From Arthrobacter pascens (GTDB lineage Bacteria; Actinomycetota; Actinomycetes; Actinomycetales; Micrococcaceae): 64,000 nucleotides of DNA. Made by a program: the position numbers and the translations under genes. The stretch spans positions 186,001 to 250,000 of the forward strand of contig NZ_JAFHKT010000148.1 in NCBI RefSeq assembly GCF_017052465.1, in the 5' to 3' direction. A model generated the notes under the pieces. It was not told where the DNA came from. It saw only the letters and a program-made list of their open reading frames with translations, and did no database searches. This document shows positions 1 to 64,000 of this stretch, piece after piece (positions within the stretch are counted from its first letter, which is position 1; every line of letters starts with the position of its first letter).

Positions 1-1186
1 CCCGGCCGCGGAGATCCCGGCCGGAGTGCCGGTGACTCCTGCCGCGCCGAGCGTGGCCGGCGCCTCCCCGGTGGGAGCCCAGAGCCAGCTGCAGGTGAAC
101 TGGACCGCGCCGAACAACAACGGCGACGCCGTTTCCGCCTACACGCTGACCACGCTGCGCGGAGGCACGGTGGTGAAGAGCCAGCAGGTTTCGGGAACCT
201 CCCAGAACGTCACAGTGTCCAACTCCGAGGCCGACTACGCGTTCACCGTTTCGGCCACAAACAAGGCCGGCACGTCCGGAACCAGCGCCCAGTCCGCCCC
301 CATTCGGGCCGCCGGAAAGCCCGGGACGGTGAACGGCGGCACGGTGGCGGCGCCGGGAAACACCGGCCAGCTGAAGATCACCTTCACCCCGCTGACGCAG
401 GCCCAGCGGAACGGATCGCAGGCATCGGAGATCGGCTACCGCTGGTCCACCGCGTACGGGTCCGGCCCGATCAACGCGCCGGGAGGCACCATCTACGGAC
501 AGCCGAACGGCAAGAACGTGACAGTAAACATCATTGCGTTCTCCACGAAAAACAACATCTCGGGGGATGCCAAGGCCATCGGCTCGGCGGTGCCCTACGG
601 GGCGCCCGCTTCTCCGGTGGTTACCGGCGGCACGTCAGCCAAGGGAGACCCCCAAGTCCACTGGACCTGGAACCAGCCCTACGACAACGGCCGCGTCATC
701 AACCGGTACGAGGTCAACTACGACGGCACCGGCTTCAGGTCCGTGGGCCTGGACCGGCAGTTCAGCCGCAACGCCGGAGGCTGGGACAGCAGGCACACCC
801 TGGCGGTCCGTGCCTGCAACGGAACGGATGGCGACAAGGACTGCGGACAGCCGGATTCGGCAGTTGCCACTTCGGGTGCTGACCCCACCCCGCCGCCGCC
901 CACGTCCTGGAGTATCCGGTCCACTCCCGTCCGCTCCTGCACCGAGCCGAACCGGACCACCGACAGCTACCGGAACTCCAACCCTGACCAGTGCATCAGC
1001 CCGGGACGGTGGTTCGATACCGGCATCACCGCACAGAGCGACCACTATGTGGTGTGGAGCAGGTCGACAAACAATCCCACGGGCGTGTGGTACCACCTGA
1101 CGTCCGGTCCTGCTGCGGGCAACTACGTACGAAGTGACACCACGTCACTCGGCGGAAATCCGCCGCCTGGAATGCCGCGCCGGTAG
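1..1186 (+). CDS. Extracellular fibronectin type III repeat protein, 3' part
   Basis: The reading frame is already open at the window edge (from base 2), so only the C-terminal ~394 residues are seen. They hold about three FN3-like beta-sandwich modules of 90-100 residues, each with a W/Y..NG core (for example VNWTAPNNNGDAVSAY and VHWTWNQPYDNGRVINRY). A Pro-rich hinge (TPPPPT) and a ~90-residue terminal domain with CTEP...QCIS cysteines follow. No LPXTG motif or C-terminal membrane helix is present, so the protein is either released or anchored at its unseen N-terminus. It lies 104 bases upstream of the moxR-like gene in the same orientation, and the kinase encoded at 9993 carries a related FN3-like ectodomain. 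An envelope or adhesin-like role is inference. Confidence 0.8.
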   Translation, partial: PAAEIPAGVPVTPAAPSVAGASPVGAQSQLQVNWTAPNNNGDAVSAYTLTTLRGGTVVKSQQVSGTSQNVTVSNSEADYAFTVSATNKAGTSGTSAQSAPIRAAGKPGTVNGGTVAAPGNTGQLKITFTPLTQAQRNGSQASEIGYRWSTAYGSGPINAPGGTIYGQPNGKNVTVNIIAFSTKNNISGDAKAIGSAVPYGAPASPVVTGGTSAKGDPQVHWTWNQPYDNGRVINRYEVNYDGTGFRSVGLDRQFSRNAGGWDSRHTLAVRACNGTDGDKDCGQPDSAVATSGADPTPPPPTSWSIRSTPVRSCTEPNRTTDSYRNSNPDQCISPGRWFDTGITAQSDHYVVWSRSTNNPTGVWYHLTSGPAAGNYVRSDTTSLGGNPPPGMPRR

Positions 1187-1290
1187 GCCGCGTGTTTTCC
1201 GCACGCGCTGGGCACACGGCCCGGGCACACCGCATTGGGCACACCGCCTGAGCACAACAAAGACTCCACACAACGGAAGAGGAACCTCCC

Positions 1291-2262
1291 ATGACCATGA
1301 CAACCGAGCAGGCCGCCTGGTTTGCGGGCACGTTCGAAAAACTCGTCGCCAACGTGGGCCAGGCGGTGCTGGGCAAGGCCCACGTCATCCGGCTGACGTT
1401 CACGGCCATGCTTGCCGAAGGCCACGTCCTCTTCGAGGATGCCCCCGGCACCGGTAAAACATCACTGGCGCGGGCCTTGGCCGCCACGGTCCAGGGATCC
1501 AACAGCCGCATCCAGTTCACCCCGGACCTGCTGCCCTCCGATGTCACCGGCGTGACCATCTACGACCAGAAGACGCAGAAGTTCGAGTTCCACAAGGGGC
1601 CGATCTTCAGCAACATCGTCCTCGCCGACGAAATCAACCGTGCATCGCCGAAGACGCAGTCGGCCCTGCTCGAGGTCATGGAGGAATCCCGGGTCACGGT
1701 GGACGGCACCACCTATGAGGCGGGCCGCCCGTTCATGGTGATGGCCACCCAGAACCCGATCGAGCAGGCAGGCACCTACCGGCTCCCCGAGGCACAGCTG
1801 GACCGCTTCCTCATCAAAACGTCCATCGGGTACCCGGACCACGCCTCCACCGTTCAGCTGCTGGGCGGCAGCAACCTGAAGGACCGTTCGAAAGACCTGC
1901 AGCCGGTCATCACCACCCAGGCCGTGGCGGACATGGCCGACCTTGCAGCCACCACCCACGTGGACACCGCTGTGCTCGAGTACATCTCACGGCTGTGCGA
2001 AGAGACCCGCAACGCCCCCGAAAGCCGGCTGGGGGTATCCGTCCGCGGAGCCTTGGCCATGGTCCGGGCAGCCAAGGTCTGGGCGGCCGCGCAGGGACGG
2101 AATTTTGTCCTGCCGGATGACGTCAAGGACCTGGCCGCAGTTGTCTGGACGCACCGCTTTGTCATGGACCCCGAGGCGGAGTTCTCCGGTGCCACGGCGG
2201 AGGCTGTCCTGGCCCGTGTCCTGGCCGACGTCGCCGCTCCCCAGCAGCGCGCAGCCGTCTAG
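1291..2262 (+). CDS. MoxR-family AAA+ ATPase
   Basis: A 323-residue AAA+ ATPase of the MoxR type. Walker A (APGTGKTS) is near residue 50 and Walker B with sensor residues (LADEINRASPKTQSALLEVMEE region) near 110. The family motif ATQNPIEQAGTYRLPEAQLDRF follows, and the C-terminal lid is the AAA_lid_2 type. MoxR proteins act as chaperone-like ATPases that help mature partner complexes, and they are usually coded beside DUF58 and transglutaminase proteins, as here. The ATG at 1291 has a GAAGAGGAA Shine-Dalgarno sequence about 7 bases upstream. It is the first clear cytoplasmic gene of the operon that runs to 16879. The client protein is not known; the downstream membrane proteins are the likely candidates. 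Confidence 0.93.
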   Translation: MTMTTEQAAWFAGTFEKLVANVGQAVLGKAHVIRLTFTAMLAEGHVLFEDAPGTGKTSLARALAATVQGSNSRIQFTPDLLPSDVTGVTIYDQKTQKFEFHKGPIFSNIVLADEINRASPKTQSALLEVMEESRVTVDGTTYEAGRPFMVMATQNPIEQAGTYRLPEAQLDRFLIKTSIGYPDHASTVQLLGGSNLKDRSKDLQPVITTQAVADMADLAATTHVDTAVLEYISRLCEETRNAPESRLGVSVRGALAMVRAAKVWAAAQGRNFVLPDDVKDLAAVVWTHRFVMDPEAEFSGATAEAVLARVLADVAAPQQRAAV

Positions 2263-2336
2263 ACCGCGGGCTTCCGCCTAGACTTCGGGCCCCGGCCCCG
2301 CATTTACGATTCCAGCGCCAACAAAAGGTTCCAAAC

Positions 2337-3698
2337 ATGTCCACCGGCTCTCCCTTTACCCGGCTTGCTGGCCGCCTTCGCCGGCCACTTTTCACGGATG
2401 GGCCGTTCCGCAAGCGCGGACTGCCTCTTGGCAGGAACAGCCGGCTTCACCCGTCGGCGGTGTGGACCGAAGCCGGCAAAACCGCCGGACAGGCTATTGC
2501 TCCGGCCTGGGATGCCGTCCGCGGCGCCTGGTCACGCCGCGTCCAGCCCGTGCTGGGCGTGGTGAGCGTCCTCGGCTGGTCTGTCCTCGGGGCGGCCGTG
2601 CTGCTGTGGGCAGCCGGAGAAGCCTACGGCTGGCAGGAGGCCAAAGCCGCGGCCGTCGCGGCGCTGGTTCTGTTTCTCATTGCCGTCGGCTTTATCCTTG
2701 GCAGGTCCTCCTATGGTGTCCTGCTGGACCTGGCCCGGACCCGTGTTGCGGTGGGGGACAGCGCGGTGGGAAGCATCGCCGTGTCCAACACTTCGGCGCG
2801 TCCGCTGCTGCCCGCAGACCTTGAGCTGCCGGTGGGGGCTTCCACGGCTGTCTTCCACCTGCCGCGCATGAAACCGCAGCAGGTGCATGAGGATCTTTTC
2901 ACCATTCCCACCGCACGCCGTGCGGTGATCGCCGTCGGGCCGGTGCGTTCCGTCCGGGCCGATCCGCTGCGCCTCCTGCGCCGCCAGGTGCTCTGGACGA
3001 AGCCCCAGGACCTTTACGTCCACCCGAAGACGGTGGCGCTGGCAGGATCCGCCGCCGGCTTCATCCGTGACCTGGAGGGCATGCCCACCACCGACCTCTC
3101 CAGCGCGGATGTCTCGTTCCACGCGCTGCGCGACTACGTACCGGGCGATGACCGGCGCCATATCCACTGGAAGACCACGGCCCGGACCAACAAGCTCATG
3201 GTGCGCCAGTTCGAGGAGACCCGGCGCGCCCACCTCGCAATATCGCTGTCCGTCAACACCGATGAGTACGCCTCCGAACACGAATTTGAAATGGCCATCT
3301 CCGCTGCCGCCTCCATCGGCCGCCAGGCCATCCGTGAACAGCGCGAGCTGGACGTCCTCACCCAGGCCGGGCCGCTGCGCTGCGAGACCGGCCGCACCAT
3401 GCTGGACGGCATGACCCGGATCGCCGGCACCCCCCTGCGGAAGACCGCCGTGGACCTAGCCCGGACGCTGGCCGACACCGTCCCCAACGCCTCGGTGGTC
3501 TTCTTCGTGGTGGGCAGCCAGGTGACGCCCACGCAGCTGCGGTCAGCAGGTGCTTCGGTGCCGCCGGGGGTCCGCAGCCTGGCAGTACGCGTCGACGCCG
3601 GTGCTGCACCCGCCCGCGCGAACATCGGAGACCTCACCGTGCTCACCCTCGGTGAACTCTCCGACCTTCCCGCTGTCCTGAGAAAGGCAGCCGCATGA
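2337..3698 (+). CDS. DUF58 domain membrane protein
   Basis: A 453-residue protein. Two membrane helices lie at roughly residues 68-95 and 100-120, followed by a beta-rich segment. The DUF58 signature is near residues 262-290 (ALRDYVPGDDRRHIHWKTTA). DUF58 proteins carry a von Willebrand A-like fold and are the standard partner of MoxR ATPases. The N-terminal 60 residues are basic and poorly conserved in character. The gene starts 74 bases after moxR, and its stop overlaps the start of the transglutaminase-like gene by four bases (ATGA), pointing to translational coupling. Its biochemical role is unknown in the family. Here it is inferred to be a scaffold between the MoxR ATPase and the membrane complex. 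Confidence 0.9.
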   Translation: MSTGSPFTRLAGRLRRPLFTDGPFRKRGLPLGRNSRLHPSAVWTEAGKTAGQAIAPAWDAVRGAWSRRVQPVLGVVSVLGWSVLGAAVLLWAAGEAYGWQEAKAAAVAALVLFLIAVGFILGRSSYGVLLDLARTRVAVGDSAVGSIAVSNTSARPLLPADLELPVGASTAVFHLPRMKPQQVHEDLFTIPTARRAVIAVGPVRSVRADPLRLLRRQVLWTKPQDLYVHPKTVALAGSAAGFIRDLEGMPTTDLSSADVSFHALRDYVPGDDRRHIHWKTTARTNKLMVRQFEETRRAHLAISLSVNTDEYASEHEFEMAISAAASIGRQAIREQRELDVLTQAGPLRCETGRTMLDGMTRIAGTPLRKTAVDLARTLADTVPNASVVFFVVGSQVTPTQLRSAGASVPPGVRSLAVRVDAGAAPARANIGDLTVLTLGELSDLPAVLRKAAA

Positions 3699-6112
3699 GC
3701 CAGGCAACCAGTCTCCGTCCGCGCCGGCAGGCTCCGCCGCCGTCGGCCTTCTCCAGCGGCCAGCCGCCGTGGCACTTTCTGCTCGACGCCGGAGCGCTCA
3801 CCGTCCTGCTGGGGCTGGGGGTCCTGGGCTTCAGTCTCAGCTTCGGAGGCGACCCGTACTATCTGGCCGCAGGGTTCGGCGGAGTCGTCCTCGGCCTCGC
3901 CATCGCCGCCTCAAATGCACACTTCCGCTTGGGGCTCCTGATCACCACCGCCCTGGCGCTCGGCGCATACCTGGTCCTCGGCACCGCGCTCGCAGTGCCC
4001 GGGGCGGCCATCGCCGGGGTCATCCCGAGCCTCGAGTCACTGCGTACGCTTCTGCTCGGCGTCGTGTTCGCATGGAAGGACATGCTTACGGTCGGTGTTC
4101 CGGTGGGTACCGCCGGGGGAGTGCTCATCGTTCCCTTCCTCAGCTCGCTCATTGCCGGACTTGTCGCCGGAATCCTGACCTGGCGGACGCGCAGCCCCTA
4201 CTGGCCGTTGCTGCCCGTGCTGGCCCTGTTCGTCACCGGGATCGCCTTCAGCACCAACGCAGGGTTCCTGACCGTTGAAAGGGGCATTGCGCTGACTGTT
4301 GTGGGCATCGCCTGGGCCACCTTCCGCCGGGACTGCCTCCGGCGCAGCAACACCCTGAAGGTGTCCGTCAACCGTCCGCAGCACGACGCCGACACGGCCC
4401 GCCGCGCCAGAATGCGCAGGCTGGCCGCCGGGGCAGCGGTCATCGCGGTGACTGTCGGCATCACGGCCGCTGTTTCGCCCCTCATCTCCGCGGGCGACGA
4501 ACGGAGGGTTTTGCGCAACGTCATTGTGCCGCCGTTCGACCCAAAGGACTACGTCACGCCCCTGGCGAGCTTCCGCAACTTGGTCAAGGACAAGAAGGAC
4601 GACCCGCTGTTTGCGGTCAAGGGCCTTCCCAAGGACGCACGCGTGCGGCTCGGAGCGCTGGACGCCTTCAACGGGACGAACTACACCATGGATCCGAACG
4701 GGTCCGGCAACTTCAGCAAGGTGGGCGATGCTAAGTCCATCAATACGCTGGCGGATTCCGCCGGACCGGTTCCGACGAACGAGTACACCCTGGACATCAC
4801 CGTCGAGGACTATCAGGGCTACTTCGTTCCCGGCGGCAGGAGGACCACCGGCCTCAGCTTCGCGCCGGGTTCCTCCGCCCCGGCCACAGGGCTGTACTTC
4901 AACTCCGGAACGGACACGGCTGTCACCACCCAGGGCCTGTCCACGGGGGATTCGTACAGCGTTCAGGTCTCGGAACCGGTGAAGCTCGAACACGGGCAGC
5001 TGACGCAGTATGACTTCGCCAAGATGACGCTCCCGGACGTCGCGGACATCCCTCCCGTTGTCGGTGCGCAGGCCAACGATCTGACAGCCGACGCCCCCAC
5101 CGCCGTCGACCAGGTGCGCCAAATCGAAGCCCACTTCCAAAAGAAGGGCGCCTTCAGCAACGGGCTCATCGCCGACGGCCAGCTGCCGAGCCTCTCCGGC
5201 CACAGCGCGGCCCGCATCCGCGACCTGCTGACAGCCAAGCAGATGCTCGGCGACGACGAACAGTACGCCGTGGCCATGTCCCTCATGCTGCGCCACCTGG
5301 GCATCCCGTCCCGGGTGGTCATGGGCTTCTATCCAGACCCGAAGAGCCCCGAAAACGGCGCCGGGGAAATCAAGATCATGGGCAAGGATGTCCACGCGTG
5401 GGTCGAGGTCGCGTTCGACCGTGTCGGCTGGGTGCCGTTCGACCCCACGCCGCCCAAGGACAACATTCCCATTCCGCCGGACCCTGAAAACAAGTCGAAA
5501 CCGAAGCCGCAGGTGCTTCAGCCGCCGCCCCCGCCGCAGGAGCCGGCCGACCTTCCGCCGGACTCTTCTCCGGACGCGCTGGACGCCGATGAGAAGAAGA
5601 ACAACCCCTGGCTGTTTTGGGGACCCATCCTCAGCGCGGTCGGCATTGCCATGATTCCGCTTGGAATCCTGGCGCTCCCGCTGCTGCTCATCGCGCTTCT
5701 GAAGTCGCGGCGGCGCAAGTCCCGGTTCACGGACGGACATCCCGCGCAGCGCGTGGGTGGCGGGTGGAACGAGGTCCTCAGCCTTGCCACCGACATGGGC
5801 GCGGCCGTTGACACCCGCGCGACGCGGAGGGAATCCGCCGCCGTCGTCGCCGAGGCCTTCCCCGCCGCCAGCACTGCCACCACACAGCTGGCCCACAGGG
5901 CCGACGCGTCCATTTTCGGGGCCGGCCAGCCCAGTGAGGAAGAAGTCCGGGAGTACTGGACCATTGTGGACGGTTCGCTGAAGGACATGACGGCGACGGT
6001 CGGCTTCTGGCGACGCCAGCAGGCACGGTTCTCGCCGCGGTCCCTGCTGGCTGACGCCCGGGCCGCCCTCAGCCGCCGCGGCGCAGGATGGCGAGGGCCG
6101 AAGCGACCATGA
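3695..6112 (+). CDS. Membrane transglutaminase-like protein lacking the catalytic Cys
   Basis: An 805-residue protein. About seven N-terminal membrane helices (residues ~25-270) are followed by a large extracytoplasmic part holding a transglutaminase-like (TGc) domain. A Pro-rich stretch, one more helix (~640-680) and a cytosolic DUF4129-like tail come next. The TGc core is recognisable (EQYAVAMSLMLRHLGIPSRV; HAWVEV with the His; FDPTPP with the Asp). However, the nucleophile position, normally Cys in a G-x-C-[DE]-Q-[FY]-A context, reads Asp521 (GDDEQYA). The domain is therefore predicted to be catalytically inactive and probably structural or binding. It overlaps DUF58 upstream and the RDD/FHA gene downstream by ATGA. 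MoxR-DUF58-TGc is a recurrent triad in bacteria. Confidence 0.9.
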   Translation: MSQATSLRPRRQAPPPSAFSSGQPPWHFLLDAGALTVLLGLGVLGFSLSFGGDPYYLAAGFGGVVLGLAIAASNAHFRLGLLITTALALGAYLVLGTALAVPGAAIAGVIPSLESLRTLLLGVVFAWKDMLTVGVPVGTAGGVLIVPFLSSLIAGLVAGILTWRTRSPYWPLLPVLALFVTGIAFSTNAGFLTVERGIALTVVGIAWATFRRDCLRRSNTLKVSVNRPQHDADTARRARMRRLAAGAAVIAVTVGITAAVSPLISAGDERRVLRNVIVPPFDPKDYVTPLASFRNLVKDKKDDPLFAVKGLPKDARVRLGALDAFNGTNYTMDPNGSGNFSKVGDAKSINTLADSAGPVPTNEYTLDITVEDYQGYFVPGGRRTTGLSFAPGSSAPATGLYFNSGTDTAVTTQGLSTGDSYSVQVSEPVKLEHGQLTQYDFAKMTLPDVADIPPVVGAQANDLTADAPTAVDQVRQIEAHFQKKGAFSNGLIADGQLPSLSGHSAARIRDLLTAKQMLGDDEQYAVAMSLMLRHLGIPSRVVMGFYPDPKSPENGAGEIKIMGKDVHAWVEVAFDRVGWVPFDPTPPKDNIPIPPDPENKSKPKPQVLQPPPPPQEPADLPPDSSPDALDADEKKNNPWLFWGPILSAVGIAMIPLGILALPLLLIALLKSRRRKSRFTDGHPAQRVGGGWNEVLSLATDMGAAVDTRATRRESAAVVAEAFPAASTATTQLAHRADASIFGAGQPSEEEVREYWTIVDGSLKDMTATVGFWRRQQARFSPRSLLADARAALSRRGAGWRGPKRP

Positions 6113-7413
6113 CTGACCCGAAGACTGAGGGCATGAAGACTGCCGGCGGCAGGCGCTGCGGCCACTGCGGACAGCCGCTTCGCGCCGGGGCGAGCTACTG
6201 TGGCGCCTGCGGGGCGGCAACGCAGCCCGTGAGGTTTCCCGGTAGCATCAAGCCCACGGGGCAGGGGGAGCGGCGGGGGGAGCCGCAGGGGGAAGGAACG
6301 GACATGGGAACGAAACTGGAGCTGGTCCCGGCGGCGCCCGGAAAACGCCTCGGGGCCGCAGTGCTGGACTGGCTTGCACCGGCGGTTGTCCTGGTGGTCC
6401 TTTTCTCCCTCGGCTTCGCCAGCGTCACAAGTTCCCGCAGCGCCGGCTTCATCGTCTACGACACCGGAACACTTGCCCTGTTGGGAGGCATCGCTGTCGG
6501 CCTGACGCTCGTCTACCTTTTCGTCCTCGCCGGCGTCGAGGGCCGTTCCGGGAGCACCATTGGCAGCCGGGCGATGGGCATCCGCACGACCGACAAGGAC
6601 GGCTACGCGCCGGGGACGGGCGCCGTCGTCCTGCGCGGAACCGTCACGGGCGCCGGGGTGCTGCTGGCCGTTGCGGCCGCCGTCGCCGTGGTGATTTTCC
6701 GGTGGTTCGACGCCGCACTGTGGATCCTGGGCCCGCTGGCGCTGTTGGCCGCCGCGTGGGCCTTCCTCGTCGTCGTCTCCAGCTCCTGGGACAGGGACGG
6801 CGGGCTCCAGGGATGGCAGGACCGGGCCGCCAAGACGCTCGTGTTTGATGTTCATGCCGGGCGAAACCCGGTGACGTCAGGCGGCATCCAGGGGCCGTAC
6901 AGCTTCGCCCCGCTGGACCTCCCTCCTGTCCAGCCGGTTTCTTCACCGGTGGCCGTCGCCGCCAGTGCCGCAAGCCTGCCCGTCGTCGATCGGCCGGAAC
7001 CCAACCCATCCGACGCCGGCCACCCGGACGATGTCCTCGACCGCACGCAGCTGCGCGGTTCCGGGCAGGAGGCACCGCCCGTGGCGGTGCTCAGGATACG
7101 GCTCGACGACGGCCGCGACTTCCGTCTGGAGCGCAGCGTGCTGATCGGGCGTAACCCCGCCGCCGGTGCCGGAGAGTCCCAGGCGCAGCTGCTGGCCGTG
7201 CCGGATCCCGGACGGACCATTTCAAAAACGCACCTGCACCTGCTCACCGACGGCGCCGGCGTGTGGGTCACAGACCGCAACTCGACCAACGGCAGCGCCG
7301 TCACCACACCGGACGGCGTCCGCACTGCGTTAGTGCCCGGCGTCCCTTCATTTGTCAGCCCCGGGACCACCGTTCATTTCGGGGACCGCACCTTCAACGT
7401 AGGACAGGCATGA
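6109..7413 (+). CDS. Zinc-ribbon / RDD membrane / FHA domain protein
   Basis: A 434-residue protein with three recognisable parts. An N-terminal zinc ribbon (CGHCGQPL...YCGACG) covers residues ~17-38. An RDD-type membrane domain with about four helices starts GKRLGAAVLDW. After a Pro-rich linker, the C-terminal FHA domain (IGRNP..., ISKTHLHL, DRNSTNGS) keeps the GR, S..H and NG residues that bind phosphothreonine. I chose the ATG at 6109 because it overlaps the upstream stop as ATGA; an ATG at 6088 is an alternative. The protein probably ties a membrane complex to phosphorylation by the kinase encoded at 9993. This link is inferred from the operon. Confidence 0.85.
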   Translation: MTDPKTEGMKTAGGRRCGHCGQPLRAGASYCGACGAATQPVRFPGSIKPTGQGERRGEPQGEGTDMGTKLELVPAAPGKRLGAAVLDWLAPAVVLVVLFSLGFASVTSSRSAGFIVYDTGTLALLGGIAVGLTLVYLFVLAGVEGRSGSTIGSRAMGIRTTDKDGYAPGTGAVVLRGTVTGAGVLLAVAAAVAVVIFRWFDAALWILGPLALLAAAWAFLVVVSSSWDRDGGLQGWQDRAAKTLVFDVHAGRNPVTSGGIQGPYSFAPLDLPPVQPVSSPVAVAASAASLPVVDRPEPNPSDAGHPDDVLDRTQLRGSGQEAPPVAVLRIRLDDGRDFRLERSVLIGRNPAAGAGESQAQLLAVPDPGRTISKTHLHLLTDGAGVWVTDRNSTNGSAVTTPDGVRTALVPGVPSFVSPGTTVHFGDRTFNVGQA

Positions 7414-8291
7414 ATTCACAGCAGGCGGCCCGCACCGAATCGGCCGGCGGAAGGCCAGGCCTCAACCTGAGCTACGGCTACGGAACGGACCGCGGCCTTC
7501 GCCGCGAGCTCAACGAGGACTCCTTTATAGCGTCCGACCCGATCTTCGCCGTCGCGGACGGCATGGGAGGCCATGAGGCCGGCGAAGTCGCCAGCGGCAT
7601 GTGCGTGCGCGCCCTGGCAACGTTGCCCCAGCTGGCCACCGGAGAGCGGACAGCCACGGCCTCGGTGGTGCAGCAGTACCTGGCCATCGCGGACGACTCC
7701 ATCCGCGCCGCCACAGGATCGCGCGCGGGTACCACGCTGACGGGCGTGGTGGTGGTGGAACAGATGGGCATCCCCTACTGGCTGGTCATGAACATCGGTG
7801 ATTCCCGGACCTACCGGCTGAGCCAGGGCAGGCTCGCCCAGATCAGCGTGGACCACTCGGAAGTCCAGGAGCTGGTGGACACCGGAGAAATCACGGCGGA
7901 GGAGGCCACGGTCCATCCCCGGCGCCACGTGGTCACCCGGGCGCTGGGCACGGGCGATGAGACGGAGGCTGATTACTGGCTGCTTCCCATCGAGGAGGGC
8001 GACCGCATGATGGTCTGCTCCGACGGGCTCAACGGCGAACTCACGGACGACCAGATGTTTGACATCCTCAACACGGTGCCGGACCCCCAGGAAGCCGTTG
8101 ACCTGCTGATCCAGGCGGCACTGAGGAGCGGCGGCCGGGACAACGTCACGGTGATTGTCGTCGACGCCAGGAATGTCCTGAACGAGGATGGCGTCTCCAC
8201 CACGGCACCGAGGACTGCGGCTGCGGCGGAGGACGAGGATACGCTGCCGCGCCACGCGGGAAACGGGGAAACTGCACATGACGGCAGCTAG
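7410..8291 (+). CDS. PP2C-family Ser/Thr protein phosphatase
   Basis: A 293-residue PPM/PP2C phosphatase with all signature blocks: RRELNEDSF, ADGMGGHEAGE (metal-binding Asp), RAGTTLTG, NIGDSRTYRL, CSDGLNGELTDDQM and GGRDNVTVIVV. The metal-binding acids are kept, so it should be active. It is expected to reverse phosphorylation by the kinase at 9993-11636 on FHA partners coded in the same operon. The ATG at 7410 overlaps the upstream stop (ATGA). The last ~35 residues are a disordered acidic tail overlapping the next gene by 14 bases. Kinase, phosphatase and FHA genes together are typical of actinobacterial signalling, but here they are embedded in a secretion-type operon. Confidence 0.93.
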   Translation: MNSQQAARTESAGGRPGLNLSYGYGTDRGLRRELNEDSFIASDPIFAVADGMGGHEAGEVASGMCVRALATLPQLATGERTATASVVQQYLAIADDSIRAATGSRAGTTLTGVVVVEQMGIPYWLVMNIGDSRTYRLSQGRLAQISVDHSEVQELVDTGEITAEEATVHPRRHVVTRALGTGDETEADYWLLPIEEGDRMMVCSDGLNGELTDDQMFDILNTVPDPQEAVDLLIQAALRSGGRDNVTVIVVDARNVLNEDGVSTTAPRTAAAAEDEDTLPRHAGNGETAHDGS

Positions 8292-9996
8292 CTACGCTCC
8301 AGGCAGCTGGTTCGGGATCCTCCGCTCGGGGACGGCCGTCATTTTGGGCCCGGAGTCTCAGCCTGCCCTCGTCCGGAAGGTCTGGGACCTGCTGCAGGGC
8401 GCGCCGGAGGTCCACGAGGTACTGCACGCAGTAACGGGGGGTCTGGGTGTGCCGCTGTCCCGGTGCCCGCAGTTTGGCATCATCGGCTTCCGCGAATCCT
8501 TGCGGGTCTTCCTGCGCGGCGAGCTCGAGCTGAGTGTCCAGCTGCCGACCGGCACGGTGAAGCTGGACGGCCGGAACGTCACCACGTGGACGGAGCGGTG
8601 GCTTGACTCTCCGGAGTGGTTCAGCCTGGCCGTCCCCGGAGTGCCGGACAAGAACGGCAAGACCGATGAAACCGGCCGGCCGGCTGCAACGGACCTTGAG
8701 CTGCCCGTGGCTGAAGGCGTGGTTCTACTTCAGTCGCTGCGGCTGGCCGTGGCCGGAACAGGAACTGCGGGAACCGGAACTGCCGCCGCGGCCTTAGCGG
8801 CGGCGGAAACGTCAGCGGAAACCCTGGCTGCAATGCCGGCGGGGGCCGGTGAGACGGTGTCTGATGAGACGCGGGTGGATGCGGTGGTTCCTGAGGAGCC
8901 GTTGCTTGAAGAACCGCAGCCTGACGAACCGCAGGCTGACGAGCCGGTGCGGGAAGACGACGGCAATCCTGGGGACCTGCCGCAGCCGGCCAGCGAACTG
9001 ACCAGTTCGTATGACCATCTGTGGGACAAGACCGTGGTGCGCAGCATCGAGGGTGCGGCGGTGCGGACCGGGGAAGACGCCGAGGAAGCACCAATGCACG
9101 GGGCTGCAGCCGCATCACAAGGTGCTGCAGACATTCCGGATGCGGCTGAATCTCCAGAAGCCGCGGCTCAAGATGCCGGGGCTGAACAGGCCGCAGCATC
9201 AGAAACCGGGCTTCCGGCAGCAGGCCCGGAAGCCGGCCCGCCGGCGGTCCCGGCGTCAGGCCCCGCGGCGGGCGGGCTGATCGATTCCGTGCCGTGGGCA
9301 ACGCGCAGTGACAACGGCCAGCGTCCTCCTGCACCGCCGTCGTTCATCCCGTTGCCGGATCTCGGCACCACGGCGGCGCCCGAGCCGCAGCCCGGGCAGG
9401 GCCAGCCGGAGACGCCGGCCCGTCCCGCCGAGGGCGACCACGACGGCCAGACGGTTTTGAAGAGTGAACTCAGGGCCGCGCCCGACCAGCCCCCGGCGGC
9501 ATCCGGCGCCGCGCCCGGCGGCGGTCCGCTGGCCGGCGGTCCCCTGGTACTGGCGCGGGTGTGCGCAGCGGGCCACGCGAACCCTCCCACCAACGGGCAG
9601 TGTTCCACGTGCGGTTCGCCGCTCCCCGACGTCGCTGTGCAGGTGCCCCGTCCCCGGCTGGGACAGGTGCGGCTCTCCACCGGCGAAGTGATTGGGCTGG
9701 AGGAGTCGCTCGTCATCGGCCGGCAGCCGTCCGTCTCCAGGGTCCAGGGCGGTGCCATGCCGCGGCTGGTCCAGGTGGCCAGCCCCGGCGGCGACATCTC
9801 GCGGTCCCACATCGAGGTCAGGCTCGAGGGCTGGCATGTGATGCTGTGCGACCTCAAGGCGACCAATGGCACGGTGCTGGTCCGCGAGGGCCAGCCGCCG
9901 CGACGCCTGGCCCAGAATGAAATGGCGATCGTCCTGGACGGGGACGTCGCAGAACTTGGCGACGACGTTTCGTTGCGTTTTGAGGAGATTCTTTGA
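8278..9996 (+). CDS. FHA domain protein with long Ala/Pro linker and zinc-ribbon-like motif
   Basis: A 572-residue cytoplasmic protein with no membrane helix. The N-terminal ~130 residues form a folded domain I do not recognise (starts MTAASYAPGSWFGILRSG). Some 290 residues of low-complexity Ala/Glu/Pro/Gly linker follow. A four-Cys/His ribbon-like segment (VCAAGHANPP...CSTCGSPLP) precedes a C-terminal FHA domain with conserved GRQPS, SRSH and ATNGT elements. The start at 8278 overlaps the phosphatase stop by 14 bases. Zinc ribbon plus FHA repeats the layout of the protein at 6109, without its membrane part. It is probably a phosphothreonine reader for the adjacent kinase; its target is unknown. 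Confidence 0.85.
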   Translation: MTAASYAPGSWFGILRSGTAVILGPESQPALVRKVWDLLQGAPEVHEVLHAVTGGLGVPLSRCPQFGIIGFRESLRVFLRGELELSVQLPTGTVKLDGRNVTTWTERWLDSPEWFSLAVPGVPDKNGKTDETGRPAATDLELPVAEGVVLLQSLRLAVAGTGTAGTGTAAAALAAAETSAETLAAMPAGAGETVSDETRVDAVVPEEPLLEEPQPDEPQADEPVREDDGNPGDLPQPASELTSSYDHLWDKTVVRSIEGAAVRTGEDAEEAPMHGAAAASQGAADIPDAAESPEAAAQDAGAEQAAASETGLPAAGPEAGPPAVPASGPAAGGLIDSVPWATRSDNGQRPPAPPSFIPLPDLGTTAAPEPQPGQGQPETPARPAEGDHDGQTVLKSELRAAPDQPPAASGAAPGGGPLAGGPLVLARVCAAGHANPPTNGQCSTCGSPLPDVAVQVPRPRLGQVRLSTGEVIGLEESLVIGRQPSVSRVQGGAMPRLVQVASPGGDISRSHIEVRLEGWHVMLCDLKATNGTVLVREGQPPRRLAQNEMAIVLDGDVAELGDDVSLRFEEIL

Positions 9997-11636
9997 GTTC
10001 CAAGCGGCCGGCAGCCCCGCCGCCCCACATCCCCGGTTTCACCTATGTCAGCCTGCTCGGATCGGGCGGGTTCTCCGACGTCTACCTGTATGAACAGGAC
10101 CGTCCGCGCCGCAAGGTGGCCGTGAAGGTCCTGCTTTCCGGCCTCAAGACGGAGGGCGCCCGGCGGAGGTTTGAGTCCGAGGCCAACCTCATGGCCCAGC
10201 TGTCCTCGCACCCGTTCATCGTCACCATCTTCGAAGCCGAGGTCACGGATGACGGGCACTCCTACCTCGCGATGGAATACTGCTCACGGCCCAGTTTGGA
10301 TGTCCGGTACCGGCGGCAGCGCTTCAGCGTCGATGAGGTCCTGGCCATCGGCATCCAGGTTGCCTCCGCCGTCGAGACCGCCCACCGGGCAGGCATAGCG
10401 CACCGCGACATCAAGCCCGCCAACATCCTGGTCACCGACTACAACCGCCCCGCGCTCACGGACTTCGGCATCTCCGGCACGCTCGGCGGCGCCGCGGACG
10501 AGGACGCGGGGATGTCCATCCCGTGGTCCCCGCCGGAACAGTTCCACGACGGAAACGTCGACGGCGTCCTGGTGGATGTCTGGGCGCTGGGCGCCACCCT
10601 GTACACGCTGCTGGCCGGCCGGTCACCGTTTGTCCTGCCGGGCGCGGACAACTCGCAACGCGAACTGATCTCGCGGATCACCAGCATGCCTGTGCCGCGC
10701 CTTGGCAGGGCGGACGTGCCCGAATCACTTGAGCTCGCCCTGGCAACGGCCATGGCAAAATCGGCGACCTCCCGCTATTCGTCGGCCCACGCCTTCGCCC
10801 TCGCGCTGCAGCGCATCCAGGCGGAGCTGAACCTGTCGGTCACACCGTTCGAAGTCCTCGAGGAGCGGCAGCAGGAGGACGACCACGCCGACGACGGCGT
10901 CGAGGAGACCCGGGTCCGCAACGTTGCTTCCATCGACCCGGAGAAAACGGGCAGCGCCCCGACCTTTCCGGCGCGGACGTGGCCGCTGATTGGCGGGCAG
11001 CAGAGTCCGTCTCCTGCGGCACAGCCAGCAGCGCCGCCGTCGGCCGTTCCGTGGACGTCGCCGTCGAAACCTTCTGCGGCGCCGGGCGCCCTGCCGGCGG
11101 CATTTCCGGCGCCGGCAGCGGACGACGGCGGTGACTGGGCTCAGGCCACCGTCCTCCGGAGCAGCCGGCCAGAGCCCGCACCGGGACCGGAGAACCCGGA
11201 GCCCGCACAGGACCACGGCAAACGGAACCTCTGGCTGGCCATTGCCGGAGGGACGCTCCTGGTGCTGGCCATTGTCGTGGGCATCATTGTCGCGTCCACC
11301 GCGCCGCAGCCCCAGGCGCTGCCGAGTGAGCAGCCCAGCAAGCCGCCGGCCGACGCCCTGGATGACGGCTCCGTGCCGGACGTCGCCAAACTCGCGGGCA
11401 GCGTCGGGGCCGGTGGCAAGGTGCGGTTCACCTGGACCAACCCGCAGCCAAAACAGGGTGACACGTACAAGTGGCGGATCAAGACCGTCAAGGGCGGCGG
11501 GAACTACCTGTCAACGACCGCGCCGCGCGTGGACGTCAGCGCCAATCCCGATGAACCCACATGCGTGCAGGTGATCATCGTGCGCAATGACGGCTCGGCA
11601 TCTCCTGCCGGGGAAGATTCCATCGCGTGCGTCTGA
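9993..11636 (+). CDS. Membrane Ser/Thr protein kinase with FN3-like ectodomain
   Basis: A 547-residue Hanks-type kinase. The glycine loop is GSGGFSDVY, the ATP lysine K45 (VAVKVL), the catalytic loop H137-R-D139 (HRDIKPANIL), the DFG Asp D157, and the activation-segment end PWSPPEQF; all are intact, so it should be active. A ~150-residue Pro/Ala juxtamembrane linker leads to one membrane helix (~413-436). A ~90-residue extracellular FN3-like domain follows (VRFTWTNPQPKQGDTYKWRI), in place of the PASTA repeats of PknB. The start is TTG at 9993, with AGGAG five bases upstream and a four-base overlap with the FHA gene. The ectodomain suggests sensing of, or docking to, an envelope partner such as the FN3 protein at the operon head. 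Confidence 0.93.
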   Translation: MSSKRPAAPPPHIPGFTYVSLLGSGGFSDVYLYEQDRPRRKVAVKVLLSGLKTEGARRRFESEANLMAQLSSHPFIVTIFEAEVTDDGHSYLAMEYCSRPSLDVRYRRQRFSVDEVLAIGIQVASAVETAHRAGIAHRDIKPANILVTDYNRPALTDFGISGTLGGAADEDAGMSIPWSPPEQFHDGNVDGVLVDVWALGATLYTLLAGRSPFVLPGADNSQRELISRITSMPVPRLGRADVPESLELALATAMAKSATSRYSSAHAFALALQRIQAELNLSVTPFEVLEERQQEDDHADDGVEETRVRNVASIDPEKTGSAPTFPARTWPLIGGQQSPSPAAQPAAPPSAVPWTSPSKPSAAPGALPAAFPAPAADDGGDWAQATVLRSSRPEPAPGPENPEPAQDHGKRNLWLAIAGGTLLVLAIVVGIIVASTAPQPQALPSEQPSKPPADALDDGSVPDVAKLAGSVGAGGKVRFTWTNPQPKQGDTYKWRIKTVKGGGNYLSTTAPRVDVSANPDEPTCVQVIIVRNDGSASPAGEDSIACV

Positions 11637-11720
11637 CGCCCGGCCCCGGACGCCCCGCGGGGCACGCCGGAGGCCCCGGGGCAAGACAGCCTGAACAGCT
11701 AACAAGGAGACACGGAAAAA

Positions 11721-12425
11721 ATGGGAGATCTTGCGGTAGATTTCTGCGGCGAGTGGTACGAGCCATCGGACGACGACGTCTTCAGCATCGGCCGTGAAGG
11801 CGACTTGGAGGTGGACGACAACCCCTACCTCCACCGCCGCTTCCTCCAGATTGCCAGGTACGACGGCATCTGGTGGCTCAGCAACGTCGGCAGCATGCTC
11901 TCGGCCACCGTGGCCGACGCCTCCGGCGGCATGCAGGCGTGGCTTTCGCCGGGCGCCCGGCTGCCCCTGGTCTTCAGCCACACCAACATCATCTTCACGG
12001 CGGGTCCCACCACCTATGAATTCAGCGTTCACGTGAAAACGCCCACCTTCCGGCAGGAAACCCGCGGGGACGACACCGCCGGGGACACCACCATCGGCCC
12101 GGTCGTGTTCACCGACTCCCAAAAGGCACTGATCGTCGCCCTCGCCGAGCCCATGCTGCGCAGGGACGGCACGGGATTCAGCGCCATACCGTCGTCCGCG
12201 GCGGCCGCGAAGACCCTCGGCTGGGCACTGACCAGGTTCAACCGGAAGCTCGACAACGTGTGCGACAAGCTGGACCGGGTGGGCGTGGCCGGCCTCAGGG
12301 GAGGGGGCGGCAAACTGGCCACCAACCGGCGTGCCCGGCTGGTGGAGCATGCCGTGACCTCGCACCTGGTGACCCCCGATGACCTGTACCTGATCGACAA
12401 GATGAGAGGGGTCGACGAAGGATGA
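11721..12425 (+). CDS. FHA-like protein with C-terminal winged-helix-like domain
   Basis: A 234-residue protein. Residues ~1-115 look like an FHA fold (FSIGREGDLEVDD... then ...TTYEFSVHV), but the phosphothreonine-binding residues are degenerate: LHRRFL stands where SRxH is expected and there is no clear NG pair. Residues ~130-225 (AAAKTLGWALTRFNRKLDNVC, then a basic RRARLVEHA helix) look like a winged-helix domain and may bind DNA or protein. It follows the kinase after 84 bases and has AGGAG at 11705-11709. Its stop overlaps the FtsK-like gene by ATGA. It may be a phosphorylation-independent adaptor or a regulator; this is inference. Confidence 0.75.
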   Translation: MGDLAVDFCGEWYEPSDDDVFSIGREGDLEVDDNPYLHRRFLQIARYDGIWWLSNVGSMLSATVADASGGMQAWLSPGARLPLVFSHTNIIFTAGPTTYEFSVHVKTPTFRQETRGDDTAGDTTIGPVVFTDSQKALIVALAEPMLRRDGTGFSAIPSSAAAAKTLGWALTRFNRKLDNVCDKLDRVGVAGLRGGGGKLATNRRARLVEHAVTSHLVTPDDLYLIDKMRGVDEG

Positions 12426-15400
12426 GAATCCGACTGACGCTGCGCCGTGATCCCGCCGAAGCCAAAGACCTTGCCGTCACAGTGGACGGCCTCGCCACCG
12501 TGGCCGACATCGCGGCGGAACTCTGGACCGCTGATCCGGGGCGGCGGAACGACCCCGCACCGCCGAACCTCTCGCTCCGCATCGACGAGGCGTTCGTGGC
12601 CGGTGGCATGCGCGGCCTCGTGCTCAACCGCGGCGACCACCTGCTGGAATCGGGCCTGCGGCCCGGATCGGTCGTATCCCTGACGCAGGTCAGCGAGCAG
12701 TTCGGCATCCCGGGAGCAGGCCAGGCGGCCGGCCGCGGCCCTGCCGCCGCGACGCTCCGCATCCTGTCGGGGCCCGACGTCGGGCGGGAGTTCTCGTTGC
12801 CGTCGGGCGCCAGCTACATCGGCCGGGACCGGGACGCGGACATCCGGCTCACGGACCCTCTCACGTCGAAGCGGCACGCACGCATCAGCGTGGGCGAGAG
12901 CGTGGAGATTGTGGACACGAACTCCGCCAACGGACTGCAGATGGGCGGGCTGCCCATCACCCGGGCCACGCTCAGCTCCTCGGACACCGTGACGCTGGGG
13001 GACACCGAGATCACGGTGGTGCCGCTGGCCCGCAGCGGCGCGGCAGCACCGACGTCGCCCCTGGTGGACTTCAACCGTTCGCCGCGGGTGGTGCCCCGGT
13101 TCGCTCCGGCCCGGCGGATGCCGCCGGCAGGACCGAAGCGCCCGGACCACCACGCCTTCCCCTACATCATGCTGATTGCCCCGCTGATCATGGGCGCCGT
13201 CCTCTTCACCGTGACGCAGAGCCTGCTGTCGATGCTCTTCGTGCTGATGATGCCGCTGTTCATCGTGGGGCACTACGTGGACCAGAAACTGCAGAGCAAG
13301 CGGGAACGAAAGGAACAGCTCAAGGAGTACCGGGAGTCCATGGCGGCGTTCCGGCAGGATCTCACCGCCCTGCAGCAGGTGGAACGGGCCGTCCGGCTGC
13401 AGGAGGCTCCATCGGTCAGCGACACAGTGGACTCGATTTACAAGCTCGGACCGCTGCTCTGGACCCATCGTCCTGAGCACCCCGGCTTCCTGGGCCTTCG
13501 CTTCGGGCTCGGGACCGCGCCGTCGCGGATTCCGATTGAGGAGCCGAACACCTCGGCGACGGACGCGGAGTACCGGCTCGAGATCCAGGCGTGCCTGGAC
13601 CAGTTCCGGGAGATCGAGGGCGTGCCCGTGGTGTCCCAGCTGCGCTCGTCCGGCGCCTTCGGACTGGCCGGCCCGCGCGGGCTGGTGGACGATGTGGCCC
13701 GCGGCATGGTGCTGCAGCTGGTGGGACTCCATTCGCCCGCCGAGGTTGCCGTGGCGGCCATCACCTCCACCCGTTCGCGGGAACGCTGGAACTGGCTGCA
13801 GTGGCTTCCGCACGTCGGCTCGAGCCACAGCCCGCTCCCCGGCGACCACCTGGCCACGGGATCGGCCAGCGGGGCGAGCCTGCTGGCACGCCTCGAGGAA
13901 CTGGTGGAATCCCGCGAATCCAAGCTGCAGTCGCCGGGCCCGGCTCCCAGGCCCGGCATCCACGGCGACGACGGGGAAATTCCGGCCCCGGTGCTGCCCT
14001 CGGTCCTGGTCATCATCGAGGATGACGCCCCTGTGGACCGTGGACGGCTCACCCGGCTGGTGGAACGCGGGCCCGACTCCGGAGTGCACGTTCTGTGGGT
14101 GGCCACCGGTGTGGAAGCGCTTCCCGCCGCGTGCCGCGACTTCATGGAGGTCGACGGCGAACACGGCACCACCACCGGGCAGGTGAGGCTGGGACGCCAT
14201 ACGTACCCCGTCAGCTGCGAAAGCCTCGACGCCGAACTCGCGGGCCAGCTGGCCCGCATGCTTTCGCCCGTGGTCGACGCCGGGAAGCCCCTGGAGGACG
14301 ACTCGAACCTGCCGCGGGCCGTGTCCTACGCGGCGCTGATCGGCAAGGACTTCCTGGACAACCCCGACGCGGTGGTTGAACGCTGGCAGGAGAATAACTC
14401 CGTCCGGTCCACCGCTGTCGCGAACCGCAAGGACAACGGATCCCTGCGCGCCCTGGTGGGATCCAAGGGCGTCGAGCCGCTGTACCTGGACCTCAAGAAC
14501 GAAGGGCCCCACGCGCTGGTCGGCGGCACCACCGGCGCCGGCAAGTCCGAGTTCCTGCAGTCCTGGGTGCTGGGCATGGCCACCGCCTACAGTCCGGACC
14601 GGGTCAGTTTTCTGTTCGTGGACTACAAGGGCGGCGCCGCCTTCGCGGACTGCCTGCACTTGCCGCACACGGTGGGCCTGGTCACCGACCTTTCCCCGCA
14701 CCTGGTGCGCCGCGCGCTGACCTCCCTCCGCGCAGAGCTTCACTATCGTGAACGCCTGCTGAACCGGAAGAAGGCCAAGGACCTGCTGGCCCTGCAGCGC
14801 GACGCCGATCCCGAGGCGCCGCCCTACCTGGTGATCGTGGTGGACGAGTTCGCTGCCCTGGCCACGGAAGTGCCGGAATTCGTGGACGGAGTGGTTGACG
14901 TCGCCGCGCGTGGCCGGTCGCTCGGGCTGCACCTGATCCTCGCGACGCAGCGCCCGGCCGGTGTCATCAAGGAGAGCCTGCGCGCCAACACCAACCTCCG
15001 GGTGGCGCTGCGGATGGCCGATGAGGACGATGCCACGGACATCCTGGGCGTGCCGGACGCCGCCTACTTCGATCCCTCCATTCCGGGGCGCGGCGCGGCG
15101 AAGACCGGTCCGGGCCGCATCCAGGGGTTCCAGACCGGCTATGCCGGCGGCTGGACCACGGAGCGGCCGCAGCGCCCGCAGATCGACATAGTGGAGATGG
15201 CCTTTGGTTCCGGCCCCGTCTGGGAAACCCCGGCTCCGGAGACTGCCGTCAGGGAAGAACCCGCAGGGCCCAACGACATTGCCAGGATGACGGCCAACGT
15301 CATCCGGGCCGCGGACATGCTGGCCATCGAACCGCCGCGGAAGCCGTGGCTCAATGAGCTGGCCATGACCTATGACTTCTCGCTGCTGCCCAACCCCCGC

Positions 15401-16879
15401 ACCGACGAGCGGCTGCTGCTCGGCGTCGCCGACGATCCTGCCCACCAGGATCAGCCCACGGTCTTCTACGAGCCGGATCAGGACGGCAACATGGCCATCT
15501 ACGGCACGGGCGGTTCGGGCAAGTCGGCGGCCCTGCGGGGCATCGCCATCGCGGCGGCCGTGACGCCGCGCGGCGGCCCGGTCCATGTGTACGGCATCGA
15601 CAGCGGTTCCGCCGGCCTGACGATGCTCGAGGAGCTCCCGCACGTGGGCGAGATCATCGACGGCGACGACGCCGAGCGTGTGGGCCGGCTGCTGCGCTGG
15701 CTCCGCGACCTCGCCGAGGACCGGGCCGCCCGCTTCGCCGAAGTCCGGGCATCCACGATCGTGGAATACCGGAAGCTGGCCGGCATGCCGGACGAGAAGC
15801 GCATCTTCGTGCTCGTGGACGGCATGTCCGCCTTCCGGGAAGCCTATGAATACACGCGGCTGTCCGGGCTGTGGGACATCTTCCTGCAGCTGGCAACCGA
15901 CGGCCGTCCCCTGGGCATCCACCTGGTTGTTGCCGGTGACCGGCCCAACTCCGTCCCGCCGTCGTTGCTTGCCTCCATCCAGCGCCGGCTGGTGCTGCGG
16001 CTGTCCTCCGAGGATGACTACATGACAATGGACGTCCCGAAGGATGTCCTGGGCAAGGCCTCGCCTCCCGGGCGCGGCCTCCTCGGCGGCCACGAGGTGC
16101 AGCTGGCCGTCCTGGGCGGCAACTCCAACCTGGCCCTGCAGGCCCGGGAGGTCCACAAGCTCAGCGAGGCCATGCTTCGCCAGGGCGTCGAGCGGGCTCC
16201 GCGGATTGAGCGGCTGCCGGAGCAGGTGGACCTGGATATCCTGCCCGCCGGTCGGCCGGACCAGCCCGTCGTCGGCATCGATGACGAGACGCTCCAGCCC
16301 GCCGTCCTCATGGCCAAGGGCGCCCTGCTGCTCGCCGGGCCCCCTGGATCCGGGCGGACCGTGGCGCTGGTGACCCTGGCCTACGCGCTGCGCCGGTCGA
16401 ACCCGGATGCCGAACTGGTGTACATCGCCTCGCGGAGATCGGCCGTGGCGTCATTGCCCGTCTGGAACCGTTCGCTGGTGGGGGCCGACGACGTCGAGGA
16501 GGCGGTCGAGGCGCTGACGGACCATTCCTCGGCCAATCCGGGGAAGCTGGCCGTCTTCATCGAGGGGCTCACGGAGTTCACTGGCACCCTCGCGGAATCC
16601 GGCGTCGAGCGGCTCGTCACGTCCTCGATCAAGGCCGACCAGTGGGTGGTGGGCGAATCCGAGACGTCCACCTGGTCCTCTGCATGGTCACTGGCCCAGC
16701 CGTTCAAGTCCGGAAGGCGCGGACTCCTGATCAACCCGGGGGACATGGACGGCGACAGCCTGCTCAACACCTCACTCGGGAGGGTCAGTTCCGACTTCAT
16801 TCCGGGAAGGGGCTACATCGTCGGCAGGGGCAAGGTGCGCAAACTCCAGATCGCCCTGCCGCCGGAAAACCGGCAGTAG
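12422..16879 (+). CDS. EssC/EccC-like FtsK-SpoIIIE triple ATPase with FHA domain
   Basis: A 1485-residue membrane ATPase. Residues 1-95 resemble a ubiquitin-like or FHA-related module. An FHA domain is at ~125-200 (YIGRDRDADIRL, SKRHARIS, NSANG). Two membrane helices lie at ~247-290, followed by three FtsK/SpoIIIE ATPase domains. D1 has intact Walker A (GGTTGAGKSEF, ~701) and Walker B (VIVVDEF). D2 has Walker A GTGGSGKSAA (~1028) with Walker B FVLVDG. D3 is degenerate (GPPGSGRT, Lys to Arg, ~1306). FHA-TM-TM-D1-D2-D3 and the length (~1480) match EssC of Firmicutes type VII secretion better than mycobacterial EccC. It is the likely motor of the operon. DNA translocation is less likely because the C-terminal FtsK gamma domain is absent. 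Confidence 0.9.
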   Translation: MRIRLTLRRDPAEAKDLAVTVDGLATVADIAAELWTADPGRRNDPAPPNLSLRIDEAFVAGGMRGLVLNRGDHLLESGLRPGSVVSLTQVSEQFGIPGAGQAAGRGPAAATLRILSGPDVGREFSLPSGASYIGRDRDADIRLTDPLTSKRHARISVGESVEIVDTNSANGLQMGGLPITRATLSSSDTVTLGDTEITVVPLARSGAAAPTSPLVDFNRSPRVVPRFAPARRMPPAGPKRPDHHAFPYIMLIAPLIMGAVLFTVTQSLLSMLFVLMMPLFIVGHYVDQKLQSKRERKEQLKEYRESMAAFRQDLTALQQVERAVRLQEAPSVSDTVDSIYKLGPLLWTHRPEHPGFLGLRFGLGTAPSRIPIEEPNTSATDAEYRLEIQACLDQFREIEGVPVVSQLRSSGAFGLAGPRGLVDDVARGMVLQLVGLHSPAEVAVAAITSTRSRERWNWLQWLPHVGSSHSPLPGDHLATGSASGASLLARLEELVESRESKLQSPGPAPRPGIHGDDGEIPAPVLPSVLVIIEDDAPVDRGRLTRLVERGPDSGVHVLWVATGVEALPAACRDFMEVDGEHGTTTGQVRLGRHTYPVSCESLDAELAGQLARMLSPVVDAGKPLEDDSNLPRAVSYAALIGKDFLDNPDAVVERWQENNSVRSTAVANRKDNGSLRALVGSKGVEPLYLDLKNEGPHALVGGTTGAGKSEFLQSWVLGMATAYSPDRVSFLFVDYKGGAAFADCLHLPHTVGLVTDLSPHLVRRALTSLRAELHYRERLLNRKKAKDLLALQRDADPEAPPYLVIVVDEFAALATEVPEFVDGVVDVAARGRSLGLHLILATQRPAGVIKESLRANTNLRVALRMADEDDATDILGVPDAAYFDPSIPGRGAAKTGPGRIQGFQTGYAGGWTTERPQRPQIDIVEMAFGSGPVWETPAPETAVREEPAGPNDIARMTANVIRAADMLAIEPPRKPWLNELAMTYDFSLLPNPRTDERLLLGVADDPAHQDQPTVFYEPDQDGNMAIYGTGGSGKSAALRGIAIAAAVTPRGGPVHVYGIDSGSAGLTMLEELPHVGEIIDGDDAERVGRLLRWLRDLAEDRAARFAEVRASTIVEYRKLAGMPDEKRIFVLVDGMSAFREAYEYTRLSGLWDIFLQLATDGRPLGIHLVVAGDRPNSVPPSLLASIQRRLVLRLSSEDDYMTMDVPKDVLGKASPPGRGLLGGHEVQLAVLGGNSNLALQAREVHKLSEAMLRQGVERAPRIERLPEQVDLDILPAGRPDQPVVGIDDETLQPAVLMAKGALLLAGPPGSGRTVALVTLAYALRRSNPDAELVYIASRRSAVASLPVWNRSLVGADDVEEAVEALTDHSSANPGKLAVFIEGLTEFTGTLAESGVERLVTSSIKADQWVVGESETSTWSSAWSLAQPFKSGRRGLLINPGDMDGDSLLNTSLGRVSSDFIPGRGYIVGRGKVRKLQIALPPENRQ

Positions 16880-16965
16880 GGATTTGGTGATCCGCGGGAG
16901 CGTGTAGGAAGATACCCGGGACAAATTCCGGCGCGGGGGAGCCCCGGCTCGCCCAGCAAAGGTAA

Positions 16966-20804
<3,839 letters not shown>

Positions 20805-20887
20805 GCGGAACACCGGCCCCAGCCCGGCCCGGTGATACTTCCGTCACGGAAACGCCTGTTTCGCGCGGGGCACCCGGCTGGCGGACC

Positions 20888-20902
20888 TAGCATTGACAGG
20901 TG
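20888..20902 (+). promoter_or_regulatory. Leaderless -10 promoter of the GNAT gene
   Basis: TAGCAT (20888-20893), six bases, then the GTG start at 20900. No ribosome binding site is present, so the transcript is probably leaderless. Confidence 0.5.
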
Positions 20903-21403
20903 CAGCCGCAGATCATTGTCCGTCCAGCCGTCCCCGCCGACTACGGGGCGATAGCGCGTATTACCCGCGACTCCTACTTGGCGGCGGGATACTTTGACAG
21001 CGCAGACCACCCGTACATGAAGCAGATCCAGGACGTGGCCAGGCGGGCGGCGCAGGCAACCATCTGGGTCGCCGAGCGGGACGGGCAGGTTGTGGGCTCC
21101 GTTACGCTGGCCGTCGCCGGCGAGCCGTATGCGGACATCGCACTCGACGACGAACTCGAATTCCGGATGCTGGTGGTGGACCCGGCGGTGCAGCGCAGCG
21201 GTGCGGGCCGGGCGATGGTTGAAGCCATCATCGGGCACGCCAGGTCGCTGGACGGCATCCGCGCCGTGGCACTGACCACCGGCGGGACCTGGGAGAGCGC
21301 CCACGGACTGTACCGGAAGACAGGCTTCCATCGCGTTCCCGAGCGGGACTGGTTCGTGCCGGACACCGACATAAAGCTGCTGGTTTTCCGGCTGGACGTC
21401 TGA
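20900..21403 (+). CDS. GNAT family N-acetyltransferase
   Basis: A 167-residue single GNAT domain. Beta strands and the acetyl-CoA loop are visible: FRMLVVDPAVQRSGAGRAMVE matches the motif A pattern (V..QR.G.G..L). A catalytic-region NG-like strand (GLYRKTGFHRVPERDWF) lies near the C-terminus. The family transfers acetyl groups to amines; the substrate is unknown. The GTG at 20900 follows a -10 element by six bases. It stands alone between the phosphatase gene and a RidA-family gene. Confidence 0.85.
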   Translation: MQPQIIVRPAVPADYGAIARITRDSYLAAGYFDSADHPYMKQIQDVARRAAQATIWVAERDGQVVGSVTLAVAGEPYADIALDDELEFRMLVVDPAVQRSGAGRAMVEAIIGHARSLDGIRAVALTTGGTWESAHGLYRKTGFHRVPERDWFVPDTDIKLLVFRLDV

Positions 21404-21492
21404 CCGACCTAGAGTGGTGCCGACTCATTCCCCGGCCCATGCCCAGGTGCGAAACCACCAGGCCGGCATGCGGCCCCAGTGAAAGGCGCACC

Positions 21493-21876
21493 ATGCGCAA
21501 GACCTTCGGCACCGGCTCCGTCTGGGAACAGACGCTCGGCTATTCCCGCGCAGTCCAGGTGGACAACACGCTGTACATCTCGGCCACATCGTCGAGCGGC
21601 GAGAACGGCATCGTCGGCAGCGACTTCTACGAGCAGACCAGGTATATCCTGCAGAAGCTGGAGACGGTCCTGGCCGATGCCGGCTTCGGCCTCGCCGACG
21701 TCGTGCAGTCCAAGCTCTACCTGACCGACATCAGCAAGTGGGAAGACGCCGGCCGCGCCCACGGCGAGGTCTTCGGCGAAATCCGCCCCACGCTGTCCCT
21801 GGTTCACGTGCTGCCGTTCCTCGACCCCGAGATGCTCGTGGAAATCGAACTGGTCGCGCAGAAGAGCGCCAGCTAG
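21493..21876 (+). CDS. RidA family protein
   Basis: A 127-residue YjgF/YER057c/UK114 protein. RidA proteins hydrolyse reactive enamine/imine intermediates made by PLP enzymes. The fold is clear (VDNTLYISATSSSG..., TRYILQKLETVLADAGFGLADVVQSKLYLTDISKW). The substrate-binding Arg of true RidA (in a motif like PARs.v.v..LP) lies at RPTLSLVHVLPFLDPEMLVEIELVA; here the block begins RPT, so activity is likely but not certain. The ATG at 21493 has GAAAGGCG upstream. Confidence 0.87.
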   Translation: MRKTFGTGSVWEQTLGYSRAVQVDNTLYISATSSSGENGIVGSDFYEQTRYILQKLETVLADAGFGLADVVQSKLYLTDISKWEDAGRAHGEVFGEIRPTLSLVHVLPFLDPEMLVEIELVAQKSAS

Positions 21877-21884
21877 CACACCGG

Positions 21885-21905
21885 CCCCCAGCCCCCAGCC
21901 CCCAG
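21885..21905. repeat. Three tandem copies of CCCCCAG
   Basis: A 7-base unit repeated three times just after the RidA gene stop and directly before the long inverted repeat. It is probably a slippage product. Confidence 0.7.
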
Positions 21906-21911
21906 CCCCTC

Positions 21912-21972
21912 CGCGAACTGGCAGCTGATGCCCTTAAATCCAGGTTTTGAGGGCATTAGCTGCCTGTTCGCG
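21912..21972 (+). terminator. Long hairpin between convergent genes
   Basis: Two 27-base arms (21912-21938 and 21946-21972) around a 7-base loop. There are 24 Watson-Crick pairs, two G-T pairs and one T-T mismatch. Both G-T pairs would be G-U in plus-strand RNA, suggesting a structure at the 3' end of the RidA transcript. There is no T-run. It may also stop the convergent response-regulator transcript, or be a palindromic repeat element. Confidence 0.6.
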
Positions 21973-21981
21973 CTGCTTGGG

Positions 21982-22647
21982 TTAGGACGTCGGGAGGCCG
22001 TAGCGGTGTTCCGGACGGCCCGTGGTCCCGTACCGGAGCTGGATTTCGACGGCGCCGTCATCGGCCAGCGATGAAAGGTACCGCTGGGCGGTGGCCCGGG
22101 AAACACCCACCCGTCCGGCGACGTCGGCTGCGGAATACTGCTCGCCCGGCACCAGCGACTCCAGCACTGCCGCCTCGGTGGCGGAGCGCGGCTTGGCCGA
22201 CGGCGAGACATCTCCCGGGATCAGGGCACGCTTGGCCCGCTCCACGGTGTCCTGATCCAACGCCCCGGGCTGGCCAAGGATCCGCCGGTACCGGGCATAG
22301 GACCGAAGCTGTTGGGACAGGGACTCGGCGGTGAACGGCTTCAGCAGGTACCCGAGGGCGCCGCGGCGGAACGCCGTCCGCAGCGACGCGGCATCGGACG
22401 CCGCGCTCAGGATCATCGTGTCCACGTCGAGCTGGTGCAGGAGATCCAGGCCCGAGGCGTCCGGCAGGTACACATCCAGCAGTACCAGGTCCGGCCGCAG
22501 GCTGTGGATGGACTGCAGCGCCAGCGAGGCCGATCCGGCCGGCGGCAGCGCCAGGAAGCCCGCTACCGAATCCACGTAGGCGGCATGGAGCTTGGCCACG
22601 TGGAAGTCGTCATCCACGATCAGCACCCTGAAATCCTCAGACATCAT
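21982..22647 (-). CDS. CitB/DpiA-type response regulator
   Basis: A 221-residue two-component response regulator. The receiver domain has acidic residues D12-D14, phosphoacceptor Asp58 (LVLLDVYLPD) and the conserved Lys (GYLLKPFT). The C-terminal winged helix (AADVAGRVGVSRATAQRYLSSL, then GRPEHRY) is of the CitB/DcuR class. It lies nine bases after the sensor kinase gene and reads in the same direction. It should activate the divergent CitMHS citrate carrier in response to extracellular di- or tricarboxylate. A second in-frame ATG is at 22644. Confidence 0.92.
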   Translation of the reverse strand: MMSEDFRVLIVDDDFHVAKLHAAYVDSVAGFLALPPAGSASLALQSIHSLRPDLVLLDVYLPDASGLDLLHQLDVDTMILSAASDAASLRTAFRRGALGYLLKPFTAESLSQQLRSYARYRRILGQPGALDQDTVERAKRALIPGDVSPSAKPRSATEAAVLESLVPGEQYSAADVAGRVGVSRATAQRYLSSLADDGAVEIQLRYGTTGRPEHRYGLPTS

Positions 22648-22656
22648 CGTCCTATC

Positions 22657-24420
22657 TCATCCGTCGTTCCGCTTGGAAGCCTGCTTGTCGCCCGTGCGGC
22701 CATGCGCGTCCTTGCTGGAATTCGTCGTCCCGGGAAGCGTCGCCATGAACACGGCGCCGGGTCCGCCCTCGCCGCCGGGCTCCAGTACCCTGACGTCGCC
22801 GCCGCGGCGCCGTGCCAGCTGCCGCGCGAGGGCCAGCCCCAGGCCCTGGCCCCCTGCCGGCCGGACCCTGCCGGACGCCGTCGTGAATCCTTCGGCGAAC
22901 ACGTCTTCGGGATCAGTCCCGCCGGGCAGCCCGTCGCCTGAGTCGGCGACGACGATGTGCAGGGTCCCGCCGTCGTCCGACGGTTCGTCGAGGAGCTCAA
23001 GTTCCACCCAGCGCTCGCCGGCCGAGCCGGCCACCGCCGCGTTCACCGCGTTGTCGATCAGGTTGCCCAGGACGGTGGTCACGTCCTGCGGTTCCGTGAC
23101 CTGGCCGCGCACCAGGGTTTCCGGCCCGATCCGGAGCGCCACGCCGCGTTCGTCCGCCTCAACGCCCTTCGCGCCGACGAAGGCCTGCAGGTAGGGGTCC
23201 TGCAGGAGCTCGGCCTGGTCCACCGGGAATTTCAGCGGCCCGGTGGCTGCAAGCCGGGCCAGGTATTCACGTGCCTGCTGGTGCTGGCCGATGCTCATGA
23301 AGCCGGCGATGGTGTGCAGCTGGTTGGCGAACTCGTGCCGCTGTGCCCGGAGCGCCGTGGACATGGTCCCGACGGCGTCCAGCTGGCGTGTCAGGTGCTG
23401 CAGCTCGGTGCGGTCGCGGAGCATGACCACCCAGCCGAGGTCCTCCTGGCGGTGCAGGGCCTTGCGGGCGCTCGCCACCAGGACCCGGCCGCCGGCGATC
23501 AGTTCGACGGCTTCGCCCTCCCTGGCGTCGGCCTCCGTCAGGGCCTTGAGCTGCGGCGGCACCGGCGCCCCGGACCACAGCGTGCCGGACAGGTCCGGCT
23601 GCCCCAGGAGCCGCTGGGCTGCGGCATTGAAGACGCTGATGCGGCCGTCGGCGGAGACGCCCACCACACCTTCGTCCACGCCCTCCAGCACGGCCACCTG
23701 GTCGTGCACCAGGGTGCTGATCTCCTCCGGTTCCAGGCCGAGCGTGAGCCGCTGCAGCCGGCGCCGGAGCAGGAACGAGGCCAGCACCCCGGCCAGCAGC
23801 GACCCCGCCGCCGTCATGGCGATCGGCACGATGTCGCGCGCGAGGCTCTGGCCGATGGTCTCGGTGGAATAGCCCACGCTGACTTCGCCCACCACAGTGC
23901 GCGGCCCGGCGGTGCCGGAGCCGGCCCCGGAGCCCACACCCGGTGCGAAAACCGGCACCTTGGCACCGGCCGACGGCCCCAGGGTCCCGGTGTTGCGCGT
24001 CGTGACTTCACGTCCCGCCAGCGCCTCCGAGGGGTCCGTGCTGACGCGTTCGCCAAGCCGCTCGGCCTCGGGGTGGGCCAGCCGGAGTCCCGTTTCGTCC
24101 GTGATCACCACGAACAGGGCACCGGTCCGGCTGCGCGCACCTTCCGCCGCCGCCATCAGCGGGCCGGCCAGCAGCTGGTCCCGCGGGGGAGTGCCGGGCA
24201 GCCGGCTGATGGCCGCCACGTCCGCGCGCACGGAGGGGTCCGAGGCCACGGTCCGGGCCAGCGTGAGCGCCTGGTTCTCCGCCTCGCGGCCCAGGCGTTC
24301 GAAGGTCAGCCAGGCATGGACGGCTCCGCTGAGGAGCACAACAAGGAGCACCACGCCCAGCTGCAGCAGCAGGGTCTGCGTGGAGAACCGCAGCGGCAGC
24401 CGCCGGGACGGTCCGGTCAT
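22657..24420 (-). CDS. CitA/DpiB-type sensor histidine kinase
   Basis: A 587-residue membrane sensor. The first helix is at ~13-36, a periplasmic CitA-type PAS domain (ARTVASDPSVRADVAAISRL...) follows, then a second helix, a cytoplasmic PAS (VDEGVVGVSADGRISVFN), a DHp with the His motif RHEFANQLHTIAGF, and a HATPase (DNAVNAA, GDGLPGG, GQGLGLAL). It probably senses citrate or a related carboxylate. The start at 24420 is preceded by GAGGAGG; further upstream in-frame codons reach into the divergent promoter and are not supported. The pair with the next gene is divergent to the CitMHS carrier. Confidence 0.93.
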   Translation of the reverse strand: MTGPSRRLPLRFSTQTLLLQLGVVLLVVLLSGAVHAWLTFERLGREAENQALTLARTVASDPSVRADVAAISRLPGTPPRDQLLAGPLMAAAEGARSRTGALFVVITDETGLRLAHPEAERLGERVSTDPSEALAGREVTTRNTGTLGPSAGAKVPVFAPGVGSGAGSGTAGPRTVVGEVSVGYSTETIGQSLARDIVPIAMTAAGSLLAGVLASFLLRRRLQRLTLGLEPEEISTLVHDQVAVLEGVDEGVVGVSADGRISVFNAAAQRLLGQPDLSGTLWSGAPVPPQLKALTEADAREGEAVELIAGGRVLVASARKALHRQEDLGWVVMLRDRTELQHLTRQLDAVGTMSTALRAQRHEFANQLHTIAGFMSIGQHQQAREYLARLAATGPLKFPVDQAELLQDPYLQAFVGAKGVEADERGVALRIGPETLVRGQVTEPQDVTTVLGNLIDNAVNAAVAGSAGERWVELELLDEPSDDGGTLHIVVADSGDGLPGGTDPEDVFAEGFTTASGRVRPAGGQGLGLALARQLARRRGGDVRVLEPGGEGGPGAVFMATLPGTTNSSKDAHGRTGDKQASKRNDG

Positions 24421-24675
24421 GGCGCTCCTCCTCGAGGCAGGACAAGGCAGGCAGGGCTGCCAATGGTATGGGTCAGGCAATATCGGGGAATGTCGGGGAA
24501 ACAACACAGCTTGTGCGCAGGCGGTCCGGGCGGCCGTGAGCACAATGCGCAAAATGCTCCCAATAAGCAGTATGCCAATCAATTGAGCCAAAGGCACGGC
24601 GGTGACGGACGCCACTCTAACGTCTGTAGTGCGCATCACATCGGGGTGGTGCCGTTCATCAAGAAGGAGCCGGCT

Positions 24676-26160
24676 GTGCTGGTATTACTTGGATTCGCCA
24701 TGATCGCGGTTTTCATGGTGCTGATCATGACGAAGAAGTTGACGCCAGTGCTGGCGCTCATAATTGTCCCCACCGTTTTCGGCCTGTTCGCAGGCGCAGG
24801 CCTCGGCATCGGCGACATGGTCATGGACTCGATGAAGTCCATGACCTCCACCGCCGCCCTGCTGATGTTCGCCATCATCTACTTCGGCCTGATGATCGAC
24901 GTCGGGCTGTTCGATCCGCTGGTCCGGTTCATCCTGCGCAAGCTGGGCAATGACCCGGCCAAGGTTGTGCTCGGCACCGCGCTCCTGGCGGCGGCAGTTT
25001 CCCTCGACGGCGACGGCTCCACCACCTTCATCCTCACCACGGCCGCCATGCTGCCGATCTACCTGCGCCTCAAGATGAGCCCCGTGGTCCTCACCTGCGT
25101 CGCCGGTCTGGCCAACGGCACCATGAACATCGTGCCGTGGGGCGGCCCGACCGCCCGCGCCGCCACCGCCCTGAAAATCGACGTCAACGACGTCTTCGTT
25201 CCCATGATCCCGTCGCTGATCGCCGGCCTCGCCGTCGTCCTCGCCTTCGCCTGGCTGCTCGGCCTGCAGGAGCGCAACCGCCTCCGCGCCACCCAGCCGG
25301 AAATCTGGGGGACGCCGTCCACGGCAGAACCGTTCACTACCGACGCGTTCGACGGCGGAACGTCCGCCGGCGGCAGCCGCACCGGCGGCTCCGGTTCCGC
25401 ACCCGTCCCCGCAGCGGGAGGCCCCGGCGGCCTCTCCCCGGAGGGATCCTCCGTTGCCGTCCTGGAACGCACCGAAACCCTCGTGGATGACAGCGACACC
25501 GCCATGGCCGACACCGCCCTGGACCCCAACCGCAAGACCCTCCGCCCCAAGCTGCAGTGGTTCAACCTGGGCCTCACCGTCGCCGTGATGGGCATGCTCA
25601 TCGCCGACCTCGTCCCCCTGCCGTACGTGTTCATGGTCGGCTCGGCCATTGCCCTGCTGGTGAACTTCCCCAAGGTCAAGGACCAGGGCGCGCAGCTCGT
25701 GGCCCACGCCCCGTCCATCGTTGCCGTCGTGAGCATGGTCATGGCCGCCGCCGTCCTGACCGGCGTCCTCACCGGCACCGGAATGGTCGAGGCCATGTCC
25801 GCCTGGCTCGTGCAGATCATCCCGTCGGACATGGGTCCGCTCATGGCCGTGATCACCGGCGTCCTCAGCATCCCCATGACGTTCTTCATGAGCAACGACG
25901 CCTTCTACTTCGGCGTGCTGCCGGTTCTGGCCGAGACGGCCGGTCACTACGGCATCAGCGCCGCCGATATGGCACGTGCCTCGATCACCGGGCAGCCGTT
26001 CCACATGCAGAGCCCGCTGGTTCCGGCGATCCTGCTGCTGGTTTCGCTCGCCAAGGTGGACCTGGGCGACCACCACAAGAAAGTGCTGTGGCGCAGCGCC
26101 GTCGTCTCGCTGGTCATGCTTGGCGTCGGGATGCTGACCGGGGCGATCGGCCTCGGCTAA
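24676..26160 (+). CDS. CitMHS family citrate:cation symporter
   Basis: A 494-residue, 11-12-helix carrier of the CitMHS family, which takes up citrate complexed with a divalent cation. Recognisable stretches are SLDGDGSTTFILTTAAMLP and GLANGTMNIVPWGGPTARA, and near the C-terminus MTFFMSNDAFYFGVLPVLAE. A ~70-residue Gly/Ser/Pro-rich cytosolic loop (residues ~215-290) divides the two halves. The GTG at 24676 has AAGAAGGAG seven bases upstream. It is divergent from the CitA/CitB-like genes, which likely control it; the 255-base gap holds the promoters. Confidence 0.93.
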   Translation: MLVLLGFAMIAVFMVLIMTKKLTPVLALIIVPTVFGLFAGAGLGIGDMVMDSMKSMTSTAALLMFAIIYFGLMIDVGLFDPLVRFILRKLGNDPAKVVLGTALLAAAVSLDGDGSTTFILTTAAMLPIYLRLKMSPVVLTCVAGLANGTMNIVPWGGPTARAATALKIDVNDVFVPMIPSLIAGLAVVLAFAWLLGLQERNRLRATQPEIWGTPSTAEPFTTDAFDGGTSAGGSRTGGSGSAPVPAAGGPGGLSPEGSSVAVLERTETLVDDSDTAMADTALDPNRKTLRPKLQWFNLGLTVAVMGMLIADLVPLPYVFMVGSAIALLVNFPKVKDQGAQLVAHAPSIVAVVSMVMAAAVLTGVLTGTGMVEAMSAWLVQIIPSDMGPLMAVITGVLSIPMTFFMSNDAFYFGVLPVLAETAGHYGISAADMARASITGQPFHMQSPLVPAILLLVSLAKVDLGDHHKKVLWRSAVVSLVMLGVGMLTGAIGLG

Positions 26161-26195
26161 CCTGTAGCTGCCCGCGGCCCCGCCGCGCGGCCGGA

Positions 26196-26237
26196 AGTGC
26201 CCGCCTGGAGCCCGCTGGGGGTCGTCAGGCGGGCACT
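26196..26237 (+). terminator. Hairpin after the citrate carrier gene
   Basis: Twelve perfectly paired bases (AGTGCCCGCCTG at 26196-26207 with CAGGCGGGCACT at 26226-26237) around an 18-base loop, 35 bases after the CitMHS stop. No T-run. It is a likely terminator or 3'-end structure ahead of the gatC promoter (TAGACT at 26251). Confidence 0.55.
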
Positions 26238-26289
26238 GACGTTTGCCACGTAGACTATGGGGAAACCAACTACATTGCAGGGGAGATCC

Positions 26290-26586
26290 ATGGCTGCGAT
26301 CAACCGTGACGACGTCGCGCACCTCGCGCGGCTCGCGCACATTGAGATGAGTGCTGAAGAGCTGGACAGGATGGCCGGCGAGCTGGCCGTCATCGTAGAT
26401 GCGGTGAAATCCGTCAGCGAAGCCGCCGGAGACGACGTTCCGGCCACCTCACACCCGATTCCGCTGAACAACGTGTTCCGCGAAGACGTGGTGGGGCACA
26501 CCTTCACCGCCGAGCAGGCACTCTCCGGAGCTCCGGATTCCGATGACAACCGTTTCAAGGTCCCGGCAATCCTGGATGAGGCATAA
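26290..26586 (+). CDS. gatC: Asp-tRNA(Asn)/Glu-tRNA(Gln) amidotransferase subunit C
   Basis: A 98-residue GatC, the small clamp subunit of the GatCAB amidotransferase. It has the typical [22 protein letters not shown] start and a late [10 protein letters not shown] block. The enzyme turns misacylated Glu-tRNA(Gln), and in some organisms Asp-tRNA(Asn), into the correct aminoacyl-tRNA. AGGGGAGA precedes the ATG. It is the first gene of gatCAB, four bases from gatA. Confidence 0.95.
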
Positions 26587-26590
26587 ACAC

Positions 26591-28180
26591 ATGACTGAAA
26601 ACAACAGCACCCCGCTGATCCGCCTCTCCGCAGCCCAGCTTGCCGCCAAGCTGGCCGCCCGCGAGGTCACCGCCGTCGAGGTCGTCCAGGCGCACCTGGA
26701 CCGCATCGCCGCCGTCGACGGGGGAGAGCGGGGCGTGCACGCGTTCCTGCACGTCAACGCCGAAGAAGCGCTCGCCGTGGCCGCCGAGGTGGACGCCATC
26801 CGCGCCGCCGGCGGCGCTGCCGCCGAGGAACTCCACGAGCTCGCCGGCGTCCCGATCGCCGTGAAGGACCTCATCGTCACCATCGGCCAGCCCACCACGG
26901 CCGGCTCGAAGATCCTCGAGGGCTGGCACAGCCCGTACGACGCCACGGTCGTGCAGAAGCTGCGCGCCGCAAAAATGCCCATCCTGGGCAAGACCAACCT
27001 GGATGAATTCGCCATGGGCTCTTCCACGGAGCACTCCGCGTTCGGCCCCACCCGCAACCCCTGGGACCTGGACCGCATCCCCGGCGGCTCCGGCGGCGGA
27101 TCGGCAGCCGCCGTCGCCGCCTTCGAAGCACCCCTCGCGCTGGGCACCGACACCGGCGGATCCATCCGCCAGCCGGGCGCCGTCACCGGAACCGTCGGCG
27201 TGAAGCCCACGTACGGCGGTGTGTCCCGGTACGGCGCCATCGCCATGGCGTCCTCCCTGGACCAGATCGGCCCCGTGTCCCGCACCGTCCTGGACTCGGC
27301 GTTGCTGCACCAGGTCATCGGCGGCCATGACCCGCATGACTCCACCTCGCTGCCGGACCCGCTGGCCGACCTCGCGGCCGCCGCCCGGTTGGGCAACGTG
27401 GACGGCATGAAGATCGGCATCATCAAGGAACTCCACGGCGAGGGCTACCAGGCCGGCGTCGAGAACCGCTTCAACGAGTCCCTCGAGCTGCTCAGGCAGG
27501 CGGGAGCGGAAATCGTTGAGGTTTCCTGCCCCAACTTCAAGTACGCCCTCGGGGCCTACTACCTCATCATGCCGTCCGAGGCCTCCTCCAACCTGGCCAA
27601 GTTCGACGGCGTCCGGTACGGCCTGCGCGTGCTCCCGGAGGAGCCGCCCCTGACCATTGAGCGTGTCATGGGGGCCACCCGGGCCGCCGGCTTCGGCGAC
27701 GAGGTCAAGCGCCGCGTCATCCTGGGCACCTACGCCCTGTCCGCCGGCTACTACGACGCCTACTACGGGTCGGCGCAGAAGGTCCGCACCCTGATCCAGC
27801 GCGACTTCGACGCCGCCTTCGCCAAGGCAGATGTCCTGATTTCCCCGACGGCCCCCACCACGGCCTTCAAACTGGGCGAGAAGCTGGACGACCCCCTGGC
27901 GATGTACTTGAACGACGTCGCCACCATTCCGGCCAACATGGCCGGCGTTCCCGGGCTGTCCCTGCCCGGCGGCCTGGCGGATGAGGACGGCCTGCCCGTC
28001 GGCATCCAGCTGCTGGCCCCTGCCCGGGAGGACGCCCGCCTGTACCGCGTGGGCGCCGTGCTGGAATCCCTTCTCGAGGAGAAATGGGGCGGTCCTCTCC
28101 TGGACAGTGCTCCTGAGCTGACCGCTTCACCGGTGGTCGAGCCTGTCGAGACCCTCGTCGACGCCCAGGAGGCAAAATAA
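26591..28180 (+). CDS. gatA: Asp-tRNA(Asn)/Glu-tRNA(Gln) amidotransferase subunit A
   Basis: A 529-residue amidase-signature enzyme, the glutaminase subunit of GatCAB. The Ser-cisSer-Lys triad is visible: Lys92 (VAVKDL), the Gly/Ser loop [12 protein letters not shown], and the nucleophilic Ser in [11 protein letters not shown]. It releases ammonia from Gln for transamidation by GatB. The last 20 residues ([17 protein letters not shown]) are a variable tail. Its stop overlaps the gatB start (TAATG). Confidence 0.97.
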
Positions 28181-29688
28181 TGAGCACCGACGCAATCCTG
28201 AGCTTCGAAGAGGCCATGGAGAAGTACGATCCCGTGCTGGGGTTCGAGGTCCACGTGGAGCTGAACACCAAGACGAAGATGTTCTCCTCGGCGCCCAACG
28301 TGTTCGGCGATGAGCCCAACACCAACGTCAACGAGGTGGACCTCGGCATGCCGGGCGTGCTGCCTGTGCTGAACAGGACCGCGGTGGAATCCTCCATCAA
28401 GATCGGCCTGGCGCTGAACTGTAAGATCGCCGACTACTGCCGCTTCGCCCGGAAGAACTACTTCTACCCGGACACTCCGAAGAACTTCCAGACCTCCCAG
28501 TACGACGAACCGATCGCGTACGACGGCTACCTGGACATCGAGCTCTCCGACGGCACCGTGTTCCGCGTTGAAATCGAGCGCGCCCATATGGAGGAGGACG
28601 CCGGCAAGCTGACCCACCTCGGCGGCTCGGCGGGCCGCATCCAGGGCGCCGACTACTCCCTGGTGGACTACAACCGGGCCGGCGTTCCGCTGGTGGAAAT
28701 CGTCACCAAGCCGATCGAAGGTGCCGGTTCGCGCGCTCCCGAACTGGCCAAGGCGTACGTCGCCGCGGTCCGCGAAATCGTCAAGAACCTCGGTGTGTCC
28801 GACGCCAAGATGGAACGCGGCAACGTCCGCTGCGACGCGAACGTGTCGCTGCGCCCGCACGGCCGCGAACGCTTCGGCATCCGCTCCGAGACCAAGAACG
28901 TGAACTCGCTGCGCGCCGTCGAACATGCCGTCCGCTACGAGATCCAGCGGCACGCCGCCGTGCTGGACTCCGGTGAGCCGGTCATCCAGGAAACGCGCCA
29001 CTGGCACGAGGACACGCGCACGACGACGTCGGGCCGGGCCAAGTCCGACGCCGATGACTACCGCTACTTCCCGGAGCCCGACCTCGTTCCCGTCGTCGCC
29101 TCGCGCGAATGGGTCGAGGAACTGCGTGCCACGCTGCCCGAACCGCCGGCAGCCCGCCGCAAGCGGCTCCAGGCGGACTGGGGCTACTCGGACCTCGAGT
29201 TCCGCGACGTCGTCAACGCCGGCGTGATGGACGAAATCGAGGAAACCATCGCCGCCGGTGCCACGGCGTCCGTGGCACGCAAATGGTGGATGGGCGAGAT
29301 CGTGGGCCGCGCCAAGAATGCCGACGTCGACCCCGGCCAGCTGGGCGTCGAGCCAGCCACCATCGTCGAGCTGAGCAAGATGGTGGAAGAGGGCAAGATC
29401 AACAACAAGATGGCCACCGAGGTGCTCGACGGCGTGCTCGCCGGCGAAGGCACCCCGGCCGAAATCGTCGAGAAGCGCGGCCTCGCTGTCGTGTCCGACG
29501 ACGGTCCCCTCCTGGAAGCCATCGATGCAGCCCTCGCCGCGCAGCCCGACGTCGCGGACAAGATCCGCGCCGGCAAGCTGCAGGCCATCGGCGCCATCGT
29601 CGGCGGCGTCATGAAGGCCACCCGGGGCCAGGCCGACGCCGGCCGCGTCAAGGAGCTGATCCTGGAGAAGCTGGGCGTCAGCGCCTGA
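28180..29688 (+). CDS. gatB: Asp-tRNA(Asn)/Glu-tRNA(Gln) amidotransferase subunit B
   Basis: A 502-residue GatB. It binds the misacylated tRNA, phosphorylates the side chain with ATP and transfers ammonia. The cradle domain starts GFEVHVELNT and holds LGMPGVLPVLN and DYNRAGVPLVEIVTKP. The helical and YqeY tail domains occupy the last ~150 residues (EGKINNKMATEVLDG). The start is coupled to gatA by a one-base overlap. Confidence 0.97.
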   Translation: MSTDAILSFEEAMEKYDPVLGFEVHVELNTKTKMFSSAPNVFGDEPNTNVNEVDLGMPGVLPVLNRTAVESSIKIGLALNCKIADYCRFARKNYFYPDTPKNFQTSQYDEPIAYDGYLDIELSDGTVFRVEIERAHMEEDAGKLTHLGGSAGRIQGADYSLVDYNRAGVPLVEIVTKPIEGAGSRAPELAKAYVAAVREIVKNLGVSDAKMERGNVRCDANVSLRPHGRERFGIRSETKNVNSLRAVEHAVRYEIQRHAAVLDSGEPVIQETRHWHEDTRTTTSGRAKSDADDYRYFPEPDLVPVVASREWVEELRATLPEPPAARRKRLQADWGYSDLEFRDVVNAGVMDEIEETIAAGATASVARKWWMGEIVGRAKNADVDPGQLGVEPATIVELSKMVEEGKINNKMATEVLDGVLAGEGTPAEIVEKRGLAVVSDDGPLLEAIDAALAAQPDVADKIRAGKLQAIGAIVGGVMKATRGQADAGRVKELILEKLGVSA

Positions 29689-29701
29689 CGCCTCCCCTCC
29701 A

Positions 29702-29766
29702 CCCAACTGGGTCGCAGCTACGCCGTTCTGAATGCCTGGAACCGCGCGGGCTGTGACCCAGTTGGG
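29702..29766 (+). repeat. 17-base inverted repeat after gatB
   Basis: Arms 29702-29718 (CCCAACTGGGTCGCAGC) and 29750-29766 (GCTGTGACCCAGTTGGG) pair over 17 bases with one G-T. A 31-base loop between them can form an inner weaker stem. There is no T-run. It is either the gatCAB 3' hairpin or a small palindromic repeat element. Confidence 0.6.
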
Positions 29767-29865
29767 GGTTAACGGGTTTTTGGCTCCATGTTCTCCACAA
29801 GGTCGCGGCCTTAAAGTGTGGACTGAGGGCGCCGGAGTCCCGCCGGTGCGGCGGAAGGACATGCC

Positions 29866-30591
29866 ATGCCGGTTCCACACCCGAAAACATTACGTCGGGC
29901 CCTGCTTGCAGGCGCCGTGGTACTCGCCCTGTGCGGTGCAGGGCCAGCCATGGTCCGGGCTGCCGAGGAGACCGCCGGGCGCGGGGACGCTGACCCACAG
30001 CGCGTTGCCTCGCAACCTACGGCCACTCCGCCAGCGCCTGGTGACCGGGGAAAAGCGGAGGAAGCCAAAAAGGGCCAGGGCAAGGGGCGCGAGCTTCACA
30101 GCGAAAGCGTGGTCAAAAAAGGCGACGGAAGCCTGGAAACGCGGATAACACAGTTCGGCACCGTGGAGTCCGTGAGTGACACGTCGATCACGGTCAAGAG
30201 CGAGGACGGCTACACCCTGGCCTATGCCATCAGCGCCGACACCAAGATCCGTAAGCGGCCCGCAGCCGCTGCCGACGGCACCCCACCAAGCGAGGGCACC
30301 GCACCAGCACCCCAGGACGACGCCGGCAAGCGAGTGAAGCCGTCCGCCGCCACCGCCGCGGACCTCAAGCAGGGCGACACCGTGCGCATCAGGGGCATCA
30401 AGAACGGCACGTCGATCTCAGCGACGGCGATCGTCGAAGGCGCCGCTGCCAAGGGAAAGGGGCTCGGCCAAGGAAAGGGGCTCGGCCAAGGTAAGGGAGC
30501 CGGCCAAAGGCAAGGGCAGAGCCAAGGCAAAGGACTCGGTCAGGGCAAGGCCAAAGGCGAAGGCCAAGGCCAAGCCGATGATGCGCCTTAG
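29866..30591 (+). CDS. Secreted DUF5666-like protein with basic KG/GQ repeat tail
   Basis: A 241-residue secreted protein. The signal peptide (LRRALLAGAVVLALCGAGPA) is cleaved near VRA-AEE. The middle (~95-195) looks like an OB-like DUF5666 domain (QFGTVESVSDTSITVKSEDG ... LKQGDTVRIRGI...SISATAIV). The last ~50 residues are tandem Lys/Gly/Gln repeats (KGLGQG units) with strong positive charge. AAGGA lies six bases before the ATG at 29866. The function is unknown. The tail could bind wall polymers or nucleic acid. Its stop overlaps the convergent lysR gene by four bases. Confidence 0.75.
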   Translation: MPVPHPKTLRRALLAGAVVLALCGAGPAMVRAAEETAGRGDADPQRVASQPTATPPAPGDRGKAEEAKKGQGKGRELHSESVVKKGDGSLETRITQFGTVESVSDTSITVKSEDGYTLAYAISADTKIRKRPAAAADGTPPSEGTAPAPQDDAGKRVKPSAATAADLKQGDTVRIRGIKNGTSISATAIVEGAAAKGKGLGQGKGLGQGKGAGQRQGQSQGKGLGQGKAKGEGQGQADDAP

Positions 30592-31496
30592 TCGTGGACC
30601 AGGCGGGCCATGATGTCCTCCAACGCCTCGCACACCATCATCACGGACGCCCGCTTGAGGTTCTCCGGCCGGGCCAGGATGTCGATCCTGCGGCGCGTGC
30701 TGATCCCCCTGAGCGGGCGCAACACAATGTCCGGATTCAGCACGGGCCGCGCCGTATGCCTGGGCAGCAGCCCGATCACGCCGCCCGCCGCCACCAGGGC
30801 CGCCACCGTGGAGTAGTCGTTGATGCGGTGCACAATGTTCAGCTCACGGCTGGAAACGGCGGCAACAGCGGACAGCACGTCCGCGGGTGAGTAGCCCGTG
30901 CGGCTGGTCACCCAGGGTTCGCTGACGACGTCGTCCGGTTCCAGTGACGGCTGGGCGGCGAGCCGGTGTCCCGCCGGAAGGGCCACGTCGAGGGGCTCAT
31001 GCGCGAGGGGAATCACCGCCACCCGCTCAGTGGGCCAGCGCGGGCTGTGGTCCATGCGGTGGGCTAGCACCAGGTCGTACCGTGCCGTGAGGGCGGGGAA
31101 ATCCTGCTGAGCCACGTCCTCGTCAAACAGCTGGACCTTCGGCTTGTCGGACCCGTCCAGCAGACGCGCGAGCGGGGCGAACAGCGCCTGCCCTGCGCTG
31201 TGGAACCCGCTCACCGTCACCGGCGCCACCGTGGATCCACGGTAGGCGCCGATCGCCATGCGGGCATCGGCCATGGCGCTGACGACGGCGGCCCCGGCGT
31301 CCGCCAGCACCTGGCCGGCCTCCGTGAGGACCAGGTTCCTGCCCTCCTTGCGCGTGAGCGGAACCTCCACGCTCTTCTGCAGCTGTGCCAGCTGCTGGGA
31401 GACCGCCGACGGCGTGACAAGCAGTGTGTCCGCCACGGCTTTGACACTTCCGAGGGCCCCAAGCTCGCGCAGCATTTCAAGCTGGTGGATTTCCAT
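30588..31496 (-). CDS. LysR family regulator, divergent from tdh-kbl
   Basis: A 302-residue LysR-type regulator. An N-terminal helix-turn-helix (GSVKAVADTLLVTPSAVSQQLAQLQ) is followed by a two-lobed effector domain. It is divergent from tdh-kbl across a 138-base gap with a T-N11-A dyad (31513-31526), so it probably controls threonine catabolism, and itself, with an amino-acid-related effector. The effector cannot be read from sequence. Confidence 0.9.
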   Translation of the reverse strand: MEIHQLEMLRELGALGSVKAVADTLLVTPSAVSQQLAQLQKSVEVPLTRKEGRNLVLTEAGQVLADAGAAVVSAMADARMAIGAYRGSTVAPVTVSGFHSAGQALFAPLARLLDGSDKPKVQLFDEDVAQQDFPALTARYDLVLAHRMDHSPRWPTERVAVIPLAHEPLDVALPAGHRLAAQPSLEPDDVVSEPWVTSRTGYSPADVLSAVAAVSSRELNIVHRINDYSTVAALVAAGGVIGLLPRHTARPVLNPDIVLRPLRGISTRRRIDILARPENLKRASVMMVCEALEDIMARLVHD

Positions 31497-31512
31497 GGCC
31501 CCATCCTATGCC

Positions 31513-31526
31513 TTAGCAATTCCTAA
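31513..31526. promoter_or_regulatory. LysR-type operator (TTAG-N6-CTAA)
   Basis: TTAGCAATTCCTAA fits the LysR T-N11-A pattern and is a dyad with one mismatch. It sits 16 bases upstream of the lysR start codon and about 110 bases upstream of tdh. Confidence 0.5.
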
Positions 31527-31634
31527 ATCGTCGATTGAGAAGAATCCCCTTGTGCTAACGCGTTGGAGTGGCTCTAATGAAGGGAGATTCCGCCCCGCAT
31601 GCCGCTTGAGCGCATGCCCAACGTAAGGATGCCA

Positions 31635-32681
31635 ATGAAGGCCCTGTACAAGGCCGGCGCTCACGCCGGGTTCGAGCTGGTCGACCGTCCGGAGCCTGAG
31701 GCGGGCCCCGATGACGTTAAAATCCGTGTGATGACCACGGGCATCTGCGGCACGGACCTGCATATCCAGTCGTGGGACGCCTGGGCCCAGGGCATCATCC
31801 AGGCGCCCCTCATCGCCGGGCACGAGTTCTACGGCGAGGTGGTGGAAATCGGCGAAGACGTCCGGGACGTCAAGGTGGGGGACCGTGTTTCCGGCGAGGG
31901 GCACGTGGTCTGCGGCATCTGCCGGAACTGCCGCGCGGGGCGGCGTCAGATGTGCATCCACACGGTGAGCGTCGGCGTGCAGCGGGACGGTGCATTCGCC
32001 GAATACGTGGTCATTCCGGAAACCAACGTGTGGGTCCACCAGGATCCCTCCGTGACGCCGGAGCTCGGGGCGATCTTCGACCCCTTCGGCAACGCCGTCC
32101 ACACCGCCCTGAGCTTTCCCCTGGTCGGCGAGGACGTGCTGATCACCGGCGCCGGGCCCATCGGTCTCATGGCCATCGCGGTGGCCCGCCACGCCGGCGC
32201 CCGCAAGATCGCCATCACGGACGTTTCGGCCCCGCGGCTGGAGCTGGCCCGCCAGCTCGGCGTTGACCTGGCCATCGACGTCTCCAAGACGCGTGTCCGG
32301 GAGGCACAGCGCGAGTTGGGCATGCGCGAGGGCTTCGACATCGGACTGGAAATGTCCGGCCACCCCACCGCCCTGCCGGAAATGATCGACAACATGAACC
32401 ACGGCGGCCGCATCGCCATGCTGGGCCTGCCCAGCCAGTCGATCGACATCGACTGGGGCAAGGTGGTCACCCACATGCTGACCCTGAAGGGTATCTACGG
32501 CCGCGAAATGTTCGAGACCTGGTACGCCATGAGCGCCATGCTGTCCTCCAACCGCACCCTGCACGCCAACATCTCCGCCGTGGTCACGGACGTGCTGCCG
32601 GCGGCGCAATGGGAGAAGGGCTTCGAAATTGCCCGCGCGGGCGTCGGCGGCAAGGTTGTGCTCGACTGGTCAGACGTCTGA
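31635..32681 (+). CDS. tdh: L-threonine 3-dehydrogenase
   Basis: A 348-residue zinc-dependent medium-chain dehydrogenase that oxidises threonine with NAD to 2-amino-3-ketobutyrate. It aligns closely in memory with E. coli Tdh: [75 protein letters not shown]. The catalytic-zinc Cys and His residues are kept. Only the first part of the structural-zinc set is clear (CGICRNC...GRRQMC). The ATG at 31635 fits the family start and has AAGGA five bases upstream; 31599 is an in-frame alternative. It is followed by kbl, giving the full threonine-to-glycine pathway. Confidence 0.95.
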
Positions 32682-32752
32682 ACCGACCTCCCGCAGCGCC
32701 GCACCCATTCATCAAGAAAACACGAGACTTACCACGAGCCGAGGAGCACCCC

Positions 32753-33949
32753 ATGTATTCAGCCATCAAGGACCAGCTGCGCAGCGAACTGGATGAGATC
32801 CGCGCTGCCGGCCTCTACAAGACCGAGCGGCACATCGATTCCCCCCAGGCCAACCGCATCGCCGCAGGCCAGATCGGGCAGGACACCTCACAGGTCCTGA
32901 ACTTCTGCGCCAACAATTATCTCGGCCTGGCCGACCACCCGGACATCATCGCCGCGGCCAAGGCTGCCATGGACGAACGCGGCTTCGGCATGGCCAGCGT
33001 GCGGTTCATCTGCGGCACCCAGGACCTCCACCTGCAGCTTGAAGCCCGTGTGTCCACGTTCCTCGGAACGGAGGACACCATCCTGTTCTCCAGTTGCTTC
33101 GATGCGAACGGCGGCGTCTTCGAATCGCTCTTCGGACCGGAAGATGCCGTCATCTCCGACGCCCTGAACCACGCGTCGATCATCGACGGCATCCGGCTCT
33201 GCAAGGCGCAGCGCTACCGCTACGCCAACCAGGACATGGCAGACCTGGAGGCGAAGCTCCTGGAGGCCAAGGACGCCCGCCGCAAGATCATCGTCACGGA
33301 CGGAGTCTTCTCGATGGACGGCTACCTGGCGCCGCTGGCGGCCATCTGCGACCTCGCCGAAAAGCATGATGCCCTGGTCATGGTGGATGACTCCCACGCC
33401 GTGGGCTTCATGGGCGCCACCGGCGCGGGAACCCCGGAGCACGCCGGTGTGTCTGACCGCGTGGACATCTACACGGGTACCTTCGGAAAGGCACTCGGAG
33501 GGGCATCGGGCGGCTATGTCTCCGGCCGCCGCGAAGTCATTGCCATGTTGCGGCAGAAGGCCCGCCCTTACCTGTTCTCCAATTCCGTGGCCCCCGCCAT
33601 CGTGGCTGCCACCATCAAGGCCCTCGACCTCGTGGAGACCTCCGGCGAACTGCGGACCCGCCTGTTCGAGAATGCGGCGCTGTTCCGCCGCCGCATGACG
33701 GAGGAAGGCTTTGAACTGCTCGACGGCGAACACGCGATTGTTCCGGTGATGTTCGGCGACGCCGTCCAGGCGGCGAAAGTTGCCGATCAGATGCTGCAGA
33801 ACGGGGTCTTCGTCACGGCCTTCAGCTTCCCTGTGGTGCCGCGGGGAGCGGCCCGCATCCGCGTGCAGCTGTCGGCGGCGCACAGTGCCGACGACGTCGA
33901 GACCTGCGTGCAGGCCTTCGTCAAGAGCCGGAATGCGGTCGCTGCCTAG
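32753..33949 (+). CDS. kbl: Glycine C-acetyltransferase (2-amino-3-ketobutyrate CoA ligase)
   Basis: A 398-residue PLP enzyme of the alpha-oxoamine synthase family. It cleaves 2-amino-3-ketobutyrate with CoA into glycine and acetyl-CoA. The PLP lysine is Lys246 ([15 protein letters not shown]). [17 protein letters not shown] carries the PLP Asp and His contacts, and [14 protein letters not shown] is the family start. GAGGAG lies before the ATG at 32753. It is 71 bases downstream of tdh and presumably co-transcribed. Confidence 0.96.
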
Positions 33950-33993
33950 CAGCAAGCCGAGGGAACCCACGATGCGTCTGCAAGGATGGAGCC

Positions 33994-35100
33994 ATGGCAG
34001 CAACCTATGACGTGGTCATTATCGGCGGCGGGATCGCGGGCCTGTCCCTGGCGTCCGCCCTGGCAGGCAAATGCAGCGTGGCGCTGGTCGAAGCCGAGCA
34101 GCAGTTGGCGTACCACACGTCCTCCCGTTCGGCCCGGCAACTGATCCCCAGTTATGGCCCGCCCGTGGTCCAGGAGCTCACGGTGCGCACCCTGGAGCTG
34201 ATCGCGGCGAGGGACGCCGAGCTTCCCGGCCCCGTGTTGTCCCCGCGGAGCTTCATGCTGATCGGCGACGACGAAACCGTCAGGTCGGAAGCCAGCGGGC
34301 AGATGCGAATAATCAGCCACGCCGAAGCCCTGGAGCTGTGCCCGGTCCTGAAGCCCGGAAGCTTCTCGGCGGCGGGCCTGGACACCGGTTCCTTCGGCTG
34401 CAACGCTCCGGTCCTGCTCGAAGACCACCGGGCGCGGGCCGTGGCCGCGGGTGCGGACATCATCACCGGCGCCCGGCTCCATTCGGCCCAGCGCCTCGGC
34501 AGCGGCTGGGAGGTCGGTGCAGGGCAGGAGGCTTTCCAGGCCGGCGTGCTCGTCAACGCCGCTGGAGCCTGGGCGGACGAAGTGGCGGTCATCAGCGGGG
34601 TGGAGAAGCTCGGACTCCAGCCGTACCGGCGCACGGCGGCGATTGCCGCCGTCGAGCATTCCCTTCCCGAGGGGAGCCCCATGGTGGCGGCAGCGGACGA
34701 CTCCTTCTACTTCCGCAGGGAGGGGGCGGATGTCCTGGTCTCGCCGTCGGAACACGTTGCCAGCGCAGCGGAGGACGCCCGGCCGTTCCCCGGCGATGTG
34801 GAGCGGCTGATCGCCCGGCTCAATTCCCTGACGACGCTGGGGATCGGCGCCGTCCGCACGGCATGGACGGGCCTGCGCACCGAAGCGGCCGACGGCGTGC
34901 CGGTAGCGGGGTTCGACGCCGAAGCAGCGGGTTTCTACTGGCTCGCCGGCCAGGGCGGGTACGGATTCCAAACGTCGTCCGCGATGGCCGAAATCGCCGC
35001 TGCCCAGATCCTTGCGGGACGCGGCGGCAGCGCGGGGGCGAGTCCGGAATCCCGGACAGCAGACGCGCTCGCCGCCACGCGGTGGTCCATCCGGCGCTGA
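33994..35100 (+). CDS. FAD-dependent oxidoreductase (DAO family)
   Basis: A 368-residue flavoprotein. The N-terminal Rossmann motif is VVIIGGGIAGLSLASAL (~7-23), a central NAAGAWAD block marks the DAO family, and the C-terminal FAD contact is WLAGQGGYGFQTS. It should oxidise an amine or imino acid such as glycine, sarcosine or a D-amino acid; the position after tdh-kbl makes glycine or a related amine a reasonable guess. AAGGAT six bases before ATG resembles a leaderless -10, but GGAG could also serve as a Shine-Dalgarno. It is followed at 11 bases by the hutI-like gene. Confidence 0.85.
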   Translation: MAATYDVVIIGGGIAGLSLASALAGKCSVALVEAEQQLAYHTSSRSARQLIPSYGPPVVQELTVRTLELIAARDAELPGPVLSPRSFMLIGDDETVRSEASGQMRIISHAEALELCPVLKPGSFSAAGLDTGSFGCNAPVLLEDHRARAVAAGADIITGARLHSAQRLGSGWEVGAGQEAFQAGVLVNAAGAWADEVAVISGVEKLGLQPYRRTAAIAAVEHSLPEGSPMVAAADDSFYFRREGADVLVSPSEHVASAAEDARPFPGDVERLIARLNSLTTLGIGAVRTAWTGLRTEAADGVPVAGFDAEAAGFYWLAGQGGYGFQTSSAMAEIAAAQILAGRGGSAGASPESRTADALAATRWSIRR

Positions 35101-35111
35101 AGAATGGAGTC

Positions 35112-36323
35112 ATGAGCACCCTCCTCACCAATCTCGGCGAACTGATGACCCAGGACAGCGAACAGCGTGTGCTACGGAACGCCGCGGTGGTGATCGAGGG
35201 GGAACGGATCGCCTGGCTCGGAGCCGCCGCGGACGCGCCGGCGGCTGACGATTCCTACGACGCCCAAGGCCGTGCCCTGCTGCCCGGCTGGGTGGATTCG
35301 CATACGCACCTGATCTTCGCCGGTGACCGGACCGCAGAGTTTGAGGCGCGGATGGCGGGGGAGCAGTACAACGCCGGCGGCATCGCCGTCACCACCGGGG
35401 CCACGCGCGGCACCGGGGACTATGACCTCACCCGGCTAGCACTGGGGAGGGTCGCGGAGGCGGTTTCGCAGGGCACCACGTATCTGGAGACCAAGACGGG
35501 CTACGGCCTGGACGTGGAGCAGGAGGCGCGGAGCGCGCGGATCGCGTCCACGGTGGCCGACGAAGTCACTTACCTCGGGGCGCACCTGGTGCCGGCGGGC
35601 ATGGATGCCGACGAGTACACGGAGCTTGTCTGCGGTGCCATGCTGGAAGCGGTCCGCCCGTACGCGCAGTGGGCCGACGTGTTCTGCGAACGGGGCGCCT
35701 TCACCGAGGAGCAGTCGCGCCGCGTGCTGCAGGCCTGCCGCGCCGCCGGCCTCGGGCTGCGCGTCCACGGCAACCAGCTGGGTCCCGGAGCGGGCGTCAG
35801 GCTCGCCGTCGAGTTCGGCGCCGCCAGCGTGGACCATGTGAACTACCTGTCCGACGAGGACGTCGAGGCGCTGGCCGCCAGCTGGTCCGGGTGGAATGGC
35901 GGCGCCGGCGTCGACTCGCGCGGCACGGTGGCGACGTGCCTGCCGGCCTGCGATCTCTCCACCCGCCAGCCGCTCGCGCCGGCGAGGCGGCTTTTGGACG
36001 CCGGAGTGCCCGTGGCCCTGGCCTCCAACTGCAACCCGGGGACGTCCTACACGAGTTCCATGGCATACTGTGTGACCACCGCCGTGCTGCAGATGGGACT
36101 CAGCGTCCACGAGGCCGTCCGCGCCGCGACGTACGGCGGCGCCCTGGCGCTGGGGCGTGAGTCGGGGAACGACGCCGACGGTGAACGCGCAGTGGGGTCG
36201 ATCGCCGTCGGGAACCGTGCAGACCTGCATCTGCTCAATGCGCCCTCGGTCACGCATCTGGCCTACCGCCCGGGAATGCCGCTGACTCACGCCGTGTGGC
36301 GCGCCGGGGTGCGGGCACGCTAG
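35112..36323 (+). CDS. hutI: Imidazolonepropionase-like amidohydrolase
   Basis: A 403-residue amidohydrolase matching HutI, which opens the imidazolone ring in histidine breakdown. Family blocks: VDSHTHLIFAGDR, TYLETKTGYGL, VTYLGAHLVP, DVFCERGAFTEEQ, HGNQLGPGAGVRLAVEFGA, SVDHVNYL. The metal His pair (HTH) and later His residues are kept. In the last-strand motif, usually T-D-x-N-P-G, the expected metal Asp reads Asn306 (ASNCNPGTS). No hutU, hutH or hutG lies within the window. GGAG sits two bases before ATG. It probably shares a transcript with the FAD oxidoreductase gene. Confidence 0.85.
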   Translation: MSTLLTNLGELMTQDSEQRVLRNAAVVIEGERIAWLGAAADAPAADDSYDAQGRALLPGWVDSHTHLIFAGDRTAEFEARMAGEQYNAGGIAVTTGATRGTGDYDLTRLALGRVAEAVSQGTTYLETKTGYGLDVEQEARSARIASTVADEVTYLGAHLVPAGMDADEYTELVCGAMLEAVRPYAQWADVFCERGAFTEEQSRRVLQACRAAGLGLRVHGNQLGPGAGVRLAVEFGAASVDHVNYLSDEDVEALAASWSGWNGGAGVDSRGTVATCLPACDLSTRQPLAPARRLLDAGVPVALASNCNPGTSYTSSMAYCVTTAVLQMGLSVHEAVRAATYGGALALGRESGNDADGERAVGSIAVGNRADLHLLNAPSVTHLAYRPGMPLTHAVWRAGVRAR

Positions 36324-36373
36324 CACCGGGGATCCAAACCCGCCACTTGACGTTAGATGATCGTTTGCGGTCT

Positions 36374-36381
36374 GTTACAAT
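36374..36381 (+). promoter_or_regulatory. Extended -10 promoter of the DeoR gene
   Basis: TGTTACAAT (36373-36381) is an extended -10, with A/T-rich sequence on both sides, unusual for this genome. Nearby TTAGATGATCGTTT and TTTTATGATGGC look like related half-sites that may be the regulator's own operator. Confidence 0.5.
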
Positions 36382-36428
36382 CAAAAAACGTCATTTTATG
36401 ATGGCAGTTTGATCACCGAGAGGCTAGC

Positions 36429-37238
36429 ATGACCCGCACCGACCGACTGACGGCGATCCTGGATCTCCTTGCCAAAACCGGGCAGGTGGAGGTGGACGAA
36501 ATCGTCACCCGGCTCGGAGTCTCGCCGGCCACGGCCAGGCGCGACCTGGACAGCCTGGCCAAGCGGCGGCTGCTGACCCGGACCCGGGGCGGCGCTACCA
36601 CCGGTGCCCTCGCTTACGACCTCCCCGGACGGTACAACCGCGACGACCACGCGGTGGCCAAGCAGGAGATCGCCTTGGCGGCCTCGGCCCTCATCTCGCC
36701 GGGCATGGTCATCGGGCTCTGCGGCGGCACCACGAGCACCGCCCTGGCCCAGATCCTGGCCACCCGTGAGGACCTCAACTCGCCGTCCAACCAGCCCACC
36801 CTGACAGTGGTCACCAACGCCATCAACATCGCCGGACAGCTGGCGGTGCGGCCCAACATCAAGGTCATGGTGACCGGCGGCGTCCTCAATCCGCGCTCGT
36901 ACGAGCTGGTGGGGCCGTACACGGACATCATCATGCAGAAGGTGGTGCTGGACATCGCGTTCATCGGCGTCAACGGCATTGATCCCGAGGTGGGCCCCAC
37001 CAACACCGGAGAGGGTGAGGCTTCCGTCAATGCGCTGCTGGCCAGTCGCGCCAGCGTGTCCTACGTCATTGCGGACTCCTCCAAGGTGGGGCGCCGGGCC
37101 TTCGCCACCATGGACGGCTACGCGTTCACCAAGCTGATCACCGATTCCGGCATCTCCGCCAAGGACAAGGCCGCCTTCGAAGCCATCGGCACCGAAGTGA
37201 TCGTGGCACCGGAAACGCCGCGGACCCGGCAGGCCTGA
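36429..37238 (+). CDS. DeoR family transcriptional regulator
   Basis: A 269-residue DeoR-type regulator. A winged helix-turn-helix (VDEIVTRLGVSPATARRDLDSL) is followed by a DeoRC sensor domain of ribose-5-phosphate-isomerase fold (LCGGTTSTALAQIL, VTNAINIAGQL, TGGVLNPRSYELVGP, ADSSKVGRRAF). Members bind sugar phosphates. No sugar operon lies next to it, so the target is unknown. It may be autoregulated through the A/T-rich region upstream. Confidence 0.92.
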   Translation: MTRTDRLTAILDLLAKTGQVEVDEIVTRLGVSPATARRDLDSLAKRRLLTRTRGGATTGALAYDLPGRYNRDDHAVAKQEIALAASALISPGMVIGLCGGTTSTALAQILATREDLNSPSNQPTLTVVTNAINIAGQLAVRPNIKVMVTGGVLNPRSYELVGPYTDIIMQKVVLDIAFIGVNGIDPEVGPTNTGEGEASVNALLASRASVSYVIADSSKVGRRAFATMDGYAFTKLITDSGISAKDKAAFEAIGTEVIVAPETPRTRQA

Positions 37239-37270
37239 GCACGTAGAACCCCGGCGCCCGGTGGAAGGCC

Positions 37271-37951
37271 CTAGAAGACCACGGGCGGGGCGTCGAGGAC
37301 GGTCTCGTCCACCCGGCGGTCCACCCACTGCGTGAACGGCTGGTCCAGTTCGTACTTGCCGTCCCCGGTGCGCACCAGCATCCGGATCTCGGCGTTGTCC
37401 GGGTTGTTCAGCGACTCGAAGTACTCCACGGACCAGTGGAACCAGCGCATGCAGAACAGGCGCATCGTCAGGCCGTGCGTGACCAGGAGGGTGTTGGGGG
37501 AGTAGTCCGGCTTGGCCCAGTGCCGGTAGAGGGTCTCCATGAATGACGAAATACGGTCATACACGTCCGAACCGGACTCGCCCTCGCGGAACCGGTAGAA
37601 GAAATGGCCGTAGGCGTTGCGCAGCTCCTTCTGGTCCTCGATGTCGCCGGAGATCTGGAAATTGGCCCAGTCCTGCTCGCGGAGCCGGGGTTCCTCGATC
37701 ACCCGCTCTGTGAGGGAACCAAGGTTGAGTGCTTCCAGCGTCTGGTAGGCGCGCAGGTAGGGCGAGACATAGACGCTGACCTGCTGGCCGTCGAGCTCGC
37801 GCCGGATCCGTTCACCGGCGGCCTTTGCCTGGTCCACGCCCAAAGGCGTCAATGGAATCCGGTAGTCGGGCACCCGGTTGTAAATGGACGTGTCGGCATT
37901 GGCGGCGGACTGGCCGTGCCGGATCAGGATGATTTTCCCGGGCGCACTCAT
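37271..37951 (-). CDS. Histidine phosphatase family protein
   Basis: A 226-residue phosphoglycerate-mutase-like protein. It has the phospho-His motif LIRHGQSAANAD, the Arg of VSPYLRAYQT and the second His in LVTHGLTMRLF, so the active site is complete. The substrate is unknown; broad phosphatases of this type are common. It is convergent with the DeoR gene and divergent from the CPBP gene. Confidence 0.88.
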   Translation of the reverse strand: MSAPGKIILIRHGQSAANADTSIYNRVPDYRIPLTPLGVDQAKAAGERIRRELDGQQVSVYVSPYLRAYQTLEALNLGSLTERVIEEPRLREQDWANFQISGDIEDQKELRNAYGHFFYRFREGESGSDVYDRISSFMETLYRHWAKPDYSPNTLLVTHGLTMRLFCMRWFHWSVEYFESLNNPDNAEIRMLVRTGDGKYELDQPFTQWVDRRVDETVLDAPPVVF

Positions 37952-38035
37952 AGTTTCCCAGCATAGGGCCAGCCGGACACCAGGCAGCGGCAGTCACGTC
38001 CTGAAGCCCAACAGGTAAGTACCAGCAACAGCAGG

Positions 38036-38050
38036 CAAGATAGGAACATG
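38036..38050 (+). promoter_or_regulatory. Leaderless -10 promoter of the CPBP gene
   Basis: CAAGAT (38036-38041), six bases, then ATG at 38048. It shares an 11-mer with the ligA promoter at the same spacing. Confidence 0.45.
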
Positions 38051-38827
38051 TTGGTTCCTTCCCGCCGTCGCCTGCGGATCGAAATCTGGATAGTGCTGGG
38101 ACTGTCCCTGGGGCAGTCGGCCGTCTACTCCGTGGTGCAGCTGCTGGACAAGATGACCCAGGCGCCGCTGGCCCAGGGCACATCCACGCTGAACCGTTCG
38201 CAAAGCACGCGCGAGTATTTCGACCTGACCTACCAGCTCCTCGACATCATTTTCGCGCTGGTGCCAGTACTGCTGGTCATCTACTTCATGACGGAGCAGC
38301 GGCAGCCGAAGGCCGGCACGGGGTATGACAGCGGCTCGGCGTTCTGGAAGCTCGGGTTCGACTTTGCCCGCCCCGGACGGGACCTGCTCCAGGGACTGGG
38401 GCTGGCGGCCCTGATCGGCATTCCCTCGCTGGGGCTCTATGCGGCGGGCCGGGCGCTGGGTATTACGACGGCGATCATCCCCAGCGCCCTGGACGCGTAC
38501 TGGTGGACCATTCCGGTCCTTATTCTTTCCGCGATGCGCCACGCCGTGGTGGAGGAAGTCATCGTGGTGGGCTATCTCCTGGACCGCTTCGGAAAGCTCG
38601 GCTGGTCCGTGCCGCTGGCCATCTTCGCCAGCTCCATGCTCCGCGGCAGCTACCACCTCTACCAGGGCTTCGGGCCGTTCATTGGCAATGCCGTCATGGG
38701 CGTGGTGTTCGCATGGATCTATACCAAAACCCGGCGGGTGATGCCGCTGGTGATGGCTCACGCGCTGCTGGACATTGTGGCGTTTGTCGGCTTCAGCCTG
38801 TTCGGAAGGAGCGTCGGGCTGGGCTAG
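38048..38827 (+). CDS. CPBP family intramembrane metalloprotease-like protein
   Basis: A 259-residue membrane protein with about seven helices and the CPBP (Abi/CAAX) core. Motif 1 reads Glu169-Glu170 (VVEEVIVVGYLLDRFG) and motif 2 RGSYHLYQGFG has the His. The Arg of the usual EExxxR motif is replaced by a hydrophobic residue. This may mark a subfamily with changed or lost protease activity. It stands alone, with the histidine phosphatase gene divergent and the VOC gene convergent. Confidence 0.85.
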   Translation: MLVPSRRRLRIEIWIVLGLSLGQSAVYSVVQLLDKMTQAPLAQGTSTLNRSQSTREYFDLTYQLLDIIFALVPVLLVIYFMTEQRQPKAGTGYDSGSAFWKLGFDFARPGRDLLQGLGLAALIGIPSLGLYAAGRALGITTAIIPSALDAYWWTIPVLILSAMRHAVVEEVIVVGYLLDRFGKLGWSVPLAIFASSMLRGSYHLYQGFGPFIGNAVMGVVFAWIYTKTRRVMPLVMAHALLDIVAFVGFSLFGRSVGLG

Positions 38828-38862
38828 CCGCCGTGCAGAAGGTAATTCGGTGCGGAAAGTAA

Positions 38863-38914
38863 TTCGGCCGCCATCGGTGGGTGACGACATTGGCACCCGC
38901 TGATGGCGGCCGAA
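38863..38914 (+). terminator. 21-bp hairpin between convergent genes
   Basis: Arms 38863-38883 and 38894-38914 pair over 21 bases with two G-T pairs and a 10-base loop. Both wobble pairs would be G-U in plus-strand RNA. No T-run. It lies between the CPBP and VOC genes and could end both transcripts. Confidence 0.65.
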
Positions 38915-38943
38915 GTGTAGCGGCAGCATGCTGCCAAAGCGCG

Positions 38944-39576
38944 TCAGATAATGACGGCGCCTGCTGCGGTTTCGAACGTGACGGACAGGATGCCGGGGGT
39001 GCCGTGCGGAGCCACCCAGTTGACGGCGACATCCTCCAAGGGCCTTTCGACAGGCTCTCCGAGCCACTCGGTGACCCGTTCGGCGGACCCCGCGATGGTG
39101 AGGCTGGACATCTTGACGTTGCTGTCATAGGCGTTGGACGGGTGAAGGGAAGGATCGCCCTCCCACTTCAGCATGTACGGAACCTGCGGGTCTGCAATGA
39201 GGCCCAGGATTCCGATTTGCTTCCACACAAGTTCGCGGCCATCCGGGAACTTGCGGTTGCCGTTGACCGCGGCGCGTCCGAGACGCTCCTCGAACGGGGC
39301 GAGGTCGTCCACTTCGACGCACCAGCCCATCCAGCCACCGCCGGCGGCAGAGCGTGCACGCACGGCCTGCCCGAACGGGGCCTTGTCCGACGCCGGGTGG
39401 TCCAGGACCTCCACGACCTCCAGATATTTGTGTCCCGCGAGCGGGATAATCATGTTCCGAGTTCCGAAACGGGGGTGTACTCCACCCTTCACGGCTTCAA
39501 CGCCGAGGGCGGACGAAATACGTTCAGTGGTGGCCGCCAAGCCATCGTGTTCACAGGCGTAAGAGACGTGATCCAT
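38944..39576 (-). CDS. VOC (glyoxalase-like) family protein
   Basis: A 210-residue protein with paired beta-alpha-beta-beta-beta modules of the glyoxalase_3/VOC type (MDHVSYACEHDGLAATTERI; GTRNMIIPLAGHKYLEVVEV; GWMGWCVEVDDL). The His and Glu positions are compatible with metal binding, but no specific enzyme is recognised. ATG at 39576 has GAGG eight bases upstream; ATG at 39582 is also possible. A much longer frame upstream is not supported. The gene is divergent from the metX riboswitch. Confidence 0.82.
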   Translation of the reverse strand: MDHVSYACEHDGLAATTERISSALGVEAVKGGVHPRFGTRNMIIPLAGHKYLEVVEVLDHPASDKAPFGQAVRARSAAGGGWMGWCVEVDDLAPFEERLGRAAVNGNRKFPDGRELVWKQIGILGLIADPQVPYMLKWEGDPSLHPSNAYDSNVKMSSLTIAGSAERVTEWLGEPVERPLEDVAVNWVAPHGTPGILSVTFETAAGAVII

Positions 39577-39764
39577 GCGCATGCCCTCATCTTGGCATCT
39601 TGTGACGCGGCTCTCAGCTAAGGGTGCCCTAACACAATGGGATGTCTGCAAAAGAGTCGATTGCCGAGGCCTGCGCGCCCCTCGCTGCCAGCATCCAGGC
39701 GCCTCCGGAGTCACACAACCGTCACAATCTTCGCGCGGGCGGCGGCCCTTTTCGTAAGCTTGGT

Positions 39765-39848
39765 CCAGGTCATGAGTGCCAGCGACAGCCCCGGCTTGCT
39801 GGCCGGCAACCCTCCTTCCGCGGTGGGGTGCCCCGGGTGAAGACCTGG
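39765..39848 (+). promoter_or_regulatory. SAM-IV riboswitch upstream of metX
   Basis: P1 is a perfect 7-bp pairing of CCAGGTC (39765-39771) with GACCTGG (39842-39848). Between them lies the SAM-I/IV-type core: CATGAGTGCCAGCGA, then CTTGCTGGCCGGCAACCCTCC, then GGTGGGGTGCCCCGGGTGAA. This is the layout known for SAM-IV, found in actinobacteria. It lies 48 bases before the metX start and should reduce metX expression when S-adenosylmethionine is high. The rest of the 319-base gap 39577-39895 holds the promoter region; I see no other gene there. Confidence 0.88.
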
Positions 39849-39895
39849 CCTGCCGGTCAACTGGCGGCAGGCAAGCGCGTAGAAGAGGTATACCG

Positions 39896-41068
39896 ATGAC
39901 GATTTCCGTCACCCGCACCGACGTTCCCGATGGCCAAGCTCCCGACGGTCAGGCTCCTGACTGTGAACGCCGTGACAGCCGCGTTCCCGACGGCACCGTC
40001 CAGTACATCAACATCGGCGGCATCGAGCTGGAGGCAGGCGGATTCCTCCCGGACGTGACGCTGGCCTACGAAACCTGGGGGACGCTCAACGCCGACGGCT
40101 CCAATGCCATCCTGGTGGAGCACGCCCTCACCGGAAGCACCCATGTGACGCGGGGCGACGGGGACGAGGAAGGCTGGTGGGAGCAGCTCGCCGGGCCGGG
40201 TGCACCGGCGGACACCGACAGGTTCTTTGTCGTCTCCATCAACATCCTGGGCGGTTGTTACGGATCTACGGGCCCGGCGTCGACAGCTCCGGACGGCAAG
40301 CCGTGGGGCTCGCGCTTCCCGCTGGTAACCCTCCGGGACTCCACTGATGCCGAAGCGCGCCTGGCCGACCGGCTCGGCATCAGCAGCTGGTTTGCCGTTG
40401 TAGGCGGTTCCATGGGCGGCGCCCGCGCGCTGGAGTGGGCAGTCAGCTACCCGGACCGGGTGCGGCGCTGCGGTGTCATCTCCGTGGGCGCGAGCAGCAC
40501 CGCCGAGCAGATCGCCTTTGCGCAGGCGCAGACCCTCGCAATCCGCCAGGACCCCAACTTCAACGGCGGCGACTACTACGGGGGCCCGCTCCCCGAAGCC
40601 GGACTGGCCCTGGCCCGCCGGATCGCCCACATCACCTACCGTTCGGCGCACGAGCTGGACTTCCGGTTTGGCCGGAACGCCCAGGACACCGAAGCTCCGC
40701 TGCAGGCGGATGCCCTCGGGGACCGCGGCCGCTACCAGGTGGAAAGCTACCTGGACCACCAGGGGAACAAGCTCGTCCAGCGCTTCGACGCCAACAGCTA
40801 CATTGCCCTGACCGAAGCCCTCATGAGCCATGACGTCTGCCGCGGGCGCGGAACCTTGAAGGAAGCACTGGCGCGGACGACGGCGGACTTCTTTATTGCC
40901 GCCGTCGACTCGGACCGGCTGTACTTCCCGTCCCAGTCCCGTGAGCTCGCTAACGCCCTCCCCGGTGACGTGGACGTCCATGTCATAGAGGCACCCATCG
41001 GCCACGACGGCTTCCTCACCGAGATCGGGCAGCTGAGCGCGCAGCTCCGCGAACATTTGCTGGCCTGA
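39896..41068 (+). CDS. metX: Homoserine O-acetyltransferase
   Basis: A 390-residue alpha/beta-hydrolase-fold acyltransferase. It makes O-acetylhomoserine from homoserine and acetyl-CoA in methionine synthesis. The nucleophile is Ser172 (VVGGSMGGARALEW). The Asp and His are in VDSDRLYFPSQ and APIGHDGFLTE, and the family block is NILGGCYGSTGPAS. The first ~35 residues are a variable DGQAPDGQAPD-type tail. The ATG at 39896 follows AGAAGAGG. The SAM-IV riboswitch upstream fits the role. The usual partner metY is not adjacent. Confidence 0.95.
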   Translation: MTISVTRTDVPDGQAPDGQAPDCERRDSRVPDGTVQYINIGGIELEAGGFLPDVTLAYETWGTLNADGSNAILVEHALTGSTHVTRGDGDEEGWWEQLAGPGAPADTDRFFVVSINILGGCYGSTGPASTAPDGKPWGSRFPLVTLRDSTDAEARLADRLGISSWFAVVGGSMGGARALEWAVSYPDRVRRCGVISVGASSTAEQIAFAQAQTLAIRQDPNFNGGDYYGGPLPEAGLALARRIAHITYRSAHELDFRFGRNAQDTEAPLQADALGDRGRYQVESYLDHQGNKLVQRFDANSYIALTEALMSHDVCRGRGTLKEALARTTADFFIAAVDSDRLYFPSQSRELANALPGDVDVHVIEAPIGHDGFLTEIGQLSAQLREHLLA

Positions 41069-41137
41069 ACCGTAGCCTGAAATCCCGCTCCAGGGACCGG
41101 CTCCGGCGCTGCACACGGTAGCGCCCGGACCCGCTGC

Positions 41138-41155
41138 ATGTGCATTTATGCAGAT
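41138..41155. promoter_or_regulatory. 7-4-7 dyad upstream of the MHS symporter
   Basis: ATGTGCA-TTTA-TGCAGAT, a dyad with one mismatch, 140 bases before the symporter start. A near-identical perfect copy lies at 44823-44840 upstream of lysR. It is probably the binding site of that LysR protein or of a shared regulator. Confidence 0.55.
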
Positions 41156-41294
41156 GCCTTCTGCACTATTTGTCGTTGAGCTTGCAGCAGGGGCAGACCA
41201 TACTCGTTGGAAACGGCGGCCCGTGGCACACATCACAGGTCCGTCAGAGTCTGTCCCATGTGGTGTCGACGAAGACGCCGAAGGAGTTCACAAA

Positions 41295-42677
41295 ATGAGT
41301 ACGGAAAACTCCGCCGCAAGGCGCGTAGGGGAAACCGATGTCAAGGCCTCTGGCCTGAAGAAAGTCGTTACGGCCTCCATGGCCGGCACCGTGGTCGAGT
41401 GGTATGAGTTCTTCCTCTATGCCTCCGCAGCCACCCTGGTGTTCGGCAAGATGTTCTTTCCCAATTCAGGGACGGAACTGGACGGCATCATTGCGGCGTT
41501 CGTCACCTACGCGGTGGGCTTCGTTGCCCGTCCGATCGGCGGCATCGTGTTTGGCCACTTCGGGGACAAGTTCGGCCGTAAGCAGCTGCTGCAGCTGAGC
41601 ATCATCCTGGTCGGTGTCTCCACCTTCCTCATGGGCTGCCTCCCCACCTTCGCGCAGATCGGCTACTGGGCTCCGGCGCTGCTGGTCTTCCTGCGCTTCG
41701 TGCAGGGCTTCGCCGTCGGCGGTGAATGGGGCGGCGCCGTGCTGCTCGTTGCCGAACACAGCCCGAACAAGTCGCGCGGATTCTGGTCCAGCTGGCCGCA
41801 GTCCGCCGTTCCCATGGGAAACCTGCTGGCCACCGGCGTCCTGTTCACCCTTTCCTCCACCCTGTCCCAGGAAGCGTTCCTCGGCTGGGGCTGGCGCGTG
41901 GCCTTCTGGCTCTCTGCCGTGATCGTCATCGTCGGCTACTACATCCGCACCAAGGTCCAGGACGCGCCGATCTTCCTTGAGGCCCGCAAGGAAGTCACCG
42001 TCGAAAAGAAGGGCTACGGCGTCGCCGAAGTCTTCCGCCGCTACCCGCGCGGTGTCTTCACCGCCATGGGCCTGCGCTTCGCGGAAAACATTCTCTACTA
42101 CCTCGTGGTGACGTTCTCGATCACTTACCTGAAGGTTGTGGTCCAGACCGACACGTCCCGGATCCTGCTGCTCCTGCTCGTGGCGCACTTCATCCACTTC
42201 TGCGCCGTGCCAATGGTCGGCAAGCTGTCCGACTCCTTTGGCCGCAAGCCGGTCTACATGGCAGGCGCCATCCTCGGCGGAACCTGGGGCTTCTTCGCCT
42301 TCCCGATGATGGACACCAAGAACGACATGGTCATCCTCGCGGCGATCACTATCGGACTGCTGTTCCATGCCCTGATGTACGCGGGGCAGCCATCGATCAT
42401 GGCGGAAATGTTCCCCACCCGGATGCGCTACTCCGGCGTGTCACTCGGTTACCAGGTGACGTCCATTGTTGCCGGTTCGCTGGCTCCCATCATCGCCACG
42501 GCGCTCCTGAGCAGCTTCAAGTCTTCGGTTCCTGTGGCCCTGTACCTGCTGGCAGCCTGCGTCGTGACCGCTGTCTCGGTGTACTTCCTCAAGGAAACCC
42601 GCGGCATCTCCCTGCACGACGTCGACGCCGCCGACGCCCAGGGCACCGCCGACCTTCTGGCCGCCGGCAAAAAATAG
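41295..42677 (+). CDS. MHS family MFS metabolite:H+ symporter
   Basis: A 460-residue, 12-helix MFS transporter of the metabolite:H+ symporter family (relatives ProP, ShiA, KgtP). Motifs: GTVVEWYEFFLYASAA near the start, GHFGDKFGRKQLL in the first cytosolic loop, GFAVGGEWGGAVLL, and YYIRTKVQDAPIF after helix 6. It imports an organic acid or zwitterion. Neighbours (alcohol, 3-hydroxyisobutyrate and methylmalonate-semialdehyde dehydrogenases) suggest a hydroxy acid such as 3-hydroxyisobutyrate; this is inference. AAGGAG precedes the ATG at 41295. Confidence 0.93.
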   Translation: MSTENSAARRVGETDVKASGLKKVVTASMAGTVVEWYEFFLYASAATLVFGKMFFPNSGTELDGIIAAFVTYAVGFVARPIGGIVFGHFGDKFGRKQLLQLSIILVGVSTFLMGCLPTFAQIGYWAPALLVFLRFVQGFAVGGEWGGAVLLVAEHSPNKSRGFWSSWPQSAVPMGNLLATGVLFTLSSTLSQEAFLGWGWRVAFWLSAVIVIVGYYIRTKVQDAPIFLEARKEVTVEKKGYGVAEVFRRYPRGVFTAMGLRFAENILYYLVVTFSITYLKVVVQTDTSRILLLLLVAHFIHFCAVPMVGKLSDSFGRKPVYMAGAILGGTWGFFAFPMMDTKNDMVILAAITIGLLFHALMYAGQPSIMAEMFPTRMRYSGVSLGYQVTSIVAGSLAPIIATALLSSFKSSVPVALYLLAACVVTAVSVYFLKETRGISLHDVDAADAQGTADLLAAGKK

Positions 42678-42687
42678 CCAGCCAGAG

Positions 42688-42727
42688 CAGCTGCCCGGAC
42701 CCGCGAGCGCGCAGGTCCGGGCAGCTG
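42688..42727 (+). terminator. Perfect 14-bp hairpin between symporter and dehydrogenase genes
   Basis: CAGCTGCCCGGACC (42688-42701) pairs perfectly with GGTCCGGGCAGCTG (42714-42727) around a 12-base loop, 11 bases after the symporter stop. No T-run. It is either a terminator or an intercistronic element that lowers expression of the following gene. Confidence 0.6.
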
Positions 42728-42762
42728 TGTGCCAGCACTTCACCAAAAAGGCAGGATTTTCC

Positions 42763-43881
42763 ATGCGAGCAGCAGTCCTCTACGCCACCGTTCCCTCCGG
42801 AACCAGCTACACCGAAGCCCGTCCACTCGTGGTGCAGGAGCTGAACCGGCCCGCGCCCCGGGCGGGGGAGCTCGGCGTCGCCATCACCTACTCCAGCCTG
42901 TGCCACTCTGACCTGTCCGTGGTTGACGGTTCCCGGGTCAGGCCGCTTCCCATGGCACTCGGGCATGAAGCCGTGGGGCGGGTTGACGCCGTCGGCGACG
43001 GCGTCACGGACGTTTCCGTCGGAGACCACGTGGTGCTGGTTTTCGTGCCAAGCTGCGGTGCCTGCCGGGCCTGCAAGGCCGGGCGTCCCGCGCTCTGCCA
43101 CCGTGCTGCTGAGGTCAACGGGTCCGGCGACCTCCTGCACGGTGAGGCTCTGCTCCGGACGCCGTCCGGCGAACGGATCAACCACCACCTCGGCGTCTCG
43201 GCCTTTGCCGATTACGCCGTGGTGGCCCGCGAATCGGTGGTGGTGATTCCCGACGACGTCCCGGACACGGTTGCGGCGATGTTCGGGTGCGCCGTGCTCA
43301 CCGGGATGGGAGCGGTCCTGAACACGGCGGCGGTCGACGCCGGCCAGTCGGTCGCGGTTTTCGGCCTCGGGGCCGTCGGGCTCTCGGCAGTGATGGCGGC
43401 GGCGCTCGCGGGCGCCGCGGCCGTTATCGCCATTGACCCCAATACGAGCAAGCACCAGCTCGCGCTGGACTGCGGCGCAACCGCCGTCGGCACGCCCGAG
43501 GAGGCAGCGCGGCTGATTGCGGAGGCCACCGGCGACGGCGTGGACACCGCCGTCGAAGCAGTGGGCTCCGCCCGCGTCATTGCCTCGTGCCTGGAGCACG
43601 TGACACGCGGCGGTGCGGTGGTTTCGGTGGGCCTGCCGCATCCCTCCGCGGAGCTGACGGTGCCCGCCCTGCAGTTCGCCGGCGCGGGCAAGCGCCTGCT
43701 GGGCTCCTACATGGGCGACGCCGTGCCCGAGCGGGACATTCCCCTCTATCTGGGGTACTGGCGCGAGGGCCGCCTGCCCGTCGAACTGCTGTACACCGAT
43801 ACGAAGCCGCTGGACGATATCAACGAGGGGCTTGACGCCCTTGCCGCGGGACACGTGGTCCGGCGGCTGTTCCAGGCCTGA
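42763..43881 (+). CDS. Zinc-dependent alcohol dehydrogenase
   Basis: A 372-residue class-III-like medium-chain dehydrogenase. The catalytic zinc residues are in SSLCHSDLSV and GHEAVGRVDAVG. The structural zinc lobe reads CGACRACKAGRPALC, so it keeps four Cys. The NAD Rossmann motif is FGLGAVGLSAVMAA. It oxidises a primary alcohol, or reduces an aldehyde, in the local pathway; the substrate is unknown. ATG at 42763 has AGGA six bases upstream. It is convergent with lysR. Confidence 0.92.
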   Translation: MRAAVLYATVPSGTSYTEARPLVVQELNRPAPRAGELGVAITYSSLCHSDLSVVDGSRVRPLPMALGHEAVGRVDAVGDGVTDVSVGDHVVLVFVPSCGACRACKAGRPALCHRAAEVNGSGDLLHGEALLRTPSGERINHHLGVSAFADYAVVARESVVVIPDDVPDTVAAMFGCAVLTGMGAVLNTAAVDAGQSVAVFGLGAVGLSAVMAAALAGAAAVIAIDPNTSKHQLALDCGATAVGTPEEAARLIAEATGDGVDTAVEAVGSARVIASCLEHVTRGGAVVSVGLPHPSAELTVPALQFAGAGKRLLGSYMGDAVPERDIPLYLGYWREGRLPVELLYTDTKPLDDINEGLDALAAGHVVRRLFQA

Positions 43882-43903
43882 CCGCCTGTGCCTGACGGGC
43901 GGG

Positions 43904-44803
43904 TCATGCCGCGAGCACGTCCTGACGTTCCTGCACCTCGTCCTTCAGGGCAGCGATGACGGCCTGCACCCTGCCCGACCTCAGCGATTCGGGGCGCGCC
44001 ACGGCCCAGATGGAAAGCTGGCGCTGAAAGTCGTCGGGGAGCACCGGAACGAAGCCGGGCCTGCCGGCCACCATGAAATTCGGCAGCAGCCCGATGCCCG
44101 CACCCCGGCGTACCGCCTCCACCTGGGCAAAGATGCTCGTGGCCTGGAAGCTGGACTTCGGCATGGGCAGCTGCGAGGCCCGGTGGCCCAGCTCGGCCAC
44201 CTGGAGCGCCGACTCAACGTAGGAGACAAAGCCGTGCTGCCCGACGCCGTCGAGCGTTTCTGGCAGCCCGCGCTCTGCAGCGTAGCCGGCGCCGGCGTAG
44301 AGCCGCAGGAAGTAGTTGGCCAGGAAGATCGGCTGGGCGTTGCTGACGTCGGTCCGGCCCACCACGATTTCCAGATCCACTCCGGACCTGTTCTGGCTCA
44401 CCTTCCGGGTGGCGCTGAGCATCTCCACATTCAGCAGGGGGTTCCGGCGCTGCAGGCGCACGAGCGCGGGTGCAACGAACTCGGCGCCGAAGCCGTCAGA
44501 GGTGCTGATCCGCACGAGGCCTGAGAGCGCGTTCTTGTCCTGCCCGATGAGGCCGGAGAGCGATCCAAGTGTCGCTTCAATGGCTTCGGCCGCGGCAACA
44601 GCCGACGCACCGAGCTCCGTCAGTTCCCAGCCGTGCGGGCTTCGTTCCAGGGTGCGGCCGCCCAACTGCTTGTCGAGCGCGACGATTCTGCGGGAAATGG
44701 TGGTGTGCGTTGTGCCCAGGGTTTCCGCGACGGCGTTGAACCGGCCCAGGCGGGCGACCGTCAGCAAAATCAGTAAATCGTCAGGACTTGGAAGCCGACC
44801 CAC
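43904..44803 (-). CDS. LysR family regulator of the catabolic island
   Basis: A 299-residue LysR-type regulator. The N-terminal helix-turn-helix (GRFNAVAETLGTTHTTISRRIV) is followed by an effector domain. It is flanked by the dehydrogenase and symporter genes on one side and the mmsB-like/mmsA genes, divergent, on the other. The dyad 44823-44840 lies 20 bases upstream of its start and a copy lies upstream of the symporter, so it likely controls the whole 41.3-47.4 kb island. Confidence 0.9.
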   Translation of the reverse strand: MGRLPSPDDLLILLTVARLGRFNAVAETLGTTHTTISRRIVALDKQLGGRTLERSPHGWELTELGASAVAAAEAIEATLGSLSGLIGQDKNALSGLVRISTSDGFGAEFVAPALVRLQRRNPLLNVEMLSATRKVSQNRSGVDLEIVVGRTDVSNAQPIFLANYFLRLYAGAGYAAERGLPETLDGVGQHGFVSYVESALQVAELGHRASQLPMPKSSFQATSIFAQVEAVRRGAGIGLLPNFMVAGRPGFVPVLPDDFQRQLSIWAVARPESLRSGRVQAVIAALKDEVQERQDVLAA

Positions 44804-44822
44804 GTGGCACGCCTTTCACCCT

Positions 44823-44840
44823 ATGTGCATCTGTGCACAT
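44823..44840. promoter_or_regulatory. Perfect 7-4-7 dyad in the lysR-dehydrogenase intergenic region
   Basis: ATGTGCA-TCTG-TGCACAT, perfectly symmetric. It is shared with 41138-41155. It lies 20 bases from the lysR start and about 105 bases upstream of the 3-hydroxyisobutyrate dehydrogenase start. Confidence 0.6.
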
Positions 44841-44944
44841 GCCATCTGTAATTTTTCCCCTTGATTGCACTCTAGCAGGGTGTGATGGTTGACACAGAAC
44901 GTCCGGCCCACCGGGCCGGGACCCAAAGCAAAGGAGCTTATGCC

Positions 44945-45847
44945 ATGGCAGTAGTCGGTTGGATCGGTCTGGGAAACATGGGCGGTTCCATGTCAGCGAA
45001 TCTGGCAAAGGCCGGGCATGACGTCCGCGGATTCGACCTCAATCCGGCTGCTGTCGCCGCCGCGGAGGCCGGCGGGGTGAAGCCCGTGCGGAGCATCGCT
45101 GAGGCCGTGGACAACGCCGACGTCGTTTTCACCATGCTCCCCAAGGGCGATCACGCCAAGGCCGTCTACCTTGGCGAGGGCGGAGTCCTGGCGCACGCCG
45201 ATACGGCCACCCTCCTGGTGGACTCCTCCACGATCGACATCGCGTCGGCCCAGGAACTGCACGACGCCGCGGCTGCCGCCGGCTTCCGCTTCGTGGACGC
45301 CCCCGTCTCGGGTGGCATGAGCGGAGCGAAGGCAGGAACCCTCACGTTCATGGTCGGCGGCGAAGAGGGCGCGGTGGCTGACGCCACCGGCTACATCGGG
45401 CCGATGGCCTCCAACATCATTCCCACCGGTGGCGCGACCACTGGCCAGGCAGCCAAGATCTGCAACAACCTGATGCTCTTCATCAACCTGGCCTCCACCG
45501 CCGAGGGCGCCGTCCTGGCCGACCGGCTCGGCCTCGACAAGCAGGTCTTCTGGGACATCGCGTCCGTCTCCTCGGGGGACAGCTGGGCCCTGCGCACCTG
45601 GTATCCCGTTCCCGGTGTGGTCTCCACCGCGGCCTCCAACAACGATTTTGCGCCGACGTTCACCACCGAGCTGGCCAACAAGGACATCGGCCTCGCCATC
45701 AGTGCGGCCGAGGACACCGGAACCCCCCTTGAAATTGGCAGGCACGTACAGCAGCTGTTCCAGCAGCTCATTGACGCGGGGGAGTCCGGCAAGGACTGCT
45801 CAATGATCATCAAGCTGGTCGACGGTTCGCTCGAGACCTCCAACTAG
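44945..45847 (+). CDS. mmsB: 3-hydroxyisobutyrate dehydrogenase
   Basis: A 300-residue beta-hydroxyacid dehydrogenase. The N-terminal NAD motif is GWIGLGNMGGSMSANLAKAG, the substrate loop FVDAPVSGGMSGAKAGTLTF, and the catalytic Lys lies in GQAAKICNNLML. It oxidises 3-hydroxyisobutyrate to methylmalonate semialdehyde in valine breakdown; some relatives use tartronate semialdehyde or 3-hydroxypropionate. The adjacent mmsA-type gene supports the first reading. AAAGGAG lies nine bases before the ATG at 44945. Confidence 0.9.
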   Translation: MAVVGWIGLGNMGGSMSANLAKAGHDVRGFDLNPAAVAAAEAGGVKPVRSIAEAVDNADVVFTMLPKGDHAKAVYLGEGGVLAHADTATLLVDSSTIDIASAQELHDAAAAAGFRFVDAPVSGGMSGAKAGTLTFMVGGEEGAVADATGYIGPMASNIIPTGGATTGQAAKICNNLMLFINLASTAEGAVLADRLGLDKQVFWDIASVSSGDSWALRTWYPVPGVVSTAASNNDFAPTFTTELANKDIGLAISAAEDTGTPLEIGRHVQQLFQQLIDAGESGKDCSMIIKLVDGSLETSN

Positions 45848-45879
45848 CACCAGACGGCACTACGAAAAGGACTTACTCC

Positions 45880-47364
45880 ATGGAAACCATTCCCCATTTC
45901 ATCAACGGTAGCCGCGTCAGCGACGCCGAACGGTTCGGCCCCGTCTTCAACCCCGCGACCGGAGAGCAGGAGAAGGAAGTGGCGCTTGCCTCGGGCGCCA
46001 GGGTTGAAGAGGCCATCGCGGCCGCCAAGGCCGCCCTGCCGGCATGGCGGGCCACGAGCCTGGCGAAGCGCACCAATATCTTCTTCCGCGTCCGCGAAAT
46101 CCTGACGCAGCGCAAATCCGAGCTCGCGGCCATCCTGACCAGCGAGCACGGCAAGGTGCTCTCCGACGCCGAGGGTGAGATCTCCCGCGGCCTCGAGAAC
46201 ATCGAGTTCGCCACCGGACTGTCCCACATGCTCAAAGGTGAGCGGTCAGAGCAGGTCTCAAGCGGCGTCGACGTCCACTCGGTCCGGCAGCCGGTCGGGG
46301 TCGTGGCGTGCATTACGCCCTTCAACTTTCCGGCGATGGTGCCGCTGTGGATGATCGGCAGCGCGCTGGCCTGCGGCAACACCGTGTTGCTCAAGCCCAG
46401 CGAGAAGGATCCGTCCTCAGCCGTCTTCATCGCGGAGGTCTTCGCCGAAGCAGGACTGCCGGCCGGCGTGCTGAACGTCGTGCAGGGTGACAAGGAAGCC
46501 GTTGATGTGCTGCTGGAACACCCTGACGTGAAGGCCGTCAGCTTCGTCGGGTCCACGCCGATCGCCCAGTCCATCTACAAGCGGGCGGCCGATCACGGCA
46601 AGCGCGTCCAGGCCCTGGGCGGCGCCAAGAACCACATGGTGGTCCTGCCCGACGCCGACCTGGACATGGCAGCCGATGCAGCCATCTCAGCAGCCTACGG
46701 TTCGGCGGGGGAGCGCTGCATGGCGGTCAGCGTGCTGGTGGCTGTCGGCAACATCGCCGACGACCTGGTGCAGGCCATCACCAGCCGGATGGCTACCCTC
46801 ACCATCGGCCCCGGAACCGACCCGTCGTCCCAGATGGGGCCGCTGATCACGGCGGAGCACCGGGACCGCGTCGCCTCCTACGTGGCCGGCGCGGAGGACG
46901 AAGGCGCCACGGTCGTCGTCGACGGCCGCTCGCAGCAGTTCGATTCGAACGGTTTCTTCATCGGCGTCAGCCTGGTGGACCACGTCAAACCCGGCATGAA
47001 GGTGTACGACGACGAAATCTTCGGCCCGGTCCTCTCGGTGGTGCGCGTCGACACCTACACCGACGCCGTCCGGCTGGTCAATGAGAACGAGTTTGGCAAC
47101 GGGGTGGCCATCTTCACCCGCGACGGCGGAGCCGCCCGGCAGTTCGAGTTCGACGTCGACGCCGGCATGGTGGGCGTCAACGTGCCGATTCCCGTGCCAG
47201 TGGGAACGTTCTCCTTCGGCGGGTGGAAGAACTCCCTGTTCGGCGACACGCACATGTACGGGCCGGACAGCATCCGCTTCTACACGCGAGGCAAGGTGGT
47301 CACCACCCGCTGGCCGGACCCGTCCACCTCCGTCATCGACCTCGGGTTCCCGCAGGTCGACTAG
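45880..47364 (+). CDS. mmsA: CoA-acylating methylmalonate-semialdehyde dehydrogenase
   Basis: A 494-residue aldehyde dehydrogenase. The nucleophile is Cys280 (AGERCMAVSVLV) and the NAD-binding stretch VSFVGSTPIAQSIY. Family-specific runs are GVVACITPFNFPAMVPLWM and GVNVPIPVPVGTFSFGGWK. It turns methylmalonate or malonate semialdehyde, with CoA and NAD, into propionyl- or acetyl-CoA. It follows mmsB by 32 bases (AAAAGGA before the ATG), so the two act in sequence. Confidence 0.94.
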   Translation: METIPHFINGSRVSDAERFGPVFNPATGEQEKEVALASGARVEEAIAAAKAALPAWRATSLAKRTNIFFRVREILTQRKSELAAILTSEHGKVLSDAEGEISRGLENIEFATGLSHMLKGERSEQVSSGVDVHSVRQPVGVVACITPFNFPAMVPLWMIGSALACGNTVLLKPSEKDPSSAVFIAEVFAEAGLPAGVLNVVQGDKEAVDVLLEHPDVKAVSFVGSTPIAQSIYKRAADHGKRVQALGGAKNHMVVLPDADLDMAADAAISAAYGSAGERCMAVSVLVAVGNIADDLVQAITSRMATLTIGPGTDPSSQMGPLITAEHRDRVASYVAGAEDEGATVVVDGRSQQFDSNGFFIGVSLVDHVKPGMKVYDDEIFGPVLSVVRVDTYTDAVRLVNENEFGNGVAIFTRDGGAARQFEFDVDAGMVGVNVPIPVPVGTFSFGGWKNSLFGDTHMYGPDSIRFYTRGKVVTTRWPDPSTSVIDLGFPQVD

Positions 47365-47382
47365 CCCGAAGCCTGCCCCCGC

Positions 47383-47913
47383 CTAGCCGTTCATGATGTC
47401 GTTGCGCCGGGTCATGTACTCCTCCATGGAGATTTCCCCGTTGCTGTATTGCTGGTCCAGTTCGGCCAGTTTGCGCGCGCGGTATCCCTGTGGGGCGGAT
47501 GGCGGCGGGGGAGTCACCGGGCCACTCTCCTGTTGCGGAGGGCGTGTCTGCTGGGGCTGTGGCGGGTTGCCGCGGTACTCGGGGCTGTCCTCGTAGGGGA
47601 CGCTGCCGGGCTGGAGGAACTGGCCGGCCTGCGGGAACTGGGGGTACGGCGCGTTCGGGTATGGCTGGTCCAGGGGCGGAAGCTGTTCCCGGTCACGGGC
47701 CGGCGGAAGGCCTAAGCCGCCGCTCATGTAGTCCTGCTGGGTGTAGCCGTCCCGGGGCGCGTTGTTCGGCCTGCCCTGGCCCGGGAACCCGCCCGGATCC
47801 TGCCCGTAGAAGTTCCCGCCCTGCTCCCGCTTTTGGACCGACCTCCGGTACATGCGCAATCCAATGGGAATCAGGAACGACAGGATGATGATCCAGAAGA
47901 ACAGGTTGTTCAT
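47383..47913 (-). CDS. SHOCT-domain membrane protein
   Basis: A 176-residue protein. One N-terminal membrane helix (MNNLFFWIIILSFLIPIGLRMY) is followed by a ~120-residue Pro/Gln/Gly-rich stretch and a C-terminal SHOCT motif (RKLAELDQQYSNGEISMEEYMTRR region). SHOCT domains occur at the ends of many membrane proteins and probably aid oligomerisation. No further function can be given. It is convergent with mmsA. Confidence 0.8.
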   Translation of the reverse strand: MNNLFFWIIILSFLIPIGLRMYRRSVQKREQGGNFYGQDPGGFPGQGRPNNAPRDGYTQQDYMSGGLGLPPARDREQLPPLDQPYPNAPYPQFPQAGQFLQPGSVPYEDSPEYRGNPPQPQQTRPPQQESGPVTPPPPSAPQGYRARKLAELDQQYSNGEISMEEYMTRRNDIMNG

Positions 47914-48018
47914 AGCGGTGCCGGGCCTCTCATGAGTGTCAATCCAGCTTAGTCCCCGAAGCTGAAGGGAGGCTGGCCGGCCTGGTCTCCACCGCAAGGG
48001 GGCACGGATGGCAGCAGG

Positions 48019-49155
48019 TCAATACGTCGTCGGCATCCCGAGGAAGGCGCCGTATCTTGCCACCGCGTCGTCCAGCCCGGCACTCTGGGTTTTGTCCTGC
48101 CATATCCGGACATCAAGTTCGCACGTCTGGCCGCGGGATCCGGGCCGGAGTATGCGGTGCCTCCACGCACCGGCCATGCGGCCGTCCAGCAGGATGACAT
48201 GCATCGGATCGCCGTTATACGGGAAGACAGGTCCCTTGCCGCCCAGGTAGCCGCGCGAGGCGGAGTACCCCATGACGTACTCGTCGTAGCACTGGATCAG
48301 ATCAATGCGCCCGGCCGGGTCCGTCTCGTCTCCGGCGGGGAAACCGGGACTGGAAGGCTGGGCGAGCTCCGGACTGAAGTAGAACGGGACGCCGTCAATC
48401 TCTGTGCTTTCGAGGGCTGCAGGGTTGTCTTCCAGGGCCAGTGCCAATCCGAGCCGGACGTCAGCCATGGTCATCCCGGACCAGTCGGCGCAGTCCTTCA
48501 CGGTGGCCGGCCCGCGGCTACGGAAGTACCGCGCGGCCAAGGCGGCCAGGGACTCGTCCTTGGGCAGGGGGGTGGTTGCGGCCGGGCCGACCCGTTCGCC
48601 GAACGCGGCATACGTCTGCCGGAGGGCCCCGGAAGCACTGCGGACAGGTGCTCCGCTGACGATCACACCATTAAGTTCCGCGTGCATGATGAAGTACGCC
48701 AGCGCCAGGCCGCTGGCGGCGAATCCCGCATGCTGCAACTCGGACGCCAGTTGCTCACGGCTCAGGTGCCGGCCGCCTGCCACCGCGGCGGCGAGCACCC
48801 CGTCGCCCCGCGCTGCTGCCGCGGCATCGATCCCCGTCCGCCGGTACGTGGCGGCGTTTGCCTGGTGCACGCGCGGTGCAGAAAGCGCGCGGAGCCAGGG
48901 TAGATCGGTCCGATGCACGAAATGCCACGTCGGCCGCAGGAGGTGCGTCCGCAGGATCCGGCCCTCCGCCACTGCTTGCCCGACGTCGTCCGCCGTCGCC
49001 CCGGCGGTCCGCTGCCCCAGGGACCAGCATGCGTATGGATACTCCTGCGCCTGGATGGCGAGCAGGTTCTTCAGGGCATCCTCCGCGGAGGCTGCCAAGG
49101 GGGCGCGCAGCTGCTGGCTTGCCAGCCGGGTCCCTACCACGGCCTCAGCGTCCAT
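48019..49155 (-). CDS. Winged-helix DNA-binding (AlkZ-like) family protein
   Basis: A 378-residue protein of the HTH_42 (DUF1006/AlkZ-like) family, some members of which are DNA glycosylases for alkylated bases or crosslinks. Visible blocks: LLAIQAQEYPYACWSL, RILRTHLLRPTWHFV, LPKDESLAALAARYFRSRGPAT and IQCYDEYVMGYSASR. Whether the glycosylase residues are kept cannot be settled by eye. The ATG at 49155 has AGGA eight bases upstream; ATG at 49191 is in frame but lacks such a site. It is divergent from the esterase gene. Confidence 0.82.
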   Translation of the reverse strand: MDAEAVVGTRLASQQLRAPLAASAEDALKNLLAIQAQEYPYACWSLGQRTAGATADDVGQAVAEGRILRTHLLRPTWHFVHRTDLPWLRALSAPRVHQANAATYRRTGIDAAAAARGDGVLAAAVAGGRHLSREQLASELQHAGFAASGLALAYFIMHAELNGVIVSGAPVRSASGALRQTYAAFGERVGPAATTPLPKDESLAALAARYFRSRGPATVKDCADWSGMTMADVRLGLALALEDNPAALESTEIDGVPFYFSPELAQPSSPGFPAGDETDPAGRIDLIQCYDEYVMGYSASRGYLGGKGPVFPYNGDPMHVILLDGRMAGAWRHRILRPGSRGQTCELDVRIWQDKTQSAGLDDAVARYGAFLGMPTTY

Positions 49156-49244
49156 GCTCACATCCTGCCTGTCCCCGCGGCGCTCCGCCACCGCCGGGAG
49201 CCGCCGAAGACAGTCAGCCGGCCGTTAACTGTAAGAATGGACCC

Positions 49245-49895
49245 ATGACTTCAGCCGACTCATTTCCTGCTCCCGTTGTCCAGTGGTCCAAGCCTGAGGA
49301 AGACCGGGCCGGCAAGCCCCTGCTCGTCCTGCTGCACGGCTACGGCGCCAACGAGCAGGACCTGCTCAGCCTGGCGGACATGCTCCCGGACGACTTCGCA
49401 GTGGCCTCAGTCCGTGCGCCCATCGCCATGGGACCTGGCTTTTCCTGGTTCCCGCTGACCGGCACCGTCGATTACTCCCTTGACGCGGTGAAGTCCGCAG
49501 CGGGATATGTCCTCGACTGGATCGATACCGTCAAAGCCAACCACCCGTCCATCACGCTCCTCGGGTTTTCCATGGGCATGGCCATGGCCACCACACTGCT
49601 GCGGAAGCGCCCGGCAGACTTTGCCGCCGTCGTCGGACTGTCGGGTTTTGTGGTCAATGCGGGATCCGACGGCGAGTTCCGCGACGCCGAACTCAACGGG
49701 ACGGTGCCGTTCTTCTGGGGCCGGGACCAGCAGGATCCGGTCATCACCCAGGACAAGATCGAATACACGATGGGCTGGGTCCGCAGCCACGTGAAGCTGA
49801 CGAAGGTTCTGTACACCGGAATGTGGCACGGGATCAACGCCCAGGAGATCGGCCACGTGTCCGAGTTCCTCACGCACGAAGTGCTGAACAAGTAG
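49245..49895 (+). CDS. Phospholipase/carboxylesterase family hydrolase
   Basis: A 216-residue alpha/beta hydrolase of the abhydrolase_2 family. Oxyanion region LLHGYGANEQDL, nucleophile Ser in GFSMGMAMA, an Asp in GRDQQDPVI and the His in WHGINAQEIGHV. It probably cleaves short-chain or phospholipid esters. AAGAAT six bases upstream of the ATG resembles a leaderless -10 (49233-49238). Confidence 0.87.
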   Translation: MTSADSFPAPVVQWSKPEEDRAGKPLLVLLHGYGANEQDLLSLADMLPDDFAVASVRAPIAMGPGFSWFPLTGTVDYSLDAVKSAAGYVLDWIDTVKANHPSITLLGFSMGMAMATTLLRKRPADFAAVVGLSGFVVNAGSDGEFRDAELNGTVPFFWGRDQQDPVITQDKIEYTMGWVRSHVKLTKVLYTGMWHGINAQEIGHVSEFLTHEVLNK

Positions 49896-49928
49896 TCCTT
49901 TGCGGCACCCCGTCCGAAGTCCCCGGGG

Positions 49929-50162
49929 TCAGGCGCCCGGCGCGCTGATCCGGACGGTGCGGTTGTTGAGCGTCACCGTGTCCCCGTGGTGGAGCTGACG
50001 GCCGCGCCTGTCATCGATTTCGCCGTTGACCTTGACCAGGCCGTTCTTGATCAGTTCGGTGGCCTCGACTCCGTCCTCGACCAGATTCGCGAGTTTCAGG
50101 AGCTGACCCAGGCGGATCATGTCGTCGCGGATGGGGATGTCTTCGATTTCCTGGTTGCTCAT
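49929..50162 (-). CDS. Small S4 RNA-binding domain protein
   Basis: A 77-residue stand-alone S4 domain (RLGQLLKLANLVEDGVEATELI, then GLVKVNGEIDDRRGRQLHHGD). It is the size and type of E. coli YbcJ. It binds RNA, probably on ribosomes or tRNA; the exact target is unknown. The start at 50162 lacks a Shine-Dalgarno and a CATCAT box lies seven bases upstream, so the mRNA may be leaderless. It is divergent from the DMT transporter gene. Confidence 0.85.
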   Translation of the reverse strand: MSNQEIEDIPIRDDMIRLGQLLKLANLVEDGVEATELIKNGLVKVNGEIDDRRGRQLHHGDTVTLNNRTVRISAPGA

Positions 50163-50195
50163 ACAAGCAATGATGCCTGACGTTAGGTAAACGCA

Positions 50196-51197
50196 ATGAC
50201 CCACGCACCGCGGCTGCCCCTTGCCGCAGGTCTTCCGATGGCCGTGGCCGCCGGACTCGCCATCCCGGCACAGGGACGGATCAACGGTGCCCTCGGCGCC
50301 CGCCTCGGAGACGGAATCGCCGCCGCCGTGGTCAGTTTCAGCACCGGCCTGGTGCTGATGATTCTCGTCTCGCTGGTCCTGCCGCGCGGCAGGGCCGGGC
50401 TTGCCCAGATCATCCCCGCCGTGCGCGAGCGGCGGTTCCCGCCCTACTACGTCCTGGCCGGCGGCATTGGGGCCTTCTTCGTGTTCGCCCAGTCGTTCAC
50501 GATCGGCCTGCTGGGCGTTGCGCTGTTCACCGTGTCCACCGTCACCGGACAAACGGTCAGCGGGCTGCTGGTGGACAGGCTGGGCATCGGCCCGGGCGGC
50601 AAGAAGGCGGTGACCGGCATCCGCGTGATCGGCTGCATCCTCACCATTGCAGCCGTGGCGTGGGCGGTATCACCGCGCTTCGGCGCAGGCTCCGGAGCGT
50701 CCGGTGCCGGGGCGTCCGGTGCCGGAGGCGACCCGGCCCAGCTCATCCTGCCGGTGATCCTGCCCGTCCTGGCAGGCTTCCTGATGAGCTTCCAGCAGGC
50801 GATGAACGGTACCGCCACCATGCACTACGGCACCCCGATCGCGGCGACCCTGGTGAATTTTGTGGCCGGCACCTGCGTGCTGTGGGTGGCCTGGCTCGTC
50901 AAGGTGGCCGTGGCCGGCGCGGGCAACCCGCTGCCGGGTGAGTGGTGGTACTACCTCGGCGGTCCGATGGGCTGCGTGTTCATCGGCCTCGGAGCCCTGC
51001 TGGTCCGCAGCCTGGGCGTGCTGGTGACCGGGCTGGGGATGATCGCGGGCCAGCTCCTCGGTTCGCTCGGCCTCGACCTGCTGGTTCCGGCGCCGGGCAC
51101 CGTGGTGGAGGTACCCACGGTTCTCGGCACCGTCCTGACCCTGGGGGCCATCGTCGTCGCCACGCTTCCCTGGCCGCGGGGAGCCTTCCGCCGGTAG
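50196..51197 (+). CDS. DMT family transporter (DUF606/YdcZ type)
   Basis: A 333-residue protein with about ten membrane helices. It is two copies of the DUF606 (YdcZ) unit, each starting with a small-residue helix (AAGLAIPAQGRINGALGARL and GFLMSFQQAMNGTATMHYG). Such tandem forms belong to the drug/metabolite transporter superfamily. The substrate is unknown. TAGGTA lies six bases upstream of the ATG. Confidence 0.85.
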   Translation: MTHAPRLPLAAGLPMAVAAGLAIPAQGRINGALGARLGDGIAAAVVSFSTGLVLMILVSLVLPRGRAGLAQIIPAVRERRFPPYYVLAGGIGAFFVFAQSFTIGLLGVALFTVSTVTGQTVSGLLVDRLGIGPGGKKAVTGIRVIGCILTIAAVAWAVSPRFGAGSGASGAGASGAGGDPAQLILPVILPVLAGFLMSFQQAMNGTATMHYGTPIAATLVNFVAGTCVLWVAWLVKVAVAGAGNPLPGEWWYYLGGPMGCVFIGLGALLVRSLGVLVTGLGMIAGQLLGSLGLDLLVPAPGTVVEVPTVLGTVLTLGAIVVATLPWPRGAFRR

Positions 51198-51332
51198 CGC
51201 CCGGTAGGCTAGGACACGCAGCTTCCTGCACCGTTTCCCCTTCGCATATCCCCGCCCGGCAACCAGCCGGGGTTCCGGGGCCACAAACCGCGGACCGCAC
51301 CCAGCGGCCCTGTAGAAAAATTGGAGTTCCCC

Positions 51333-52718
<1,386 letters not shown>

Positions 52719-52720
52719 CC

Positions 52721-53698
52721 GTGGCGATCCAATACCGCGAATGGCGCGAGGGCGACGACCTCACGCTCCTTCAGATCTGGGGCGATCCGGAGACGGTCCA
52801 GGCCGGACAGTTCCGCGGGACGCTTGCTCCGTCCAGCAACGCACCCTGGCGGCGCTGCATCGTGGCCGAAGACGTCGTTGACGGCGTCGGGATCCCGGTG
52901 GCAGCCGGTGTGGTCCACGAGGCGGCCCTGCATCCGGAACGCCTCTGGGTGTACGTCGAGGTGGCGCGCGACCACCGCCGCTCCGGCATCGGTTCCACGC
53001 TGCTCATGATGCTGCGCCGAGAAGCCGAAGGGTCGCCGTCGGGCATCACCCGGCTGCGCTGCAAGGTGGAGCCGGGCACACCCGGCGCGGCCTTCGCCGA
53101 GGCGGCAGGCCTCACCGCAATCCAGCGCTCGCAGCTCGTGGTGGTGGAACCCGGAGCCCTGAAGCTTCCGGTGTTCGGCGACGGTTCCGAGGAAGCGGCG
53201 TCGGAACGCATCGAGGACCTGGCCACCGGCTCCGTCGAGCTGTCCGATGTGGTGGGCCGGTACTACACGTCCGTCCACGGCTGGGACAGCCCGGGTGACC
53301 TGGGCATCCCCACGGTCCAGCGCCTGTTCCTGGACGAACTGAGCGGCGCCCACGGGGCGATCGTGCTGCGGGCGCCGAAAGCCAGTGCCTTCGGCGCGGG
53401 TGTCCCGGCGTCGAAGAAGGGCAAACTGCAGGCATTTGCCATCAGCTACGCCCAGCCCGGCACGGAGCACGACGAGTCCGGCCAGCCGTCGGATGTGTTC
53501 CTCGGCCATGAGCCGGAGCTCAACACCGACGAGGCGCAGGCCGCCGTCCGTGACCTGCTTGCCCTGATTGCGTACCAGTACCCGGTCCTCATGGAACTGG
53601 ACGATTCGATGACGGCGCTGCGCGCCGTCGTCGAGCCCCTCATGGAAGAAGGCAGGGCCCGCCGCCAAGGCGCCGAGACGTTCGTCGTCTCGGACTAG
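52721..53698 (+). CDS. Two-domain GNAT family acetyltransferase
   Basis: A 325-residue protein with an N-terminal GNAT domain (VYVEVARDHRRSGIGSTLLMML carries the acetyl-CoA loop R..GIG) and a second, weaker half. This is the length of tandem actinobacterial acetyltransferases. Substrate unknown. The GTG start is only two bases after the glyS stop, so it is co-transcribed with glyS. Confidence 0.83.
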   Translation: MAIQYREWREGDDLTLLQIWGDPETVQAGQFRGTLAPSSNAPWRRCIVAEDVVDGVGIPVAAGVVHEAALHPERLWVYVEVARDHRRSGIGSTLLMMLRREAEGSPSGITRLRCKVEPGTPGAAFAEAAGLTAIQRSQLVVVEPGALKLPVFGDGSEEAASERIEDLATGSVELSDVVGRYYTSVHGWDSPGDLGIPTVQRLFLDELSGAHGAIVLRAPKASAFGAGVPASKKGKLQAFAISYAQPGTEHDESGQPSDVFLGHEPELNTDEAQAAVRDLLALIAYQYPVLMELDDSMTALRAVVEPLMEEGRARRQGAETFVVSD

Positions 53699-53712
53699 CT
53701 GCGAACCGCCGG

Positions 53713-53760
53713 CCGGCAGCTAGCTGCCGGGTCGGGGACCGGACAGGTCCGGTCCCCGAC
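53713..53760. terminator. Two adjacent palindromes at a convergent gene junction
   Basis: CCGGCAGCTAGCTGCCGG (53713-53730) is a perfect 18-base palindrome that contains the stop codon of the minus-strand gene. Immediately next is a 14-bp perfect inverted repeat (53731-53744 with 53747-53760) with a two-base centre, inside that gene's last codons. Together they probably form a bidirectional terminator. Confidence 0.6.
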
Positions 53761-54562
53761 GGCGGCCCCTTGCCACATCCTCGGCGTCCAGCCTTTGGCG
53801 TTCCGCCTCGGAAATGGCGCCGCCGCCCTGATCTGCCGGCATCCACCAGCTTCCCGGTTCGGGGCGGAGCGGGAAGCTGGCCATGCAGGCATCGATTCCG
53901 GACTGCAGCGTCTGCCGGAGCGCTGCCGTTTCAGCGTCCGCATCGGCGTGTGGCGCCGGCCTGACCGGCGGGCCAATGTGAACGCGGACCGGTGCCCGCC
54001 ACGCAAGCCGCGCCGAAAAACCGTGGCCACGGGTCAGGACGCGGTGCGCGCCCCAGATCGACACGGGAACGACCGGAACCCCCGCCTCGGCCGCCATCCT
54101 CACGGCGCCGGTTTTGCACTCGCGCACCTTGAAGCTGCGGCTGACGCCGGCCTCCGGAAACACGGCAAGGTATTCCCCGGCGCGCAGTTTGGCCACGGCC
54201 GCATCATAGGCCGCAGTGCCGGACCCGTAGCCCACCACGACGTGCCCGGTGGCGCTGATGGCGGGGCCCGCGACCGGGTGGTCCGCCGCGCCCTGGTGGA
54301 TGAGGAACCGCAGCTGGGCACGGGCATGCTTCCAGACCACGAGTTCGGCCACGGCAAAGTCCAGGTAGCCGAAATGAGTGATGGCCATAACCGCCCCATG
54401 GCCGGGCTGCACGCCCCGCGACGCCCCCTGCCGCGGACCAGGGGCGGGCATGTTTTCGGCGCCGGTGACGACGACGCGGACCCGGAAGATCCACCGCAGG
54501 AACAGGCCGGTCCGGACGAACAGCCGGTAGAGGCGGTCGTTCGGCGGAGGAGCCCAGGCCAT
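53720..54562 (-). CDS. 1-acyl-glycerol-phosphate acyltransferase family protein
   Basis: A 280-residue PlsC-type acyltransferase for phospholipid synthesis. The catalytic HX4D motif is HFGYLD, and the substrate-binding FPEAGVSRS block is a variant of FPEGxRS with Ala after Glu. VPVVPVSIWG is motif IV. A hydrophobic N-terminal stretch may associate with the membrane. It ends in the palindromes at 53713-53760 and lies two bases after the DUF1295 gene, so the two are co-transcribed. Confidence 0.87.
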   Translation of the reverse strand: MAWAPPPNDRLYRLFVRTGLFLRWIFRVRVVVTGAENMPAPGPRQGASRGVQPGHGAVMAITHFGYLDFAVAELVVWKHARAQLRFLIHQGAADHPVAGPAISATGHVVVGYGSGTAAYDAAVAKLRAGEYLAVFPEAGVSRSFKVRECKTGAVRMAAEAGVPVVPVSIWGAHRVLTRGHGFSARLAWRAPVRVHIGPPVRPAPHADADAETAALRQTLQSGIDACMASFPLRPEPGSWWMPADQGGGAISEAERQRLDAEDVARGRRRGPDLSGPRPGS

Positions 54563-54564
54563 GG

Positions 54565-55395
54565 CTAGGCCCCGCTCCGCCGGTTCCGCGGCTTTCCCGC
54601 TTGCCGCGGTGCCCAGGGGATGAACCCGCTCGTGGACTCCACGTATTCACGGTAGCCGGGGCGGCCGGACATGGCCTTCTCCGTCAGCGGCTTGCCGGTC
54701 TTGCCCGCCAGCGTCCAGATCATCAGCGCCGGCGAGAGGACCGTCAGGACGCTGGGCCAGGAGTCGGCGGCCACCAGGAAAAGGCCCGCCCACACGCAGG
54801 CGTCGCCGAAGTAGTTCGGATGCCGGGTATAGCGCCACAGCCCGGTGTCCAGGACCGTTCCCTTCCGTGAGGGGTCTTGCTTGAACTCCGCAAGCTGCCA
54901 GTCGCCCACGGTTTCGAAGAGGAAGCCAACGATCCAGCACAGCGTTCCGGCGAGGGCAAGCCACCCCAGCGGTCCGGTGGCGAACATGCCCACCTGGACG
55001 GTCAGGGAAACAAAGAACATCACGACGCCCTGGGGCAGGTAGACGCGGCGGAGGGCATAGGTGTTGCGCGACGCAGGGGCATCGTCCAGCATGGCTGCGT
55101 ACCGGGGATCCTCGTGGCCGCCGGCAGCCCGCCGGCCGATGTGAAGGCCGAGCCGCAGCCCCCAGATCCCTGTGAGTGCGAGCAGCAGCAGGCGCCGGGC
55201 GTCGTCCCCGGCACCGGATGACAGCACAAATGACACCACCGCCACGGCGACGAAACCCGGACCCCACGCCACGTCCATCACCGAGTGCCGGCGCTGGGCC
55301 GCTGCCACCGCAAACGTCACGGCGAGCACGAGGAGGACGGCGCCCGCCGTCCACGGGAGGCTGGTCAGGAATCGGTCCAGGGGGAAGGCAGTCAC
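54565..55395 (-). CDS. DUF1295 (steroid 5-alpha-reductase-like) membrane protein
   Basis: A 276-residue membrane protein with about six helices. The DUF1295 signatures are visible: VMDVAWGPGFV, GLRLGLHIGRR, KGTVLDTGLWRYTRHPNYFGD (the NADPH-binding region) and GRPGYREYVESTSGFIPW. Relatives reduce C=C bonds of lipids. The substrate is unknown, though the neighbouring lipid acyltransferase fits a lipid role. The GTG at 55395 has GAGGA upstream and lies 13 bases from the hydrolase gene. Confidence 0.87.
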   Translation of the reverse strand: MTAFPLDRFLTSLPWTAGAVLLVLAVTFAVAAAQRRHSVMDVAWGPGFVAVAVVSFVLSSGAGDDARRLLLLALTGIWGLRLGLHIGRRAAGGHEDPRYAAMLDDAPASRNTYALRRVYLPQGVVMFFVSLTVQVGMFATGPLGWLALAGTLCWIVGFLFETVGDWQLAEFKQDPSRKGTVLDTGLWRYTRHPNYFGDACVWAGLFLVAADSWPSVLTVLSPALMIWTLAGKTGKPLTEKAMSGRPGYREYVESTSGFIPWAPRQAGKPRNRRSGA

Positions 55396-55408
55396 AGCAC
55401 AGCCGTCC

Positions 55409-56188
55409 TCACAGCACAACAGTCCCGGCGGACGGCGGCACCAGCCGGTCAAAGGCCCCTGCCTGCCGCGCGGCGCGGTCAGCGGGGGTGCCGTCACGTT
55501 CGCCGAAGGCCTTCATCAGGAACCCGGTGGCCAGGGTGTGCCACAGGCGCACGCGCCGGAACATGAAGTGGCCGGAACCCCTCAGCGATACGTACTGCAG
55601 CACCGCGGCGGCAGGCGCCGCGCGCCGCGCAAACCGCAGGGACGCCGTCGGGCTGGTCCAGCGGTCCTGGTCGCCGTGCACGATCAGGACCTTCCGCCCT
55701 GCCAGAGGGGCGGCCGGTGTTGCATCGTCGAGCCACGGGGCGAGTGCCACCACGGCGTCCACCTGCGGATCGTCGGCCGCGCAGATGGCAGTCAGGCCCC
55801 CCATGGAGTGGCCCAGCAGGTAAACGGGCACGCCGGGGTGCCGGTCCCGGATCTTCGCCAGGGCCCAGCGGGCATCCCTCAGGGGCGACATTTCTTCGCC
55901 GTTCCAGCCGCGGACCCGGTTCCGGAGGATCCAGACTTCCAGGCCGTGCTTCCTGCCTGCCCGGTGCAGGTGCCGCGCGAACGGCACCATCCGGGCCGGG
56001 CTGAGGTGACGGGCCTGGACGGGTTCGAACGAGTGGGAACGTCCGCCGTGGAGGACCAGGGCCACTCCGCGCGTCGCGCCGGAAGGCGCCAGGACGGTCA
56101 GCATGGCTTCCTGCGCGGCACCTGGCGCTTCAGGTTTGGCGGTCCTGCGGTGGTTCACTCCGGCTTCCTCCGACTTCCTGTCGTCCAT
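55409..56188 (-). CDS. Alpha/beta hydrolase
   Basis: A 259-residue alpha/beta hydrolase fold protein. Oxyanion region LVLHGGRSHSFE, nucleophile Ser in LLGHSMGGLTAI, a late Asp in VHGDQDRWTSP and the His in GSGHFMFRR. It probably acts on an ester or lipid. It heads a three-gene minus-strand unit with DUF1295 and the acyltransferase, suggesting a lipid or glycolipid path; this is inference. Confidence 0.85.
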   Translation of the reverse strand: MDDRKSEEAGVNHRRTAKPEAPGAAQEAMLTVLAPSGATRGVALVLHGGRSHSFEPVQARHLSPARMVPFARHLHRAGRKHGLEVWILRNRVRGWNGEEMSPLRDARWALAKIRDRHPGVPVYLLGHSMGGLTAICAADDPQVDAVVALAPWLDDATPAAPLAGRKVLIVHGDQDRWTSPTASLRFARRAAPAAAVLQYVSLRGSGHFMFRRVRLWHTLATGFLMKAFGERDGTPADRAARQAGAFDRLVPPSAGTVVL

Positions 56189-56241
56189 TTATCAACACTA
56201 TGGCGACCGCCGTAGAGTTCAAGCATGAGGTTTTGCTGCTG

Positions 56242-57687
56242 ATGGGCTCCGGTCACTCCCACGGTCACACGGGTCATTCGGAGCCGACGCCCCAGGCGAT
56301 GGCTGCCCGGCGGAAGGCCAACCGGATTCTTGCCGCCGTGCTGATTCCGTTGACCCTCCTGACGTTGGCCGCCATGGCGGCGCTCTGGCCCTCCGGCAGC
56401 AAGGAGGGCCTCACACTGGCCAACCCTTACAACGCCGCTCCGGGCGTGACGTTCGACACCGGGCGGATCCAGCGGGTGGTCACCGAGAGCTGCACGGCAG
56501 CGGCCAGCCAGGCACCTCAGCAGGGGACCCAGGGAGCCCAGCAAGAGGGGCAGTCCGACGGCGGATCCCAGTGCACCTTCGCCTTCACCGAGCCGGACAA
56601 GGGCGGCAACCCCGTCAAAGTGGTGATCAACCCGGACGTCGCCAAATCGCACGGTGTGGACGTGGGGGACAGCATCCGCTATCTCAACCTCACCAACGCG
56701 CAGGGCGCTGCGGCCGCCGGCCCGAACGGCCCGGCCGCCAACGGTGCCCCCGCGTACATCTTCGTGGACTTCGTCCGGACCATGCCCATCATCCTGCTGG
56801 CTGCCCTGTACGCCCTCGTCGTGGTGGCAGTGGCGCGCTGGCGGGGGCTGCGTGCCCTGATCGGCCTTGTCGGCGCCTACTTCGTGCTAGTGAGCTTCAT
56901 GCTGCCCGGCCTCGTGGAGGGAAAGCCGCCGCTGCTGCTGGCCCTGGTGGGCTCCACGGTGATCATGATCGGGGTGCTGTACTTCGCCCACGGCTTCTCG
57001 GCCCGGACCTCCACCGCGCTGCTCGGCACCATCTTTGGCCTGGGCATCACCGCGCTGCTGGCAGCCTGGGCCACCGACGCCGCCAACCTCGCCGGGGTGG
57101 GAAGCCACGACGCCGCCACGCTCGCCAACATCTCGGGCAACATCTCCATCTCGGGCATCATCCTGTGCGGCCTCATCATCTCGGGGCTGGGCGTGCTCAA
57201 CGACGTCACCATCACGCAGTCCTCCGCGGTGTGGGAGCTGTACGAACTGGCCCCCGCCACGAGCGCCCGCAAGCTGTTCACATCCGCGATGAGGATCGGC
57301 CGGGACCATATCGCCTCGACCGTGTACACGATTGCCTTCGCGTACGCCGGCGCCGCGTTGCCCATTCTCATCATCGTGATGCTCTACGACCGGCCGCTGG
57401 GAGAGGCGCTCACGAGCGCGGAACTGTCCGAGGAAGTCATCCGGACCCTCGTCGGCTCCATCGGCCTCGTGCTGGCGATCCCCGTCACCACGCTGATCGC
57501 GGTCCTCGTGGTCAAGGCCACCGGCATCCGCGTCGGTGGCCAGCCTGCCGTGACGCCCGACGACGTCGAGGACACCGGCGCGCTTGCGGCGGCAGCCGCC
57601 GTTGCCGGGGAACGGACGACGGCGGGCGGGGCCTCCGGGCAGCCGGCGGAGACCCGGCGGGGCAGGCGGGCCGCCCAGTCCGGCTGA
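56242..57687 (+). CDS. YibE/F family membrane protein
   Basis: A 481-residue membrane protein with about eight helices. The N-terminus is His-rich (GSGHSHGHTGHSE), an extracellular domain of ~130 residues follows the first helix, and the YibE/F helices follow (SARTSTALLGTIFGLGITAL, LNDVTITQSSAVWELYEL, GRDHIASTVYTIAFAYAGAA). The family's function is unknown. The His-rich tail might bind metal. The start is uncertain: ATG at 56242 or 56200; the upstream region overlaps the divergent hydrolase promoter. Confidence 0.87.
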   Translation: MGSGHSHGHTGHSEPTPQAMAARRKANRILAAVLIPLTLLTLAAMAALWPSGSKEGLTLANPYNAAPGVTFDTGRIQRVVTESCTAAASQAPQQGTQGAQQEGQSDGGSQCTFAFTEPDKGGNPVKVVINPDVAKSHGVDVGDSIRYLNLTNAQGAAAAGPNGPAANGAPAYIFVDFVRTMPIILLAALYALVVVAVARWRGLRALIGLVGAYFVLVSFMLPGLVEGKPPLLLALVGSTVIMIGVLYFAHGFSARTSTALLGTIFGLGITALLAAWATDAANLAGVGSHDAATLANISGNISISGIILCGLIISGLGVLNDVTITQSSAVWELYELAPATSARKLFTSAMRIGRDHIASTVYTIAFAYAGAALPILIIVMLYDRPLGEALTSAELSEEVIRTLVGSIGLVLAIPVTTLIAVLVVKATGIRVGGQPAVTPDDVEDTGALAAAAAVAGERTTAGGASGQPAETRRGRRAAQSG

Positions 57688-57729
57688 ACGCCGTCGTCAG
57701 CGGTTTATGCCCGATTTGCCCGGCTTTGA

Positions 57730-57744
57730 GACAATGGACGGGTG
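57730..57744 (+). promoter_or_regulatory. Probable leaderless -10 of dusB
   Basis: GACAAT (57730-57735), six bases, then GTG at 57742, with no Shine-Dalgarno. Weaker than the dnaG example. Confidence 0.35.
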
Positions 57745-58923
57745 ACTGCTGTAGCAACGCCTCCCGCCCCGAAGCTGGAACTTCCGCCGCTGAAACTCGG
57801 GCCCATCACCGTGGACACCCCGGTGGTGCTGGCACCCATGGCCGGAATCACCAACACCGCCTTCCGCAGGCTCTGCCGTGAGTATGGCGGCGGCATGTAC
57901 GTGGCGGAGATGGTCACCTCCCGCGCCCTCGTGGAACGCACGCCGGAATCGCTGCGCATCATTTCCCACGACGAGGACGAAAAGGTCCGGTCCGTCCAGC
58001 TCTACGGCGTGGACCCCGTCACGGTGGGCCAGGCCGTGCGGATGCTGGTCGATGAAGACCGTGCCGACCACATCGATCTCAACTTCGGCTGCCCCGTGCC
58101 CAAGGTCACCCGGCGCGGCGGCGGCTCGGCCCTGCCCTGGAAGATCGACCTCTTCACCTCGATCGTGCAGACCGCGGTCAAGGAGGCCTCCAAGGGCGGC
58201 ATCCCGCTGACCATCAAGATGCGCAAGGGCATCGACGATGACCACCTGACGTACCTCGACGCCGGCCGCATCGCCCGCGATGCCGGCGTCGCCGCCGTCG
58301 CCCTCCACGGCCGCACGGCCGCGCAGTTCTACTCCGGCCAGGCAGACTGGTCAGCGATCGCCCGTCTGCGTGAGGCACTCCCCGACATCCCCGTGCTGGG
58401 CAACGGCGACATCTGGTCCGCCGAGGACGCCGTGCGCATGGTCCGCGAAACCGGCGTGGACGGCGTGGTGGTGGGCCGGGGCTGCCAGGGCCGGCCCTGG
58501 CTGTTCGGCGACCTGCAGGCCGCCTTCGAAGGAAGCGACGAGCGGCACCGCCCCGGCCTGCGCCAGGTGGCCGAAGGCGTCTACCGCCATGCCGAGCTCA
58601 TGATCGAGACCTTCGGCAACGACGAATACAAGGCGCTGCGCGAAATCCGCAAGCACATGGCCTGGTACTTCAAGGGCTACGTGGTGGGCGGGGAACTGCG
58701 CGCCAGACTGGCCACCGTGCCCACCCTTGAGGTGCTGCGCGAACTGCTGGACCAGCTGGACATGGACCTGCCGTACCCGGGCATCGATTCGGAAGGGCCC
58801 CGCGGCCGGGCAGGCTCGCCCAAGAAGCCGGCCCTGCCCAAGGACTGGCTGCTCAGCCGGCAGATGGACGCGGACCAGACCCGGGACATCTCCGCCGCGG
58901 AACTGGACGTGTCCGGTGGCTGA
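57742..58923 (+). CDS. dusB: tRNA dihydrouridine synthase DusB
   Basis: A 393-residue flavin enzyme that reduces uridines in the D-loop of tRNA. Family blocks: VVLAPMAGITNTAFR, DLNFGCPVPKVTRRGGGSAL with catalytic Cys117, TIKMRKGI, ALHGRTAAQFYSGQADW, VLGNGDIWSAEDA and VVVGRGCQGRPWLF. The C-terminal helical domain is followed by a ~50-residue tail longer than in E. coli. It overlaps the dGTPase gene by eight bases. Confidence 0.95.
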   Translation: MTAVATPPAPKLELPPLKLGPITVDTPVVLAPMAGITNTAFRRLCREYGGGMYVAEMVTSRALVERTPESLRIISHDEDEKVRSVQLYGVDPVTVGQAVRMLVDEDRADHIDLNFGCPVPKVTRRGGGSALPWKIDLFTSIVQTAVKEASKGGIPLTIKMRKGIDDDHLTYLDAGRIARDAGVAAVALHGRTAAQFYSGQADWSAIARLREALPDIPVLGNGDIWSAEDAVRMVRETGVDGVVVGRGCQGRPWLFGDLQAAFEGSDERHRPGLRQVAEGVYRHAELMIETFGNDEYKALREIRKHMAWYFKGYVVGGELRARLATVPTLEVLRELLDQLDMDLPYPGIDSEGPRGRAGSPKKPALPKDWLLSRQMDADQTRDISAAELDVSGG

Positions 58924-60235
58924 AAGCAGGCTCGCCGAGAACCAGATAATCCCTGCACGCGGGTCGTCCCACTCCCTGCCGGGCTACGGCCCGCACGACT
59001 CGGCCCGCTGGGTGGAGGAACCCCCGAAGAGCACGTACCGCTCCGACTTCGAGCGGGACCGTGCCAGGGTGCTGCACTCGTCGGCGCTGCGCAGGCTCGG
59101 GGCCAAGACCCAGGTCGTGGCGCCGGATACGGACGACTTCGTCCGCACTCGGCTGACGCACAGCCTCGAGGTGGCACAGGTTGGGCGTGAACTGGGGCGT
59201 GCCCTGGGCTGCGATCCGGATGTCGTGGACACCGCGTGCCTCAGCCACGACCTCGGGCACCCGCCGTTCGGGCACAACGGGGAGTCCGCCCTGAACGAGA
59301 TGGCACACGCGATCGGCGGTTTCGAGGGCAACGCCCAGACCCTGCGGCTGCTCAGCCGGCTCGAGCCGAAGGTCCTGGATCCCGAAGGCCGGCCGGCTGG
59401 CCTGAACCTGACCCGGGCGAGCCTCGACGCGGCGGCCAAATATCCGTGGTCCGCCCTGGACGCCCCGGTGATCCACGGGCAGCGGACCAGCAAGTTCGGC
59501 GCTTACGAGGACGACCTTCCCATCTTCAACTGGATCCGCGAAGGGGCGCCCCTGAGGCGGTCCTGCCTCGAAGCCCAGGTGATGGATCTCGCGGACGACA
59601 TTTCGTATTCGGTGCACGACGTCGAAGACGCCATTGTGGCAGGGCACTTCCAGCTGCGCTGGATGGACAACCCGGACCACAGGGCGCGTGTGGTGGGCTA
59701 CGCCAAGCAGTGGTATCTCCCGCACAACGACCCCGCCGCCATCGACGCCGCCCTGGGCCGGCTGGAAGCCACGGACGTGTGGGTCCGGGAGGCCGACGGC
59801 AGCCGCAAATCGATGGCCGCCCTGAAGAACATGACCAGCCAGCTGATCGGCAGGTTCTGCCAGAGCGCGCTGGAAACCACGCGTGCCGTGTACGGGCCGG
59901 AGAAACTGACCCGCTACAACGCAGAGCTCATGGTCCCGGACGAGACCGTCATGGAGATTGCCGTGATGAAGGGCCTGGCCACCACCTTCGTGATGACCAC
60001 GGACCACCGCCAGCCCATCTACGAGCGGCAGCGCGAAGTCCTCCATGCCCTGGTCACGTCGCTGAACGCCTCCGGGGACCGCCACCTCGAGCCGATGTTC
60101 GCCGCTGACTGGCGGGACGCGCCCGACGACGGCGCCCGGCTGCGGGTGGTCATCGACCAGGTGGCCTCGCTGACTGACGGCTCGGCGCTGGCCATGTACG
60201 AGCGGCTCGTAGGCAGCCTGCCGTCCCTGTGGTGA
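58916..60235 (+). CDS. dGTP triphosphohydrolase-like HD enzyme
   Basis: A 439-residue HD-domain nucleotidase of the dGTPase family. Metal ligands: RLTHSLEVAQVG (His), CLSHDLGHPPFGHNGE (His-Asp), and a later DLADDISYSVHD (Asp). It converts dNTPs, typically dGTP, to the nucleoside and triphosphate and so adjusts dNTP pools. The GTG at 58916 overlaps the dusB end by eight bases. It sits directly upstream of dnaG. Confidence 0.92.
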   Translation: MAESRLAENQIIPARGSSHSLPGYGPHDSARWVEEPPKSTYRSDFERDRARVLHSSALRRLGAKTQVVAPDTDDFVRTRLTHSLEVAQVGRELGRALGCDPDVVDTACLSHDLGHPPFGHNGESALNEMAHAIGGFEGNAQTLRLLSRLEPKVLDPEGRPAGLNLTRASLDAAAKYPWSALDAPVIHGQRTSKFGAYEDDLPIFNWIREGAPLRRSCLEAQVMDLADDISYSVHDVEDAIVAGHFQLRWMDNPDHRARVVGYAKQWYLPHNDPAAIDAALGRLEATDVWVREADGSRKSMAALKNMTSQLIGRFCQSALETTRAVYGPEKLTRYNAELMVPDETVMEIAVMKGLATTFVMTTDHRQPIYERQREVLHALVTSLNASGDRHLEPMFAADWRDAPDDGARLRVVIDQVASLTDGSALAMYERLVGSLPSLW

Positions 60236-60275
60236 TGCGGGCCATAGGCCGCTCACCGCGGTTCGTCCCCGGGAC

Positions 60276-60290
60276 TAGGATGGCTTCGTG
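60276..60290 (+). promoter_or_regulatory. Leaderless -10 promoter of dnaG
   Basis: TAGGAT (60276-60281) is a good actinobacterial -10, six bases upstream of the GTG start at 60288, and no Shine-Dalgarno is present. Transcription should begin at the start codon. Confidence 0.55.
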
Positions 60291-62201
60291 GCCGGCCTGA
60301 TCAAACGCGAAGACATCGATGAAGTCCGGCAGCGCACGGACATCAAGGAAGTAGTCGACGGCTACGTCACGCTCAAGGGCGCGGGCCTGGGTTCCTTCAA
60401 AGGCCTGTGCCCCTTTCACGACGAACGCTCGCCGTCGTTCACCGTCCGGCCGCAGGTCGGCCGCTACCACTGCTTCGGCTGCGGGGAGGACGGCGACGTC
60501 ATCTCCTTCGTGCAGAAGCTGGACCACACCTCCTTCCACGAGGCCGTGGAGAAGCTGGCGGCACGGATCGGCTACGAGCTCCGCTACGAGGACGGGGGCA
60601 CCGGCCCCAGCCGCGAGGAAGTGGGCAAGCGCCAGCGGCTCCTGGACGCCCACAAAATCGCCGACGAGTTCTTCCGCGCCCAGCTGCTGACGGCCGGCGC
60701 AGCCGAAGGCCGCAGGTTCCTGCAACTGCGCGGGTTCGACCGCGGCGCCGCTGAGCATTTCGGCGTCGGCTACGCGCCGCAGGGCTGGGACGCCCTCCTC
60801 AAGCACCTCCGCGGGCGCGGATTCACCGATGCGGAGCTGAAGCTGACAGGGATGTTTTCTGCCGGGGGACCCGGTAACCAGCAGAGGATCTACGACCGCT
60901 TCCGGGGCCGCCTCATCTGGCCCATCCGGGACATCGCGGGGGACACGATCGGTTTCGGCGCGCGCAAGCTCTACGAGGACGACCAGGGCCCCAAGTACCT
61001 CAACACCCCGGAAACCACGCTCTACAAGAAATCCCAGGTGCTGTACGGCATAGACCTTGCCAAGCGGAACATCGCCAAGGACCGCCAGCTGGTGGTGGTT
61101 GAAGGCTACACGGACGTCATGGCCTGCCACCTCGCGGGAATTCCGACGGCGGTGGCCACCTGCGGCACCGCGTTCGGTGCGGACCACATCAAGATCGCCC
61201 GTCGGCTGCTGTCCGACGACGGCACCGGGGGAGAGGTCATCTTCACCTTCGACGGCGATGCCGCCGGCCAGAAGGCCGCCCTGCGGGCCTTCGAGGAGGA
61301 CCAGCGCTTCGTGGCCCAGACCTACGTCGCGGTGGAGCCCACCGGCGCGGACCCGTGCGACCTGCGGCAGACGAGGGGGGACGCAGCTGTCCGGGAGCTG
61401 ATCAGTACCCGGCGTCCGCTGTTCGAGTTCGCGATCCGGGCGGCCCTGAGGAGGCACAACCTGGACACCGTGGAGGGCCGCGTCGCCGCCCTGCGCGAGT
61501 CAGCCCCGGTGGTGGCCCAGATCCGCGACGCCGGCATCCGGCCTGCCTATGCCCGGGAGCTGGCCGGCTGGCTGGGCATGTCCGTCGAGGACGTGGGCGG
61601 TGCCGTGGCCGCTGCCGCAAAGCGGGGCTCCCAAGGCCCGCCGCAGAACTCTGCCCTGAATTCTGCCCAGAACTCTACCGTTGGCCTCGCCGCGCTGCCG
61701 GCCTCGGGCGTCACGCCGTCCTATTACCGCCCGGATCCCCGCGATCCGGTGGCGTCCATGGAGCGGCAGGCGCTGGAAGTCGCACTGCAGGAGCCGGGGA
61801 TGCTGGGCGGCGGCATCTGGGAACGGTTCGCCGCAGTCCGGTTCGCCACACCCGCCTACCAGGCGATCCACGACGCGATCCGCGCCACCGGGCTGGCGCA
61901 TGCGGATGATTCCGTGATGTGGGTCGAAAAGCTGCGCCAGGAGGTGCCCGAACCGCTGCAGCCGCTTGTTTCGGAGCTGGCGGTGGTTCCCTTGCCGGCA
62001 CACACGGCCGAGGCCGTGCAGAAGTACTGCCGGGATATCCTGGCCAGGCTTTTTGAACTGCAGATCACGCGCGTGAAGGCAGACAAGATGGGGCAGCTGC
62101 AGCGTCTGGATGCTGCAGCCCACCCGGAGGAGTTCCAGCGGCTCAACCGGGAACTGATGATGTTGGAAATGGAACGCCGCGCGCTGCGGTCGGACGCCTG
62201 A
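60288..62201 (+). CDS. dnaG: DNA primase
   Basis: A 637-residue primase that makes RNA primers for replication. The N-terminal CHC2 zinc finger (CPFHDERSPSF...YHCFGCGEDGD) is at ~40-70. The catalytic core has the TOPRIM motif VVVEGYTDVMACHLAG and FTFDGDAAGQKAALRAF (DxD region). The C-terminal helicase-binding domain covers ~450-637 after an Asn/Ser-rich linker. Length is normal for actinobacteria. It follows the dGTPase gene by 52 bases with its own leaderless promoter. Confidence 0.96.
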   Translation: MAGLIKREDIDEVRQRTDIKEVVDGYVTLKGAGLGSFKGLCPFHDERSPSFTVRPQVGRYHCFGCGEDGDVISFVQKLDHTSFHEAVEKLAARIGYELRYEDGGTGPSREEVGKRQRLLDAHKIADEFFRAQLLTAGAAEGRRFLQLRGFDRGAAEHFGVGYAPQGWDALLKHLRGRGFTDAELKLTGMFSAGGPGNQQRIYDRFRGRLIWPIRDIAGDTIGFGARKLYEDDQGPKYLNTPETTLYKKSQVLYGIDLAKRNIAKDRQLVVVEGYTDVMACHLAGIPTAVATCGTAFGADHIKIARRLLSDDGTGGEVIFTFDGDAAGQKAALRAFEEDQRFVAQTYVAVEPTGADPCDLRQTRGDAAVRELISTRRPLFEFAIRAALRRHNLDTVEGRVAALRESAPVVAQIRDAGIRPAYARELAGWLGMSVEDVGGAVAAAAKRGSQGPPQNSALNSAQNSTVGLAALPASGVTPSYYRPDPRDPVASMERQALEVALQEPGMLGGGIWERFAAVRFATPAYQAIHDAIRATGLAHADDSVMWVEKLRQEVPEPLQPLVSELAVVPLPAHTAEAVQKYCRDILARLFELQITRVKADKMGQLQRLDAAAHPEEFQRLNRELMMLEMERRALRSDA

Positions 62202-62284
62202 AAAGTGTTCGCAGCAGCGGGCGGAACGGACGGCTGATCCGCTCGATTTCGTTTCCCGGCGGGGTGTTTGCTAGGCTTATATCC

Positions 62285-62371
62285 GCTTCATTCCTCCTTA
62301 GCTCAATTGGCAGAGCATTCGACTGTTAATCGAAGGGTTGCTGGTTCAAGTCCAGCAGGAGGAGCGCACAG
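62285..62371 (+). repeat. First copy of an 87-bp perfect duplication with tRNA-Asn
   Basis: Bases 62285-62371 are identical to 62483-62569. The repeat includes the tRNA gene and a few flanking bases on each side; the promoters and terminators outside it differ. The gap 62202-62656 holds only these two units. Confidence 0.9.
62292..62364 (+). tRNA. tRNA-Asn (anticodon GTT), copy 1
   Basis: A 73-base tRNA. The acceptor stem TCCTCCT pairs with AGGAGGA, the discriminator is G, the D-arm GCTCAATTGGCAGAGC and T-arm GCTGG-TTCAAGT-CCAGC are standard, and the anticodon loop CTGTTAA carries GTT. CCA is not encoded. It is followed at once by a strong terminator. Confidence 0.97.
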
Positions 62372-62406
62372 TCCCCGTTCCGGATGTCCGGAACGGGGAC
62401 TTTTTT
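62371..62406 (+). terminator. Intrinsic terminator of tRNA-Asn copy 1
   Basis: GTCCCCGTTCCGG pairs with CCGGAACGGGGAC around ATGT, then six T. A classic rho-independent terminator. Confidence 0.93.
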
Positions 62407-62482
62407 ATACCCTGGCGGGGTATTTCCGGCCGCCGCCGCGCCGATTTCCCATAGCGCCGGAACCTTTGCTAATGTCATACCT

Positions 62483-62569
62483 GCTTCATTCCTCCTTAGC
62501 TCAATTGGCAGAGCATTCGACTGTTAATCGAAGGGTTGCTGGTTCAAGTCCAGCAGGAGGAGCGCACAG
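62483..62569 (+). repeat. Second copy of the 87-bp duplication
   Basis: Identical to 62285-62371; carries tRNA-Asn copy 2. Confidence 0.9.
62490..62562 (+). tRNA. tRNA-Asn (anticodon GTT), copy 2
   Basis: The sequence is identical to copy 1, with the same stems and GTT anticodon. It has its own upstream region and its own terminator, so the two are separate transcription units. Copy number raises tRNA-Asn supply; no integrated element lies between them. Confidence 0.97.
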
Positions 62570-62609
62570 GTCCCGCGGCCGGCTCACAGCCGGCTGCGGG
62601 ACCTTTTTT
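62569..62609 (+). terminator. Intrinsic terminator of tRNA-Asn copy 2
   Basis: GGTCCCGC-GGCCGGCT pairs with AGCCGGCTGCGGGACC around a 3-base loop, then six T. Its sequence differs from terminator 1, so only the core was duplicated. Confidence 0.92.
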
Positions 62610-62656
62610 GTGTCAGGTTTTGTCTCGGCGATTTCTTCGCCAGACGAGGGTCCGCC

Positions 62657-63064
62657 TCAGACGAAGTCCATCTCAACCTGGAGGAACCGCTCGGCCTCCG
62701 CGACGGCTTCCGCGAAGGCCTCGCTCTCGGTGGGAGACGTGCGCGGCTGCCGGGGATGCCACTCGTGCGGAGAAGAGTGCACGCGGGTGAAGCCGCCGTC
62801 GGGCGGGGCGTAGAAGATGCCGAAGCGCTGCACCGGCCATTCCGGTGAGGTCTCCGGGGCCACCAGCAGCGCCGCATTGACCGCGGGGTTGTACCACTGC
62901 GCGATGGGGCGCCTGCGGTCCTCGGTGAAGAGCCCGGCGGCATAGAGAGCTGCCGACTGCGCACTGGTCTGTGTGCACAGCCGGTCCCACCACAACGGCA
63001 GTATGCCGGTGTCGCACCGCTGCCACGTGGCCGGAAGGGGAGGATGATCCTGCCAGTGGGGCAC
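62657..63064 (-). CDS. Hypothetical protein
   Basis: A 135-residue acidic/aromatic cytoplasmic protein. The start is GTG (63064, MPHWQDHPPLPATW). It has many Trp and Pro, no membrane helix and no Cys pair of note. It shows WWDRLCTQTSAQSAALY, a central NPAVNAALLVAPET, and an amphipathic C-terminal helix (EAFAEAVAEAERFLQVEMDF). I do not recognise a family. Codon use matches its neighbours. Confidence 0.65.
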   Translation of the reverse strand: MPHWQDHPPLPATWQRCDTGILPLWWDRLCTQTSAQSAALYAAGLFTEDRRRPIAQWYNPAVNAALLVAPETSPEWPVQRFGIFYAPPDGGFTRVHSSPHEWHPRQPRTSPTESEAFAEAVAEAERFLQVEMDFV

Positions 63065-63113
63065 GTATCAACTTTAACTCTCAGCGGGCGGTGCGGAACA
63101 GATGCCCCTGTCG

Positions 63114-63293
63114 TCAGTTGCGGTTCCAGGGCCCCGGGTTGACCCGGTACAGCAGCGCCGAGCCCACTACAGCGCCCAGGAGGACGCCCACAGCTGCATT
63201 GCCCACCGCCCGGCCCACAAAGTAGCCCGCCAAGGCACCAAGGATCGCTCCGAGGAAGAGCCCACGGCCGTTGCGGTGCGGTTTTCGCGTCAT
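63114..63293 (-). CDS. Small Gly-rich membrane protein (59 aa)
   Basis: A 59-residue open frame, ATG at 63293 to TGA at 63114, starting MTRKPHRNGRG. It has two Gly/Ala-rich membrane segments (GLFLGAILGALAGYFVGRAV and AAVGVLLGAVVGSALLYRV) with GxxxG-type spacing and a basic N-terminus. It is probably a small integral membrane protein of unknown role. It lies 13 bases downstream of the exporter stop and reads in the same direction. Confidence 0.55.
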   Translation of the reverse strand: MTRKPHRNGRGLFLGAILGALAGYFVGRAVGNAAVGVLLGAVVGSALLYRVNPGPWNRN

Positions 63294-63305
63294 GCGGCAA
63301 GCGAA

Positions 63306-64000
63306 CTAGTGGATGGACGGCACGGTTTTGGGCCGGACCACGAGCCACAGCGCTGCGGCGGCCAGGAAGATGCAGCAGGCCTGCACCGCCCCCATCGGAG
63401 TGGCGGAATTCCCGCCGAGCCAGCCCACCACGGGTGAGATGATGCCGGCCATCAGGAACGTGGAGGCGCCCAGCAGTGAGGCGGCCGTGCCGGCCTGGGC
63501 GCCGTGGCTGGCCAGTGCCAGGACCTGCACGCACGGAAAGGTGAAGCCTGTTCCCAGAATGTAGAACCAGAGGGGCACCATGACGCCCCAGAGCCCGAAC
63601 CCCAGCTGGTCGAAGAGGACAATGAGCAGGGCCATGAGGAACATCCAGGCGGTGGAGCCCGCCAGGATCCACTGCGGCGGCACCTTTTTGATCAGCCGCG
63701 AACTGGTCTGCACCCCGGCGACGATGCCCAATGAATTGACCCCGAACAGCAGGCCGTACTGCTGGGGCGTGAAACCAAAAATGTCCTGGAAGAGGAACGG
63801 GGAAGCTGAGAGGTACGTGAACAAGCCTCCGAAGTTCATGCCGCCGACGAACAAAAGGCCAACGAAGATCCGGTCGGAAAAGAGCGTCGCGTACCGCTGG
63901 CGGGCGGTCATCCCGGACTTGCCCCGCTGTCCGCGCGGCAAGGTCTCCCGAACCAGGAACAGGGCCGCGATGATCACTGTGGTGCCGTAACAGGCGAGGA
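63306..64000 (-). CDS. Bcr/CflA-type multidrug efflux MFS transporter, 3' part
   Basis: The C-terminal ~231 residues of a 12-helix MFS drug exporter; the frame stays open through base 64000, so the N-terminal half is outside the window. Visible are GKSGMTARQRYATLFSDRIFVG in the central cytosolic loop, the family run PFLFQDIFGFTPQQYGLLFG, and the final helices (LLGASTFLMAGIISPVVGWLG). The substrate is unknown. Confidence 0.88.
   Translation of the reverse strand, partial: LACYGTTVIIAALFLVRETLPRGQRGKSGMTARQRYATLFSDRIFVGLLFVGGMNFGGLFTYLSASPFLFQDIFGFTPQQYGLLFGVNSLGIVAGVQTSSRLIKKVPPQWILAGSTAWMFLMALLIVLFDQLGFGLWGVMVPLWFYILGTGFTFPCVQVLALASHGAQAGTAASLLGASTFLMAGIISPVVGWLGGNSATPMGAVQACCIFLAAAALWLVVRPKTVPSIH

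What the first reader, a model, noticed from the sequence alone, without database searches (positions are those of the whole stretch)
12422..16879. Actinobacterial ATPase with EssC-like (Firmicutes) layout, not EccC
FHA at ~125-200, two membrane helices at ~247-290 and three ATPase domains give a 1485-residue layout close to Firmicutes EssC. ESX EccC of actinobacteria has no N-terminal FHA. D1 and D2 have intact Walker A; D3 has Lys to Arg (GPPGSGRT). The FHA keeps GR, S..H and NG-like residues, so it could bind a phosphothreonine made by the operon kinase.
Basis: partly seen in the sequence, partly recalled or inferred. Interest (0 to 1): 0.6.

Follow-up and report, generated by a model that had tools for sequence, protein, structure and literature searches.

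The report
Ubiquitin-FHA motor of actinobacterial type-VII secretion
This gene encodes what looks like the ATP-driven motor of a widespread but little-described protein-export system of soil actinobacteria; it appears to carry, fused at its start, a ubiquitin-like part that related systems keep as a separate protein, and it sits in a kinase/phosphatase gene cluster until now read as a host-communication cluster of gut bacteria.

Summary
In detail: 12422-16879 encodes 1485 residues with an FHA domain (112-196), a membrane-helix pair (246-286) and EssC/EccC-type ATPase domains; D3 has Lys-to-Arg. 'Not EccC' is supported. 'Firmicutes EssC layout' is only partly right: trees put it in a third, actinobacterial group, and the part before the FHA is not EssC's first FHA but a predicted ubiquitin fold (pLDDT 80; YukD Z 9.8). 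FHA-bearing actinobacterial ATPases are already published (T7SSd, 2024). The D3 arginine is group-wide (39 of 47 aligned). What seems new: (1) the ubiquitin-like part, reported missing from T7SSd, is fused to the motor here; (2) the motor gene ends a PFNA operon (giant Ig/FN3 protein, MoxR, DUF58, transglutaminase, PP2C, FHA proteins, kinase). Of 20 relatives chosen over 11 families, 15 keep MoxR, DUF58 and transglutaminase beside the motor, and 17 have a WXG100-like gene within 700 bp downstream. In the window's genome that gene lies on another contig, and no EccB, EssB or YukD was found. Best reading: motor of a kinase-gated, T7SSd-related type VII system. Secretion, gating and docking are inferred, not shown.

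The parts
12422..16879 (+). FHA-bearing EssC/EccC-type ATPase (TsdC-like motor), 1485 aa
12422..12697 (+). N-terminal ubiquitin-fold domain (predicted), residues 1-92
   Evidence: AlphaFold2 residues 1-98 pLDDT 80, pTM 0.71; Foldseek; VIA Z 9.8 to YukD 2bps_A, Z 10.4 to ESX-3 chain 6sgx_B; hhalign to YukD E 1.7e-4, probability 49%
12755..13009 (+). FHA domain, residues 112-196, with Arg135, Ser149, His152, Asn170
   Evidence: Pfam; local HMM; Foldseek GarA/Rv0020c with a low-confidence model; conservation
13157..13279 (+). two transmembrane helices, residues 246-286
   Evidence: hydropathy; helices 248-265 and 268-319 in a low-confidence model
14426..14959 (+). D1 ATPase domain (P-loop 14525-14548, GTTGAGKS; Walker B VDEF)
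   Evidence: Pfam FtsK_SpoIIIE; Lys and Glu kept in 47 of 47
15503..15526 (+). D2 P-loop GTGGSGKS (residue 1028)
16337..16360 (+). D3 P-loop GPPGSGRT (residue 1306), Lys to Arg
   Evidence: Arg in 39 of 47 aligned group members
1..1186 (+). C-terminal part of a 2040-aa giant protein: one N-terminal TM helix, Big_9/cadherin-like and fn3 repeats (starts upstream of the window, L007:5064-11186)
1291..2262 (+). MoxR AAA+ ATPase
   Evidence: Pfam AAA_3 5.6e-63
2337..3698 (+). DUF58 membrane protein
   Evidence: Pfam 2.3e-12; two helices
3695..6112 (+). polytopic transglutaminase-like protein
   Evidence: Pfam Transglut_core 1.3e-20
6088..7413 (+). zinc ribbon + RDD membrane + FHA protein
   Evidence: RDD 8.8e-12; zinc ribbon and FHA each just under their cut-offs
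7410..8291 (+). PP2C phosphatase
   Evidence: Pfam PP2C_2 1e-11
8188..9996 (+). long protein with C-terminal zinc ribbon (by eye) and weak FHA (true start perhaps 8278)
   Evidence: Pfam FHA 6.6e-4, just under its cut-off; start
9993..11636 (+). membrane Ser/Thr kinase, intact motifs, one TM helix (415-433)
   Evidence: Pfam Pkinase 2.7e-39; motifs
11721..12425 (+). conserved 234-aa protein, FHA-like N-terminus by eye, no Pfam match; same family beside 18 of 20 chosen orthologous motors
16970..17641 (+). Pro/Ala-rich protein with C-terminal TM helix (194-212), exported-looking by eye; a similar ORF found in 19 of 65 related loci

Best explanation
It is the membrane motor (EssC/EccC/TsdC counterpart) of a type VII-like secretion system of actinobacteria, related to the published T7SSd but with its own gene set. 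Proposed mechanism: the membrane kinase (9993-11636) senses something outside and phosphorylates threonines on partner proteins; the FHA of the motor and the FHA proteins of the operon bind them and assemble the complex, and the PP2C resets it. The N-terminal ubiquitin fold, a cousin of EsaB/YukD and of the EccD cytosolic domain, docks on the motor's own complex instead of arriving as a separate subunit. D1, whose catalytic residues never vary, is the engine; D3 (Arg in place of Lys in most members), and D2 in some members, are regulatory or substrate-reading. The substrate or co-substrate is a WXG100-like helical hairpin, encoded next to the motor in most of the 20 relatives read and elsewhere in this genome (L277:9982-10245). 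The giant Ig/FN3 protein, MoxR, DUF58 and transglutaminase probably build the cell-wall part of the path. Shown by computation: domain content, tree position, gene linkage, presence of the WXG100-like gene. Inferred: secretion, phospho-gating, docking, the division of labour among D1-D3, and the role of the giant protein.
For: Tree group separate from EccC and Bacillota EssC (98/99); EccC placement rejected (p 0.013). In 20 relatives chosen over 11 families: MoxR+DUF58+TGM 15, kinase 18, 234-aa protein 18; WXG100-like ORF on the same strand within 700 bp downstream in 17, and about 1.4 kb away in an eighteenth, G323. WXG100 annotated beside group members on three plasmids; kinase and RHS-type genes beside the Rothia member. 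WXG100-like family with W-x-G-PDA in 49 of 61 genomes of the genus, own genome E 1.4e-34. Ubiquitin fold. Leave-one-out YukD HMMs recover all six separate YukD proteins; in 25 loci of the group the full HMM gives one weak ORF (E 0.37). EccB, YukC/EssB and YukD not found in the own genome while positive controls rang. Gene order kinase, 234-aa protein, giant, MoxR, DUF58, TGM, motor (families f71, f3, f73, f75; G208) resembles the order in L264, which I take for a T7SSd: kinase, short TM protein, 1798-aa protein with helices at both ends, motor, FHA protein.
Against: The window locus has no WXG100 gene; only 11 of 65 Arthrobacter-group loci have one in the stretch held (several stretches end soon after the motor). 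Of 10 candidates scanned, 9 match Pfam WXG100 at E below 0.01 but only one, the orphan L053 protein, passes the cut-off, and one has no match; the own-genome protein also falls under it (E 0.0027). 4 of the 18 nearby hits (G536, G591, G604, G359) lack a W-x-G tripeptide. The giant protein has one N-terminal helix and no C-terminal one, unlike TsdI, and the FN3 profile did not hit the L264 giant. The longer model (1-320) has low confidence (pLDDT 57). With four FtsK outgroups the 51-row group is unresolved as a clade, though not rejected (p 0.46). hhalign to YukD has a probability of only 49% and 31%, and only 4 of 34 members hit Pfam YukD, weakly. The own genome's second paralogue shows no such N-terminus (E 0.12). 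No secretion has been shown.
Confidence: 0.78

Rival explanations
1. It is simply TsdC of the published T7SSd, in a genus not named in that paper's main text.
For: FHA with conserved phosphothreonine residues, kinase, giant Ig-like protein, WXG100, Actinomycetota (PMC11217815); a motor that I take for T7SSd (L264) falls in the same broad group, with Streptomyces members.
Against: Window and L264 are in different sub-groups (15 rows 96/85; 7 rows 99/98). Extra conserved MoxR, DUF58, TGM, PP2C, 234-aa protein; MoxR, transglutaminase and fibronectin have 0 hits in the paper's main text. Giant protein lacks the C-terminal TM helix. The named type locus (Olsenella uli) was not available to me.
Confidence: 0.35
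2. An EssC acquired from or shared with Bacillota (T7SSb).
For: Best NCBIfam score is EssC (533 bits); grouping with EssC not rejected at 0.05 (p 0.075).
Against: Separate group of actinobacterial sequences; no YukC/EssB or YukD in the genome with B. subtilis ringing as control; ubiquitin fold + one FHA instead of two FHA domains.
Confidence: 0.05
3. A divergent EccC of a T7SSa/ESX system.
For: EccCa and EccCb profiles match below cut-off.
Against: AU test p 0.013; no EccB in the genome (EccB rings in the 3 other records searched); no EccD either, though that control rang only under the cut-off; FHA present.
Confidence: 0.02
4. Not a protein-export motor: the ATPase serves cell-wall assembly or signalling of the PFNA complex, and the WXG100-like neighbours are incidental.
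For: PFNA in bifidobacteria is described as an adhesion/signalling operon without such an ATPase (passages); the window locus lacks a WXG100; MoxR/DUF58/TGM are usually chaperone or envelope genes (recalled, and passages).
Against: WXG100-like gene within 700 bp downstream in 17 of 20 genomes over 11 families; group members on plasmids have an annotated WXG100 and no PFNA gene was found near them; in G591 and G359 the motor has a WXG100-like gene (without W-x-G) but none of the other markers.
Confidence: 0.12

Closest known systems
T7SSd of Actinomycetota (TsdC; Garrett, Higginson and Palmer 2024, PMC11217815)
   Same: EssC-related ATPase with N-terminal FHA and conserved phosphothreonine residues, Ser/Thr kinase, giant Ig-like protein, WXG100, no separate ubiquitin-like protein
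   Different: Here a ubiquitin fold is predicted on the ATPase itself; the locus adds MoxR, DUF58, transglutaminase, PP2C and several FHA proteins; the giant protein has an N-terminal helix only; another sub-group in the tree than the T7SSd-like L264
PFNA operon of Bifidobacterium (pkb2, fn3, aaa-atp, duf58, tgm, prpC, hypothetical, fha; PMC8430577, PMC6803598, passages read)
   Same: Kinase, FN3 protein, MoxR ATPase, DUF58, transglutaminase, phosphatase, FHA
   Different: No EssC-type ATPase or WXG100 is described in it in the passages seen (FtsK 0 hits in both papers); other gene order
T7SSb EssC/YukB of Bacillota
   Same: FHA N-terminus, membrane-helix pair, ATPase domains, D1 P-loop GTTG
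   Different: EssC has two FHA domains that bind the pseudokinase EssB/YukC (PMC9600267, passages); here ubiquitin fold + one FHA and a kinase with intact motifs
T7SSa EccC of ESX systems
   Same: Membrane helices and ATPase domains; ubiquitin fold present in the complex, on EccD (passages of PMC11217815 and PMC9600267)
   Different: No FHA match in 16 of 16 EccC rows; ubiquitin fold on another subunit; placement with EccC rejected

Membership tests
T7SS (any type) | EccC/EssC-type FtsK ATPase in the membrane | tested here: met
T7SS (any type) | WXG100 protein encoded with it | tested here: inconclusive
   None in the window locus; own genome has one of the system's family on another contig; within 700 bp in 17 of 20 chosen relatives
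T7SS (any type) | motor-dependent secretion of the WXG100 | not testable with these tools
   needs a mutant and secretome
T7SSa / EccC | groups with EccC | tested here: not met
   p-AU 0.013
T7SSa / EccC | EccB in the genome | tested here: not met
   no match in G000, matches in the 3 other records searched
T7SSa / EccC | EccD in the genome | tested here: inconclusive
   no match, but controls rang only under the cut-off
T7SSb / EssC | groups with Bacillota EssC | tested here: inconclusive
   separate group, grouping not rejected (p 0.075)
T7SSb / EssC | EssB/YukC pseudokinase and separate YukD in the genome | tested here: not met
   no match, B. subtilis rings
T7SSd | FHA-bearing TsdC with conserved phosphothreonine residues | tested here: met
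T7SSd | kinase TsdD | tested here: met
   membrane kinase at window 9993-11636, intact motifs; kinship to TsdD itself not tested
T7SSd | TsdI: giant Ig-like protein with signal peptide and C-terminal TM helix | tested here: not met
   giant Ig/FN3 protein present but with an N-terminal helix only
T7SSd | TsdH single-TM protein | tested here: inconclusive
   single-TM protein 16970-17641 present but Pro-rich and C-terminally anchored; kinship not tested
T7SSd | same sub-group as the named TsdC (Olsenella, Bifidobacterium) | not tested
   named type sequences not at hand; a motor that I take for T7SSd (L264) is in another sub-group
PFNA operon | kinase, FN3 protein, MoxR, DUF58, transglutaminase in one cluster | tested here: met
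   gene order differs from Bifidobacterium as told in PMC8430577

The most novel reading that the evidence does not exclude
The PFNA cluster is, in many families of Actinomycetales, the core of a distinct type VII secretion subtype whose motor carries its own ubiquitin-like domain; the giant Ig/FN3 adhesin is its cell-wall conduit or cargo, MoxR/DUF58/transglutaminase assemble it, and threonine phosphorylation by the operon kinase switches it. The bifidobacterial PFNA operon would then be a remnant that lost its motor.
Probability: 0.45. Interest if true: 0.78.

Novelty: new variant of a known kind. Interest (0 to 1): 0.62.

Why it matters
The 2024 T7SS survey could not find the otherwise common ubiquitin-like component in T7SSd; a fusion to the motor, seen here in a related system, offers an answer and a ready test. 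It also joins two literatures that did not meet in the searches and passages I saw: the bifidobacterial PFNA host-communication operon and type VII secretion. If right, a kinase-gated export machine is widespread in an order of soil and gut actinobacteria, with harmless laboratory strains to study it in.

Tried and rejected
EccC reading: rejected. Bacillota EssC origin: disfavoured, not excluded. Special meaning of the D3 arginine: dropped, it is in 39 of 47. A WXG100 in the window locus: looked for, none. Equating the giant protein with TsdI: not supported. A PFNA-linked motor in ten f72 genomes (small, unnamed; perhaps Bifidobacteriaceae): 9 of 10 have only a short 593-705-aa ATPase, the tenth (G393) a short one and a full one; the short one lay beside whiB and a histidine kinase, not PFNA, in the 3 neighbourhoods read (L262, L263, L265). 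The model of residues 1-320 was too weak to judge the FHA by itself; the sequence evidence carries it. Families not listed prove nothing. Rows dropped before the trees: L147 and L073 (interrupted ORFs) and L002 (same gene as L008); five near-duplicates (L011, L169, L035, L153, L158) before the second tree. Group rows without an FHA match: 7 of 43 (L018, L031, L035, L036, L038, L163, L165); the genes behind L035 and L036 showed an FHA when longer DNA was read. First count mended: G323's WXG100-like part is 1.4 kb from the motor, so 17, not 18, of 20 lie within 700 bp; odds left as they were.
Full report
What was checked. The ORF at 12422-16879 is real: 1485 aa, in frame, overlapping the upstream stop by four bases. 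FHA, membrane-helix pair and FtsK-type domains are confirmed. EssC, EccCa and EccCb profiles match at 533, 343 and 287 bits, each below its cut-off.

Tree position. A D1 tree of 67 rows gives EccC (16 rows, 100/99), Bacillota EssC with two divergent Actinomycetota rows (7 rows, 99/99) and an actinobacterial group with the window (43 rows, 98/99); the joining of the last two has 87/0. A second tree of 75 rows with four FtsK rows keeps EccC (14 rows, 100/100), EssC (6 rows, 99/97) and the window's sub-group (15 rows, 96/85), but leaves the broad group as an unresolved fork; one clade for its 51 rows is not rejected (p 0.46). Thirteen rows of the window's sub-group plus EccC is rejected (p 0.013), plus EssC is not (p 0.075); the sub-group was named after the tree was seen. 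A local FHA profile matches 36 of 43 group rows and 0 of 16 EccC rows; two of the seven misses were cut short and showed an FHA in longer DNA.

How common. At E 1e-30, 56 of 296 genomes drawn over the phylum have a relative; at E 1e-40, 275 of 297 of the order. That second figure includes diverged paralogues, EccC and short forms without an FHA; matches printed with E 0 (41% identity or more) come from 84 genomes by my count of the listing. So this kind of ATPase is not odd for actinobacteria.

The N-terminus. An alignment of 34 group members shows a conserved block at 1-95 with invariant Gly82, then the FHA. Pfam finds FHA in 33 of 34 and YukD, weakly, in 4 of 34 (best E 0.003; 0.0037 and 0.0084 for L022 and L020 alone, where 7 of 10 N-termini hit no ubiquitin-like family). 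Profile comparison with six YukD proteins gives E 1.7e-4, probability 49%, or E 5.3e-4, probability 31%, with the longer alignment. AlphaFold2 of residues 1-98 has pLDDT 80 and pTM 0.71, with the strand-strand-helix-strand-helix-strand order of ubiquitin. Of Foldseek's 50 listed matches most are, by their titles, ubiquitin, SUMO, TmoB or other ubiquitin-fold chains, and two are chains of the ESX-5 complex (7np7_D1, D2), which I take to be EccD. VIA-align gives YukD Z 9.8 (rmsd 2.6, 79 aligned) and an ESX-3 chain, 6sgx_B, Z 10.4 (rmsd 3.1, 83 aligned), which I take to be EccD3; the best row is Rad60 SLD2, Z 11.0. A longer model, 1-320, is poor (pLDDT 57), yet its matches are FHA domains (GarA, Rv0020c) and, lower, ubiquitin-like folds. 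A Streptomyces group member aligns over 80 columns at its N-terminus (E 1.4e-7); the motor L264 over 35 columns only (E 8.6e-5); the window genome's own second paralogue does not (E 0.12). YukD profiles made without each of six YukD proteins recover the one left out; the full profile gives only one weak ORF (E 0.37) in 25 group loci, so no separate YukD was found where the fusion is present.

The locus. Upstream, in order: a 2040-aa protein with ten Big_9 and three fn3 stretches (partly outside the window), MoxR, DUF58, transglutaminase, RDD-FHA, PP2C, zinc-ribbon/FHA protein, membrane kinase, 234-aa protein, motor; six of the nine junctions overlap by four bases or more, and the other three gaps are 104, 74 and 84 bases. 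This gene set matches the PFNA operon of Bifidobacterium, where no such ATPase is described in the passages read (PMC6803598, PMC8430577). I chose 20 genomes over 11 families from the best matches and read 20 kb or less of each: MoxR+DUF58+TGM 15 of 20, kinase 18, 234-aa family 18, giant protein 13, PP2C 13; WXG100-like ORF on the same strand within 700 bp downstream 17, with G323 at about 1.4 kb and G448 and G497 without one in the stretch read. Some misses are region or contig ends (G540, G437); G591 and G359 have none of the PFNA markers. Of the 18 WXG100-like proteins, 4 (G536, G591, G604, G359) lack W-x-G. Among 65 Arthrobacter-group loci only 11 have the WXG100-like gene in the stretch held (several end soon after the motor). 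In the window's genome a search with this family gives three matches: L277:9982-10245 (87 aa, another contig), the start of a 399-aa protein (L281:3800-4999), and a third that the capped list does not place. Over the genus it is found in 49 of 61 genomes. Pfam supports these proteins as WXG100 only weakly (9 of 10 at E below 0.01, one over the cut-off; own-genome protein E 0.0027).

Other T7SS parts in the own genome. EccB none, while it rings in the three other records searched; YukC and YukD none, B. subtilis rings; EccD none, controls only under the cut-off. Components such as EsaA, EssA, EccE and MycP were not searched for.

Comparison with the literature. Garrett, Higginson and Palmer 2024 (PMC11217815; abstract, sections 5, 7, 9 and passages read) define T7SSd in Actinomycetota with TsdA, C, D, H and I, note that TsdC's FHA keeps the phosphothreonine residues, and report no ubiquitin-like component. 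Its main text has 0 hits for MoxR, transglutaminase, fibronectin, PFNA, Arthrobacter and Streptomyces. In B. subtilis the FHA region of YukB binds the pseudokinase YukC, and FHA domains are said not to occur in T7SSa coupling proteins (PMC9600267, passages). Searches for T7SSd (one paper), for type VII secretion with MoxR/transglutaminase/fibronectin/FHA and for a fused ubiquitin-like part with FHA and EccC listed no paper whose title or abstract start joins these; only openly licensed papers are held, their supplements were not seen, and most papers listed were not opened.

Mechanism. Shown: the domains, the invariant D1 catalytic residues, the changed D3 P-loop, the kept FHA residues, a kinase with intact motifs, a phosphatase, and linkage to WXG100-like genes. 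Inferred: that the motor exports the WXG100-like protein and its fusions, that kinase and phosphatase gate it through FHA binding, that the ubiquitin fold docks on the motor, and that the giant protein with MoxR, DUF58 and transglutaminase makes the cell-wall part.

Noticed in passing
L008:11347-15570 (G000:C80), L167, L262:7287-11130: The genome has a second, strongly diverged FHA-FtsK paralogue (1407 aa) beside whiB and a histidine kinase; three f72 genomes read have a short ~620-650-aa ATPase in the same whiB/histidine-kinase setting.
   Followed up: partly
window 11721-12425: A 234-aa protein without any Pfam match, FHA-like at the start by eye, is as tightly linked to the motor as the kinase is (18 of 20 chosen genomes).
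   Followed up: partly
window 16970-17641: Pro/Ala-rich protein with a C-terminal TM helix between motor and ligA; its family varies among Arthrobacter strains, sometimes in two copies (L133), next to the WXG100-like gene where that is present.
   Followed up: partly
L281:3800-5656 (G000:C54): A 399-aa protein with a WXG-like domain near its start followed by a 215-aa ORF, amid housekeeping genes: a candidate substrate and partner.
   Followed up: no
L053:11072-11431 (G000:C66): A canonical WXG100 protein (Pfam 60.8 bits) without a secretion ATPase in the 19 kb read around it.
   Followed up: no
L147, L073: In Arthrobacter sp. Hiyo4 and StoSoilB13 the motor ORF is interrupted in the deposited sequence (longest matching ORFs 538 and 1037 aa); could be sequencing errors.
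   Followed up: no
L079 (Rothia terrae plasmid): A plasmid-borne group member lies between a kinase gene and RHS/DUF6531 genes.
   Followed up: no
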